A stretch of 64,000 bases of DNA from Euonymus europaeus (taxonomy: Eukaryota > Streptophyta > Magnoliopsida > Celastrales > Celastraceae), in the NCBI GenBank assembly GCA_963580455.1, contig OY756970.1, positions 13,578,001 through 13,642,000 on the forward strand, read 5' to 3'. A model generated the notes under the pieces. It ran no database searches, had not been told where the DNA came from, and saw only the letters and a list, made by a program, of their open reading frames with translations. Made by a program: the position numbers and the translations under genes. Of this stretch, positions 1 through 64,000 are shown in pieces (positions within the stretch are counted from its first letter, which is position 1; each line of letters opens with the position of its first letter).

Positions 1-782
1 TATTTAATTGCACCTGTTGCTCCAGTTCTTTTCATGCAAATAGTTCAAATTCGTGTAATAAAGAAACATATTTAAGAGAATCTTGTTATGTTTGAAGAAA
101 GATGAATGACATAACTTTTTTATGGGCCATATCTTTGTTTTACGTTGCGCGTGTTCTATGAAGTCATGAAGTACTGGAACTGCTGGTTTTAGAAGATAAA
201 GAGCATATTTTCCTTTTCCTTTTCATTTTATGATTGATACTCTTTTTTCAGTGAGTACCTTGTCCTCAAGGGTGTCAAAAACTGTTCTGCATTCCTTGCT
301 TGGAACAATTATGACGTGATAGAATTTGATGTCAGATTCTATAGATGCCATTTTGCCTAAAGAAATGAAAGTTTTTATTATATTGTTAAGTGGAATACAC
401 CTAATCAGGTTGAATTTAGTGTTAGAATTATCCTTTGTCTATTTATTTATAATGTGATTGATAAAAAATAGTAGCCACTAGTCCATGGCTTATTGACTTA
501 ATGTATTGCACGTCTTGCTTTGTAATGGTATTAATGACATGGTTTGAAGGTGATTATGATATTCTATTATCTTTTAAATTATGCTTATGTGTGAAGATAT
601 ATAAAACATGATTTTACCATTTTATTCAACTGTTAGTTAAAGTTTTGATGGAGTATATATATAATTGCAGCAGTATAAAAGGGGATGAGGTAACCAAGAC
701 TGAAAAACATATTGAAATTTTTTCATATCACTTTCTTCATTCCGTTTAATGGTATTATGTTTGACTATTAATTTGTGGTGGC
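1..782. other. Host flanking DNA, no gene recognised
   Basis: AT-rich plant DNA with no viral or retrotransposon similarity to the rest of the window and no long open frame. Two pyrimidine-tract-plus-AG sites (about 245-251 and 661-670) could be splice acceptors of a host gene, but no exon can be delimited. It is the only unambiguous host sequence in the window. Confidence 0.6.
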
Positions 783-1080
783 ATGCTGCATCAACTTGCT
801 ATAATAGACAATATGGGAGGACATAAAGGTAGGACTAAGGATTCAATGTCATGGCCTATGGAAAATGAACGTGTCTTCATTGGTATACTATATGAGAGTG
901 TGAAAGCTGGAAAATTGCAATGCTCTACATTTAAACCAGATGAATGGGGGAGAATCAACCAAGAGATGATTGCAGTGACTAAATGGGATTACGGGGTAGA
1001 GCGCTTGAAGGGTAAGTGGAACCGTTTACGAAAGTTGCATCGCTTGTTCTCTCAGCTGTTAGCACATACTGGGGTGACAT
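783..1080 (+). pseudogene. Myb/SANT-like domain protein, 5' fragment cut by viral DNA
   Basis: An ATG at 783 opens a frame encoding about 100 residues with the layout of the plant Myb/SANT-like (Myb_DNA-bind_3) domain: an N-terminal tryptophan (SWPMENERVF), a central W (DEWGRI), then the LKGKWNRLRK helix and an LLAHTG motif. Proteins with this domain in plants are either nuclear DNA-binding proteins or the companion protein of PIF/Harbinger transposons; which applies here cannot be told. Just after the HTGVT motif, where the family usually has a W, the sequence changes to pararetrovirus at about 1080. The remaining domain is not found in the window. The open frame continues a little into viral DNA, giving a meaningless fused C-terminus. 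Confidence 0.6.
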
Positions 1081-3638
1081 TGAGGTTACTCAACAATCCA
1101 TTCTTAAGTCCGAACGTCCGTCATTAACTAAAGCTAAATCTCCTACGAAGGACATTAGTTTCCAAACAACAATTGATCAGAAAATACAAGCTCTTCACAT
1201 TGATCTACATCAATCCTCTTGTCAGAAAAATAAATCCTTAGGAACCTCAACAATTCATAATTTAGATAAAGTAAAAAAATCTTCTAATAACCTTATACAA
1301 AGCCCTGGTTCTTCTTCTGAAAACAATGATAAATCTCAGGATAAAAGAATTACTTGTAAACATTGTAATAAATCTAATCATTGGACACGATACTGTCGTG
1401 TTCGAAAGCGAATTAGAAAATTACAACTAGATCAAGAAATCATTGCAAAAATAGATTCAACCTTAAATGATACTGATGAGTCATCAGATGAAGAAAAGAC
1501 CAAAATAGAACCCCATAATCATACATCCTCTGTTACAAAGATTACCATAAAAACTCCAGACCCTAGTATTAAAACACTTCAACAAGATATTGCTAAACTT
1601 AAATCCAAAATCAAAAATATGAAACAAGAAAAGGATTTAAAAGAAAATAAGGAACAACCTTTCCTTAGATTATTGTCTCAGGTTACTAGCCAAAAATGGT
1701 TTATAAAAGTTGCACTAGAAATCCAAAAATCATTCTCTTTTGATACAATAGCCTTAGTTGACTCTGGAGCTGATTTAAACTCTCTTCGTTCAGATTTAAT
1801 TCCTCGTCTTTATTGGGAAAAAACGAATGAAGGAATTAAATCTGCAGCAGGAGAACAACTTAAGATTCTTTATAAATTATCTGATGTCACAATCACAAAC
1901 AATGACACTAATCTTAAAACTAGTTTCTTAGGTATCCAAGACATTACAAAATATGTTATTCTAGGAACTCCATTCCTTGAGCTACTCAAACCATTTAAAA
2001 TTAGTAATAAAGGAATTCATACTAGGATTCTAGGAAATAAAATAATTTTTCCTTTTATCCAACAACCAATCACAAAAAATATTCATTTCCTAGCACAAAA
2101 TTCTGTTTATGAAGATTCCATTAATTGTTTGATTGAAAACAAAGGAAAACAGATTGAACACCTTTCTGACCAAATTAACATCTCCCAAATTAACCAACAA
2201 TTATCAACAGCAGAAACCAAAGGAAAAATAGAATCTCTCCAACATATCTTTGAAAAAGATGTTTGCTCTGATCTTCCTACTGCCTTCTGGGATAGGAAGA
2301 AACATGTTGTCCAATTACCTTATGAAAAAGATTTTCAAGAAATTAATATCCCTACAAAAGCTCGAGGGATACAAATGAACAAGGAATTAGAAGAACACTG
2401 CCGAAAAGAGATTCAAGATCTTTTAGATAAAAAATTAATTAGGCACAGTTAGTCTCCTTGGAGTTGTGCTGCTTTTTATGTTAACAAGAATGCTGAAATT
2501 GAACGGGGAGTTCCTCGACTTGTTATCAATTATAAACCTTTAAACAAAGCCCTTCATTGGATTCGTTATCCAATCCCAAATAAAAAAAGACTTACTAGCT
2601 AAGTTATATGATGCTAAAATATTTTCAAAATTTGATATGAAATCTGGTTTTTGGCAAATCCAGATTAAAGAAAAAGATAGATACAAAACAGCTTTTACTG
2701 TTCCGTTTGGACAATACGAATGGAATGTTATGCCTTTTGGTTTAAAGAATGCACCTTCTGAATTTCAGAAAATTATGAATGATATTTTTAATCCTTATTC
2801 TCAATTCTTAATTGTGTACATTGATGATGTTTTGATATTCTCTCATAATATCAAGCAACATTTTTATCATCTCTTTAAATTTCTCAAGATTATTAAAGAC
2901 AATGGTTTGGTTGTGTCCAAAACAAAGATTAAATTATTTCAAACGAATATTCGGTTTCTTGGTCGTAATATTTATCACGGTACTATTATACCAATTGAAC
3001 GATCCATCAATTTTGTTGATAAGTTTCCAGACAAAATATTAGATAAAAATCAATTACAGAGATTCTTAGGAAGTTTAAATTATATTGCTGATTTTTATCC
3101 TAACCTTCAAAAGATATGCAAACCTTTACATGACAGGTTAAAGAAGAATCCTCCTCCTTGGATGGATACTCATACTTCTATAATCCAAAGGATCAAGGCT
3201 TATCTTCCCACATTACCTTGTTTATGTATTCCTGATCCTATTGCTTTTAAAATAGTTGAAACAGATGCTTCAGAAATTGGTTATGGTGGTATCCTTAAAC
3301 AATTAAAGAATAGCAAAGAAGAAATCATACAGTTTACTTCCAAAAAATGGAATCCTACTCAGCAAAATTATTCTACAATTAAAAAAGAAATTTTATCTAT
3401 TGTTTTATGCATTTCAAAGTTTCAAGGTGACTTATTAAATCAAAAGTTTTTAGTTCGTATTGATTGTAAATCTGCAAAAGAGGTTTTACAAAAAGATGTC
3501 CAAAACATAGCTTCCAAACAGATTTTTGCTAGATGGCAAGCTATTCTTAGTGTTTTTGATTTTGATATTGAACACATTGCAGGTAAAGATAATAATTTAC
3601 TAGATTTCTTAACACGTGAATTCTTGCAGGATCGATAA
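1081..3638 (+). pseudogene. EPRV component A polyprotein (CCHC-protease-RT-RNase H), 5'-truncated
   Basis: The copy begins in the linker before the zinc finger, so movement-protein sequence is absent. In order: CCHC knuckle (1355-1396, C-x2-C-x4-H-x4-C), retropepsin DSGAD motif (1760-1774), RT with the YIDD catalytic box (2817-2828), and RNase H with the ETDAS aspartate (about 3264). No integrase follows. Two lesions break the frame: a C-to-T type nonsense change at 2450-2452 (TAG where sister copies have CAG) and a one-base A-run expansion around 2583-2589. The frame ends at the TAA common to all A copies. Apart from these the copy is close to its relatives, so it is a decayed viral gene and not a host gene. 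Confidence 0.92.
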
Positions 3639-3715
3639 TACATTATCCAGCAGTTAGCAGTATCAAAGAAGAATTTCTCAGTAAACTGGTTAAGGTTATC
3701 TCTTTTATCTTTGTT

Positions 3716-3895
3716 ATGCATCCATTTGAATTAAAACGACTGGTAAACAGACTTAACCATCTTAAATCTGATCTTACACAAGAAAATAAGAGGTTATCTA
3801 TTCAGATTATCAGGTGGCACATTGCTCATCCTTATCAACAGGCTCCCCCTGTTTGGATTTCTCAAAATCGTGCTGATATTATCTCTCGAGTTTAA
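3716..3895 (+). CDS. EPRV ORF2, short allele (59 aa)
   Basis: Small frame 77 nt after the polyprotein stop, starting MHPFELKRL. It matches the 82-residue ORF2 of the copy at 8612 but lacks 23 residues through an in-frame 69-nt deletion between short ATTAT repeats. The N-terminal half has regularly spaced leucines among charged residues and is probably helical or coiled coil. Caulimovirids often encode a small coiled-coil virion-associated or DNA-binding protein, so that role is possible but unproven. The same deletion occurs in the copy at 42287, linking the two by descent. Confidence 0.55.
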   Translation: MHPFELKRLVNRLNHLKSDLTQENKRLSIQIIRWHIAHPYQQAPPVWISQNRADIISRV

Positions 3896-3903
3896 AGTTT
3901 AAA

Positions 3904-4347
3904 ATGGCTTCTGATTCACTTAAATATATTTTAGCAAGGTTTTCAACTCCCATATTTTCAAATGATTTCTGTCCCAAAAAACCCAATTACGTTTATCTTG
4001 AACTCGAGAAAGATCAAATTAATGTTGTTCTTCATTCTTGGGATGATTGGGAAGAATGTTGGGCATACCCTATCTTAAATGCTGACAATGTTAAAATCGA
4101 ATGTTTGCGTATTTTCCATTATTTTGACTTACCTTATGATATGCGCAAAAACATTCTTGAAATCGGACTCTTCTCTCAAATACGTGATCAGATTTAATTT
4201 GATCTTATTACTGATCATGTTCACGATTTTATGAATCAATTTATTGAAGAAGAAGAAGCTTTAGAAAATAATGATTCCATCGATAGTATGGAAGAATTTT
4301 GGGATGAATTTGAAGATGAACCCGATGCATGGGTAGATGAGTTTTAA
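3904..4347 (+). pseudogene. EPRV ORF3 (acidic protein), nonsense allele
   Basis: Starts MASDSLKYIL nine bases after the ORF2 stop, the same spacing as in the copies at 42475 and 50198. Intact sisters encode 144-147 aa with a hydrophobic or aromatic N-terminal half and a strongly acidic C-terminal tail. Here a single-base change makes TAA at 4195-4197, removing the acidic tail. I know of no named function for this protein; its place after RNase H matches the second ORF reported in florendovirus-like genomes. Confidence 0.6.
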
Positions 4348-4399
4348 ATGATTTTAAGAAATTCATCTCAAACCTGATCATGCCCAGTTATGGCTTCGC

Positions 4400-4680
4400 T
4401 ATTCCACCTAAAACGGTAGGTGGTAAAGAAATAACCAAATCCATTGAAAGTTGGAAGCTTTACTCAAAAGCTCAAAAAACCTACAAGGTGCCTAACTAAG
4501 TCTGGGTTAATCGACTTAGCTATTCCACCTCAAACGGTAGGTGGTAAAGAATTAACCAAATCCGTTGAAAGTTGGAGGTTTTACTCAAAAACCAAAAAAT
4601 CCTATAAGGTACCTAACTAAGTCTGGGTTAATCGACTTAGCTATTCCACCTCAAACGGTCGGTGGTAAAGAAAATGGCAA
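4400..4680. repeat. 121-bp tandem repeats upstream of viral promoter (about 2.3 copies)
   Basis: The block starting attccacc recurs at 4401, 4522 and 4643, a period of 121 bp. Each starts with a CCACCT-8nt-AGGTGG inverted repeat (the first copy reads CCACCTaaaacggtAGGTGG). Repeat number differs between viral copies in the window (two or three). Confidence 0.9.
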
Positions 4681-4898
4681 ATCCGTTGACAACTGAGTAT
4701 TTGCTAAAAATACCATTTTACCCTTTCGGGTCCAAACATGAAACATGAAGACATTATGGACAAAAAGACAAGGTTATTGCTTTTCCATAAAAGCACCATT
4801 ATCAAAAGTGGAACATCATTTCAAAAGGTGGGAGACATTGACCACTATTCAAGTTCCACTATTTAACTTTTTATCATTGTAAAGGTGATCTCTTAATC

Positions 4899-4906
4899 TA
4901 TAAAAG
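4899..4906 (+). promoter_or_regulatory. TATA box of EPRV promoter
   Basis: TATAAAAG inside the conserved block ATCTATAAAAGAGACCACC, found at the same place in every viral copy. It lies about 220 bp downstream of the 121-bp repeats and is followed by the long leader, as in caulimovirid full-length-RNA promoters. Confidence 0.8.
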
Positions 4907-5786
4907 AGACCACCTATGCCTTAGTTTATGATCTTTTGGCTCTTACAAATCTTTTGGTTCTTAGACATCTTTGGCTTGGAACTTAGAATTCTCTCAACCT
5001 CTCCTCTCTCAAAACCTTCCCCTCTTATCAAAAACGGGAACTACAGAGTTCCCTCCTCTCAATGTAAGCTACAAGCAGGCATTCAAAAGTCTGTAAGTTT
5101 ATCTTGTTTAATACTTGCAGCTTTTGAATGCGTTCAATAATATCTATGGCTGGTTTAACCGCCTTTATTGTTTAATTGTTCATATATTGTTTATCTTATG
5201 GCTGGTTCTACCGCCTCTCTTATTGTTTTATTTATGTGTTGCTTCGACGGCGCCACAAACGGTCGGCTCTGCCGCCTGTGGTTGTAAAGCCCAGAAGTTC
5301 TTTAAGTTCTTTATGTTCTTTTGTTCATCATCCAATTATTTATTTTATAATGCTTGATATTGCAATTGCTTTAGCATTGTTAAATTTATTTATGTTCTTG
5401 TTCTTGCTTTACTTAATTTTATGTTTATAAATCTCTGTTCTTCCTCCTCCATTTCTTTGTTATAATCAAGGCGACTCAGGACGATTAAGTCTGTGGAGTC
5501 CAATTTATATATTGAGTTTAGTGAGGCTCTGTGAAGATGACAAGCTTCAACTCGTTAACTGAATCGAATAGCTTAGTTTCTTCCCTGCTTGCATGATCCT
5601 TCCCGTTATGGTATCAGAGGTTGGGGCAAGTGGTTGTATATTAAGGGACTTATGGTTGATTGCATACCATGCTAATGCTTTGTGGAAACCAAGGACAAAA
5701 GAGGGCCAGTAAGGGGCGACGGACAGCCCAGTAAGTGCCAGCGCGATATCCTTGGTAAAGCATCAAGTTGAGGGTATTAATCAAAC
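4907..5786 (+). other. EPRV leader with primer binding site and hairpin
   Basis: Long untranslated leader between promoter and ORF1. The primer binding site TGGTATCAGAGG is at 5609-5620 and matches 11 of 12 bases of the complement of initiator tRNA-Met. An 11-bp inverted repeat (GCATTCAAAAG at 5079-5089, CTTTTGAATGC at 5121-5131) can form a hairpin. Further short stems are built from GGCTGGTT..ACCGCC-type motifs around 5150-5280. Several short open frames cross the leader, but most lack an ATG. Confidence 0.8.
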
Positions 5787-8541
5787 ATGAGTTCTCTTTT
5801 TAGATCAACTTCTACCTCTTCAACTATATCAGACGATAGAATCGTCAATCAAGAAGAAATTAATCTTGAAGATTTAGTTAGGGACGTTGATGATTGGGAT
5901 ATTCCCCGAGTTGAAATAAACAAAATATATAAAAAGGAATTCAGATTTAATATCCTAAGTCGTAATGATTATACGATTAAAACTGAAGAAAGAGATATTA
6001 CACTGTTTAAGTCATATGAAACCATTACTTTTAGTTCTAGACGACATTCAGTTGATTTACAAAAATTCAATCGTAGTTCGGCCACTTCATCTTTTAGATC
6101 GGAGTCAGGAATCCCTCCTAGGAACTCCTTTTCTACTCCAAGTACTTCTTATAAAGTAAAAAATCAATTTTCATCCAACCCAAGTACTTCTTATCATCCT
6201 GATTTAAGTGGAGTTAATCATTCTGGTTCAATCCCAAAACCATTTTACAATGTTCAACACCCAGAATCCCAAACCAGTTCCACCCAAGAACCAATGTCAC
6301 CAACTTATTCTCAAATGGTTGATAATAATTACCCAGAGTTAAATGTCATTATCTGTGATAATTTTGTTATCGATAAACAATCATTACAAAAAGATTTTTA
6401 TTCTTCTCAAAATACAGCCAAAAGAGACTGGTTCCTCAGTCATTATGCAGGTGAGAAAAGACAGTCTATTCAAAACCGATATTATGATTTTCTCGAACTA
6501 ATACAAAAACAATTGCCGTTCTTTGAATACTTCGAGTTAGACAGTGATGACCCCAGAATTGATTGGGCATCTTATCCTTTTACTCCAAAAGCCTCAAAAG
6601 CTTCAAAATCTTCCAAATTTTACAAAACTTTAGATTCCTCCATCAATGCTCGAACCAAGGTTCAGACCTGGAGCTGATTTAAATTGTCTTCGTTCAGATT
6701 TAGTTCCTCGTCCTTATTGGGAAAACACAACGGAAGGAATCAAATCAGCCGCAGGAGCACAACTTAAGATTCTTTATAAATTATCTGATGTTACAATCAC
6801 AAACAAAGATGTTACTCTCAAAACTAGTTTCTTAGGTATTCAAAACATTACAAAGTATGTTATTCTAGGAACCCCATTCCTTGAGTTACTCAAACCATTC
6901 AAAATTAGTAATCATGGGATTCATACTAGGATTATAGGAAATAAAATTATTTTTCCTTTCATACAACAACCTATCACAAAAAATATCCACATTTTAGCAC
7001 AAAATTCCGTTTATGAATATTCTATAAATTGCTTCATTGAAAATAAAGAAAAACAAATTGAACACCTTTCTGATAAGATTGTTATCTCCCAGATTGATCA
7101 ACAATTACCAACAACAGAAACAAAAGAAAAAATAGAATCCCTCCAAAGTATCTTTGAAAAAGATGTCTGTTCTGACCTTCCTACTGCCTTCTGGGATAGG
7201 AAGAAACATGTTGTCCAATTACCTTATGAAAAAGATTTCCAAGAAATTAATATTCCCACAAAAGCCAGAGGAATACAAATGAACAAAGAATTAGAAGAAC
7301 ACTATAGAAAAGAAATTCAAGATCTTTTTGATAATAAACTAATTAGACACAGTCAGTCTCCTTGGAGTTGTGCTACTTTTTATGTTAATAAGAATGTTGA
7401 AATTGAACGAGGAGTTCCTCGACTTGTTATCAATTATAAACCTTTAAACAAAGCCCTCCAATGGATTCGTTATCCAATTCCTAATAAAAACGATTTACTA
7501 GCTAAATTATACGATGCTAAAATCTTTTCAAAGTTTGATATGAAATCTTGTTTCTGGCAAATCCAGATCCAGGAACAAGATAGGTACAAAACTGCATTCA
7601 CTGTCCCATTTGGACAGTACGAATGGAATGTTATGCCTTTTGGTTTAAAGAATGCACCTTCTGAATTTCAGAAAATTATGAATGATATTTTTAATCCTTA
7701 TTCTCAATTCTTAATTGTTTACATTGATGATGTTTTGATATTTTCTCATAATATCAAACAACATTTTTATCATCTCTTTAAGTTTCTCAAGATCATTAAA
7801 GACAATGGTTTGGTTGTGTCCAAAACAAAGATTAAATTATTTCAAACGAATATTCGATTTCTTGGTCATAATATTCATCATGGTACTATTATACCAATTG
7901 AACGATCCATCAATTTCGTTGACAAGTTTCCAGACAAAATATTAGATAAAACTCATTTACAACGATTCTTGGGAAGTTTAAATTATATTGCTGATTTTTA
8001 TCCTAACCTTCAAAAATTATGCAAACCTTTACATGACAGGTTAAAGAAGAATCCCCCTCCTTGGACGGATACTCATACTTCTATAATCCAAATGATCAAG
8101 GCTTATCTTCCCACATTACCTTGTTTATGTATTCCTGATCCTACTGCTTTTAAGATTGTTGAAACAGATGCTTCTGAAATTGGTTATGGTGGTATTCTTA
8201 AACAATTGAAAAATGATAAAGAGGAAATTATACAATTTACCTCCAAGAAATGGAATCCTACCCAACAAAATTATTCTACAATTAAAAAGGAAATTTTATC
8301 TATTGTTTTATGCATTTCAAAGTTTCAAGGTGATTTATTAAATCAAAAGTTTTTAGTTCGTGTTGATTGTAAATCTGCAAAAGAAGTTTTACAAAAAGAT
8401 GTCCAAAACATAGCTTCCAAACAGATTTTTGCTAGATGGCAAGCTATTCTTAGTGTTTTTGATTTTGATATTGAACACATTGCAGGTAAAGATAATAATT
8501 TACCAGATTTCTTAACACGTGAATTCTTGCAGGATCGATAA
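5787..8541 (+). pseudogene. EPRV component A polyprotein with two internal deletions
   Basis: ATG at 5787 starts MSSLFRSTST, the conserved ORF1 N-terminus. After residue 80 or so (SYETI) the sequence jumps to TFSSRR: an in-frame 579-nt deletion removing the movement-protein core. A second deletion at about 6667 fuses the linker after VQTW to the protease just past its catalytic aspartate, leaving GADLN without DS, losing the CCHC finger and shifting frame (TGA at 6675-6677). From there RT (YIDD at 7720-7731) and RNase H are open to the stop at 8541. RT carries a G-to-C change (KSCFWQ in place of KSGFWQ) shared with the two downstream copies. The enzyme domains are open but not connected to a start. 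Confidence 0.92.
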
Positions 8542-8611
8542 TACATCATCCAGCATTGAGCAATATCAAAGAAGAATTTCTCCGTAAGCTGATTAAGGTT
8601 ATCTCTTTACT

Positions 8612-8860
8612 ATGCACCCTTTTGAAACAAAAAGACTTGTGAGAAGACTTAACACCCTTAAATCTGATCTTATGCGAGAAAACAAAAGATTATCTATTCA
8701 GATTATCAGGTGGCACATTGCTCATCCTTATCAACAGGCTCCCCCTGTTTGGATTTCTCAAAATCGTGCTGATATTATTGAAAACAAACATATTATCAAT
8801 TTATTAACCCTCCAAGTCAATTCATTTCAGAGTGAATTGGAAATTATCTCTCGAGTTTAA
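8612..8860 (+). CDS. EPRV ORF2, intact (82 aa)
   Basis: Starts MHPFETKRLV 70 nt after the polyprotein stop. Leucine and charged residues alternate in the first 35 residues, then a WHIAHPYQQAPPVW segment, then a second leucine-rich helix near the C-terminus. No enzyme motif, signal peptide or membrane segment. The size and coiled-coil-like pattern resemble small virion-associated proteins of Caulimoviridae, which is an inference. The stop overlaps the spacing to ORF3 (ATG two bases later), suggesting translation of both from one polycistronic RNA. Confidence 0.6.
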   Translation: MHPFETKRLVRRLNTLKSDLMRENKRLSIQIIRWHIAHPYQQAPPVWISQNRADIIENKHIINLLTLQVNSFQSELEIISRV

Positions 8861-8861
8861 A

Positions 8862-9296
8862 ATGGCTTCCGATTCACTTAAATATATTTTAGCAAGGTTT
8901 TCAACTCCAATATTTTCAAATAATTTCTGTCCCAAAAAACCCAATTATGTTTATCTTGAACTTGAGAACGATCAAATTAATGTTATTCTCCATTCTTGGG
9001 ATGATTGGGAAGAATATTGGGCATACCCTATTTTAAATGCTGATGCAGTTAAAATCGAATGTTTGCGTATTTTCCATTATTTTGACTTACCTTATGATTT
9101 GCGCAAAAACATTCTTGAAATGGCACTTTTTTCCCAAATACGTGATCAGATTTTATTTGATCTTATTACTGATCATGTTGATGATTTTATCGACCAATTT
9201 ATTGAAGAAGAAGAAGCTTTAGAAAATGATGATTCCATGGAAGAATTTTGGGATGAATTTGAAGATGAACCCGAAGCATGGGTAAATGAATTTTAA
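8862..9296 (+). CDS. EPRV ORF3, acidic C-terminal tail, intact (144 aa)
   Basis: I chose the ATG at 8862 (MASDSLKYIL) because it is the start conserved in all copies; the longer in-frame upstream start is not. The first about 95 residues contain aromatic clusters (HSWDDWEEYWAYP, FHYFDLPYDL), and the last about 45 are rich in D and E (IEEEEALENDD, WDEFEDEPEAW). No known domain is recognised. Its place, promoter-proximal at the 3' end of the genome, recalls the caulimovirid transactivator position, but no sequence similarity supports that role. Confidence 0.65.
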   Translation: MASDSLKYILARFSTPIFSNNFCPKKPNYVYLELENDQINVILHSWDDWEEYWAYPILNADAVKIECLRIFHYFDLPYDLRKNILEMALFSQIRDQILFDLITDHVDDFIDQFIEEEEALENDDSMEEFWDEFEDEPEAWVNEF

Positions 9297-9351
9297 ATAA
9301 TTCTTTCCAAAATTCTTTTTCAAACTGATCAAGTCCAGTTATGACTTGACT

Positions 9352-9520
9352 ATTCCACCTCAAACGGTAGGTGGTAAAGAATTAACCAAATCCGTTGAAA
9401 GTTGGAGGTTTTACTCAAAAACCCAAAAATCCTATAAGGTACCTAACTAAGTCTGGGTTAATCGACTTAGCTATTCCACCTCAAACGGTCGGTGGTAAAG
9501 AAAATGACAAATCCGTTGAC
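9352..9520. repeat. 121-bp promoter-upstream repeat, 1.4 copies
   Basis: Blocks starting attccacc at 9352 and 9473, 121 bp apart, each with the CCACCT-8nt-AGGTGG or GGTGG palindrome. One unit fewer than the equivalent regions at 4400 and 50694. Confidence 0.85.
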
Positions 9521-9728
9521 AGCTGGGTATTTGCTAAAAATACCATTTTACCCTTTCGGGTCCAAACGTGAAACATGAAGACATTATGGACAAAAAGACA
9601 AGGTTATTGCTTTTCCATAAAAGTACCATTATCAAAAGTGGAACATCATTTCAAAAGGTGGGAGACATTGACCACTATTTAAGTTCCACTATTTAACTTT
9701 TTATCATTGTAAAGGTGATCTCTTAATC

Positions 9729-9736
9729 TATAAAAG
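9729..9736 (+). promoter_or_regulatory. TATA box of EPRV promoter
   Basis: TATAAAAG in the conserved context ATCTATAAAAGAGACC. Drives, if active, the first full unit of the 5509-bp tandem duplication. Confidence 0.75.
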
Positions 9737-10050
9737 AGACCACCTATGCCTTAGTTGTTCATCTTTTGGCTCTTACAAATCTTTTGGTTCTTAGACATCT
9801 TTGGCATGGAACTTAGAATTCTCTCAACCTCTCTTCTCTCAAAACCTTCCTCTCTTATCAAAAACGGGAACTACAGAGTTCCCTCCTCTCAATGTAAGCT
9901 ACAAGCAGGCATTCAAAAGTCTGTAAGTTTATCTTGTTTAATACTTGCAGCTTTTGAATGCGCTCAATAATATCTATGGCTGGTTTAACCGCCTTTATTG
10001 TTTAATTGTTCATATATTGTTTATCTTATGGCTGGTTCTTTTGTTAAATT
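9737..10050 (+). other. EPRV leader remnant lacking the primer binding site
   Basis: Begins like the other leaders, with the 11-bp hairpin arms at 9909-9919 and 9951-9961, but after GGCTGGTTCT (about 10030) it jumps, via a few filler bases, to the sixth codon or so of ORF1. About 590 bp are gone, including the tRNA primer binding site and the ORF1 ATG. RNA from this unit could not be primed normally. Confidence 0.85.
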
Positions 10051-13000
10051 AGATCAACTTCTACCTCCTCAACTATATCAGACGATAGAATCGTCAATCA
10101 AGAAGAAATTAATCTTGAGGATTTAGTTAGGGACGTTGATGATTGGGATATTCCCCGAGTTGAAATAAACAAAATATATAAAAAGGAATCCAGATTTAAT
10201 ATCCTAAGTCGTAATGATTATACGATTAAAACTGAAGAAAGAGATATTAAACTGTTTAAGTCATATGAAACCATTAAGCTTCTAACCCAGAAATCGTTAG
10301 AGAAACATAAGCAAAAATATAACTATCTTCATATAGGATTAGTCCAGATCGGTATTAAACCCTTAACTCGTGAAGGTTTAGATACATCGATTCTTTTATG
10401 TTTACGTGATTGTAGAATGTTAGAATTCAATGATTCACTCTTAGGTACAGTTGAAACTAGCCTCTGCAGTGGTCCAATTTATTTTGATTGTTACCCGAAT
10501 TTTACAGTTTCATTAAGTGATCAAAACCTTTTAGATGCACTCACTCTTAACATCAAAACTCACAATTATAAGATGTCTTCAGGATCTCTTCCAATTTCTT
10601 TAATCTACAGGATTCATTATAAAGCTATGTCTTCAGCTTTTGGATCCAAAGCCTTAAGAAAATCTCCCAAAGGAGAAACCTTATTAATTCAAACTGACAT
10701 TGCCAGATCCAATATGACTCTTCCACGCACAATTAAGTGGGATGAGATTACCTTACCCACAACATGGGAGTTACAAGGGGCTGTACCTCCAAAGAAAATA
10801 GAAAACACAAACATAGAACAAGTTACTCAATCCAGTGATGGAAAAGTAGAAATTACTTTTAGTTCTAGACGACATTCAATTGATTTACAAAAATTCAATC
10901 GTAGTTCATCCACTTCATCTTTTAGATCTGAGCCAGGAATCCCTCCTCGAAATTCCTTCTCTACTCCAAGCACTTCTTATAAAACAAAAAATCAATTTTC
11001 ATCCAATCCGAGTACTTCTTATCATCCTGATTTAAGTGGAGTTAATCATTCTGGTTCAATACCAAAACCATTTTATAATGTTCAACAGCCAGAATCCCAA
11101 ACCAGTTCCACCCAAGAACCAATGTCACCAACTTATTCTCAAATGATTGATAATAATGACCCAGAGTTAAATGTTCTTATCTGTGATAATTTTGTTATCA
11201 TCATTACAAAAGGATTTTTATTCTTCTCAAAATACAGCCAAAAGAGACTGGTTCCTCAGTCATTATGCAGGTGAGAAAAGACAGTCTATTCAAAACCGAT
11301 ATTATGATTTTCTCGAACTAATACAAAAACAATTGCCGTTCTTTGAATACTTTGAGTTAGACAGTGATGACCCCAGCATTGATTGGGCATCTTATCCTTT
11401 TACTCCAAAAGCCTCAAAAGCTTCAAAATCTTCCAAATTTTCCAAAACTTTAGATTCCTCCATCAATGCTCCAACAAAGGTTCAGACCTGGAATGAGGGT
11501 ACTCAACAATCCATTCTTAAGTCCGAACGTCCGTCATTAACTAAAGCTAAATCTCCTATGAAGGACATTAGTTTCCAAACAGCAATTGATCAGAAAATAC
11601 AAGCTCTTCACATTGATCTACATCAATCCTCTTGTCAGAAAAATAAATCCTTAGGAACCTCAATAATTCATAATTTAGATAAAGTAAAAAAACTTCTAAT
11701 AACCTTATACAAAGCTCTGGTTCTTCTTCTGAAAACAAAGATAAATCTCAGGATAAAAGAATTACTTGTAAACATTGTAATAAATCTAATCATTGAACAC
11801 GATACTGTCGTGTTCGAAAAAGGATTAAAAAATTACAATTAGATCAAGAATTAATGACGAAAATAGACTTAACTTTAAACGATACAAATGAGTCATCAGA
11901 TGACGAAAATATTAAAATAGAACCTCATAATCATACATCTTCAGTTACAGAGATTACCATGAAAACTCCAAACCCTAGCATTAAAACACTTCAACAGGAT
12001 ATTGCTAAACTTAAAACCGAAATCAAAAATATGAAACAAGAAAAAGATTCAAAGGAAAATAAGGAACAACCTTGCCTTAGATTACTGTCTCAAAGTTACT
12101 AGCCAAAAATGGTTTATCAAAATTGCACTAGAAATCCAAAAATCATTCTCTTTTGATACAATAGCCTTAGTTGACTCTGGAGCTGATTTAAATTGTCTTC
12201 GTTCAGATTTAGTTCCTCGTCCTTATTGGGAAAACACAACGGAAGGAATCAAATCAGCCGCAGGAGCACAACTTAAGATTCTTTATAAATTATCTGATGT
12301 TACAATCACAAACAAAGATGTTACTCTCAAAACTAGTTTCTTAGGTATTCAAAACATTACAAAGTATGTTATTCTAGGAACCCCATTCCTTGAGTTACTC
12401 AAACCATTCAAAATTAGTAATCATGGGATTCATACTAGGATTATAGGAAATAAAATTATTTTTCCTTTCATACAACAACCTATCACAAAAAATATCCACA
12501 TTTTAGCACAAAATTCCGTTTATGAATATTCTATAAATTGCTTCATTGAAAATAAAGAAAAACAAATTGAACACCTTTCTGATAAGATTGTTATCTCCCA
12601 GATTGATCAACAATTACCAACAACAGAAACAAAAGAAAAAATAGAATCCCTCCAAAGTATCTTTGAAAAAGATGTCTGTTCTGACCTTCCTACTGCCTTC
12701 TGGGATAGGAAGAAACATGTTGTCCAATTACCTTATGAAAAAAATTTCCAAGAAATTAATATTCCCACAAAAGCCAGAGGAATACAAATGAACAAAGAAT
12801 TAGAAGAACACTGTAGAAAAGAAATTCAAGATCTTTTAGATAATAAACTAATTAGACACAGTCAGTCTCCTTGGAGTTGTGCTGCTTTTTATGTTAATAA
12901 GAATGTTGAAATTGAACGAGGAGTTCCTCGACTTGTTATCAATTATAAACCTTTAAACAAAGCCCTCCAATGGATTCGTTATCCAATTCCTAATAAAAAC

Positions 13001-14050
13001 GATTTACTAGCTAAATTATACGATGCTAAAATCTTTTCAAAGTTTGATATGAAATCTTGTTTCTGGCAAATCCAGATCCAGGAACAAGATATGTACAAGA
13101 CTGCATTCACTGTCCCATTTGGACAGTACGAATGGAATGTTATGCCTTTTGGTTTAAAGAATGCACCTTCTAAATTTCAGAAAATTATGAATGATATTTT
13201 TAATCCTTATTCTCAATTCTTAATTGTTTACATTGATGATGTTTTGATATTTTCTCATAATATCAAACAACATTTTTATCATCTCTTTAAGTTTCTCAAG
13301 ATCATTAAAGACAATGGTTTGGTTGTGTCCAAAACAAAGATTAAATTATTTCAAACGAATATTCGATTTCTTGGTCATAATATTCATCATGGTACTATTA
13401 TACCAATTGAACGATCCATCAATTTCGTTGACAAGTTTCCAGACAAAATATTAGATAAAACTCATTTACAACGATTCTTGGGAAGTTTAAATTATATTGC
13501 TGATTTTTATCCTAACCTTCAAAAATTATGCAAACCTTTACATGACAGGTTAAAGAAGAATCCCCCTCCTTGGACGGATACTCATACTTCTATAATCCAA
13601 ATGATCAAGGCTTATCTTCCCACATTACCTTGTTTATGTATTCCTGATCCTACTGCTTTTAAGATTGTTGAAACAGATGCTTCTGAAATTGGTTATGGTG
13701 GTATTCTTAAACAATTGAAAAATGATAAAGAGGAAATTATACAATTTACCTCCAAGAAATGGAATCCTACCCAACAAAATTATTCTACAATTAAAAAGGA
13801 AATTTTATCTATTGTTTTATGCATTTCAAAGTTTCAAGGTGATTTATTAAATCAAAAGTTTTTAGTTCGTGTTGATTGTAAATCTGCAAAAGAAGTTTTA
13901 CAAAAAGATGTCCAAAACATAGCTTCCAAACAGATTTTTGCTAGATGGCAAGCTATTCTTAGTGTTTTTGATTTTGATATTGAACACATTGCAGGTAAAG
14001 ATAATAATTTACCAGATTTCTTAACACGTGAATTCTTGCAGGATCGATAA
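10051..14050 (+). pseudogene. EPRV component A polyprotein with movement-protein core, multiply broken
   Basis: No start codon is left because the leader deletion joins into the ORF1 N-terminus. Unlike the copy at 5787 it retains the movement-protein core (about 10261-10850), with the 30K-superfamily-like run KPLTREGLDTSILLCLRDCR and the following conserved aspartate region. Then come the Ser/Thr-rich linker, a conserved RDWFLSHYAGEKRQS segment, CCHC, protease (DSGAD), RT and RNase H. Lesions: 8-bp deletion near 11200, missing T in the A-run near 11690, TGA replacing the finger tryptophan (about 11795), extra base before the protease (about 12092). RT has R-to-M (QDMYKTAF) and E-to-K (SKFQKI) substitutions. 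Downstream of 12788 the RT-RNase H frame is open. Confidence 0.92.
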
Positions 14051-14120
14051 TACATCATCCAGCATTGAGCAATATCAAAGAAGAATTTCTCCGTAAGCTG
14101 ATTAAGGTTATCTCTTTACT

Positions 14121-14369
14121 ATGCACCCTTTTGAAACAAAAAGACTTGTGAGAAGACTTAACACCCTTAAATCTGATCTTATGCGAGAAAACAAAAGATT
14201 ATCTATTCAGATTATCAGGTGGCACATTGCTCATCCTTATCAACAGGCTCCCCCTGTTTGGATTTCTCAAAATCGTGCTGATATTATTGAAAACAAACAT
14301 ATTATCAATTTATTAACCCTCCAAGTAAATTCATTTCAGAGTGAATTGGAAATTATCTCTCGAGTTTAA
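14121..14369 (+). CDS. EPRV ORF2, intact (82 aa), second repeat
   Basis: Predicted protein identical to the ORF2 at 8612 and at the same distance from its RNase H stop; the DNA differs by a silent change near 14327. It is the duplicate produced by the 5509-bp tandem repeat. Function unknown; leucine-rich, probably coiled coil. Confidence 0.6.
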   Translation: MHPFETKRLVRRLNTLKSDLMRENKRLSIQIIRWHIAHPYQQAPPVWISQNRADIIENKHIINLLTLQVNSFQSELEIISRV

Positions 14370-14370
14370 A

Positions 14371-14805
14371 ATGGCTTCCGATTCACTTAAATATATTTTA
14401 GCAAGGTTTTCAACTCCAATATTTTCAAATAATTTCTGTCCCAAAAAACCCAATTATGTTTATCTTGAACTTGAGAACGATCAAATTAATGTTATTCTCC
14501 ATTCTTGGGATGATTGGGAAGAATATTGGGCATACCCTATTTTAAATGCTGATGCAGTTAAAATCGAATGTTTGCGTATTTTCCATTATTTTGACTTACC
14601 TTATGATTTGCGCAAAAACATTCTTGAAATGGCACTTTTTTCCCAAATACGTGATCAGATTTTATTTGATCTTATTACTGATCATGTTGATGATTTTATC
14701 GACCAATTTATTGAAGAAGAAGAAGCTTTAGAAAATGATGATTCCATGGAAGAATTTTGGGATGAATTTGAAGATGAACCCGAAGCATGGGTAAATGAAT
14801 TTTAA
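14371..14805 (+). CDS. EPRV ORF3, intact (144 aa), second repeat
   Basis: Predicted protein identical to the ORF3 at 8862: aromatic-rich N-terminal half starting MASDSLKYIL and acidic C-terminal tail. Identity at the protein level reflects the young tandem duplication rather than demonstrated selection. Function not recognised. Confidence 0.62.
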   Translation: MASDSLKYILARFSTPIFSNNFCPKKPNYVYLELENDQINVILHSWDDWEEYWAYPILNADAVKIECLRIFHYFDLPYDLRKNILEMALFSQIRDQILFDLITDHVDDFIDQFIEEEEALENDDSMEEFWDEFEDEPEAWVNEF

Positions 14806-14860
14806 ATAATTCTTTCCAAAATTCTTTTTCAAACTGATCAAGTCCAGTTATGACTTGACT

Positions 14861-15030
14861 ATTCCACCTCAAACGGTAGGTGGTAAAGAATTAACCAAAT
14901 CCGTTGAAAGTTGGAGGTTTTACTCAAAAACCCAAAAATCCTATAAGGTACCTAACTAAGTCTGGGTTAATCGACTTAGCTATTCCACCTCAAACGGTCG
15001 GTGGTAAAGAAAATGACAAATCCGTTGACA
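14861..15030. repeat. 121-bp promoter-upstream repeat, 1.4 copies
   Basis: Blocks start at 14861 and 14982, 121 bp apart; duplicate of the region at 9352. Confidence 0.85.
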
Positions 15031-15237
15031 GCTGGGTATTTGCTAAAAATACCATTTTACCCTTTCGGGTCCAAACGTGAAACATGAAGACATTATGGAC
15101 AAAAAGACAAGGTTATTGCTTTTCCATAAAAGTACCATTATCAAAAGTGGAACATCATTTCAAAAGGTGGGAGACATTGACCACTATTTAAGTTCCACTA
15201 TTTAACTTTTTATCATTGTAAAGGTGATCTCTTAATC

Positions 15238-15245
15238 TATAAAAG
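15238..15245 (+). promoter_or_regulatory. TATA box of EPRV promoter
   Basis: TATAAAAG, copy of the box at 9729 displaced by 5509 bp. Confidence 0.75.
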
Positions 15246-15559
15246 AGACCACCTATGCCTTAGTTGTTCATCTTTTGGCTCTTACAAATCTTTTGGTTCT
15301 TAGACATCTTTGGCATGGAACTTAGAATTCTCTCAACCTCTCTTCTCTCAAAACCTTCCTCTCTTATCAAAAACGGGAACTACAGAGTTCCCTCCTCTCA
15401 ATGTAAGCTACAAGCAGGCATTCAAAAGTCTGTAAGTTTATCTTGTTTAATACTTGCAGCTTTTGAATGCGCTCAATAATATCTATGGCTGGTTTAACCG
15501 CCTTTATTGTTTAATTGTTCATATATTGTTTATCTTATGGCTGGTTCTTTTGTTAAATT
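15246..15559 (+). other. EPRV leader remnant lacking the primer binding site
   Basis: Carries the same deletion as 9737-10050. Hairpin arms are at 15418-15428 and 15460-15470. The primer binding site and ORF1 ATG are absent. Confidence 0.85.
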
Positions 15560-18500
15560 AGATCAACTTCTACCTCCTCAACTATATCAGACGATAGAAT
15601 CGTCAATCAAGAAGAAATTAATCTTGAGGATTTAGTTAGGGACGTTGATGATTGGGATATTCCCCGAGTTGAAATAAACAAAATATATAAAAAGGAATCC
15701 AGATTTAATATCCTAAGTCGTAATGATTATACGATTAAAACTGAAGAAAGAGATATTAAACTGTTTAAGTCATATGAAACCATTAAGCTTCTAACCCAGA
15801 AATCGTTAGAGAAACATAAGCAAAAATATAACTATCTTCATATAGGATTAGTCCAGATCGGTATTAAACCCTTAACTCGTGAAGGTTTAGATACATCGAT
15901 TCTTTTATGTTTACGTGATTGTAGAATGTTAGAATTCAATGATTCACTCTTAGGTACAGTTGAAACTAGCCTCTGCAGTGGTCCAATTTATTTTGATTGT
16001 TACCCGAATTTTACAGTTTCATTAAGTGATCAAAACCTTTTAGATGCACTCACTCTTAACATCAAAACTCACAATTATAAGATGTCTTCAGGATCTCTTC
16101 CAATTTCTTTAATCTACAGGATTCATTATAAAGCTATGTCTTCAGCTTTTGGATCCAAAGCCTTAAGAAAATCTCCCAAAGGAGAAACCTTATTAATTCA
16201 AACTGACATTGCCAGATCCAATATGACTCTTCCACGCACAATTAAGTGGGATGAGATTACCTTACCCACAACATGGGAGTTACAAGGGGCTGTACCTCCA
16301 AAGAAAATAGAAAACACAAACATAGAACAAGTTACTCAATCCAGTGATGGAAAAGTAGAAATTACTTTTAGTTCTAGACGACATTCAATTGATTTACAAA
16401 AATTCAATCGTAGTTCATCCACTTCATCTTTTAGATCTGAGCCAGGAATCCCTCCTCGAAATTCCTTCTCTACTCCAAGCACTTCTTATAAAACAAAAAA
16501 TCAATTTTCATCCAATCCGAGTACTTCTTATCATCCTGATTTAAGTGGAGTTAATCATTCTGGTTCAATACCAAAACCATTTTATAATGTTCAACAGCCA
16601 GAATCCCAAACCAGTTCCACCCAAGAACCAATGTCACCAACTTATTCTCAAATGATTGATAATAATGACCCAGAGTTAAATGTTCTTATCTGTGATAATT
16701 TTGTTATCATCATTACAAAAGGATTTTTATTCTTCTCAAAATACAGCCAAAAGAGACTGGTTCCTCAGTCATTATGCAGGTGAGAAAAGACAGTCTATTC
16801 AAAACCGATATTATGATTTTCTCGAACTAATACAAAAACAATTGCCGTTCTTTGAATACTTTGAGTTAGACAGTGATGACCCCAGCATTGATTGGGCATC
16901 TTATCCTTTTACTCCAAAAGCCTCAAAAGCTTCAAAATCTTCCAAATTTTCCAAAACTTTAGATTCCTCCATCAATGCTCCAACAAAGGTTCAGACCTGG
17001 AATGAGGGTACTCAACAATCCATTCTTAAGTCCGAACGTCCGTCATTAACTAAAGCTAAATCTCCTATGAAGGACATTAGTTTCCAAACAGCAATTGATC
17101 AGAAAATACAAGCTCTTCACATTGATCTACATCAATCCTCTTGTCAGAAAAATAAATCCTTAGGAACCTCAATAATTCATAATTTAGATAAAGTAAAAAA
17201 ACTTCTAATAACCTTATACAAAGCTCTGGTTCTTCTTCTGAAAACAAAGATAAATCTCAGGATAAAAGAATTACTTGTAAACATTGTAATAAATCTAATC
17301 ATTGAACACGATACTGTCGTGTTCGAAAAAGGATTAAAAAATTACAATTAGATCAAGAATTAATGACGAAAATAGACTTAACTTTAAACGATACAAATGA
17401 GTCATCAGATGACGAAAATATTAAAATAGAACCTCATAATCATACATCTTCTGTTACAGAGATTACCATGAAAACTCCAAACCCTAGCATTAAAACACTT
17501 CAACAGGATATTGCTAAACTTAAAACCGAAATCAAAAATATGAAACAAGAAAAAGATTCAAAGGAAAATAAGGAACAACCTTGCCTTAGATTACTGTCTC
17601 AAAGTTACTAGCCAAAAATGGTTTATCAAAATTGCACTAGAAATCCAAAAATCATTCTCTTTTGATACAATAGCCTTAGTTGACTCTGGAGCTGATTTAA
17701 ATTGTCTTCGTTCAGATTTAGTTCCTCGTCCTTATTGGGAAAACACAACGGAAGGAATCAAATCAGCCGCAGGAGCACAACTTAAGATTCTTTATAAATT
17801 ATCTGATGTTACAATCACAAACAAAGATGTTACTCTCAAAACTAGTTTCTTAGGTATTCAAAACATTACAAAGTATGTTATTCTAGGAACCCCATTCCTT
17901 GAGTTACTCAAACCATTCAAAATTAGTAATCATGGGATTCATACTAGGATTATAGGAAATAAAATTATTTTTCCTTTCATACAACAACCTATCACAAAAA
18001 ATATCCACATTTTAGCACAAAATTCCGTTTATGAATATTCTATAAATTGCTTCATTGAAAATAAAGAAAAACAAATTGAACACCTTTCTGATAAGATTGT
18101 TATCTCCCAGATTGATCAACAATTACCAACAACAGAAACAAAAGAAAAAATAGAATCCCTCCAAAGTATCTTTGAAAAAGATGTCTGTTCTGACCTTCCT
18201 ACTGCCTTCTGGGATAGGAAGAAACATGTTGTCCAATTACCTTATGAAAAAGATTTCCAAGAAATTAATATTCCCACAAAAGCCAGAGGAATACAAATGA
18301 ACAAAGAATTAGAAGAACACTGTAGAAAAGAAATTCAAGATCTTTTAGATAATAAACTAATTAGACACAGTCAGTCTCCTTGGAGTTGTGCTGCTTTTTA
18401 TGTTAATAAGAATGTTGAAATTGAACGAGGAGTTCCTCGACTTGTTATCAATTATAAACCTTTAAACAAAGCCCTCCAATGGATTCGTTATCCAATTCCT

Positions 18501-19559
18501 AATAAAAACGATTTACTAGCTAAATTATACGATGCTAAAATCTTTTCAAAGTTTGATATGAAATCTTGTTTCTGGCAAATCCAGATCCAGGAACAAGATA
18601 TGTACAAGACTGCATTCACTGTCCCATTTGGACAGTACGAATGGAATGTTATGCCTTTTGGTTTAAAGAATGCACCTTCTAAATTTCAGAAAATTATGAA
18701 TGATATTTTTAATCCTTATTCTCAATTCTTAATTGTTTACATTGATGATGTTTTGATATTTTCTCATAATATCAAACAACATTTTTATCATCTCTTTAAG
18801 TTTCTCAAGATCATTAAAGACAATGGTTTGGTTGTGTCCAAAACAAAGATTAAATTATTTCAAACGAATATTCGATTTCTTGGTCATAATATTCATCATG
18901 GTACTATTATACCAATTGAACGATCCATCAATTTCGTTGACAAGTTTCCAGACAAAATATTAGATAAAACTCAGTTACAACGATTCTTGGGAAGTTTAAA
19001 TTATATTGCTGATTTTTATCCTAACCTTCAAAAATTATGCAAACCTTTACATGACAGGTTAAAGAAGAATCCCCCTCCTTGGACGGATACTCATACTTCT
19101 ATAATCCAAAGGATCAAGGCTTATCTTCCCATATTACCTTGTTTATGTATTCCTGATCCTACTACTTTTAAGATTGTTGAAACAGATGCTTCTGAAATTG
19201 GTTATGGTGGTATTCTTAAACAATTGAAAAATGATAAAGAGGAAATTGTAAAATTTACCTCCAAGAAATGGAATCCTACCCAACAAAATTATTCTACAAT
19301 TAAAAAGGAAATTTTATCTATTGTTTTATGCATTTCAAAGTTTCAAGGTGATTTATTAAATCAAAAGTTTTTAGTTCGTGTTGATTGTAAATCTGCAAAA
19401 GAGGTTTTACAAAAAGATGTCCAAAACATAGCCTCCAAACAGATTTTCGCTAGATGGCAAGCTATTCTTAGTGTTTTTGATTTTGATATTGAACACATTG
19501 CAGGTAAAGATAATAATTTACCAGATTTCTTAACACGTGAATTCTTGCAGGATCGATAA
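15560..19559 (+). pseudogene. EPRV component A polyprotein, second full repeat, multiply broken
   Basis: Same domain order and the same inherited lesions as 10051-14050: no ATG, 8-bp deletion in the linker (about 16708), missing T near 17200, TGA in the CCHC finger (about 17304), extra base before the protease (about 17600). The MP core is retained and RT-RNase H is open from 18297 to 19559. Upstream of about 18905 it is almost identical to the previous repeat, including QDMYKTAF and SKFQKI in RT. Beyond about 18973 (for example DKTQLQ replacing DKTHLQ, and the RNase H region) it follows the copy at 46421-49863, so it is a mosaic. Confidence 0.92.
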
Positions 19560-19636
19560 TACATTATCCAACAGTGAGCAGTATCAAAGGAAAATTTCTC
19601 AGTAAGCTGGTTAAGGTTATCTCTTTTACCTTTGTT

Positions 19637-19885
19637 ATGTATCCATTTGAATTAAAACGACTGGTAAACAGACTTAACCATCTTAAAACTGATCTTACAC
19701 AAGAAAATAAAATGTTATCTATTCAGATTATCAGGTGGCACATTGCTCATCCTAATCAATAGGCTCCCCCTGTTTGGATTTCTCAAAATCGTGCTGATAT
19801 TATCGAAAACAAACATATTATTAATTTATTGACCCTACAAGTCAATTCATTTCAGAGTGAATTAGAAATTATCTCTCGAATTTAA
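19637..19885 (+). pseudogene. EPRV ORF2, nonsense allele
   Basis: Starts MYPFELKRLV, with Y in place of H as in the copy at 49941, supporting the mosaic origin of this end. A TAG at 19760-19762 replaces a glutamine codon in the HPYQQ segment, leaving 41 residues. The remainder to the TAA at 19883-19885 is full length without the 69-nt deletion. Confidence 0.6.
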
Positions 19886-19893
19886 AGTTTAAA

Positions 19894-20050
19894 ATGGCTT
19901 CTGATTCACTTAAATATATTTTAGCAAGATTTTCAACTCCCATATTTTCAAATGATTTCTGTCCCAAAAAACCCAATTACGTTTATCTTGAACTCGAGAA
20001 AGATCAAATTAATGTTGTTCTTCATTCTTGGGATGATTGGGAAGAATGTT
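19894..20050 (+). pseudogene. EPRV ORF3, split by LTR retrotransposon insertion
   Basis: Begins MASDSLKYIL and is open for 52 codons, up to the DDWEEC motif, where the Ty3/gypsy LTR starts at 20051. The 3' remainder of ORF3 is not found after the retrotransposon, because the element itself is truncated and joined to other viral DNA at 23230. Confidence 0.75.
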
Positions 20051-22229
20051 TGTGAAACCCCGACCCAAAAATTTTAGTTTTGAGTTGTAAAACGGATGAT
20101 CCGAGAAGTACGGAATCATTGAAAAATAGTTTTGGAGCTTGGTTCGGTAAATGGGGCATAACTTTTAGTATACATGTCCGTTTCGGGCCCGTAATATATC
20201 AAATCGAAGCTTGAACCGAGCCGGAAAATAATATTTAAGAAAACTGGGTTTCTGAAAAACAGAGACCATCCGGACACCCAAAACAGCTGTCCGGACGGTT
20301 TGTGCAGGAACTGAGGCAGAGAAATTTTTAGAGGAAGTTTTGGTGCTGTGAACAGTAGACCGTCCGGACACCATAACGAGGCATCCGGACGGTTAAGCCT
20401 ACAAGGTGGGCAAAGTGTTGAGAGAACAGTGAAGCGTCCGGACGGTCACTTGGGGCGTCCGGACGGTTATCGGGAAATCAGTTTTTAAGCTTAGTTTTAG
20501 GCATTTCTGGGCATTTCCAAGCTTGGGAGCCCTGCTAGAGAGAGAAAGTGAGAGAGAAGAAGAGAGAGAAGGAGATTTTGGCAAGAGATTGACTTGGAGA
20601 TTGTGGATTGATGATCCTTGAAGCTAAGTAAGGAAGATTCAAGGTTGATTCAAGTGATTTGGTAAGTTTTTCATAGTTTTTGTAAATTCTAGGTTTTTCT
20701 AGATTTGCTAAATTCTTGAAGAGTTGAGTGCTATGCTTTAGATATATTGTTTATAGGTTGATTTGGGATGTTTATGTAGATTGGTTTGTGATTTGGAGTA
20801 GATTTGAGCTTGGGTTGAGTTTGGAGGATTTTGGAGAAATTTCTAGAGAGAGAAGGTGAGTAATTTCGAAATTATGGATATAATTGATGTTTATATGAGT
20901 TGTTGGTTGTTTATTGATGCTTGTGAGGGTTCGGTTATGCCACATTGTAGGTTTGGGCAAACCGGAACCCTAGGAACGGAATTTGGGAAATTGTGGTAAT
21001 TTACTCGAGACGAGGTAGGGGATTTCCAACCATACTTTCTATCGTTCGTTTTCGATATGTAAAGAGCTTTTCGATTCCTCATTGGTCGTCCCATTTGTGT
21101 TTCCGCCTTAATTGCTCCTAAGGGGAAACGAACCCAAATTGTGATTCTTGTTGATTCTTGATGTTGCATGACCCGAGTGTGTGTGTTCCATCTCCTATGG
21201 AAACGATGTGATTTCCGTTCATGCATCATGGTAGTTATGTATATATATATATATATGTAGGTTGTTCATATATATATATCTATTCAGCATGTCATGACAT
21301 AATGCATTAGTGTTGCATGGGGGACCGGGTATGGACTCGGGAACCTTTAGGTTTCTTGAAAGCTACTTGGAGGGATGACGAGGTGATGAGAGTTATCACT
21401 GAGTCATGTGAACTCCAAGTAGGGTAACGCACTAGGGGTAAGGTCAAGAGTGACTTGCCTTGTGGGGTGCGGGCGTGATAGGTTCACGCAATCGGATGAT
21501 CCTAGGAGTGGTTGGTTGTGGTGAGCTTGCTCCCGTGCAATATTTCATTGAGTTGCAATGATATTGTGGTTGTTATGCTCCGAAAGGGTTGTTCGGGTAA
21601 ATGTTGATGTGAATTTGTTGAGTATACGTTCATGTGGTAGTTACATATTGATGCATTGCTTCCTTTTGGTTCTACCTATATTGATGTTTACTTCATACCC
21701 TACTGAGCTTCTAGCTCACTCCTTTACTTTCTTCCTTTCACAAGAGACACTGGTACCGGTACTGGTGCTGCGGATCGGTGAGCAGGTCGTGACATGGATG
21801 GCCCTGGATAGAATAGGGTGCTAGAGATATACTCTATGTATGTGGGTGTACGTAGTATATCTATGTTGAGAGAATATAACCATTTGGCACGGTGGTGCTT
21901 GTATGTGGAAGTAGATGTTGATTTATGGTTATATTTGATGTTTTATAAATCTGTGTGTTGATTTATATGTGATGCCATCAGTTTGTGCATGCTGGTAGTG
22001 GATGGCTTGAGGCCTAGGGTCAGGATTGCATGTGGTTGAGGCCCGAGGCCTATGTTTGCTAGGTTGCTAGTGTGATGTTGTTGTTGCTGCGTTTCTGATG
22101 CAGGTGGGCACTCTCCGATATACGGGGAGGTGCCGCCGGATTTCCGATTGATTCCGGATGTTCACACTAGTGACCTAGGAAGGGTGCGGAGAGAGCACCC
22201 AGTCGCGCCTCCGGAAACGGGGCGTGACA
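20051..22229 (+). repeat. 5' LTR, 2179 bp
   Basis: Starts TGTGAAACCCCGACCC and ends GGGGCGTGACA, so bounded by TG..CA, with the primer binding site three bases later. Contains a GA-rich tract (about 20535-20575) and TA dinucleotide runs (about 21239-21279). No gene is carried; short open frames inside it are chance. Confidence 0.9.
20265..20470. repeat. Cluster of six TCCGGA-centred palindromic motifs in LTR
   Basis: Six copies of (C/T)(A/G)TCCGGAC in about 200 bp, several extended to CGTCCGGACGGT. The same cluster occurs in the LTRs at 31125-31335 and 35265-35455. Confidence 0.85.
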
Positions 22230-22232
22230 ATT

Positions 22233-22244
22233 TGGTATCAGAGC
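22233..22244 (+). promoter_or_regulatory. Retrotransposon primer binding site (initiator tRNA-Met)
   Basis: TGGTATCAGAGC immediately after the LTR end, a perfect 12-base match to the usual plant initiator tRNA-Met complement. Confidence 0.88.
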
Positions 22245-22398
22245 GAGGTTTACGACTCTTTATAGGATCTGGGGTGTTGGGTCCTAGTTGTAGAGTAGTA
22301 TATCCAGGCCATGTCACGACTGCTACTGATCCGATATGTTTTCTTTTCCCTTTAAATCCTCGTTTGAGTAGTGGGTTAAATGGTATTGTCTGTTTGCC

Positions 22399-23229
22399 AT
22401 GCAGATGAATACCCGTAGAACTACTAGGTCCGAGAGTGGGACTGTAGTACCTCGTGGCAGAGGCCGACGGGGAGTTGGTAGGGGCCGAGGTAGAGGCCGT
22501 AGTGTTGGGGTGGAACGTGTCACAAGAGGCACTCCTAGCACTGAGGATTCGGTTCCGAATGTGGATCCGGAGTTGAGAGAGGAAGAGATAGTTCAAGAGG
22601 GACTACCGATGGAGAGTGATGATCAGCAGGCACCACCTGAGGTGCAGGTTGCTCCTGTTACTACAGGGGGGCAACCAGTGACGATGGAGAGTCTTACTAG
22701 TTTTATGATGAGTATGGTGCAGACACAGGCGCAGACCATAGCTCAGGCAGTGGCTCAGGCGATGGGTGCTACTGGCACTCGTGCTGAGGGAGTTATACCA
22801 GAGGCTACAACTGAGGTAGCAGCAGTACCTAGAGCTGGGAGAGGGATGTATGAGGTGGACCAATTGAGGAGGACTACTCCTCCAACATTTTCTGGAGATG
22901 GAACGGGTGTGGGGGCGGAGGAGTGGTTCAACCAGCTAAGTATGAGAATGGACACTCTTGAGATACCCGATGAGAGACGGGTGAAGTTTGTGTTCTATTA
23001 CTTGAGTGGTGCGGCCTATGAATGGTGGATGTCCATGGGCCAGAGACGGAATGGGCTGACTTGGACTTCGTTTGAGCAGTTGTTTATGTAGAAGTTTGTG
23101 CCAAGGCCTCTGCAAACGGAGAAGGCCAAACAGTTTCTAGATTTGTTGCAGACATCAGATATGACGATGTCTCAGTACACCAAGCAGTTTGAGGAGTTAT
23201 ACCGATATGGGAAGGAGTTTGCTCCAACA
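22399..23229 (+). pseudogene. Ty3/gypsy gag, truncated with internal stop
   Basis: ATG at 22399 (a second ATG at 22405) opens a gag frame: a basic Arg/Gly-rich N-terminus (RGRGRRGVGRGRGRGR), a Q/A-rich segment, then the retrotransposon gag domain with TPPTFSGDGTG, EEWF, YYLSGAAYEWW and SFEQLF motifs. TAG at 23089-23091 ends it, but the same frame continues beyond with typical gag sequence (PRPLQTEKAKQFLDL) up to the truncation at 23229. Gag forms the cytoplasmic virus-like particle. The CCHC knuckle, protease and pol are lost, so the element is non-autonomous. Confidence 0.88.
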
Positions 23230-23301
23230 TCTTTTTAGATCAACTTCTACCTCTTCAACTATATCAGACGATAGAATCGTCAATCAAGAAGAAATTAATC
23301 T
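23230..23301 (+). pseudogene. EPRV ORF1 N-terminal scrap
   Basis: Codons about 4-28 of viral ORF1 in plus orientation, between the truncated gag and minus-strand RT. The switch to minus strand at 23294-23301 falls in TTAATCTT, present in both parent sequences. Confidence 0.8.
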
Positions 23302-26208
23302 TTGTTTTGGACACAACCAAACCATTGTCTTTAATGATCTTGAGAAACTTAAAGAGATGATAAAAATGTTGTTTGATATTATGAGAAAATATCAAAACAT
23401 CATCAATGTAAACAATTAAGAATTGAGAATAAGGATTAAAAATGTCATTCATAATTTTCTGAAATTCAGAAGGTGCATTTTTTAAACCAAAAGGCATAAC
23501 ATTCCATTCGTACTGTCCAAATGGGACAGTAAATGCAGTCTTGTACCTATCTTGTTCCTGGATCTGGATTTGCCAGAAACCATATTTCATATCAAACTTT
23601 GAAAAGATTTTAGCATCGTATAATTTAGCTAGTAAATCTTATTTATTAGGAATTGGATAACGAATCCATTGGAGGGCTTTGTTTAAAGGTTTATAATTGA
23701 TAACAAGTCGAGGAACTCCCCGTTCAATTTCAGCATTCTTGTTAACATAAAAAGCAGCACAACTCCAAGGAGACTGACTGTGCCTAATTAATTTTTTATC
23801 TAAAAGATCTTGAATCTCTTTTTGGCAGTGTTCTTCTAATTCCTTGTTCATTTGTATCCCTCGAGCTTTTGTAGGGATATTAATTTCTTGAAAATCTTTT
23901 TCATAAGGTAATTGGACAACATGTTTCTTCCTATCCCAGAAGGCAGTAGGAAGATCAGAGCAAACATCTTTTTCAAAGATATGTTGGAGAGATTCTATTT
24001 TTCCTTTGGTTTCTGCTGTTGATAATTGTTGGTTAATTTGGGAGATGTTAATTTGGTCAGAAAGGCGTTCAATCTGTTTTCCTTTGTTTTCAATCAAACA
24101 ATTAATGGAATCTTCATAAACAGAATTTTGTGCTAGGAAATGAATATTTTTTGTGATTGGTTGTTGGATAAAAGGAAAACTATTTTATTTCCTAGAATCC
24201 TAGTATGAATTCCTTTATTACTTATTTTAAATGGTTTGAGTAGCTCAAGGAATGGAGTTCCTAGAATAACATATTTTGTAATGTCTTGGATACCTAAGAA
24301 ACTAGTTTTAAGATTAGTATCATTGTTTGTGATTGTGACATCAGATAATTTATAAAGAATCTTAAGTTGTTCTCCTGCTGCAGATTTAATTCCTTCATTC
24401 GTTTTTTCCCAATAAAGACGAGGAACTAAATCTGAACGAAGACAGTTTAAATCAGCTCCAGAGTCAACTAAGGCTATTGTATCAAAAGAGAATGATTTTT
24501 GGATTTCTAGTGCAACTTTTATAAACCATTTTTGGCTAGTAACCTGAGACAATAATCTAAGGAAAGGTTGTTCCTTATTTTCTTTTAAATCCTTTTCTTG
24601 TTTCATATTTTTGATTTCGGATTTAAGTTTAGCAATATCTTGTTGAAGTGTTTTAATACTAGGGTCTGGAGTTTTTATGGTAATCTCTGTAACAGAGGAT
24701 GTATGATTATGGGGTTCTATTTTGGTCTTTTCTTCATCTGATGACTCATCAGTATCATTTAAGGTTGAATCTATTTTTGCAATGATTTCTTGATCTAGTT
24801 GTAATTTTCTAATTCGCTTTCGAACACGACAGTATCGTGTCCAATGATTAGATTTATTACAATGTTTACAAGTAATTCTTTTATCCTGAGATTTATCATT
24901 GTTTTTAGAAGAAGAACCAGAGCTTTGTATAAGGTTATTAAAAGATTTTTTTACTTTATCTAAATTATGAATTGTTGAGGTTCCTAAGGATTTATTTTTC
25001 TGACAAGAGGATTGATGTAGATCAATGTGAAGAGCTTGTATTTTCTGATCAATTGCTGTTTGGAAACTAATGTCCTTCGTAGGAGATTTAGCTTTAGTTA
25101 ATGACGGACGTTCGGACTTAAGAATGGATTGTTGAGTACCCTCATTCCAGGTCTGAACCTTGGTTGGAGCATTGATGGAGTATTGGATGGAGTATCTCCA
25201 TTTTTATCAAGATTATTGACATCTGGATGGTGTAGCAATCACAGAAGAATTCTTATAATCTAACTTAAGTTGGGTTAAAGGTGGATGTTCAGATGCAACC
25301 ACAGTTTTTTGAGTATTGTCATACCAAGTCTGAACTCGAGTGGTAACATTAAGAGAGGAATCTAAAGGTTTGGAAGATTTTGAAGATTTTGAAGCTTTTG
25401 AGGCTTTTGGAGTAAAAGGATAAGATGCCCAATCAATGCTGGGGTCATCACTGTCTAACTCAAAGTATTCAAAGAACGGCAATTGTTTTTGTATTAATTC
25501 GAGAAAATCATAGTATCGGTTTTGAATAGACTGTCTTTTCTCACCTGTATAATGACTGAGGAATCAGTCTCTTTTGGCTATATTTTGAGAAGAATAAAAA
25601 TCCTTTTGTAATGATTGTTTGTCGATAACAAAATTATCACAGATAAAAACATTTAACTCTGGGTCATTATTATCAATCATTTGAGAATAAGTTGGTGACA
25701 TTGGTTCTTGGGTGGAACTGGTTTGGGATTCTGGCTGTTGAACATTGTAAAATGGTTTTGGTATTGAACCAGAATGATTAACTCCACTTAAATCAGGATG
25801 ATAAGAAGTGCTCGGAGTGGATGAAAATTGATTTTTTGTTTTAAAAGAAGTACTTGGAGTAGAGAAGGAATTTCTAGGAAGGATTCCTGACTTTGATCTA
25901 AAGGATGAAGTGGACGAACTACGATTGATTTTTTGTAAATCAACTGAATGTCGTCTAGAACTAAAAGTAATGGTTTCATATGACTTAAACAGTTTAATAT
26001 CTCTTTCTTCAGTTTTAATCGTATAATCATTACGACTTAGGATATTAAATCTGGATTCCTTTTTATATATTTTGTTTATTTCAACTCGGGGAATATCTCA
26101 ATCATCAACGTCCCTAACTAAATATTCAAGATTAATTTCTTCTTGATTGACGATTCTATCGTCTGATATAGTTGAAGAGGTAGAAGTTGATCTAAAAAGA
26201 GAACTCAT
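23302..26208 (-). pseudogene. EPRV ORF1, A/B chimera truncated in RT
   Basis: ATG at 26208-26206 on the minus strand. The 579-nt MP-core deletion is present (SYETI joined to TFSSRR). In-frame stops replace tryptophans near 26098 and 25567. Between about 25360 and 25150 the linker is of component B type (VQTWYDNTQK, then GVNNLDKN-like sequence after an internal deletion) before switching to component A linker (VQTWNEGTQQS). CCHC (about 24834-24875), protease with DSGAD (about 24450-24465; frame shifted near 24180) and RT follow. A deletion near 23640 breaks RT again. RT ends about 40 residues after the YIDD box, and RNase H is absent. Confidence 0.9.
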
Positions 26209-27069
26209 GTTTGATTAATACCCTCAACTTGATGCTTTACCAAGGATATCGCGCTGGCACTTACTGGGCCGTCCGTCGCCCCTTACTGGCCCCCTTTTGT
26301 CCTTGGTTTCTACAAAGCATTAGCATGGTATGCAATCAACCATAAGTCCCTTAATATACAACCACTTGCCCCAACCTCTGATACCATAACGGGAAGGATC
26401 ATGCAAGCAGGGAAGAAACTAAGCTATTCGATTCAGTTAACGAGTTGAAGCTTGTGATCTTCACAGAGCCTCACTAAACTCAATATATAAATTGGACTCG
26501 ACAGACTTAATCGTCCTGAGTCGCCTTGATTATAACAAAGAAGTGGAGGAGGAAGAACAGAGATTTATAAACATAAAATTAAATAAAGCAAGAACAAGAA
26601 CATAAATAAATTTAACAATGCTAAAGCAATTGCAATATCAAGCATTATAAAATAAATGATGAATAAAAGAACATAAATAACTTCTGGGCTTTATAACCAC
26701 AGGCGGCAGAGCCGACCGTTTGTGGCGCCGTCGAAGTAAGACATAAATAAAACAATAAGAGAGGCGGTAGAACCAGCCATAAGATGAACAATATATGAGC
26801 AATTAAACAATAAAGGCGGTTAAACCAGCCATAGATATTATTGAACGCATTCAAAAGCTGCAAGTATTAAACAAGATAACTTACAGACTTTTGAATGCCT
26901 TCTTGTAGCTTACATTGAGAGGAGGGAACTCTGTAGTTTCCGTTTTTGATAAGAGAGGAAGGTTTTGAGAGAAGAGAGGTTGAGAGAATTCTAAGTTGGA
27001 ACCAAAACAAAGCTCCAAGCTCAAGATGTCTAAGAGCCAAAAGATGTGTAACTAAGGCATAGGTGGTCT
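26209..27069 (-). other. EPRV leader, minus strand, with primer binding site
   Basis: Complement of the standard leader. The primer binding site is CCTCTGATACCA at 26375-26386 on the plus strand. Hairpin arms at 26847-26857 and 26888-26898 are perfect 11-mers. The region is an inverted match to the plus-strand leader at 29988-30794. Confidence 0.85.
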
Positions 27070-27077
27070 CTTTTATA
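27070..27077 (-). promoter_or_regulatory. TATA box of EPRV promoter, minus strand
   Basis: CTTTTATA on the plus strand, the complement of the conserved TATAAAAG. Directs transcription leftwards into the chimeric ORF1. Confidence 0.75.
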
Positions 27078-27309
27078 GATTAAGAGGCTACCTTTACAAT
27101 GATTAAAATAAATGCTAAAAGTTGAATAGTGGAACTTGAATAGTAGTCAATGTCTCCCACTTTTGAAATGATGCTCCACTTTTCATGATAAATGTTGCTT
27201 TTATGGAAAAGCAATAACCTTGTCTTCTTATCCATAATGTCTTAATGTTTCATGCTTCAACCCAAAAGGGCATAATGGTATTTTTAGCAAAATACCCAGC
27301 TTTCAACGG

Positions 27310-27480
27310 ATTTGTCATTTTCTTTACCACCGACCGTTTGAGATGGAATAGCTAAGTCTATTAACCCAGACTCAGTTAGGTACCTTGTAGGATTTTTGAG
27401 CTTTTGAGTAAAGCTTCCAACTATCAACGGATTTGGTTATTTCTTTACCACCTACCGTTTGGGGTGGAATAGTCAAGCCG
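27310..27480. repeat. 121-bp promoter-upstream repeat, minus orientation
   Basis: Two blocks with the CCACC..GGTGG palindrome and CCGTTTGAGATGGAATAG-type core in reverse orientation, between the component B stop codon and the TATA box. Confidence 0.8.
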
Positions 27481-27493
27481 TAACTGGGCATGA

Positions 27494-29987
27494 TCAGTTA
27501 TCTTCCTCAAGAAGATCATCGGAGTTGAAACTCCTAGAAGATTTCTTGGAAGATTGCGTAGACTGTCCTTTTAATTCAGATAAGGTTTTTTGAAGAAGAT
27601 GAGCAAGTTCATCTTCAGATGTGGCTGAAATTAATTTGGAAATGATAAAAGATTTCATCCCAAGTAAATGGTGTTCAGACTTTTGAATCTGTTTGGTTTT
27701 GGCATCATTAGATGAGAACCATTTAAGTACATTATCAGGGTAGGCTCTTGTAGCATCGAACTTGTCCCACCATTTGGTTCGATAAATTCGGACTAAATAT
27801 GATAAGCTTGCAGGGTCATCATGAAATTGATATTGCCAATTTGTGATCCATGAGATGGCAAAGAGGGAGAAAAAATATAATAAAGGTGGTATGGCCATGT
27901 TCTGGGGTTGATAACGAGATCTGAAAACATCAAATCCTTCTCTGACAATGGAGGGTAAAATTTCTTGGAGGGGTCTGAAGTGCCACCACCATTCGTTAAA
28001 CCAATTGGGAAAATGATAAGTTTGATTGACTTTAAATTGAAAGAACCATGAATGTCTCTGTTCAGAGTTTTGAATTAAAAAAGCTTTGGTCCAAGCTTCC
28101 TGATAATCCCAATAAGAAAACCCTGCAGGGTTGTAGTTAACTGAAAATTGTTTTAGAGAATGTAACTCTTGTCCCCACATTGCTGGGGTTAAAACCTTTA
28201 AAATCATAATAGTGCAATGTGTAAGAACAGAATCTGGATTATGATACTTCTTCATGGAAATTGAATCAGTATCAATTAATATAAATTCATAAAATTTTTG
28301 GTTCTTGTTTAAATCTTGTGGCAGGAAATGCCAATTTGGAGGAAAGACTTTAGAGACCACAATTCTTGGATCTTTACTCTGAAATTCAGTTTCCATAAGA
28401 ACAACCTCTTGATAAATTTGTTTATCAAAATATTTGGATACTAAAATAAAAGGTTGCGTTTGATTTTGTGATAAAGCCATATTGGCAGCAGTTTTTAAAA
28501 CAGGCTCAGAAATAATTAAAGCTGAACTAATGGGTGGTTTTTGTGCCTGGATTGCTAAAGCAACCTCAGGGGTTTTCTGTAAAGATGAAACCCATTCTAA
28601 AAGGGAAGGATTGTTTAAAATCTCTTGAGGAATTGGGGTTTGGGGTTGAGGATCAGAAATTACCTCCTTACCTTTTGATCTTGTAAGAGCTAACTTCTGA
28701 TCTTCTTCATCAGCAATGTCGGCCCATGATTTCTTTGGGAGGATTGGTGTTGTATCTAAAGCATAAGATTCTTTTGAAAGTCTCTGCATTTGTTATCTTG
28801 TTGTTGGTGGAGACATTCTTCCTCGTCCTCTTCTAGAGGAAGTGCTCATGGTTGCTGTAATAAGATGATGAAGTGAACATCTATTTATAGAAGAAGTTAG
28901 TCTCTTTGATGTTTGTTGGATAAAAGGAAAAAATATATTTTTCTCAGATAAAGCTGTAGAAAGACCATCATGACTTACATGAAATGGTTTGATAAGATCA
29001 AGGAAAGGTGTCCCTAAGATAACATATTTTGTAATATTTTGTATACCCAAAAAATCTAAAGTAAAAGAGGCATTGGATTTGCTTATTTTTGCATTGGATA
29101 CTTTGTAAAGAATCTTAAGTTGTTCTCCTGCTACAGTTTTCATGCCTTCAATTGTGTTTTCCCAATAATGATAAGGAACTAAATCAGAACGAAGGCAATT
29201 TAAATCTGCACCTGAATCTACTAAGGCAATAGTATCAAAAGAATAAGAGTCACAAATAATAATAGTTATTTTGATAAACCATTTTTGACCAATAACTTGA
29301 GATAATAAACCTAAGAAGGGTCGATCATTTTTATAAGAACTTTCAACTAGAATTCCTTCTGTTTCTATCTTTCGTATGCGTTCATCTTCTTCTAAGTCAC
29401 TAGGTGTCTCAGATGTCGTCATTAAACCTTTTCCTTTTTCGATAATGGAGACTAGTTGATTTATTTTCATACGGTCATTCTTTTGCTGGTTCCTAAGGCT
29501 GTTAAGTTTGATTTTTATTGTAGAAATCTCTATTTGGGGATGTTGAATATCAGGTTTAAAAGAAGGTTCTATGCTTTGATCATGTTTAGATAAAATTTCT
29601 TTCAGATTATAAGTTGCTTTAGGAGGAGCAATCTTATTATCGCAATGAAATAAAGTTTGTTTTAATTTGTCTAAATAAGCTAATTTAACAGTAGAATCAT
29701 CAATATGATTAACAACGTCTAAAAGGAATTCTTGATCCCTAGAAAGCATGTTAATTTCAGGATCAGAAGATGAAGAAGGAATATCATCATAATGGTTTTC
29801 ATCATCAGATAAAGATAAAGATGAATCATCATCAGTGTCTAAAAGAATTAAATCTAACTTCGCAATAATCTTGTCATCTAGTTCTAATTCATTAATCCTT
29901 TGACGAACGTTACAATACCGGGCAAAATGTCCTGGTTTATTGCATTTGTAACAGGTTGGGGTTTTAGGTTTGTCAGGTTGAGGATTA
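27494..29987 (-). pseudogene. EPRV component B polyprotein, 3' half (CCHC, protease, C-terminal domain)
   Basis: Starts in the CCHC knuckle region (about 29909-29950, CYKCNKPGHFARYC), then an acidic and coiled-coil spacer, the protease (DSGADLN), then an Arg/Gly-rich segment (SSRRGRGRMS) leading to a domain of about 400 residues ending SDDLLEEDN. That domain contains an NEWWWHF motif and a hydrophobic stretch (LLYFFSLFAISWITNWQ). No RT or RNase H follows the protease, and the stop at 27494-27496 is followed directly by the promoter repeats. A single TAA near 28794-28796 separates protease from the C-terminal domain, where sister copies have TCA. This is the most complete C-terminal domain in the window. 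The upstream capsid region is missing. Confidence 0.85.
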
Positions 29988-30794
29988 GACATCTTTGGCT
30001 TGGAACTTAGAATTCTCTCAACCTCTCCTCTCTCAAAACCTTCCCCTCTTATCAAAAACGGGAACTACAGAGTTCCCTCCTCTCAATGTAAGCTACAAGC
30101 AGGCATTCAAAAGTCTGTAAGTTTATCTTGTTTAATACTTGCAACTTTTGAATGCATTCAATAATATCCATGGCTGGTTTAACCGCCTTTATTGTTTAAT
30201 TGCTCATATATTGTTCATCTTATGGCTGGTTATACCGCCTCTCTTATTGTTTTATTTATGTCTTACTTCGACGGCGCCACAAACAGTCAGCTCTGTCGCC
30301 TATGGTTATAAAGCCCAGAAGTTCTTTATGTTCTTTTATTCATCATTTATTTTATAATGCTTGATATTGCAATTGCTTTAGCATTGTTAAATTTATTTAT
30401 GTTCTTGTTCTTGCTTTATTTAATTTTATGTTTATAAATCTCTGTTCTTCTTCCTCCACTTCTTTGTTATAATCAAGCCGACTCAGGACGATTAAGTCTG
30501 TCGAGTCCAATTTATATATTGAGTTTAGTGAGGCTCTGTGAAGATCGCAAGCTTTAACTCGTTAACTAAATCGAATAGCTTAGTTTCTTCCCTGCTTGCA
30601 TGATCCTTCCCGTTATGGTATCAGAGGTTGGGGCAAGTGGTTGTATATTAAGAGACTTATGGTTGATTGCATACCATGCTAATGCTTTGTGGAAACCAAG
30701 GACAAAAGGGGGCCAGTAAGGGGCGACGGACAGCACGGTAAGTGCCAGCGCGATATCCTTGGTAAAGCATCCAAGTTTAGGGTATTAATCAAAC
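29988..30794 (+). other. EPRV leader, plus strand, promoter missing
   Basis: Joined at about 29988 to minus-strand component B DNA through a short shared TTAGA. Contains hairpin arms 30103-30113 and 30145-30155 and primer binding site 30616-30627. The TATA box is not included, so this copy has no viral promoter of its own in plus orientation. Confidence 0.85.
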
Positions 30795-32121
30795 ATGAGT
30801 TCTCTTTTTAGATCAACTTCTACCTCTTCAACTATATCAGACGATAGAATCGTCAATCAAGAAGAAATTAATCTTGAAGATTTAGTTAGGGACGTTGATG
30901 ATTGGGATATTCCCTGTGAAACCCCGACCCAAAAATTTTAGTTTTGAGTTGAAATACGGATGATCCGAGAAGTACGGAATCATGGAAAAATAGTTTTGGA
31001 TCTTGGTTCGGTAAATGGGGCATAACTTTTAGTATACATGTCCGTTTCGGGCCCATAATATATCAAATCGAAGCTTGAACTGAGCCGGTAAATAAAATTA
31101 AGAAAAACTGGGTTTCTGAAAAACAAAGACCGTCCGGACACCCAAAACAGCCGTCCGGACGGTTTGTGCTGGAACTGAGGCAGAGAAATTTTTAGAGAAA
31201 ATTTTGGTGCTGTGAACAGTAGACCGTCCGGACACCCTAAAGAGGCGTCCGGACGGTTAAGCCTACAAGGTGGGCAGAGTGTTGAGAGAACAGTGAAGCG
31301 TCCGGACGGTCACTTGGGGCGTCCGGACGGTTATCGGGAAATCAGTTTTTAAACCTAGTTTTAGACATTTCTGGGCATTTCACCACCTTGGGAGCCCAAG
31401 TAGAGAGAGAAAGTGAGAGAGAAGAAGAGAGAGAAGGAGATTTTGGCAAGAGATTGACTTAGAGATTGTGGATTGATGATCCTTGAAGCTAAGCAAGGAA
31501 GATTCAAGGTTGATTCAAGTGATTTGGTAAGTTTTTCTTAGTTTTTGGAAATTCTAGGTTTTTCTAGATTTGCTAGATTCTTGGAGAGTTGGGTGCTATG
31601 CTTTAGATATGTTGTTTATAGGTTGATTTTGGATGTTTATGTAGATTGGTTTGTGATTTGGAGTAGAGTTGAGTTTGGGTTGAGTTTGGAGGATTTTGGA
31701 GAAATTTCTAGAGAGAGAAGGTGAGTAATTTTGAATTTATGGATTTAATTGATGTTTATATGAGTTGTTGGTTGTTTATTGATGTGTGAATGGGTTCGGT
31801 TTTGCCACATTGTTAGGTTTGGGAAATCGGAACCCTAGGAACGTAATTGTGGAATTTGTGGTAAATTGCTCGGCACGAGGTAGGGGATTTCCAACCATTC
31901 TTTCTATCGTTCGTTTTCGATATGTTAAGAGAGTTTCGATTCCTCATTGGTCGTTCCATTTGTGTTTCCGCCTTAATTGCTCCTAAGGGGAAACGAACCC
32001 TAATTGTGATTCTTGTTGATTCTTGATGTTGCATGACCCGAGTGTGTGTGTTCCATCTCCTATGGACACGATGTGATTTCCGTTCATGCATCATGGTAGT
32101 TATGTATATATATGTAGGTTG

Positions 32122-32164
<43 letters not shown>

Positions 32165-33500
32165 ATTCAGCATTTCATGACATAATGCATTAGAGTTGCA
32201 TGGGGGACCGGGTATGGACTCGGGGCTCCTTAGGTTTCTTGAAAGCTACTTGGAGGGATGACGAGGTGATGAGAGTTACCACTGAGTCATGTGAACTCCA
32301 AGTAGGATAACGCACTAGAGGTATAGTTCATGAGGGACTTGCCTAGAGTGGTGCGGGCGTGGTAGAGTCACGCAACCGGGTAATCCATGAGCGTTTGATG
32401 TTGGGGAGCTTGCTCCTGTTCAATAGTCATGGTTAGCAACCATGATATTGATGAGTTGATTTGGTGAGCTTGCTCACGTTCGATATTACATGGAACGAGC
32501 CATGGTATCGATGAGGTTGCTCATTGAGGGGATTGCCCGGGTTGATGTTCTATGTGATTGTTGAGTTTATGTGCATGTGGTAGGCTCATATTGTTGCATA
32601 GCCTATTGTTTCCGATTCGGCCTTATACTCATGTTACTCATACCCTACTGAGCTTCTTGCTCACCCTTTACTTTCATTCCTTCCCACAGGTGATACTGGT
32701 ACAGGTACAGGTACTAGTGGGGCGGATCAGTGAGAGCGGGATGTGACATGGATGGCCCTGGGTAGGATGTGGGTGCTAGAGAGATACTCTAAGCACGTAT
32801 TTTGTATATGATGTGTTGATGTTTATTCATGATATTCTTATAACCATTTGGCACCAGAGGGTGTATGCATAATGTATGCTGAGTTGATTGTGTGGTTATA
32901 TGATATTATAAATCTGATGATTTGATTATTACTATCAGTTTGTGCATGCTGGTAGTGGATGGCCTGAGGCCCCTAGGATCAGGATTGCATGTGATTGAGG
33001 TCTGAGGCCTAGCTAGGTTCCTAGTGTGATGGATTGTATATTTATTGCTGCGTGTTTTCTGATGCAGGCAGGGACTCGCCGATATACGGGGAGATGCCGC
33101 AGGATTTCCGGTTCGCCGGATGATCGCACTAGTGGCCTAGGACGGTGCCGGAGGGCACCCGTGGCGTCACATTCCCCGAGTTGAAATAAACAAAATATAT
33201 AAAAAGGAATCCAGATTTAATATCCTAAGTCGTAATGATTATACGATTAAAACTGAAGAAAGAGATATTAAACTGTTTAAGTCATATGAAACCATTAAGC
33301 TTCTAACCCAGAAATCGTTAGAAAAACATAAGCAAAAATATAACTATCTTCATATAGGATTAGTTCAGATTGGGATTAAACCCTTAACTCGTGAAGGTTT
33401 AGATACATCGATTCTTTTATGTTTACGTGATTGTAGAATGTTAGAATTCAATGATTCACTCTTAGGTATAGTTGAAACTAGCCTCTGCAGTGGTCCAATT
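30795..33500 (+). pseudogene. EPRV ORF1 5' part, split by a solo LTR
   Basis: ATG at 30795. The N-terminal 40 codons run to 30914, the solo LTR intervenes (30915-33171), and the frame resumes after the TTCCC duplication at 33177. It keeps the movement-protein core up to LGIVETSLCSGPI near 33500, where a minus-strand retrotransposon begins. About 40 bp of the movement-protein sequence are then missing before ORF1 resumes at 38701. Removing the two inserts in thought shows this to be a copy without the common 579-nt deletion. Confidence 0.88.
30915..33171 (+). repeat. Solo LTR (Ty3/gypsy), 2257 bp, with 5-bp target site duplication
   Basis: TGTGAAACCCCGACCC at the left and GGCGTCACA at the right (TG..CA). 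The viral sequence is duplicated as TTCCC at 30910-30914 and 33172-33176; deleting LTR plus one duplicate restores the viral reading exactly as in sister copies. No internal region, PBS or second LTR is present, as produced by LTR-LTR recombination. Contains TCCGGA palindromes (31125-31335) and a (TA)n run (32125-32162). Same family as 20051-22229. Confidence 0.95.
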
Positions 33501-35702
33501 TGTGGCGCCCCGACCCGAAATTCACGCACTGAGTCGGGAGCGCACTTTAGGCATGTGCCACGTCACTAAGGACCTCACCACACGCCAACCTAACCCCAGA
33601 TTCTAATAGAAATCTGACAGCACCTTCCCGTATATCGGAGGGTGCCAGCCTAGAGTCACATCTCATTTAACACAGAAAAGATAATCAATAATAATCAGAG
33701 AAGTTCCGCAGCCTAACAGGCCTCTGGCCATATATCCACATTCACACACTAGGCAGGGCCTCAGGCCTCCTAATCACATGCAATCAATAAGCAAAACATA
33801 ATCATATCAATAATATCATCAAAGACTATCAAAGTCTATCAATCCGGACCCAAGGTCCTATATCTAGGTACGAGAGTCCCAATCACACGGCATACCTCCC
33901 GACCATCCATCAAACATACCGAAAAGGTATTTAAGCAACATAATAGTCAACCAATAAAAGTACTACATGTACTTAATTCATAACCAAGGTTCTCAAACAA
34001 CCAAATATATATCCTAGTGCTCCTAGGGTGGCCTTCCATGTCACGCCGCCTCCTACTGATCCGCAGCCTGGTTCTCAGCACCAGTCTCACCTGAAGGATA
34101 TAGAAAAGAAATAGAGTGAGCAGGAGGCTCAGTAGGGAAAATAAAATGAATCATAAGAACGTAAAGGCTGAATGTTGAAACAAGCTCAATGCAGCAACAT
34201 GACATCCTAAAATGTCACAACAATGTATAACCTCGGGCTACACCCTACAGCGCCTGGCACTAGTCAACGAATATTCCGAAAAATCCTCGGAACCCTTGCA
34301 CTTTGCCCCGGAACGACTATAGGTGCACCTACACCATGGAAATCCCGACTTCCGGCAACAATGTGCCCATTCGGTATCCAACATCATCACAAAGTATAAC
34401 CTAAGGATACTACCAGTCCATACTCGTAGACCCAATGCATCTATAATTCATGTCCAATAATGTCATGCAAAAGAATCTCGTATATATAACAATCCTATAT
34501 ATATATACATAACGACATGATGCATGAACGAGGTTTATCATGCCCAATAGATGATTAAGCATTCAAAGGGTATGCAAATTCATCAATAACCAACAACAAG
34601 GTTCGTTCTTCCTAAGAAACAATTTAGGCAAGAACACAAATAATAAAGACCAATGAAGAATTTAAACCACTCTTTAGAGAAGAACAATACGATAGAAAAT
34701 GGGGTAAGAATCCCTACCTCTTGTTGAGCAATTTACCACAAAATCCACAATTACGTTCCTAGGGTTCCGATTTCCCAAACCTAACAATGTGGCGAAACCG
34801 AACCCATTCATACATCAATAAACAACCAATAACTCATATAAACATCAATTAAATCAATAAATTCGAAATTACTCACCTTCTCTCTCTAGAAATTTCTCCA
34901 AAATCCTTGAAACTCAACCCAAGCTCAACTCTACTCCAAATCACAAACCAATCTATATATACATCCAAAATCAACCTATAATCAACATATCTAAGCCTTA
35001 CCTTCCATCTATTAAAGAATCAAACAAATCTAGGAAAAACCCTAGAATTCCAAAACTATGAAAACTCACCTCAAACCTTCAAATCTTCCTTGATTCCACC
35101 TTGATTCTTAACATGCTTCATGAATCCATGGAAAACCAAGCAAAAACCTCAACAAATCTCCTTCTCTCTCTAAGTTTCTCACTCTTTCTCTCTCTTCTCG
35201 GGCTCTCCAAGTGTTGGTAATGTCCAGAAATGTCTCTCTGTTTCTTAAAAACTGATTTCCCGATAGCCGTCCGGACGCCCTAAGCATCCGTCCGGGCGGA
35301 TTACTCTTCATGTAACCCACTGGTTTGAATCTAGGCATATCCGTCCGGACGCCCTATTATCCGTCCGGACGGATCACTATTCACAGAACCTTTATGCCTT
35401 CCGTTTAGGCATATCCGTCCGGACGCCCAATTATCCGTCCGGACGGATTACTGTTCACAGAAACCCAGTTTTTTTCTCAAATTTATTTTCCGTCTCGGTC
35501 TAAGCTTCGATTTGATATATTATGGGCCCAAAACGGACATGTACACTAAAAGTTATGACCCATTTACCGAACCAAGCGCAAAACTATTTTTTTTAGGGTC
35601 TTATACACTTCCAATGGTCCGTTATCTCTTCGAACTCATTTTTCCATTAACTTATTACTTAAAATTTAACCAAACATAATATTTTTGGGTCGGGATCTCA
35701 CA
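33501..35702 (-). repeat. 3' LTR, about 2.2 kb, minus strand
   Basis: On the minus strand it starts TGTGAGATCCCGACCC and ends GGGCGCCACA. It shares internal blocks with the plus-strand LTRs (for example the region around 34740-34800) but is clearly more diverged. Six TCCGG(A/G) motifs lie at 35265-35455. A GA/CT-rich tract is at 35155-35205. Confidence 0.88.
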
Positions 35703-35714
35703 TCCCTTCCTCCT
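35703..35714 (-). promoter_or_regulatory. Polypurine tract
   Basis: On the minus strand AGGAGGAAGGGA directly abuts the LTR start, the standard plus-strand DNA primer of LTR retrotransposons. It proves the LTR at 33501-35702 is the 3' one. Confidence 0.85.
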
Positions 35715-35740
35715 TAAACAAATTTCGTCCCGAAATTTAG

Positions 35741-38700
35741 TTATGTACCTGGATTTTTGAACAAAGCCGGGTACTTGTCCATCATACGAGACTCTAACTC
35801 CCAAGTTGCTTCTTCCGTACCATGGTACATCCACTTCACCTTTACCAAAGGAATTATACTCGTTCTCATGACCTTATTTTGACGGTCCAAGATTTTAACC
35901 GGTTGAAGAGTATAGCTCCCATCTTCTTCAACCTCCAAGGTGGTCCAATCCAATACATGTGTAGGGTCCGGCTCATACTTCCGGAGCATAGAGACATGAA
36001 ATACATTATGAACCCTTTCTAGCTTAGGTGGCAGAGCCAACCGATATGCTACCGGTCCCACCATTTCTAGAATTTCAAATGGTCCCACAAACCTTGGTGC
36101 TAACTTCCCCAGTTTACTATACCGTTGAACACCATGTCTCGGACTAACCTTAAGGAATACATTGTCTCCCACCGCAAACTCCAACGGTCTTCTTCTATTA
36201 TCAGTATATGACTTTTAACGACTCTGTGCGGTGACAAGCCGCCTCCTAACACAATGGTGATCTGCAAGGTCTCCCATATAGCGCCTCAAATGGAGCCATA
36301 CCGATACTACGTTGGAATGAGTTGTTGTACACAAACTCTGCCAAATATATGTATCGGTCCCAACTCTTTCCAAAATCTACCACACATGCTCTAAGCATGT
36401 CCTCCAGTATCTGGATAGTTCTCTCACTTTGCCCATCACTCTGAGGATGGTATGCCGTACTAAAATCTAACTTCGTACCCAAAGCTTTTTGCAAACTGCT
36501 CCAGAATCTACCAGTGAACCGTGGATCCCGGTCTGACACAATAGATAATGGCACTCCATGCAACTTTACAATCTCTCTCACATAATAGCTACTCAAGGAT
36601 TCCAATGAATCTGTCTTGTTCATTGGTAGAAAGTGTGACGACTTGGTCAATCGATCCATTATCACCCACACCGTGTCATATTTCTTCTCAGTCATTGGAA
36701 ACCCCGTCACAAAGTCCATAGTGATCATCTCCCATTTCTATTGCGCTACCGGTAGTGGTTGTAACAACCCCGCCGGCTTTTGATGTTCACCTTTCACCTG
36801 TTGGCAAGTCAAACACCTCGCCACATACCTGGCCACATCGGCCTTCATCCCCTTCCACCAAAAGTTCCTTTTTAAATCTTGATACATTTTTGTAACCCCA
36901 GGATGCATGGCAAACCATGAATGGTGTGCCTCCTTCAAGATCTCTAGCCGTAGTTCCTCATCATCGGGAACTATCAACCTCCCAACATATCTCACTCCAC
37001 CGTCAATCCCACGAACCCATCCTGAACTCTCATCAATCACATCAAAGGAGGGATCGCCGTTCTGCGCATCCATAACTTTTTGAACCATCTGTGGTCTCGA
37101 AGTTATACAACCCAAGTATACTTTTTCTTCCTCACTCCTTAATTCCAACCCAAATTGGTTGATTGTCTCAACAATCTCCCATTCGTGCAACGCCAAACTA
37201 GCCAACCCAAGTTTCCGGCTCAACGCATCCGCCACTACATTTGCTTTACCGGGATGGTATTGCAAATTTAAGTCGAAATCCTCCAAATATTCCATCCACC
37301 GCCTTTGTCGCAAGTTCAACTCCTTTTGAGTGAATAAGTACTTGAGGCTTTTATGATCTAAAAAGACCTCAAATCTCTCTCCGTAGAGATAATACCGCCA
37401 TTGCTTCAAAGCAAATACTACTGCTGCAAGTTCTAAGTCATGAACTGGATAATTCTTCTCATGTGTCTTCAGCAATCTAGAGCCATACTCCACAACTCTC
37501 CCACATTGCATCAACACACATCCCAATCCCACTCCAGATGCATCACAATACACCTGGTAGCCTACATCTCTCTCCGGCACTACTAATACAGGAGGTGTTG
37601 TCAACCTTTTTTTCAACTCTTCAAATGCTGCCTCACACTCGTCTGTCCAAACAAACGGTGTACTTTTCTTAGTCAATTGTGTCATGGGTGCAGCCACTCT
37701 CGAAAAGTCCTCAATGAACCTTTGGTAGTAGCCTGCCAACCCTAGGAAACTTCTTATCTCTGTCACATTCTTCGGTCTCATCCAATTCAAAACGGATTCA
37801 ACCTTAGAATAATCAACTGCTATGCCCTCCTGTGTAATAACATGACCAAGAAATTTCACTTTTGTGGCCCAAAACTCACATTTACTAAGTTTAGCATACA
37901 ACTGATTCTCTCTCAGAGTTGACAGAACCACTCTTAAGTGTTCACCATGCTCTTCCTCCGTTGTAGAGTAAATCAAGATATCATCTATGAATACCACTAC
38001 AAACTTATCCAAAAACGGTTTAAGAACCCGCTGCATTAAATCCATGAATACCGCTGGGGCATTAGTCAACCCAAATGGCATTACCAAGAACTCATAATGC
38101 CCATATCGAGTCCTAAACACTGTCTTTTGAATATCTTCATCCCTTATTCGCAATTGATGATATCCTGACCTCAAGTCAATCTTGGAGAAATGCTTGGCAC
38201 CTCTCAACTGATCAAATAAATCATTGATCCGTGATAATGGATATTTATTCTTCACTGTAGCTCTATTCAGCTACCGATAGTCGATACACATTCTCAACGA
38301 CCCATCTTTCTTCTTTACAAACAATACCGGTGCACCCCATGGAGATACACTCGGCCTAATAAACCCCAAATCTTGCAACTCTTCTAGTTGCATCATCAAT
38401 TCTTTCAACTCCGCCGGAGCCATCCGATAAGGAGAAATCGAAATTGGTTTCACGTTCGGATGCAACTCGATGGCAAAATCTATTTCTCTCTTTGGAGGCA
38501 GTCCAGGTAATTCTTCCGGAAACACATCCATAAACTCTTCCACCACCTGAATCGGTGTTGTGAAATCACCCCTAGGTGCTGATGTCACCAAACTCGCCAT
38601 CCCACAATCCTGGTATAAAGGATTTTCTAAGAAATGAGGACAAGGAATCCCCTTCGATCCCTTCAACCGAATCACCCCACCCTCGGGTACTCTAAGAGTA
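35741..38700 (-). pseudogene. Ty3/gypsy pol: RT, RNase H, integrase with chromodomain
   Basis: In order on the minus strand: the protease-RT linker and RT N-terminus ([27 protein letters not shown]), RT with FIDDILIY box, RNase H ([10 protein letters not shown]), integrase HHCC finger ([19 protein letters not shown]), the DD(E) core (about 36728-36246, with SDRDPRF and [11 protein letters not shown]) and a C-terminal chromodomain (VKWMYHGTEEATWE, near 35790-35830). Stops at 38271-38273 and 36738-36740 and a frameshift between about 36245 and 36185 inactivate it. The integrase clearly separates this from the viral copies, which lack one. Confidence 0.92.
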
Positions 38701-41700
38701 ATCAAAACCTTTTAGATGCACTCACTCTTAACATCAAAACTCACAATTATAAGATGTCTTCAGGATCTCTTCCAATTTCTTTAATCTACAGGATTCATTA
38801 TAAAGCTATGTCTTCAGCTTTTGGATCCAAAGCCTTAAGAAAATCTCCCAAAGGAGAAACCTTATTAATTCAAACTGACATTGCCAGATCCAATATGACT
38901 CTTCCACGCACAATTAAGTGGGATGAGATTACCTTACCTACAACCTGGGAGTTACAAAGGGTTGTACCTCCAAAAATAGTAGAAAACACAAACATAGAAC
39001 AAGTTACTCATAGTTCTAGACGACATTCAGTTGATTTACAAAAATTCAATCGTAGTTCGGCCACTTCATCCTTTAGATCAGAGTCAGGAATCCTTCCTAG
39101 AAATTCCTTCTCTACTCCAAGTACTTCTTTTAAAACAAAAAATCAATTTTCATCCACTCCGAGCACTTCTTATCATCCTGATTTAAGTGGAGTTAATCAT
39201 TCTGGTTCAATACCAAAACCATTTTACAATGTTCAACAACCAGAATCCCAAACCAGTTCCACCCAAGAACCAATGTCACCAACTTATTCTCAAATGGTTG
39301 ATAATAATGACCCAGAGTTAAATGTTCTTATCTGTGATAATTTTGTTATCGACAAACAATCATTACAAAAAGATTTTTATTCTTCTCAAAATACAGCCAA
39401 AAGAGACTGGTTCCTCAGTCATTATGCAGGTGAGAAAAGACAGTCTATTCAAAATCGATATTATGATTTTCTCGAACTAATACAAAAACAATTTCCGTTC
39501 TTTGAATACTTTGAGTTAGACAGTGATGACCCCAGCATTGATTGGGCATCTTATCCTTTTACTCCAAAAGCCTCAAAAGCTTCAAAATCTTCCAAATTTT
39601 CCAAAACTTTAGATTCCTCCGTCAATGCTCCAACCAGGGTTCAGACCTGGAATGAGGGTACTCAACAATCCATTCTTAAGTTCGAACGTCCGTCATTAAC
39701 TAAAGCTAAACCTCCCACGAAGGACACTAGTTTCCAAACAGCAATTGATCAGAAAATACAAGCTCTTCACATTGATCTACATCAATCCTCTTGTCAGAAA
39801 AATAAATCCTTAGGAACCTCAACAATCCATAATTTAGATAAAGTAAAAAAATCTTCTAATAACCTTATACAAAGCTCTGGTTCTTCTTCTGAAAACAATG
39901 ATAAATCTTAGGATAAAAGAATTACTTGTAAACATTGTAATAAATCTAATCATTGGACACGATACTGTCGTGTCTGAAAAAGGATTAAAAAATTACAATT
40001 AGATCAAGAATTAATGGCGAAAATAGACTTAACTTTAAACGATACAGATGAGTCATCAGATGACGAAAATATTAAAATAGAACCTCATAATCATATATCT
40101 TCTGTTACAGAGATTACCATGAAAACTCCAAACCCTAGCATTAAAACACTTCAACAGGATATTGCTAAACTTAAAACCGAAATCAAAAATATGAAACAAG
40201 AAAAAGATTCAAAGGAAAATAAGGAACAACCTTGCCTTAGATTACTGTCTCAAGTTACTAGCCAAAAATGGTTTATCAAAATTGCACTAGAAATCCAAAA
40301 ATCATTCTCTTTTGATACAATAGCCTTAGTTGACTCTGGAGCTGATTTAAATTGTCTTCGTTCAGATTTAGTTCCTCGTCCTTATTGGGAAAACACAACG
40401 GAAGGAATCAAATTGGCCGCAGGAGAACAACTTAAGATTCTTTATAAATTATCTGATGTTACAATCACAAACAAAGATGTTACTCTCAAAACTAGTTTCT
40501 TAGGTATTCAAAACATTACAAAGTATGTTATTCTAGGAACCCAATTCCTTGAGTTACTCAAACCATTCAAAATTAGTAATCATGGGATTCATACTAGGAT
40601 TATAGGAAATAAAATTATTTTTCCTTTCATACAACAACCTATCACAAAAAATATCCACATTTTAGCACAAAATTATGTTTATGAAGATTCTATAAATTGC
40701 TTCATTGAAAATAAAGAAAAACAAATTGAACACCTTTCTGATAAGATTGTTATCTCCCAGATTGATCAACAATTATCAACAACAGAAACAAAAGAAAAAA
40801 TAGAATCCCTCCAAAGTATCCTTGAAAAAGATGTATGTTCTGACCTTCCTACTGCCTTCTGGGATAGGAAGAAACATGTTGTCCAATTACCTTATGAAAA
40901 AGATTTCCAAGAAATTAATATTCCCACAAAAGCCAGAGGAATACAAATCAACAAAGAATTAGAAGAACACTGTAGAAAAGAAATTCAAGACCTTTTAGAT
41001 AAGAAACTAATTAGACACAGTCAGTCTCCTTGGATTTGTGCTGCTTTTTATGTTAATAAGAATGCTGAAATTGAACGAGGAGTTCCTCGACTTGTTATCA
41101 ATTATAAACCTTTAAACAAAGTCCTCCAATGGATTCGTTATCCAATTCCTAATAAAAAAGATTTACTAGCTAAATTATACGATGCTAAAATCTTTTCAAA
41201 GTTTGATATGAAATCTGGTTTCTGGCAAATCCAGATCCAGGAACAAGATAGGTACAAAACTGCATTCACTGTCCCATTTGGACAGTACGAATGGAATGTT
41301 ATGCCTTTTGGTTTAAAGAATGCACCTTCTGAATTTCAGAAAATTATGAATGATATTTTTAATCGTTATTCTCAATTCTTAATTGTGTACATTGATGATG
41401 TTTTGATATTCTCTCATAATATCAAGCAACATTTTTATCATCTCTTTAAATTTCTCAAGATTATTAAAGACAATGGTTTGGTTGTGTCCAAAACAAAGAT
41501 TAAATTATTTCAAACGAATATTCGGTTTCTTGGTCATAATATTTATCACGGTACTATTATACCAATTGAACGATCCATCAATTTCGTTGATAAGTTTCCA
41601 GACAAAATATTAGATAAAACTCAGTTACAACGATTCTTGGGAAGTTTAAATTATATTGCTGATTTTTATCCTAACCTTCAAAAGATATGCAAACCTTTAC

Positions 41701-42209
41701 ATGACAGGTTAAAGAAGAATCCTCCTCCTTGGACGGATACTCATACTTCTATAATCCAAAGGATCAAGGCTTATCTTCCCACATTACCTTGTTTATGTAT
41801 TCCTGATCCTACTGCTTTTAAAATAGTTGAAAGAGATGCTTCAGAAATTGGTTATGGTGGTATCCTTAAACAATTAAAGAATAGCAAAGAAGAAATCATA
41901 CAGTTTACTTCCAAAAAATGGAATCCTACTCAGCAAAATTATTCTACAATTAAAAAAGAAATTTTATCTATTGTTTTATGCATTTCAAAGTTTCAAGGTG
42001 ACTTATTAAATCAAAAGTTTTTAGTTCGTGTTGATTGTAAATCTGCAAAAGAGGTTTTACAAAAAGATGTCCAAAACATAGCTTCCAAACAGATTTTTGC
42101 TAGATGGCAAGCTATTCTTAGTGTTTTTGATTTTGATATTGAACACATTGCAGGTAAAGATAATAATTTACCAGATTTCTTAACACGTGAATTCTTGCAG
42201 AATCGATAA
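38701..42209 (+). pseudogene. EPRV component A ORF1, 3' part (MP C-terminus to RNase H)
   Basis: Continuation of the ORF1 that starts at 30795. Contains the movement-protein C-terminal part (from [20 protein letters not shown]), the Ser-rich linker with a 33-nt in-frame gap before HSSRRHS, RDWFLSHYAG, CCHC, protease (DSGAD, 40333-40347), RT (YIDD near 41390-41401) and RNase H. TAG at 39909-39911 and a TGA inside the finger's C-terminal basic region (about 39975) stop translation. From 40014 the protease-RT-RNase H frame is open to 42209. RNase H reads VERDAS where all sister copies have VETDAS, a change beside the catalytic aspartate. Confidence 0.92.
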
Positions 42210-42286
42210 TACATTATCCAGCAGTTAGCAGTATCAAAGAAGAATTTCTAAGTAAACTGGTTAAGGTTATCTCTTTTATCTTTGTT

Positions 42287-42466
42287 ATGCATCCATTTGA
42301 ATTAAAATGACTAGTAAACAGACTTAACCATCTTAAATCTGATCTTACACAAGAAAATAAAAGGTTATCTATTCAGATTATCAGGTGGCACATTGCTCAT
42401 CCTTATCAACAGACTCCCCCTGTTTGGATTTCTCAAAATCGTGCTGATATTATCTCTTGAGTTTAA
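42287..42466 (+). pseudogene. EPRV ORF2, short allele with stops
   Basis: Same 69-nt internal deletion as the copy at 3716. TGA replaces the arginine codon at 42308-42310, and a second TGA lies at 42458-42460. Only the first seven residues can be translated. Confidence 0.65.
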
Positions 42467-42474
42467 AGTTTAAA

Positions 42475-42918
42475 ATGGCTTCTGATTCACTTAAATATAT
42501 TTTAGCAAGGTTTTCAACTCCCATATTTTCAAATGATTTCTGTCCCAAAAAACCCAATTACGTTTATCTTGAACTCGAGAAAGATCAAATTAATGTTGTT
42601 CTTCATTCTTGGGATGATTGGGAAGAATGTTGGGCATACCCTATCTTAAATGCTGACAATGTTAAAATCAAATGTTTGCGTATTTTCCATTATTTTGACT
42701 TACCTTATGATTTGCGCAAAAACATTCTTGAAATCACACTCTTCTCTCAAATACGTGATCAGATTTTATTTGATCTTATTACTGATCATGTTCATGATTT
42801 TATCAATCAATTTATTGAAGAAGAAGAAGCTTTAGAAAATAATGATTCCATCGATAGTATGGAAGAATTTTGGGATGAATTTGAAGATGAACCCGATGCA
42901 TGGGTAGATGAGTTTTAA
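42475..42918 (+). CDS. EPRV ORF3, intact (147 aa)
   Basis: Starts at MASDSLKYIL, nine bases after the ORF2 stop. Three residues longer than the 144-aa form owing to an IDS insertion in the acidic tail (NNDSIDSMEEF). Aromatic N-terminal half, acidic C-terminus, no domain recognised. Open despite the decay of the preceding ORF2 and ORF1, which may be chance given its small size. Confidence 0.62.
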   Translation: MASDSLKYILARFSTPIFSNDFCPKKPNYVYLELEKDQINVVLHSWDDWEECWAYPILNADNVKIKCLRIFHYFDLPYDLRKNILEITLFSQIRDQILFDLITDHVHDFINQFIEEEEALENNDSIDSMEEFWDEFEDEPDAWVDEF

Positions 42919-42971
42919 ATGATTTTAAAAAATTCATCTCAAACCTGATCATGCCCAGTTATGGCTTGGCT

Positions 42972-43145
42972 ATTCCACCTCAAACGGTAGGTGGTAAAGA
43001 ATTAACCAAATCCGTTGAAAGTTGGAGGTTTTACTCAAAAAACCAAAAATCCTATAAGGTACCTAACTAACTCTGGGTTAATCGACTTAGCTATTCCACC
43101 TCAAACGGTCGGTGGTAAAGAAAATGGCAAATCCGTTGACAGCTG
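42972..43145. repeat. 121-bp promoter-upstream repeat, 1.4 copies
   Basis: Blocks start at 42972 and 43093, 121 bp apart, with the CCACCT-8nt-AGGTGG palindrome. Confidence 0.85.
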
Positions 43146-43348
43146 GGTATTTGCTAAAAATACCATTTTACCCTTTCGGGTCCAAACATGAAACATGAAG
43201 ACATTATGGACAAAAAGACAATGTTATTGCTTTTCCATAAAAGCACCATTATCAAAAGTGGAACATCATTTCAAAAGGTGGGAGACATTGACCACTATTC
43301 AAGTTCCACTATTTAACTTTTTATCATTGTAAAGGTGATCTCTTAATC

Positions 43349-43356
43349 TATAAAAG
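43349..43356 (+). promoter_or_regulatory. TATA box of EPRV promoter facing the inverted repeat
   Basis: TATAAAAG in the conserved context. Transcription from here would pass through a partial leader and then through both arms of the 2.1-kb inverted repeat. Confidence 0.75.
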
Positions 43357-43870
43357 AGACCACCTATGCCTTAGTTTATGATCTTTTGGCTCTTACAAAT
43401 CTTTTGGCACTTAGACATCTTGAGCTTGGAGCTTTGTTTTGGTTCCAACATAGAATTCTCTCAACCTCTCTTCTCTCAAAACCTTCCTCTCTTATCGAAA
43501 ACGGGAACTACAGAGTTCCCTCCTCTCAATGTAAGCTACAAGCAGGCATTGAAAAGTCTGTAAGTTATCTTGTTTAATACTTGCAGCTTTTGAATGCATT
43601 CAATAATATCTATGGCTGGTTTAACCGCCTTTATTGTTTAATTGCTCATATATTGTTCATCTTATGGCTGGTTCTACCGCCTCTCTTATTGTTTTATTTA
43701 TGTCTTGCTTCGACGGCGCCACAAACGGTTGGCTCTGCCGCCTGTGGTTATAAAGCCCAGAAGATCTTCATGTTCTTTTGTTCTTTTATTCATCATTTAT
43801 TTTATAATGCTTGATATTGCAATTGCTTTAGCATTGTTAAATTTATTTATGTTCTTGTTCTTGCTTTACT
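43357..43870 (+). other. EPRV leader, 5' part, joined to inverted viral DNA
   Basis: Standard leader, with hairpin arms at 43546-43556 and 43587-43597 (one mismatch), that stops at CTTGCTTTACTTA. There it is fused to the complement of the protease region through a short shared CTTA. The primer binding site is therefore not in this leader. Confidence 0.85.
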
Positions 43871-45607
43871 TAAGAAACTAGTTTTGAGAGTAACATCTTT
43901 GTTTGTGATTGTAACATCAGATAATTTATAAAGAATCTTAAGTTGTTCTACTGCGGCTGATTTGATTCCTTCCGTTGTGTTTTCCCAATAAGGACGAGGA
44001 ACTAAATCTGAACGAAGACAATTTAAATCAGCTCCAGAGTCAACTAAGGCTATTGTATCAAAAGAGAATGATTTTTGGATTTCTAGTGCAATTTTGATAA
44101 ACCATTTTTGGCTAGTAACTTGAGACAGTAATCTAAGGCAAGGTTGTTCCTTATTTTCCTTTGAATCTTTTTCTTGTTTTATATTTTTGATTTCGGTTTT
44201 AAGTTTAGCAATATCCTGTTGAAGTGTTTTAATGCTAGGGTTTGGAGTTTTCATGGTAATCTTTGTAACAGAAGATGTATGATTATGAGGTTCTATTTTA
44301 ATATTTTCATCGTCTGATGACTCATCTGTATCGTTTAAAGTTAAGTCTATTTTCGTCATTAATTCTTGATCTAATTGTAATTTTTTAATCCTTTTTCGAA
44401 CACGACAATATCGTGTCCAATGATTAGATTTATTACAATGTTTACAAGTAATTCTTTTATCCTGAGATTTATCATTATTTTCAGAAGAAGAACCAGAGCT
44501 TTGTATAAGGTTATTAGAAGATTTTTTTACTTTATCTAAATTATGAATTGTTGAGGTTCCTAAGGATTTATTTTTCTGACAAGAGGATTGATGTAGATCA
44601 ATGTGAAGAGCTTGTATTTTCTGATCAATTGCTGTTTGGAAACTAATGTCCTTCGTGGGAGGTTTAGCTTTAGTTAATGACGGACGTTCGGACTTAAGAA
44701 TGGATTGTTGAGTACCCTCATTCCAGGTCTGAACCCTGGTTGGAGCATTGATGGAGGAATCTAAAGTTTTGGAAAATTTGGAAGATTTTGAAGCTTTTGA
44801 GGCTTTTGGAGTAAAAGGATAAGATGCCCAATCAATGCTGGGGTCATCACTGTCTAACTCAAAGTATTCAAAGAATGGCAGTTCTTTTTGTATTTGTTCG
44901 AGAAAATCATAATATCGGTTTTGAATAGACTGTCTTTTCTCACCTGCATAATGACTGAGGAACCAGTCTCTTTTGGCTGTATTTTGAGAAGAATAAAAAT
45001 CTTTTTGTAATGATTGTTTTTCGATAACGAAATTATCACAGATAAGAACATTTAACTCTAGGTCATTATTATCAACCATTTGAGAATAAGTTGGTGACAT
45101 TGGCTCTTCGGTGGAACTGTTTTGGGATTCTGGCTGTTGAACATTGTAAAATGGTTTTGGTATTGAACCATAATGATTAACTCCACTTAAATCAGGATGA
45201 TAAGAAGTGCTCGGAGTGGATGAAAATTGATTTTTTGTTTTAAAAGAAGTACTTGGAGTAGAGAAGGAATTTCTAGGAAGGATTCCTGACTCTGATCTAA
45301 AGGATGAAGTGGACGAACTACGATTGAATTTTTGTAAATCAACTGAATGTCATCTAGAACTAAAAGTAATGGTTTCATATGACTTAAACAGTTTAATATC
45401 TCTTTCTTCAGTTTTAATCGTATAATCATTACGACTTAGGATATTAAATCCGGATTCCTTTTTATATATTTTGTTTATTTCAACTCGGGGAATATCCCAA
45501 TCATCAACGTCCCTAACTAAATCTTCAAGATTAATTTCTTCTTGATTGACGATTCTATCGTCTGATATAGTTGAAGAGGTAGAAGTTGATCTAAAAAGAG
45601 AACTCAT
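43871..45607 (-). pseudogene. EPRV ORF1 5' half, minus-strand arm of the inverted repeat
   Basis: ATG at 45607-45605 on the minus strand. N-terminal 85 codons, the 579-nt MP-core deletion, TGA at about 45350-45352, then an open frame from 45100 through linker, RDWFLSHYAG, CCHC (about 44400-44440) and protease with DSGADLN. It ends at KTSFL, where it is fused to the leader at 43871, so RT is absent. Non-functional as a polyprotein. Confidence 0.9.
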
Positions 45608-46420
45608 GTTTGATTAATACCCTCAACTTGATGCTTTACCAAGGATATCGCGCTGACACTTACTAGGCTGTCCGTCGCCCCTTACTGGCCCCCTTTTGTC
45701 CTTGGTTTCCACAAAGCATTAGCATGGTATGCAATCAACCATAAGTCCCTTAATATACAACCACTTGCCCCAACCTCTGATACCATAACGGGAAGGATCA
45801 TGCAAGCAGGGAAGAAACAAAGCTATTCGATTCAGTTAACGAGTTGAAGCTTGTGATCTTCACAGAGCCTCACTAAACTCAATATATAAATTGGACTCGA
45901 CAGACTTAATCGTCCTGAGTCGCCTTGATTATAACAAAGAAGTGGAGGAGGAAGAACATAGATTTATAAACATAAAATTAAATAAAGCAAGAACAAGAAC
46001 ATAAATAAATTTAACAATGCTAAAGCAATTGCAATATCAAGCATTATAAATTTTATGTTTATAAATCTCTGTTCTTCTTCCTCCATTTCTTTGTTATAAT
46101 CAAGGCAACTCATGACGATTAAGTCTGTTGAGTCCAATTTATATATTGAGTTTAGTGAGGCTCTGTGAAGATCACAAGCTTCAACTCGTTAACTGAATCG
46201 AATAGCTTAGTTTCTTCCCTGCTTGCATGATCCTTCCCGTTATGGTATCAGAGGTTGGGGCAAGTGGTTGTATATTAAGGGACTTATGGTTGATTGCATA
46301 CCATGCTAATGCTTTGTGGAAACCAAGGACAAAAGGGGGCCAGTAAGGGGCGACAGACAGCCCGGTAAGTGCCAGCGCGATATCCTTGGTAAAGCATCAA
46401 GTTGAGGGTATTAATCAAAC
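45608..46420. other. Back-to-back EPRV leaders at the centre of the inverted repeat
   Basis: Minus-strand leader (45608-46048, primer binding site 45774-45785) meets plus-strand leader (46049-46420, primer binding site 46243-46254). The 69 bases 45980-46048 belong to the minus leader only and form the loop. Neither has its TATA box within this interval. Confidence 0.88.
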
Positions 46421-49400
46421 ATGAGTTCTCTTTTTAGATCAACTTCTACCTCTTCAACTATATCAGACGATAGAATCGTCAATCAAGAAGAAATTAATCT
46501 TGAAGATTTAGTTAGGGACGTTGATGATTGGGATATTCCCCGAGTTGAAATAAACAAAATATATAAAAAGGAATCCAGATTTAATATCCTAAGTCGTAAT
46601 GATTATACGATTAAAACTGAAGAAAGAGATATTAAACTGTTTAAGTCATATGAAACCATTACTTTTAGTTCTAGATGACATTCAGTTGATTTACAAAAAT
46701 TCAATCGTAGTTCGTCCACTTCATCCTTTAGATCAGAGTCAGGAATCCTTCCTAGAAATTCCTTCTCTACTCCAAGTACTTCTTTTAAAACAAAAAATCA
46801 ATTTTCATCCACTCCGAGCACTTCTTATCATCCTGATTTAAGTGGAGTTAATCATTCTGGTTCAATACCAAAACCATTTTACAATGTTCAACAGCCAGAA
46901 TCCCAAAACAGTTCCACCGAAGAGCCAATGTCACCAACTTATTTTCAAATGGTTGATAATAATGACCTAGAGTTAAATGTTCTTATTTGTGATAATTTCG
47001 TTATCGACAAACAATCATTACAAAAAGATTTTTATTCTTCTCAAAATACAGCCAAAAGAGACTGGTTCCTCAGTCATTATGCAGGTGAGAAAAGACAGTC
47101 TATTCAAAACCGATATTATGATTTTCTCGAACAAATACAAAAACAACTGCCATTCTTTGAATACTTTGAGTTAGACAGTGATGACCCCAGCATTGATTGG
47201 GCATCTTATCCTTTTACTCCAAAACCTCAAAAGCTTCAAAATCTTCCAAATTTTCCAAAACTTTAGATTCCTCCATCAATGCTCCAACCAGGGTTCAGAC
47301 CTGGAATGAGGGTACTCAACAATCCATTCTTAAGTCCGAACGTCCGTCATTAACTAAAGCTAAACCTCCCACGAAGGACATTAGTTTCCAAACAGCAATT
47401 GATCAGAAAATACAAGCTCTTCACATTGATCTACATCAATCCTCTTGTCAGAAAAATAAATCCTTAGGAACCTCAACAATCCATAATTTTGATAAAGTAA
47501 AAAAATCTTCTAATAACCTTATACAAAGCTCTGGTTCTTCTTCTGAAAACAATGATAAATCTCAGGATAAAAGAATTACTTGTAAACATTGTAATAAATC
47601 TAATCATTGGACACGATACTGTCGTGTTCGAAAAAGGATTAAAAAATTACAATTAGATCAAGAATTAATGACGAAAATAGACTTAACTTTAAACGATACA
47701 GATGAGTCATCAGATGATGAAAATATTAAAATAGAACCTCATAATCATATATCTTCTGTTACAGAGATTACCATGAAAACTCCAAACCCTAGCATTAAAA
47801 CACTTCAACAGGATATTGCTAAACTTAAAACCGAAATCAAAAATATGAAACAAGAAAAAGATTCAAAGGAAAATAAGGAACAACCTTGCCTTAGATTACT
47901 GTCTCAAGTTACTAGCCAAAAATGGTTTATCAAAATTGCACTAGAAATCCAAAAATCATTCTCTTTTGATACAATAGCCTTAGTTGACTCTGGAGCTGAT
48001 TTAAATTGTCTTTGTTCAGATTTAGTTCCTCGTCCTTATTGGGAAAACACAATGGAAGGAATCAAATCAGCCGCAGGAGAACAACTTAAGATTCTTTATA
48101 AATTATCTGATGTTACAATCACAAACAAAGATGTTACTCTCAAAACTAGTTTCTTAGGTATTCAAAACATTACAAAGTATGTTATTCTAGGAACCCCATT
48201 CCTTGAGTTACTCAAACCATTCAAAATTAGTAATCATGGGATTCATACTAGGATTATAGGAAATAAAATTATTTTTCCTTTCATACAACAACCTATCACA
48301 AAAAATATCCACATTTTAGCACAAAATTTTGTTTATGAAGATTCTATAAATTGCTTCATTGAAAATAAAGAAAAACAAATTGAACACCTTTCTGATAAGA
48401 TTGTTATCTCCCAGATTGATCAACAATTATCAACAACAGAAACAAAAGAAAAAATAGAATCCCTCCAAAGTATCTTTGAAAAAGATGTCTGTTCTGACCT
48501 TCCTACTGCCTTCTGGGATAGGAAGAAACATGTTGTCCAATTACCTTATGAAAAAGATTTCCAAGAAATTAATATTCCCACAAAAGCCAGAGGAATACAA
48601 ATGAACAAAGAATTAGAAGAACACTGTAGAAAAGAAATTCAAGATCTTTTAGATAAGAAACTAATTAGACACAGTCAGTCTCCTTGGAGTTGTGCTGCTT
48701 TTTATGTTAATAAGAATGCTGAAATTGAACGAGGAGTTCCTCGACTTGTTATCAATTATAAACCTTTAAACAAAACCCTCCAATGGATTCGTTATCCAAT
48801 TCCTAATAAAAAAGATTTACTAGCTAAATTATACGATGCTAAAATCTTTTCAAAGTTTGATATGAAATCTGGTTTCTGGCAAATCCAGATCCAGGAACAA
48901 GATAGGTACAAGACTGCATTCACTGTCCCATTTGGACAGTACGAATGGAATGTTATGCCTTTTGGTTTAAAGAATGCACCTTCTGAATTTCAGAAAATTA
49001 TGAATGATATTTTTAATCCTTATTCTCAATTCTTAATTGTGTACATTGATGATGTTTTGATATTTTCTCATAATATCAAACAACATTTTTATCATCTCTT
49101 TAAGTTTCTCAAGATCATTAAAGACAATGGTTTGGTTGTGTCCAAAACAAAGATTAAATTATTTCAAACAAATATTCGATTTCTTGGTCATAATATTCAT
49201 CAGGGTACTATTATACCAATTGAACAATCCATCAATTTCGTTGACAAGTTTCCAGACAAAATATTAGATAAAACTCAGTTACAACGATTCTTGGGAAGTT
49301 TAAATTATATTGCTGATTTTTATCCTAACCTTCAAAAATTATGCAAACCTTTACATGACAGGTTAAAGAAGAATCCCCCTCCTTGGACGGATACTCATAC

Positions 49401-49863
49401 TTCTATAATCCAAAGGATCAAGGCTTATCTTCCCACATTACCTTGTTTATGTATTCCTGATCCTACTGCTTTTAAGATTGTTGAAACAGATGCTTCTGAA
49501 ATTGGTTATGGTGGTATTCTTAAACAATTGAAAAATGATAAAGAGGAAATTATACAATTTACCTCCAAGAAATGGAATCCTACCCAACAAAATTATTCTA
49601 CAATTAAAAAGGAAATTTTATCTATTGTTTTATGCATTTCAAAGTTTCAAGGTGATTTATTAAATCAAAACTTTTTAGTTCGTGTTGATTGTAAATCTGC
49701 AAAAGAGGTTTTACAAAAAGATGTCCAAAACATAGCCTCCAAACAGATTTTCGCTAGATGGCAAGCTATTCTTAGTGTTTTTGATTTTGATATTGAACAC
49801 ATTGCAGGTAAAGATAATAATTTACCAGATTTCTTAACACGTGAATTCTTGCAGGATCGATAA
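46421..49863 (+). pseudogene. EPRV component A ORF1, nearly complete apart from MP core
   Basis: ATG at 46421. N-terminal region, 579-nt in-frame MP-core deletion, TGA at 46676-46678, one-base deletion near 47224, then an unbroken frame to 49863. That frame holds CCHC (about 47580-47622), a basic and acidic spacer, protease (DSGADLN, near 47989-48003), RT (KSGFWQ, YIDD near 49042-49053) and RNase H (VETDAS). It is the longest uninterrupted enzyme-coding stretch in the window, with conserved catalytic residues visible. No capsid core lies between linker and CCHC, as in all A copies. The right arm of the inverted repeat covers the first half. Confidence 0.93.
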
Positions 49864-49940
49864 TACATTATCCAAAAGTGAGCAGTATCAAAGGAAAATT
49901 TCTCAGTAAGCTGGTTAAGGTTATCTCTTTTACCTTTGTT

Positions 49941-50189
49941 ATGTATCCATTTGAATTAAAACGACTGGTAAACAGACTTAACCATCTTAAAACTGATCTT
50001 ACATAATAAAATAAAAGGTTATCTATTCAGATTATCAGGTGGCACATTGCTCATCCTTATCAACAGGCTCCCCCTGTTTGGATTTCTCAAAATCGTGCTG
50101 ATATTATCGAAAACAAACATATTATTAATTTATTGACCCTACAAGTCAATTCATTTCAGAGTGAATTAGAAATTATCTCTCGAATTTAA
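49941..50189 (+). pseudogene. EPRV ORF2, full-length with two adjacent stops
   Basis: Starts MYPFELKRLV, like the copy at 19637. Two consecutive stop codons (50004-50009) replace a Gln-Glu pair after residue 21. The remaining frame to TAA at 50187-50189 has the long form without the 69-nt deletion. Confidence 0.62.
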
Positions 50190-50197
50190 AGTTTAAA

Positions 50198-50641
50198 ATG
50201 GCTTCTGATTCACTTAAATATATTTTAGCAAGATTTTCAACTCCCATATTTTCAAATGATTTCTGTCCCAAAAAACCCAGTTACGTTTATCTTGAACTCG
50301 AGAAACATCAAATTAATGTTGTTCTTCATTCTTGGGATGATTGGGAAGAATGTTGGGCATACCCTATCTTAAATGCTGACAATGTTAAAATCGAATGTTT
50401 GCGTATTTTCCATTATTTTGACTTACCTTATGATTTGCGCAAAAACATTCTTCAAATCGCACTCTTCTCTCAAATACGTGATCAGATTTTATTTGATCTT
50501 ATTACTGATCATGTTCACGATTTTATCAATCAATTTATTGAAGAAGAAGAAGCTTTAGAAAATAATGATTCCATCGATAGTATGGAAGAATTTTGGGATG
50601 AATTTGAAGATGAACCCGATGCATGGGTAGATGAGTTTTAA
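50198..50641 (+). CDS. EPRV ORF3, intact (147 aa)
   Basis: Nine bases after the ORF2 stop, start MASDSLKYIL. Nearly identical to the ORF3 at 42475, including the IDS insertion in the acidic tail. A few substitutions (for example PSYVYLE, EKHQIN). No recognised domain. Confidence 0.62.
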   Translation: MASDSLKYILARFSTPIFSNDFCPKKPSYVYLELEKHQINVVLHSWDDWEECWAYPILNADNVKIECLRIFHYFDLPYDLRKNILQIALFSQIRDQILFDLITDHVHDFINQFIEEEEALENNDSIDSMEEFWDEFEDEPDAWVDEF

Positions 50642-50694
50642 ATGATTTTAAGAAATTCATCTCAAACCTGATCATGCCCAGTTATGGCTTGGCT

Positions 50695-50970
50695 ATTCCA
50701 CCTTTAACGGTAGGTGGTAAAGAAATAACCAAATCCGTTGAAAGTTGGAAGCTTTACTCAAAAGCTCAAAAAACCTACAAGGTGCCTAACTAAGTCTGGG
50801 TTAATCGACTTAGCTATTCCACCTCAAACGGTAGGTGGTAAAGAATTAACCAAATCCGTTGAAAGTTGGAGGTTTTACTCAAAAACCCAAAAATCCTATA
50901 AGGTACCTAACTAAGTCTGGGTTAATCGACTTAGCTATTCCACCTTAAACGGTCGGTGGTAAAGAAAATG
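50695..50970. repeat. 121-bp promoter-upstream repeats, about 2.3 copies
   Basis: Blocks start at 50695, 50816 and 50937, exactly 121 bp apart. Same repeat number as at 4400. Confidence 0.88.
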
Positions 50971-51192
50971 GCAAATCCGTTGACAGCTGGGTATTTGCTA
51001 AAAATACCATTTTACCCTTTCGGGTCCAAACATGAAACATGAAGACATTATGGACAAAAAGACAAGGTTATTGCTTTTCCATAAAAGCACCATTATCAAA
51101 AGTGGAACATCATTTCAAAAGGTGGGAGACATTGACCACTATTCAAGTTCCACTATTTAACTTTTTATCATTGTAAAGGTGATCTCTTAATC

Positions 51193-51200
51193 TATAAAAG
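51193..51200 (+). promoter_or_regulatory. TATA box of EPRV promoter (upstream of component B)
   Basis: TATAAAAG in the conserved block. The component B copy that follows uses the same promoter and leader sequence as component A copies. Confidence 0.75.
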
Positions 51201-52087
51201 AGACCACCTATGCCTTAGTTTATGATCTTTTGGCTCTTACAAATCTTTTGGCACTTAGACATCTTGAGCTTGGAGCTTTGTTTTGGTTCCAACATAGAAT
51301 TCTCTCAACCTCTCTTCTCTCAAAACCTTCCTCTCTTATCGAAAACGGGAACTACAGAGTTCCCTCCTCTCAATGTAAGCTACAAGCAGGCATTGAAAAG
51401 TCTGTAAGTTATCTTGTTTAATACTTGCAGCTTTTGAATGCATTCAATAATATCTATGGCTGGTTTAACCGCCTTTATTGTTTAATTGCTCATATATTGT
51501 TCATCTTATGGCTGGTTCTACCGCCTCTCTTATTGTTTTATTTATGTCTTGCTTCGACGGCGCCACAAACGGTTGGCTCTGCCGCCTGTGGTTATAAAGC
51601 CCAGAAGATCTTCATGTTCTTTTGTTCTTTTATTCATCATTTATTTTATAATGCTTGATATAGCAATTGCTTTAGCATTGTTAAATTTATTTATGTTCTT
51701 GTTCTTGCTTTACTTAATTTTATGTTTATAAATCTTTGTTCTTCTTCCTCCATTTCTTTGTTATAATCAAGGCGACTCAGGACGATTAAGTTTGTCGAGC
51801 CCAATTTATATATTGAGTTTAGTGAGGCTCTGTGAGGATCACAAGCTTCAACTCGTTAACTAAATCGAATAGCTTAGTTTCTTCAGTGCTTGCATGATCC
51901 TTCCCGTTATGGTATCAGAGGTTGGGGCAAGTGGTTGTATATTAAGGGACTTATGGTTGATTGCATACCATGCTAATGCTTTGTGGAAACCAAGGACAAA
52001 AGGGGGCCAGTAAGGGGCGACGGACAGCCCGGTAAGTGCCAGCGCGATACCCTTGGTAAAGCATCAAGTTGAGGGTATTAATCAAAC
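51201..52087 (+). other. EPRV leader with primer binding site
   Basis: Full leader: hairpin arms 51390-51400 and 51431-51441 (one mismatch), primer binding site 51910-51921, then the conserved GGACAAAAGGGGGCCAGTAA region and ORF1. Sister to the leaders of component A. Confidence 0.85.
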
Positions 52088-55000
52088 ATGAGTTCTCTTT
52101 TTAGATCAACTTCTACCTCTTCAACTATATCAGACGATAGAATCGTCAATCAAGGAGAAATTAATCTTGAAGATTTAGTTAGGGACGTTGATGATTGGGA
52201 TATTCCCCGAGTTGAAATAAACAAAATATATAAAAAGGAATCCAGATTTAATATCCTAAGTCGTAATGATTATACGATTAAAACTGAAGAAAGAGATATT
52301 AAACTGTTTAAGTCATATGAAACCATTACTTTTAGTTCTAGACGATATTCAGTTGATTTACAAAAATTCAATCGTAGTTCGGCCACTTCATCCTTTAGAT
52401 CAGAGTCAGGAATCCTTCCTAGAAATTCCTTCTCTACTCCAAGTACTTCTTTTAAAACAAAAAATCAATTTTCATCCACTCCGAGCACTTCTTATCATCC
52501 TGATTTAAGTGGAGTTAATCATTCTGGTTCAATACCAAAACCATTTTACAATGTTCAACAACCAGAATCCCAAACCAGTTCCACCCAAGAACCAATGTCA
52601 CCAACTTATTCTCAAATGGTTGATAATAATGACCCAGAGTTAAATGTTCTTATCTGTGATAATTTTGTTATTGACAAACAATCATTACAAAAAGATTTTT
52701 ATTCTTCTCAAAATACAGCCAAAAGAGACTGGTTCCTCAGTCATTATGCAGGTGAGAAAAGACAGTCTATTCAAAATCGATATTATGATTTTCTCGAACT
52801 AATACAAAAACAAATGCCGTTCTTTGAATACTTTGAGTTAGACAGTGATGACCCCAGCATTGATTGGGCATCTTATCCTTATACTCCAAAAGCCTCAAAA
52901 GCTTCAAAATCTTCCAAATCTTCCAAATCTTTCGATTCCTCCATCAATGTTACAACTAGGGTTCAGACTTGGTATGACAATACTCAGAAAAATGTGGTTG
53001 CATCTGACCATCCACCTTTAACCCAGCTTAAGTTAGATTATAAGAATTCTTCTGTGATTGCTACACCATTTAAAGTATCCAAAGCTGAGGAGTTCAAAGG
53101 CATTGTAGAACAAAATAATTTTACGAACCAACATCTGTCCACAATTGGTCAGCAGTTAACTAGGATTGAAGATTATGTTCAAAAGCCAACCATTACAAAG
53201 AATTCTGACAAACCAATGTTTAAACCCTATGAGATACCCCCCAAATTAGCAAAAACGTTAGCTCCTCAAGATTCTGATTTCATGACTGCCATAGAGAGAA
53301 AATTACAAGATATTAAAGAAAGTAAATTACAGGAACTTACTGCCACTTTAACACAATTCCCCTCCTTACAAATTCCTGAAACTCCTACGTCATCTACAAC
53401 TCCAGGTGTCAATAATCTTGATAAAAATAGAGATACTCCATCCAATTCTGATTTTGACATCAATAAAATGACATGGCAAGCTCCTCAAAAACTTTATTAT
53501 TCTAAAACCACTCAACCAGATATTTTGTTAGAAGAAAAACAAACCAACCAAATGAAATATAATGCTGATACCATTTATGAATGGAATATAGATGGTATGT
53601 CCGATTATAATATCCTTAATTTATTACAACAAATGACGATGGTCAGCAATGCTTACAAAACAAAAACAGATACAACTGACCAGGCTATTGCAAACATAAT
53701 TATTGCTGGTTTTACAGGACAGTTAAAAGAATGGTGGGATTACCATCTTACATCTGCTCAACAAAATGAAATGCTTAATGCTGTTAAAACTGCTTCTGAT
53801 GGTACAGTTATCAAAATAGAATTAGGCGTCGAAATCTAGGATTCAGTTGCCACACTTATCTTTTCAATATCCAAACATTTCTTAGGAGATCCATCCAGTA
53901 TTAGAGATAGGTCTTCTGAACTCTTAGCCAATTTAAGATGCCAAAAACTCCATGATTTTCGCCAATACAAAGATACCTTCTTAACCAGAGTTATGATGCG
54001 GCCCGACAACAACCAACTTTTTTGGAAAGAAAAATTCTTAGCAGGACTCCCAATCTTATTAGGTGATAAGGTACGTGAAAAGATTAAATCTTTACACAAC
54101 AATCAAATTCCTTATGATCAGTTAACCTATGGTGATCTAGTGAATCACATTCAGAAAGTAGGTTTACAATTATGTTCTGACATTAAGTTACAGAAACAGT
54201 TAAAATATGAAAAAACCAAATCTAGAAATGAACTAGGTTCTTTCTGTAAACATTTTGGTTTCGAAGAAAATTGTTCTAAACCAAAAGATTCCCCTTCTAA
54301 GAAAACTTCTTATTCCAAAAAGCCTTATTATTCTAGATCAAATTATCGTTCCCGATTTTATAAAAATCCTTTTACACCAAAGTCATCTCAAGGGAAGAAA
54401 GACGGCCCCAAACCAAAATCTAATCCTCAACCTGACAAACCTAAAACCCCAACCTGTTAGAAATGCAATAAACCAGGACATTTTGCCAGGTATTGTAAAG
54501 TTCGTCAAAGGATTAATGAATTAGAACTAGATGACAAGATTATTGCGAAGTTAGATTTAATTCTTTTAGACACTGATGATGATTCATCTTTATCTTTATC
54601 TGATGATGAAAACCATTATGATGATATTCCTTCTTCATCTTCTGATCCTGAAATTAACATGCTTTCTAGAGATCAAGAATATCTTTTAGACGTTGTTAAT
54701 CATATTGATGATTCTATTGTTAAATTAGCTTATTTAGACAAATTAAAACAAACTTTATTTCATTGCGATAATAAGATTGCTCCTCCTAAAGCAACTTATA
54801 ATCTGAAAGAAATTTTATCTAAACATGATCAAAGCATAGAACCTTCTTTTAAACCTGATATTCAATATCTCCAGATAGAGATTTCTGCAATAAAAATCGA
54901 ACTTAACAGCCTTAGGAACCAGCAAAAGAATGACCGTATGAAAATAAATCAACTAGTCTCCATTATCGAAAAAGGAAAAGGTTTAATGACGACATCTGAG

Positions 55001-56878
55001 ACACCTAGTGACTCAGAAGAAGATGAACGCATACGAAAGATAGAAACAGAAGGAATTCTAGTTGAAAGTTCTTATAAAAATGATCAACCCTTCTTAGGTT
55101 TATTATCTCAAGTTATTGGTCAAAAATGGTTTATCAAAATAACTATTATTATTTGTGATTCTTATTCTTTTGATACTATTGCCTTAGTAGATTCAGGTGC
55201 AGATTTAAATTGCCTTCGTTCTGATTTAGTTCCTTATCATTATTGGGAAAACACAATTGAAGGCATGAAAACTGCAGCAGAAGAACAACTTAAGATTCTC
55301 TACAAAGTATCCAATGCAAAAATAAGCAAATCCAATGCTTCTTTTACTTTAGATTTTTTGGGTGTACAAAATATTACAAAATATGTTATCTTAGGGACAC
55401 CTTTCCTGGATCTTATCAAACCATTTCATGTAAGTCATGATGGTCTTTCTACAACTTTATCTGGGAAAAATATATTTTTTCCTTTTATCCAACAAACATC
55501 AAAAGGACTAACTTCTTCTATAAATAGATGTTCACTTCATCATCTTATTACAGCAACCATGAGCACTTCCTCTAGAAGAGGACGAGGGAGAATGTCTCCA
55601 CCAACAACAAGATCACAAATGCAGAGACTTTCCAAAGAATCTTATGCTTTAGATACAGCACCAATCCTCCCAAAGAAATCATGGGCCGACATTGCTGACG
55701 AAGAAGATCAGAAGATAGCTCTTCCCAAAACAAGATCAAAAGGTAAGGAGGTAATCTCTGTTTCTGATCCTCAACCCCAAACCCCAATTCCCCAAGAGAT
55801 TTTAAACAATCCTTCCCTTTTAGAATGGGTTTCATCTTTACAAGAAACCCCTGAGGATGCTTTAGCAATCCAGGCACAAAAACCACCCATTAGTTCAGCT
55901 TTAATTATTTCTGAGCCTGTTTTAAAAACTGCTGCCAATATGGCTTTATCCCAAAATTAAACGCAACCTTTTACTTATGTATCCAAATATTTTGACAAAC
56001 AGATTTATCAAAAGGTTGTTCTTATGGAAACTGAATTTCATAGTAAAGATCCAAGAACTGTGGTCTCTAAAGTCTTTCCTCCAAATTGGCATTTCATGCC
56101 ACAAGATTTAAACAAAGATCAAAAATTTTATGAATTTATATTGATTGATACTGATTCAATTTCCATGAAAAAGTATCATAATCCAGATTCTGTTCTTACA
56201 CATTGCACTGTTATGATTTTAAAGGTTTTAACCCCAGCAATGTGGGGACAACAGTTACATGACACAAAACAATTTTCAGTAAATTTTAAACCTTCGAGAT
56301 TTTCTTACTGGGATTACCAAGAAGCTTGGACAAAAGCCTTTTTAGTTCCTTCCTCTGAGCAAAGGCACTCATGGTTTTTCCAATTCAAAGTTAATCAAAC
56401 TTATCATTTTCCCAATTGGTTTAACGAATGGTGGTGGCACTTCGGACCCCTCCAAGAAATTTTGCCCTCAATTGTCCGTGAAGGATTTGATGTTTTCAGA
56501 TCTCGTTATCAACCCCAGAACATGGCCATACCACCTTTATTATATTTTTTCTCCCTCTTTGCCATCTCATGGATCACAAATTGGCAATATCAACTTCATG
56601 ATGAATCTGCAAGCTTATCATATTTAGTCCGAATTTATCGAACCAAATGGTAGGACAAGTTTGATGCTACAAGAGCCTACCCTGATAATGTGCTTAAATG
56701 GTTCTCATCTAATGATGCCAAAACTAAACAGATTGAACACCATTTACTGGGAATGAAATCCTTTATCAGTTCCAAATTAATTTCAGCCACATCTGAAGAT
56801 GAACTTGCTCACCTTCTTCTAGGAGTTTCAACTCTGATGATCTTCTTGACGAAGATAACTGATCAAGTCCAGTTATGA
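52088..56878 (+). pseudogene. EPRV component B polyprotein: MP remnant, capsid, CCHC, protease, C-terminal domain; no RT
   Basis: One frame from the ATG at 52088 with only four nonsense codons (53837, 54458, 55958, 56651) and no frameshift until a small deletion near 56822. Order: MP N-terminus with the 579-nt core deletion; RDWFLSHYAG linker; a component B-specific linker (VQTWYDNTQK); a capsid core (about 53460-54250, with TGQLKEWWDYHLT and FWKEKFLAGLP motifs); a Lys/Ser/Tyr-rich basic stretch; CCHC knuckle (54455-54496, one codon now TAG); protease (DSGADLN at 55190); then an Arg/Gly-rich hinge (SSRRGRGRMS) and a C-terminal domain of about 400 residues with NEWWWHF. The promoter repeats follow at once, leaving no room for RT or RNase H. 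Capsid assignment rests on position before the CCHC and the gag-like W motif. Confidence 0.88.
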
Positions 56879-56885
56879 CTTGACT

Positions 56886-57055
56886 ATTCCACCTCAAACG
56901 GTAGGTGGTAAAGAATTACCCAAATCCGTTGAAAGTTGGAGGTTTTACTCAAAAACCCAAAAATCCTACAAGGTACCTAACTAAGACTGGGTTAATCGAC
57001 TTAGCTATTCCACCTCAAACGGTCGGTGGTAAAGAAAATAACAAATCCGTTGATA
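56886..57055. repeat. 121-bp promoter-upstream repeat, 1.4 copies
   Basis: Blocks start at 56886 and 57006 (120 bp apart). Component B carries the same repeat family as component A. Confidence 0.85.
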
Positions 57056-57262
57056 GCTGGGTATTTGCTAAAAATACCATTTTACCCTTTCGGGTCCAAA
57101 CATGACACATGAAGACATTATGGACAAAAGGACAAGGTTATTGCTTTTCCATAAAAGCACCATTATCAAAAGTGGAACATCATTTCAAAAGGTGGGAGAC
57201 ATTGACCACTATTCAAGTTCCACTATTTAACTTTTTATCATTGTAAAGGTGATCTCTTAATC

Positions 57263-57270
57263 TATAAAAG
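57263..57270 (+). promoter_or_regulatory. TATA box of EPRV promoter
   Basis: TATAAAAG in the conserved context, upstream of the recombinant copy. Confidence 0.75.
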
Positions 57271-58114
57271 AGACCACCTATGCCTTAGTTTATCATCTTT
57301 TGGTTCTTAGACATCTTTGGCTTGGAACTTAGAATTCTCTCAACCTCTCTTCTCTAAAAACCTTCCTCTCTTATCAAAAACGGGAACTACAGAGTTCCCT
57401 CCTCTCAATGTAAGCTACAAGCAGGCATTCAAAAGTCTGTAAGTTTATCTTGTTTCTTACTTACAGATTTTGAATGCATTCAATAATATCCATGGCTGGT
57501 TTAACCGCCTTTATTGTTTAATTGTTCATATATTGTTCATCTTATGGCTGGTTCTACCGCCTCTGTTATTGTTTTATTTATGTCTTGCTTCGACGGCGCC
57601 ACAAACGGTCGGCTCTGCCGCCTGTGGTTATAAAGCCCAGAAGTTTTTATGTTCTTTTGTTCATCATTTATTTTATAATGCTTGATATTGCAATTGCTTT
57701 AGCATTGTTAAATTTATTTATGTTCTTGTTCTTGCTTTACTTAATTTTATGTTTATAGATCTCTGTTCTTCTTCCTCCATTTCTTTGTTATAATCAAGGC
57801 GACTCAGGACGATTAAGTCTGTCGAGTCCAATTTATATATTGAGTTTAGTGAGGCTCTGTGAAGATCACAAGCTTCAACTCGTTAACTGAATCGAATAGC
57901 TTAGTTTCTTCCCTGCTTGCATGATCCTTCCCGTTATGGTATCAGAGGTTGGGGCAAGTGGTTGTATATTAAGGGACTTATGGTTGATTGCATACCATGC
58001 TAATGCTTTGTGGAAACTAAGGACAAAAGGGGGCCAGTAAGGGGCGACGGACAGCCCAGTAAGTGCCAGCGCGATATCCTTGGTAAAGCATCAAGTTGAG
58101 GGTATTAATCAAAT
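57271..58114 (+). other. EPRV leader with primer binding site
   Basis: Hairpin arms 57425-57435 and 57467-57477 (one mismatch; the acceptor-like site here reads TTACTTACAG). Primer binding site 57937-57948. Slightly shorter than other leaders because of a small deletion just after the TATA box. Confidence 0.85.
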
Positions 58115-61100
58115 ATGAGTTCTCTTTTTAGATCAACTTCTACCTCTTCAACTATATCAGAGGATAGAATCGTCAATCAAGAAGAAATTAATTTTGAAGA
58201 TTTAGTTAGGGACATTGATGATTGGGATATTCCCCGAGTTGAAATAAACAAAATATATAAAAAGGAATCCAGATTTAATATCCTAAGTCGTAATGATTAT
58301 ACGATTAAAACTGAAGAAAGAGATATTAAACTGTTTAAGTCATATGAAACCATTAAGCTTCTAAACTAGAAATCGTTAGAAAAACATAAGCAAAGTATAA
58401 CTATCTTCATATTGGATTAGTTCAGATTGGGATTAAACCATTAACTCGTGAAGGTTTAGATACATCGATTCTTTTATGTTTATGTGATTGTAGAATGTTA
58501 GAATTCAATGATTCACTCTTAGGTACAGTTGAAACTAGCCTCTGCAGTGGTCCAATTTATTTTGATTGTTACCCGAATTTTACAGTTTCATTAAGTGATC
58601 AAAACCTTTTAGATGCACTCACTCTTAACATCAAAACTCACAATTATAAGATGTCTTCAGGATCTCTTCCAATTTCTTTAATCTACAGGATTCATTATAA
58701 AGCTATGTCTTCAGCTTTTGTATCCAAAGCCTTAAGAAAATCTCCCAAAGGAGAAACCTTATTAATTCAAACTGACATTGCCAGATCCAATATGACTCTT
58801 CCACGCACAATTAAGTGGGATGAGATTACCTTACCCACAACATGGGAGTTACAAGGGGCTGTACCTCCAAAGAAAATAGAAAACACAAACATAGAACAAG
58901 TTACTCAATCCAGCGATGGAAAAGTAGAAATTACTTTTAGTTCTAGACAACATTCAATTGATTTACAAAAATTCAATCGTAGTTCATCCACTTCATCTTT
59001 TAGATCTGAGCCACGAATCCCTCCTCGAAATTCCTTCTCTACTCCAAGCACTTCTTATAAAACAAAAAATCAATTTTCATCCAATCCAAGTACTTCTTAT
59101 CATCCTGATTTAAGTGGAGTTAATCATTCTGGTTCAAAACCAAAACCATTTTATAATGTTCAACAGCCAGAATCCCAAACCAGTTCCACCCAAGAACCAA
59201 TGTCACCAACTTATTCTCAAATGATTGATAATAATGACCCAGAGTTAATTGTTCTTATCTGTGATAATTTCGTTATCGACAAACAATCATTACAAAAAGA
59301 TTTTTATTCTTCTCAAAACACAGCCAAAAGAGACTGGTTCCTCAGTCATTATGCAGGTGAGAAAAGACAGTCTATTCAAAATCGATATTATGATTTTCTC
59401 GAACTAATACAAAAACAACTGCCATTCTTTGAATACTTTGAGTTAGACAGTGATGACCCCAGCATTGATTGGGCATCTTATCCTTTTACTCCAAAAGCCT
59501 CAAAAGCTTCAAAATCTTCAAAATCTTCCAAATTTTCCAAAACTTTAGATTCCTCCATCAATGCTCCAACCAAGGTTCAGACCTGGAATGAGGGTACTCA
59601 GCAATCCATTCTTATGTCCGAACGTCCGTCATTAACTAAAGCTAAATCTTCTACGAGGGACATTAGTTTCCAAACAGCAATTGATCAAAAAATACAAGCT
59701 CTTCACATTGATCTACATCAATCCTCTTGTCAGAAAAATAAATCCTTAGGAACCTCAACAATTCATAATTTAGATAAAGTAAAAAAATCTTCTAATAACC
59801 TTATACAAAGCTCTGGTTCTTCTTCTGAAAACAATGATAAATCTCAGGATAAAAGAATTACTTGTAAACATTGTAATAAATCTAATCATTGGACACGATA
59901 CTGTCGTGTTCAAAAAAGGATTAAAAAATTACAATTAGATCAAGAATTAATGACGAAAATAGACTTAACTTTAAACGATACAGATGAGTCATCAGATGAC
60001 GAAAATATTAAAATAGAACCTCATAATCATACATCTTCTGTTACAGAGATTACCATGAAAACTCCAAAACCCTAGCATTAAAACACTTCAACAGGATATT
60101 GCTAAACTTAAAACCGAAATCAAAAATATGAAACAAGAAAAAGATTCAAAGGTAAATAAGGAACAACCTTGCCTTAGATTACAGTCTCAAGTTATTGGTC
60201 AAAAATGGTTTATCAAAATAACTATTATTATTTGTGACTCTTATTCTTTTGATACTATTGCCTTAGTAGATTCAGGTGCAGATTTAAATTGCCTTCGTTC
60301 TGATTTAGTTCCTTATCATTATTGGGAAAACACAATTGAAGGCAATAAAACTGCAGCAGAAGAACAACTTAAGATTCTCTACAAAGTATCCAATGCAAAA
60401 ATAAGCAAATCCAATGCTTCTTTTACTTTAGATTTTTTGGGTGTACAAAATATTACAAAATATGTTATCTTAGGGACACCTTTCCTTGATCTTATCAAAC
60501 CATTTCATGTAAGTCATGATGGTCTTTCTACAGCTTTATCTGGGAAAAATATATTTTTTCCTTTTATCCAACAAACATCAAAAGGACTAACTTCTTCTAT
60601 AAATAGATGTTCACTTCATCATCTTATTACAGCAACCATGAGCACTTCCTCTAGAAGAGGACGAGGGAGAATGTCTCCACAAACAACCAGATCACAAATG
60701 CAGAGACTTTCAAAAGAATCTTATGCTTTAGATACAGCACCAATCCTCCCAAAGAAATCATGGGCCGACATTGCTGATGAAGAAGATCAGAAGATAGCTC
60801 TTGCCAAAACAAGATCAAAAGGTAAGGAGGTAATTTCTGATCCTCAACCCCAAACCCCAATTCCTCAAGAGATTTTAAACAATCCTTCCCTTTTAGAATG
60901 GGTTTCATCTTTACAAAAAACCCCTGAGGTTGCTTTAGCAATCCAGGCACAAAAACCACCCATTAGTTCAGCTTTAATTATTTCCGAGCCTGTTTTAAAA
61001 ACAGCTGCCAATATGGCTTTATCACAAAATCAAACACAACCTTTTACTTATGTATCCAAATATTTTGATAAACAGATTTATCAAAAGGTTGTACTTATGG

Positions 61101-61998
61101 AAACTGAATTTCACGGTAAAGACCCAAGAACTGTGGTCTCTAAAGTTTTTCCTCCAAATTGGCATTTCATGCCGCAAGATTTAAACAAGAACAAAAATTT
61201 TTATGAATTAATATTAATTGATACTGATTCAATTTCCATGAAGAAGTATCATAACCAAGATTCTGTTCTTACACATTGCACTGTTATGATTTTAAAGGTT
61301 TTAACCCCAGCAATGTGGGGACAAGAGTTACATTCTCCAAAACAATTTTCAGTTAACTACAACCCTGCAGGATTTTCTTATTGGGATTATCAGGAAGCTT
61401 GGACCAAAGCTTTTTTAATTCAAAACTCTGAACAGAGACATTCATAGTTCTTTTAATTTAAAGTCAATCAAACTTATCATTTTCCCAATTGGTTTAATGA
61501 ATGGTGGTGGCACTTCGGACCCCTCCAAGAAATTTTACCCTCAATTGTCCGAGAAGGATTTGATGTTTTCAGATCCCGTTATCAACCCCAGAACATGTCC
61601 ATACCACCTTTATTATACTTTTTCTCAATCTTTGCCATCTCGTGGATCACAAATTGGCAATATCAATTTCATGATGACTATGCAAGTTTATCATATTTAG
61701 TCTGAATTTATCGAACCAAATGGCGGGACAAGTTTGATGCCACAAGAGCCTACCCTGATAATGTACTTAAATGGTTCTCATCTAATGATGCCAAAACCAA
61801 ACAGATTCAAAAATCTGAACACCATTTACTTGGGATGAAATCCTTTATCAGTTCCAAATTAATTTCAGCTACATCTGAAGATGAACTTTCTCATCTTCTT
61901 CAAAAAACCTTATCTGAATTAAAAGGACAGTCTACGCAATCTTCCAAGAAAACTTCTAGGAGTTTCAACTCCAATGATCTTCTTGAGGAAGATAACTG
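58115..61998 (+). pseudogene. EPRV A/B recombinant ORF1 lacking both capsid and RT
   Basis: ATG at 58115. Retains the movement-protein core (58351-58932) that most copies have lost, but with TAG at 58367-58369 and a 2-base deletion near 58392. From 58495 the frame is open through the component A-type linker and CCHC (CKHCNKSNHWTRYC, about 59869-59910) until an extra A near 60064. At about 60190, in the SQV..GQKWF motif shared by both types, the sequence switches to component B protease and C-terminal domain. Stops at 61445-61447 and later ones break the C-terminal domain, which ends with the typical EEDN at 61998. The product would have MP, CCHC and protease but neither capsid core nor RT. 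Confidence 0.9.
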
Positions 61999-62021
61999 AT
62001 CATGCCCAGTTACGGCTTGAC

Positions 62022-62190
62022 TATTCCACCTCAAACGGTAGGTGGTAAAGAAATAACTAAATCCGTTGATAGTTGGAAGCTTTACTCAAAAGCTCAAAAA
62101 TCCTACAAGGTACCTAACTGAGTCTGGGTTAATAGACTTAGCTATTCCACCTCAAATGGTCGGTGGTAAAAAAATGACAAATCCGTTGAA
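62022..62190. repeat. 121-bp promoter-upstream repeat, 1.4 copies
   Basis: Blocks start at 62022 and 62144 (122 bp). This copy is more diverged from the others and resembles the minus-strand one at 27310. Confidence 0.82.
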
Positions 62191-62413
62191 AGCTGGGTAT
62201 TTGCTATAAATACCATTATGCCCTTTCGGGTTGAAGCTTGAAACATGAAGACATTATGGATAAGAAGACAAGGTTATTGCTTTTCCATAAAAGCAACATT
62301 TATCATGAAAAGTGGAGCATCATTTCAAAAGTGGGAGACATTGACCACTATTCAAGTTCCACTATTCAACTTTTAGCATTTATTTTAATCATTGTAAAGA
62401 TAGCCTCTTAATC

Positions 62414-62421
62414 TATAAAAG
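62414..62421 (+). promoter_or_regulatory. TATA box of EPRV promoter
   Basis: TATAAAAG in the conserved context, preceded by a diverged upstream region. Confidence 0.72.
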
Positions 62422-63283
62422 AGACCACCTATGCCTTAGTTACAAATCTTTTGGCTCTTACAAATCTTTTGGTTCTTAGACATCTTTGGCTTGGAAATTA
62501 GAAATCTCTCAACCTCTCCTCTCTCAAAACCTTCCCCTCTTATCAAAAACGGGAATTATAGAGTTCCCTCCTCTCAATGTAAGCTACAAGCAGGCATTCA
62601 AAAGTCTGTAAGTTTATCTTGTTTCTTACTTACAGATTTTGAATGCATTCAATAATATCCATGGCTGGTTTAACCGCCTTTATTGTTTAATTGTTCATAT
62701 ATTGTTCATCTTATGGCTGGTTCTACCGCCTCTGTTATTGTTTTATTTATGTCTTGCTTCGACGGCGCCACAAACGGTCGGCTCTGCCGCCTGTGGTTAT
62801 AAAGCCCAGAAGTTTTTATGTTCTTTTGTTCATCATTTATTTTATAATGCTTGATATTGCAATTGCTTTAGCATTGTTAAATTTATTTATGTTCTTGTTC
62901 TTGCTTTACTTAATTTTATGTTTATAGATCTCTGTTCTTCTTCCTCCATTTCTTTGTTATAATCAAGGCGACTCAGGACGATTAAGTCTGTCGAGTCCAA
63001 TTTATATATTGAGTTTAGTGAGGCTCTGTGAAGATCACAAGCTTCAACTCGTTAACTGAATCGAATAGCTTAGTTTCTTCCTTGCTTGCATGATCCTTCC
63101 TGTTATGGTATCAGAGGTTGGGGCAAGTGGTTGTATATTAAGGGACTTATGGTTGATTGCATACCATGCTAATGCTTTGTGGAAACCAAGGACAAAAGGG
63201 GGCCAGTAAGGGGCGACGGACAGCCCAGTAAGTGCCAGCGCGATATCCTTGGTAAAGCATCAAGTTGAGGGTATTAATCAAAC
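62422..63283 (+). other. EPRV leader with primer binding site
   Basis: Hairpin arms 62594-62604 and 62636-62646 (one mismatch) and primer binding site 63106-63117. The downstream part is almost identical to the leader at 57271. Confidence 0.85.
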
Positions 63284-64000
63284 ATGAGTTCTCTTTTTAG
63301 ATCAACTTCTACCTCTTCAACTATATCAGACGATAGAATCGTCAATCAAGAAGAAATTAATCTTGAAGATTTAGTTAGGGACGTTGATGATTGGGATATT
63401 CTCCGAGTTGAAATAAACAAAATATATAAAAAGGAATCCAGATTTAATATCCTAAGTCGTAATGATTATACGATTAACACTGAAGAAAGAGATATTAAAC
63501 TGTTTAAGTCATATAAATCCTTAGGAACCTCAACAATTCATAATTTAGATAAAGTAAAAAAATCTTCTAATAACCTTATACAAAGCTCTGGTTCTTCTTC
63601 TGAAAACAATGATAAATCTCAGGATAAAAGAATTACTTGTAAACATTGTAATAAATCTAATCATTGGACACGATACTGTCGTGTTCGAAAGCGAATTAGA
63701 AAATTACAACTAGATCAAGAAATCATTGCAAAAATAGATTCAACCTTAAATGATACTGATGAGTCATCAGATGAAGAAAAGACCAAAATAGAACCCCATA
63801 ATCATACATCCTCTGTTACAAAGATTACCATAAAAACTCCAGACCCTAGTATTAAAACACTTCAACAAGATATTGCTAAACTTAAATCCGAAATAAAAAA
63901 TATGAAACAAGAAAAGGATTTAAAAGAAAATAAGGAACAACCTTTCCTTAGATTATTGTCTCAGGTTACTAGCCAAAAATGGTTTATAAAAGTTGCACTC
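63284..64000 (+). CDS. EPRV ORF1 with in-frame deletion (N-terminus joined to CCHC), runs off window
   Basis: ATG at 63284. The first 76 or so codons are the usual ORF1 N-terminus up to FKSY; the next codons are KSLGTSTIHN from just before the zinc finger. The join at about 63515 keeps the frame and removes the movement-protein core and the linker with RDWFLSHYAG. The frame is then open through CCHC (about 63636-63677), the acidic spacer and the start of the protease region (SQVTSQKWFIKVAL) to the end of the window with no stop. It is of the same subtype as the copy at 1081 (KVAL, KRIRKLQLDQEI). Whether it continues open into RT cannot be seen. Confidence 0.75.
   Translation, partial: MSSLFRSTSTSSTISDDRIVNQEEINLEDLVRDVDDWDILRVEINKIYKKESRFNILSRNDYTINTEERDIKLFKSYKSLGTSTIHNLDKVKKSSNNLIQSSGSSSENNDKSQDKRITCKHCNKSNHWTRYCRVRKRIRKLQLDQEIIAKIDSTLNDTDESSDEEKTKIEPHNHTSSVTKITIKTPDPSIKTLQQDIAKLKSEIKNMKQEKDLKENKEQPFLRLLSQVTSQKWFIKVAL

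What the first reader, a model, noticed from the sequence alone, without database searches (positions are those of the whole stretch)
52088..56878. RT-less companion genome: a bipartite pararetrovirus, both components at one locus
Component B has promoter, leader, PBS, MP N-terminus, capsid core, CCHC and protease, then a novel C-terminal domain and the next promoter, with no RT or RNase H. Component A (for example 46421-50641) has RT and RNase H plus ORF2 and ORF3 but no capsid core. Three loci (27494-29987, 52088-56878, 58115-61998) carry the B 3' end, always followed by the same promoter repeats, so it is a genome type and not a single deletion. A bipartite organisation has been reported for some florendoviruses; finding both parts sharing cis elements and interleaved in one array is the most informative feature here.
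Basis: partly seen in the sequence, partly recalled or inferred. Interest (0 to 1): 0.88.

Follow-up and report, generated by a model that had tools for sequence, protein, structure and literature searches.

The report
Two-part fossil plant virus genome
This stretch of what is most likely a plant chromosome holds fossils of a virus whose genome seems to have been split into two parts, one with the copying enzyme and one with the shell protein, a rare layout already reported from a few other plants.

Summary
The observation largely holds and the bipartite reading is well supported. Component B (51741-57768) is a genome type: 46 B-like coat matches lie on 13 contigs, and in 20 of 20 read in context no reverse transcriptase (RT) of this virus follows. 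Conversely 0 of 44 RT matches of the A type has a coat at the distance where 44 of 72 RT matches of single-part relatives in the same genome have one. A and B share leader and movement-protein DNA at about 95% identity, but their proteases are 73% alike and separate cleanly (12 A, 22 B). Two diverged lineages carry their own matched A/B pair; A-only and B-only genes evolved under purifying selection.

Corrections: of the three loci only 52088-56878 has a capsid; 58115-61998 is an A/B chimera, 27494-29987 a 5'-truncated B. The cut movement protein is a deletion of these copies. The "novel" C-terminal domain resembles the 397-aa second ORF of a single-part relative.

Bipartite florendoviruses were published in 2014 (grape, rice, sorghum), so the kind is known. 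New here: parallel A/B lineages, an ORF2-like domain found only in B, and an A gene shared with a dispersed repeat. Rooting of the protease tree stays open.

The parts
51741..52087 (+). leader with primer-binding site in front of B
52088..52345 (+). B: movement protein N-terminus (core deleted in this copy)
52667..52876 (+). B: DUF7588 domain, still in the A/B common region
52952..53521 (+). B-specific region 1 (its first 40 or so residues still occur in some A units)
53522..53836 (+). B: DUF7746 domain
   Evidence: (E 3.5e-33)
53840..54457 (+). B: Caulimovirus coat domain PF22909 and basic tail
   Evidence: (E 9.9e-16)
54461..55060 (+). B: CCHC zinc knuckle and acidic linker
   Evidence: for the copy at 28793-30064
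55070..55450 (+). B: aspartic protease, 73% nt identity to the A protease
55466..56818 (+). B: C-terminal domain; its later part is homologous to ORF2 of a single-part relative (L039)
56884..57333 (+). 121-nt repeats and promoter after B
46074..51320 (+). component A unit: leader, MP (core deleted), DUF7588, CCHC, protease, RT, RNase H, small ORFs, repeats, promoter
10048..15348 (+). A unit with the MP domain but no leader/PBS in front; tandem copy from 15557
57768..62495 (+). A/B chimera: A-type 5' part and CCHC, B-type protease, C-terminus and 3' end; no coat
27281..30003 (-). 5'-truncated B: CCHC to 3' repeats, abutting a leader of the opposite strand
14121..14366 (+). A ORF2, 82 aa
14371..14802 (+). 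A ORF3, about 144 aa, acidic C-terminus

Best explanation
These are chromosomal fossils of a bipartite pararetrovirus that works like the bipartite florendoviruses. Component A (5.7 kb leader to leader here, with its MP deletion) encoded MP, protease, RT and RNase H plus two small proteins. Component B (6.0 kb here; 6.7 kb in L026 and L029, where MP is whole) encoded MP, capsid, protease and an ORF2-like C-terminal domain. Each carries the same promoter, leader and primer-binding site. Inferred mechanism: A's RT copied both RNAs in trans, B's capsid packaged both, and template switching in the shared 5' region kept it alike in A and B while the rest diverged. Shown: the anatomy, the shared module, the deep split of the proteases, matched diverged pairs, purifying selection. 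Inferred: circles, trans-replication, packaging, template switching.
For: Domain order A versus B. 20 coat copies read in context: 0 with RT or RNase H of this virus before the next intergenic region (15 of 20 walks reached one; 5 ended first), 17 with the B C-terminus; 13 RT copies (7 in the window): 0 with coat upstream, 8 of 13 walks reached an intergenic region. Whole genome by coordinates: of 44 A-type RT rows on 13 contigs 0 have any of the 150 coat rows 1.5-2.9 kb upstream, against 44 of 72 rows of the 67-71% class. 46 B-like coats on 13 contigs, 35 with the C-terminus within 4 kb. A-versus-B nucleotide identity: leader 0.960, MP 0.953, protease 0.732; with chimeras left out and only copies on different contigs, main lineage: leader 0.946 (B-B 0.938), MP 0.956 (B-B 0.948, A-A 0.957), protease 0.731 (B-B 0.944, A-A 0.920). 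Trees: protease A (12) and B (22) split by one branch 100/100; leader and promoter labels intermixed, MP and DUF7588 too. L031: A and B DUF7588 regions 97% alike, each 76-79% like the window's; L032: 93.5% within, 73-84% to the window's. Intergenic region after A in L020 (C1) is 97% like that after B in L019 (C10), but 91-92% like the window's A. dN/dS between lineages: coat 0.04-0.17, B C-terminus 0.07-0.37, RT 0.03-0.08, A ORF3 0.13-0.27.
Against: No particle, episome or RNA was seen; all is from integrated copies. The shared 5' region could partly be homogenised in the chromosome: A and B are neighbours in L031, L032 and the window. Over 645 nt the two L031 units are only 88.5% alike. Not every intergenic region follows lineage: three B ones of the C14 array are 97-98% like each other and 90-92% like the window's A ones. 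With distant outgroups the protease tree does not root between A and B (AU p 0.17 for A as a clade; with L039, p 0.012 against it), though the outgroup branch is very long. 11 of 46 B-like coats lack the B C-terminus within 4 kb; 26 of 46 were not read. The genome lists are capped: 150 of 222 coat and 116 of 5480 RT candidates scored. The A linker with CCHC shows weaker constraint (dN/dS 0.36-0.67).
Confidence: 0.82

Rival explanations
1. B (or A) is a satellite or defective derivative of a single-part helper virus, replicated in trans and never essential to it.
For: Single-part relatives with coat, protease, RT and RNase H in one ORF plus a 397-aa ORF2 exist in the same genome (L039; 44 of 72 RT rows of that class have a coat upstream), and chimeras such as 57768-62937 show that recombination products are made.
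Against: A lacks a coat as B lacks RT. B-only and A-only genes are under purifying selection between lineages, and the single-part relative read is far away (coat 38%, RT 75% aa).
Confidence: 0.1
2. A and B are one circular genome of about 12 kb with two promoter-leader modules.
For: A-B and B-A neighbours are common (9 and 10 by coordinates; 6 and 6 in the loci read); in L026 the intergenic regions after A and after B are identical.
Against: A-A (5) and B-B (7) neighbours occur by coordinates. This is weaker than it looks: A-A was seen only in the C14 array, part of it chromosomal duplication; of the B-B cases at least two lead into a chimera, one has an inverted A fragment between (L020), and none was read clean from end to end. 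In one search the single row counted B-B is a 42-aa stub before an A unit. 8 of 10 leader-to-leader spacings are 5.2-6.7 kb.
Confidence: 0.05
3. A and B are products of rearrangement inside the chromosome, not virus genomes.
For: The window's tandem A units (7.9 kb repeated at 99%) lack leader and PBS and look like chromosomal duplication; inversions and truncations are frequent.
Against: The same B order recurs on many contigs, with purifying selection between lineages.
Confidence: 0.03

Closest known systems
Bipartite florendoviruses: Vitis vinifera B and D virus, Oryza sativa B virus, Sorghum bicolor virus (Geering et al. 2014, PMC4241990; passages incl. abstract, and section 7 read)
   Same: A without CP but with RT and RH1; B with MP, CP, AP and no RT; B polyprotein with a C-terminal extension; near-identical intergenic region and MP in A and B; compound A+B insertions; 5.5-6.9 kb.
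   Different: There B's extension is homologous to A's own ORF2 (more divergent in rice and sorghum) and only RT and the N-terminal part of RH1 are lost from B. Here A has no such ORF2 but two small ORFs without detectable likeness to B's C-terminus, and no RNase H remnant was found in the window's B unit.
Single-part florendoviruses such as Lotus japonicus A virus (same paper) and the single-part relative L039 in this genome
   Same: Same domains; RT of A 75% aa identical to L039; B C-terminus homologous to L039 ORF2, E 8e-23.
   Different: Coat and RT in one ORF1 there, split over two units here.
Begomovirus DNA-A and DNA-B with their common region (recalled, not from a call)
   Same: Works like it: components share a nearly identical cis-acting region and otherwise differ.
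   Different: Unrelated single-stranded DNA viruses; the shared region there does not hold a movement-protein gene (recalled).

Membership tests
Caulimoviridae | MP, coat domain, aspartic protease, RT, RNase H, no integrase; tRNA-primed | tested here: met
   Pfam MP, Caulimovir_coat_dom, RVP (over cut-off in A, below it in B), RVT_1, RT_RNaseH; no integrase match in the viral pieces scanned; PBS-like motif in leaders (its identity as tRNA-Met site is recalled)
Florendovirus | ORF2 product of 45-58 kDa specific to the genus | tested here: inconclusive
   B C-terminus matches the 397-aa ORF2 of L039; no named florendovirus sequence was on hand
Florendovirus | RT groups in the florendovirus clade | not testable with these tools
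   no named reference RTs; A RT is 75% identical to L039 and 47-50% to another lineage, L011-L015
Bipartite florendovirus | A lacks CP, B lacks RT | tested here: met
   0 of 13 RT and 0 of 20 coat copies read are exceptions; 0 of 44 A-type RT rows with a coat 1.5-2.9 kb upstream
Bipartite florendovirus | intergenic region over 90% and MP over 87% nt identity between A and B | tested here: met
   leader 96.0%, MP 95.3% on average; 94.6% and 95.6% on different contigs without chimeras
Bipartite florendovirus | B C-terminal extension homologous to ORF2 of component A | tested here: not met
   no significant likeness to A's two small ORFs; homologous instead to ORF2 of a single-part relative
Bipartite florendovirus | compound A+B insertions | tested here: met

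The most novel reading that the evidence does not exclude
A long-lived bipartite reverse-transcribing virus: the split happened once and was inherited by at least three lineages that each kept a matched A/B pair, held together by exchange in a shared promoter-to-MP module, with the ORF2 function moved wholly to B and A fitted with two small genes, one of which is shared with a dispersed repeat family of the host genome.
Probability: 0.45. Interest if true: 0.65.

Novelty: new variant of a known kind. Interest (0 to 1): 0.5.

Why it matters
The 2014 paper called bipartite florendoviruses possible unsuccessful attempts of evolution (PMC4241990). Matched A/B pairs in several diverged lineages, with selection on both parts, would show that a divided retro-virus genome can persist, and give the common region as a direct record of how the parts stayed in step.

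Tried and rejected
Splicing as the cause of the missing MP core: the junction has 4-nt microhomology and no GT-AG ends. Structure of the B C-terminus: AlphaFold2 on three window copies gave mean pLDDT 36.5, unusable, so no fold search was made. PDB sequence searches with C-terminus and coat: nothing up to E 1. Relatives in viral contigs by C-terminus, coat piece and RT: none. Rooting the protease tree by outgroup: not decisive. A sugar-beet report of bipartite forms is known to me only through the review PMC10377300 (passages read); a search for it found nothing and an id tried for it is not held. Rows dropped: RT/RNase H matches under 60% identity (two B loci, L022 and L027, have Ty3-like ones of 25-42% some kb downstream of the coat on the same strand); matches under 55% (A_CCHC excepted) and under 50 codons, whose protease values mix A and B and are not used; chimeras counted as A, taken out.
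Full report
What is there. The window lies at C14:13578001-13642000 of an unnamed 443-Mb genome, taken here to be a plant from its pararetroviruses, and holds a mixed array of endogenous pararetrovirus units on both strands. Unit 46074-51741 is an A unit: leader, MP, DUF7588, CCHC, protease, RT, RNase H, small ORFs, 121-nt repeats, promoter. Unit 51741-57768 is a B unit: leader, MP N-terminus, DUF7588, DUF7746, coat, CCHC, protease, C-terminal domain, repeats, promoter. Unit 57768-62937 is a chimera, A-type to its CCHC and B-type from the protease on; the minus-strand unit at 27281-30003 is a 5'-truncated B that abuts a leader of the other strand.

B is a genome type. A search with the coat family scored 150 of 222 candidates. 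46 rows of 44-64 bits score like B and lie on 13 contigs; 35 of 46 have the B C-terminus 0.5-4 kb downstream on the same strand, and 1 has an A ORF3 within 5.2 kb. That one was read (L016): its coat is cut off and followed by a leader and then an A unit. Of the 46, 20 were read in context: 0 of 20 have RT or RNase H of this virus before the next intergenic region (reached in 15), 17 have the C-terminus, the other three are cut short. Of 13 RT copies over 90 aa, 7 of them in the window, 0 have coat or DUF7746 upstream; 8 walks reached an intergenic region. Of 16 B 3' ends 15, and of 17 A ORF3 3' ends 16, are followed by the repeats within 400 nt.

Whole-genome control. The RT search, answered late, scored 116 of 5480 candidates and fell into two classes: 44 rows at 82-100% identity and 72 rows at 67-71%. 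Of the 44, none has any of the 150 coat rows 1.5-2.9 kb upstream on the same strand (one, the L016 rearrangement, has one at 3.4 kb); of the 72, 44 have one there, none of them a B-like coat. So the same test that finds coat and RT together in the single-part relatives finds them apart in this lineage. Both lists are capped.

A and B share one module but are old. Mean nucleotide identity A to B is 0.960 for the leader, 0.953 for MP and 0.924 for DUF7588, against 0.945, 0.947 and 0.899 within B, but 0.732 for the protease (A-A 0.945, B-B 0.906). The A rows there are few, mostly from the C14 array, and include chimeras; with chimeras out and only pairs on different contigs of the main lineage the values are leader 0.946 (B-B 0.938; all five A leaders from the window), MP 0.956 (B-B 0.948), DUF7588 0.906 (B-B 0.904), protease 0.731 (B-B 0.944, A-A 0.920). 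In trees the protease of A (12 rows) and B (22 rows) lie on two sides of one branch with 100/100 support; leader and promoter labels are intermixed (for A, 41 and 69 of 500 shuffles are as clustered), MP and DUF7588 too.

Matched lineages. In L031 an A and a B of a diverged lineage lie in tandem: their DUF7588 regions with 150 nt upstream are 97% alike and each is 76-79% like the window lineage; over a longer 645 nt they are 88.5% alike against 75% to the window's A. In L032 the corresponding stretch (232 nt) is 93.5% alike between B and A but 73-84% like the window's, and the intergenic regions after A and after B are 91% alike against 79-87% to all others but L024 (90 and 85%). As these pairs are neighbours, homogenisation inside the chromosome is possible. 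Against that stands the L019/L020 case: the intergenic region after an A on C1 is 97% like that after a B on C10, but 91-92% like those after the window's A units. Not all copies behave so: three B regions of the C14 array (two in the window, one in L030) are 97-98% like each other and 90-92% like the window's A ones. Between lineages mean dN/dS is 0.04-0.17 for the coat (one pair without estimate), 0.06-0.15 for DUF7746, 0.07-0.37 for the C-terminus, 0.03-0.08 for RT and 0.13-0.27 for A ORF3; the A CCHC linker is looser, 0.36-0.67. Both parts therefore worked while the lineages diverged, if the A/B split is older than the lineages. That follows from the unrooted protease tree if the root lies on the A-B branch; with distant outgroups it falls within A instead (AU p 0.17, p 0.012), on branches so long that I do not rely on it. 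This is a result against my reading and is told as such.

What the C-terminal domain is. It has no Pfam match even at E 10 and no PDB match up to E 1. In the genome it finds, besides B copies, nine weak matches (31-34% identity, E 1e-20 to 3e-19) in 324-400-aa frames; four of them lie 3.2 kb behind long-frame coats, of 33 such coats tried. One was read in L039: a continuous 1116-aa stretch (cut by the locus; 1845 aa) with coat (E 6e-44), protease (E 7e-29), RT (75% identity to A) and RNase H (67%), then a 397-aa ORF that matches the B C-terminus at E 8e-23. This is the layout described for single-part florendoviruses, ORF1 of 205-216 kDa and ORF2 of 45-58 kDa (PMC4241990, passages). So the B C-terminus is an ORF2-like protein fused to the polyprotein.

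Comparison with print. Geering et al. 2014 (passages and section 7) described components A and B in grape, rice and sorghum with the same division of labour, over 90% intergenic and over 87% MP identity, and compound insertions; a review adds sugar beet (PMC10377300, passages). CAULIFINDER (PMC9719215, passages) reports lower sensitivity for B components. A 2026 paper on caulimovirid origins gave no match for bipartite or multipartite (PMC13308828, find). Eight held papers carry both florendovirus and bipartite (listing); I opened three of these. I saw no report of several matched A/B lineages in one genome, but searched only as. Differences here: A lacks the 45-58 kDa ORF2 and has an 82-aa ORF, found in 15 places of 10 loci at 52-100% identity, and an ORF3 of about 144 aa; neither resembles the B C-terminus; the window's B shows no RNase H remnant.

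Mechanism. Most likely A's RT copied both RNAs from the same primer site and B's coat packaged both, with template switches in the common 5' module; chimeras with the switch in the protease (window 57768-62937 and L017) fit this. These steps are inferred. Array neighbours by coordinates are A-B 9, B-A 10, A-A 5, B-B 7; in the loci read A-B 6, B-A 6 (one into a chimera, one into a fragment), A-A 4, all in the window, no clean B-B, 18 run off. This speaks only mildly against one 12-kb circle. The window's tandem A units lack a leader and are 99% repeats, probably chromosomal.

Odds. The late RT control raised my confidence in the two-part reading from 0.80 to 0.82 and lowered that of the satellite rival; rechecking the B-B neighbours raised the one-circle rival from 0.04 to 0.05. 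Verdict: a real bipartite pararetrovirus fossil of a known kind with variant traits.

Noticed in passing
window 14329-14802; L034:2034-2480, L037:887-1330, L038:856-1299: A ORF3 has 36 further full-length homologues with a uniform 148-aa open frame at 68-75% identity across the genome. Three were read: they sit in a dispersed repeat (L037 and L038 86% alike over 2.7 kb), show no other domain of our set, and L037 is like the window's A only over the ORF. dN/dS to A 0.14-0.19; among the three 0.07, 0.23 and, with few changes, 1.14.
   Followed up: partly
window 57768-62937; L017:7092-9485 onward: A/B chimeras: A-type CCHC with B-type protease, no coat.
   Followed up: partly
window 6027, 25968, 45367, 46661, 52328: One identical deletion of about 575 nt of the MP core, with 4-nt microhomology, in A and B copies of the array.
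   Followed up: partly
window 6668-20050: 7.9-kb tandem duplication at 99% identity of A units, of which those at 10048 and 15557 lack leader and PBS.
   Followed up: no
L011-L015 (contigs C5, C9, C10, some near contig ends): Another pararetrovirus lineage with the best coat scores; RT of 47-50% identity to A on the same strand in 5 of 5 loci, a weak MP match in 3 of 5.
   Followed up: no
L039; 72 RT rows of 67-71%: Many single-part florendovirus-like copies with long open frames (up to 1889 aa) in the same genome.
   Followed up: partly
window 36738-38303, minus strand: Ty3-type element with RT, RNase H and integrase zinc domain.
   Followed up: no
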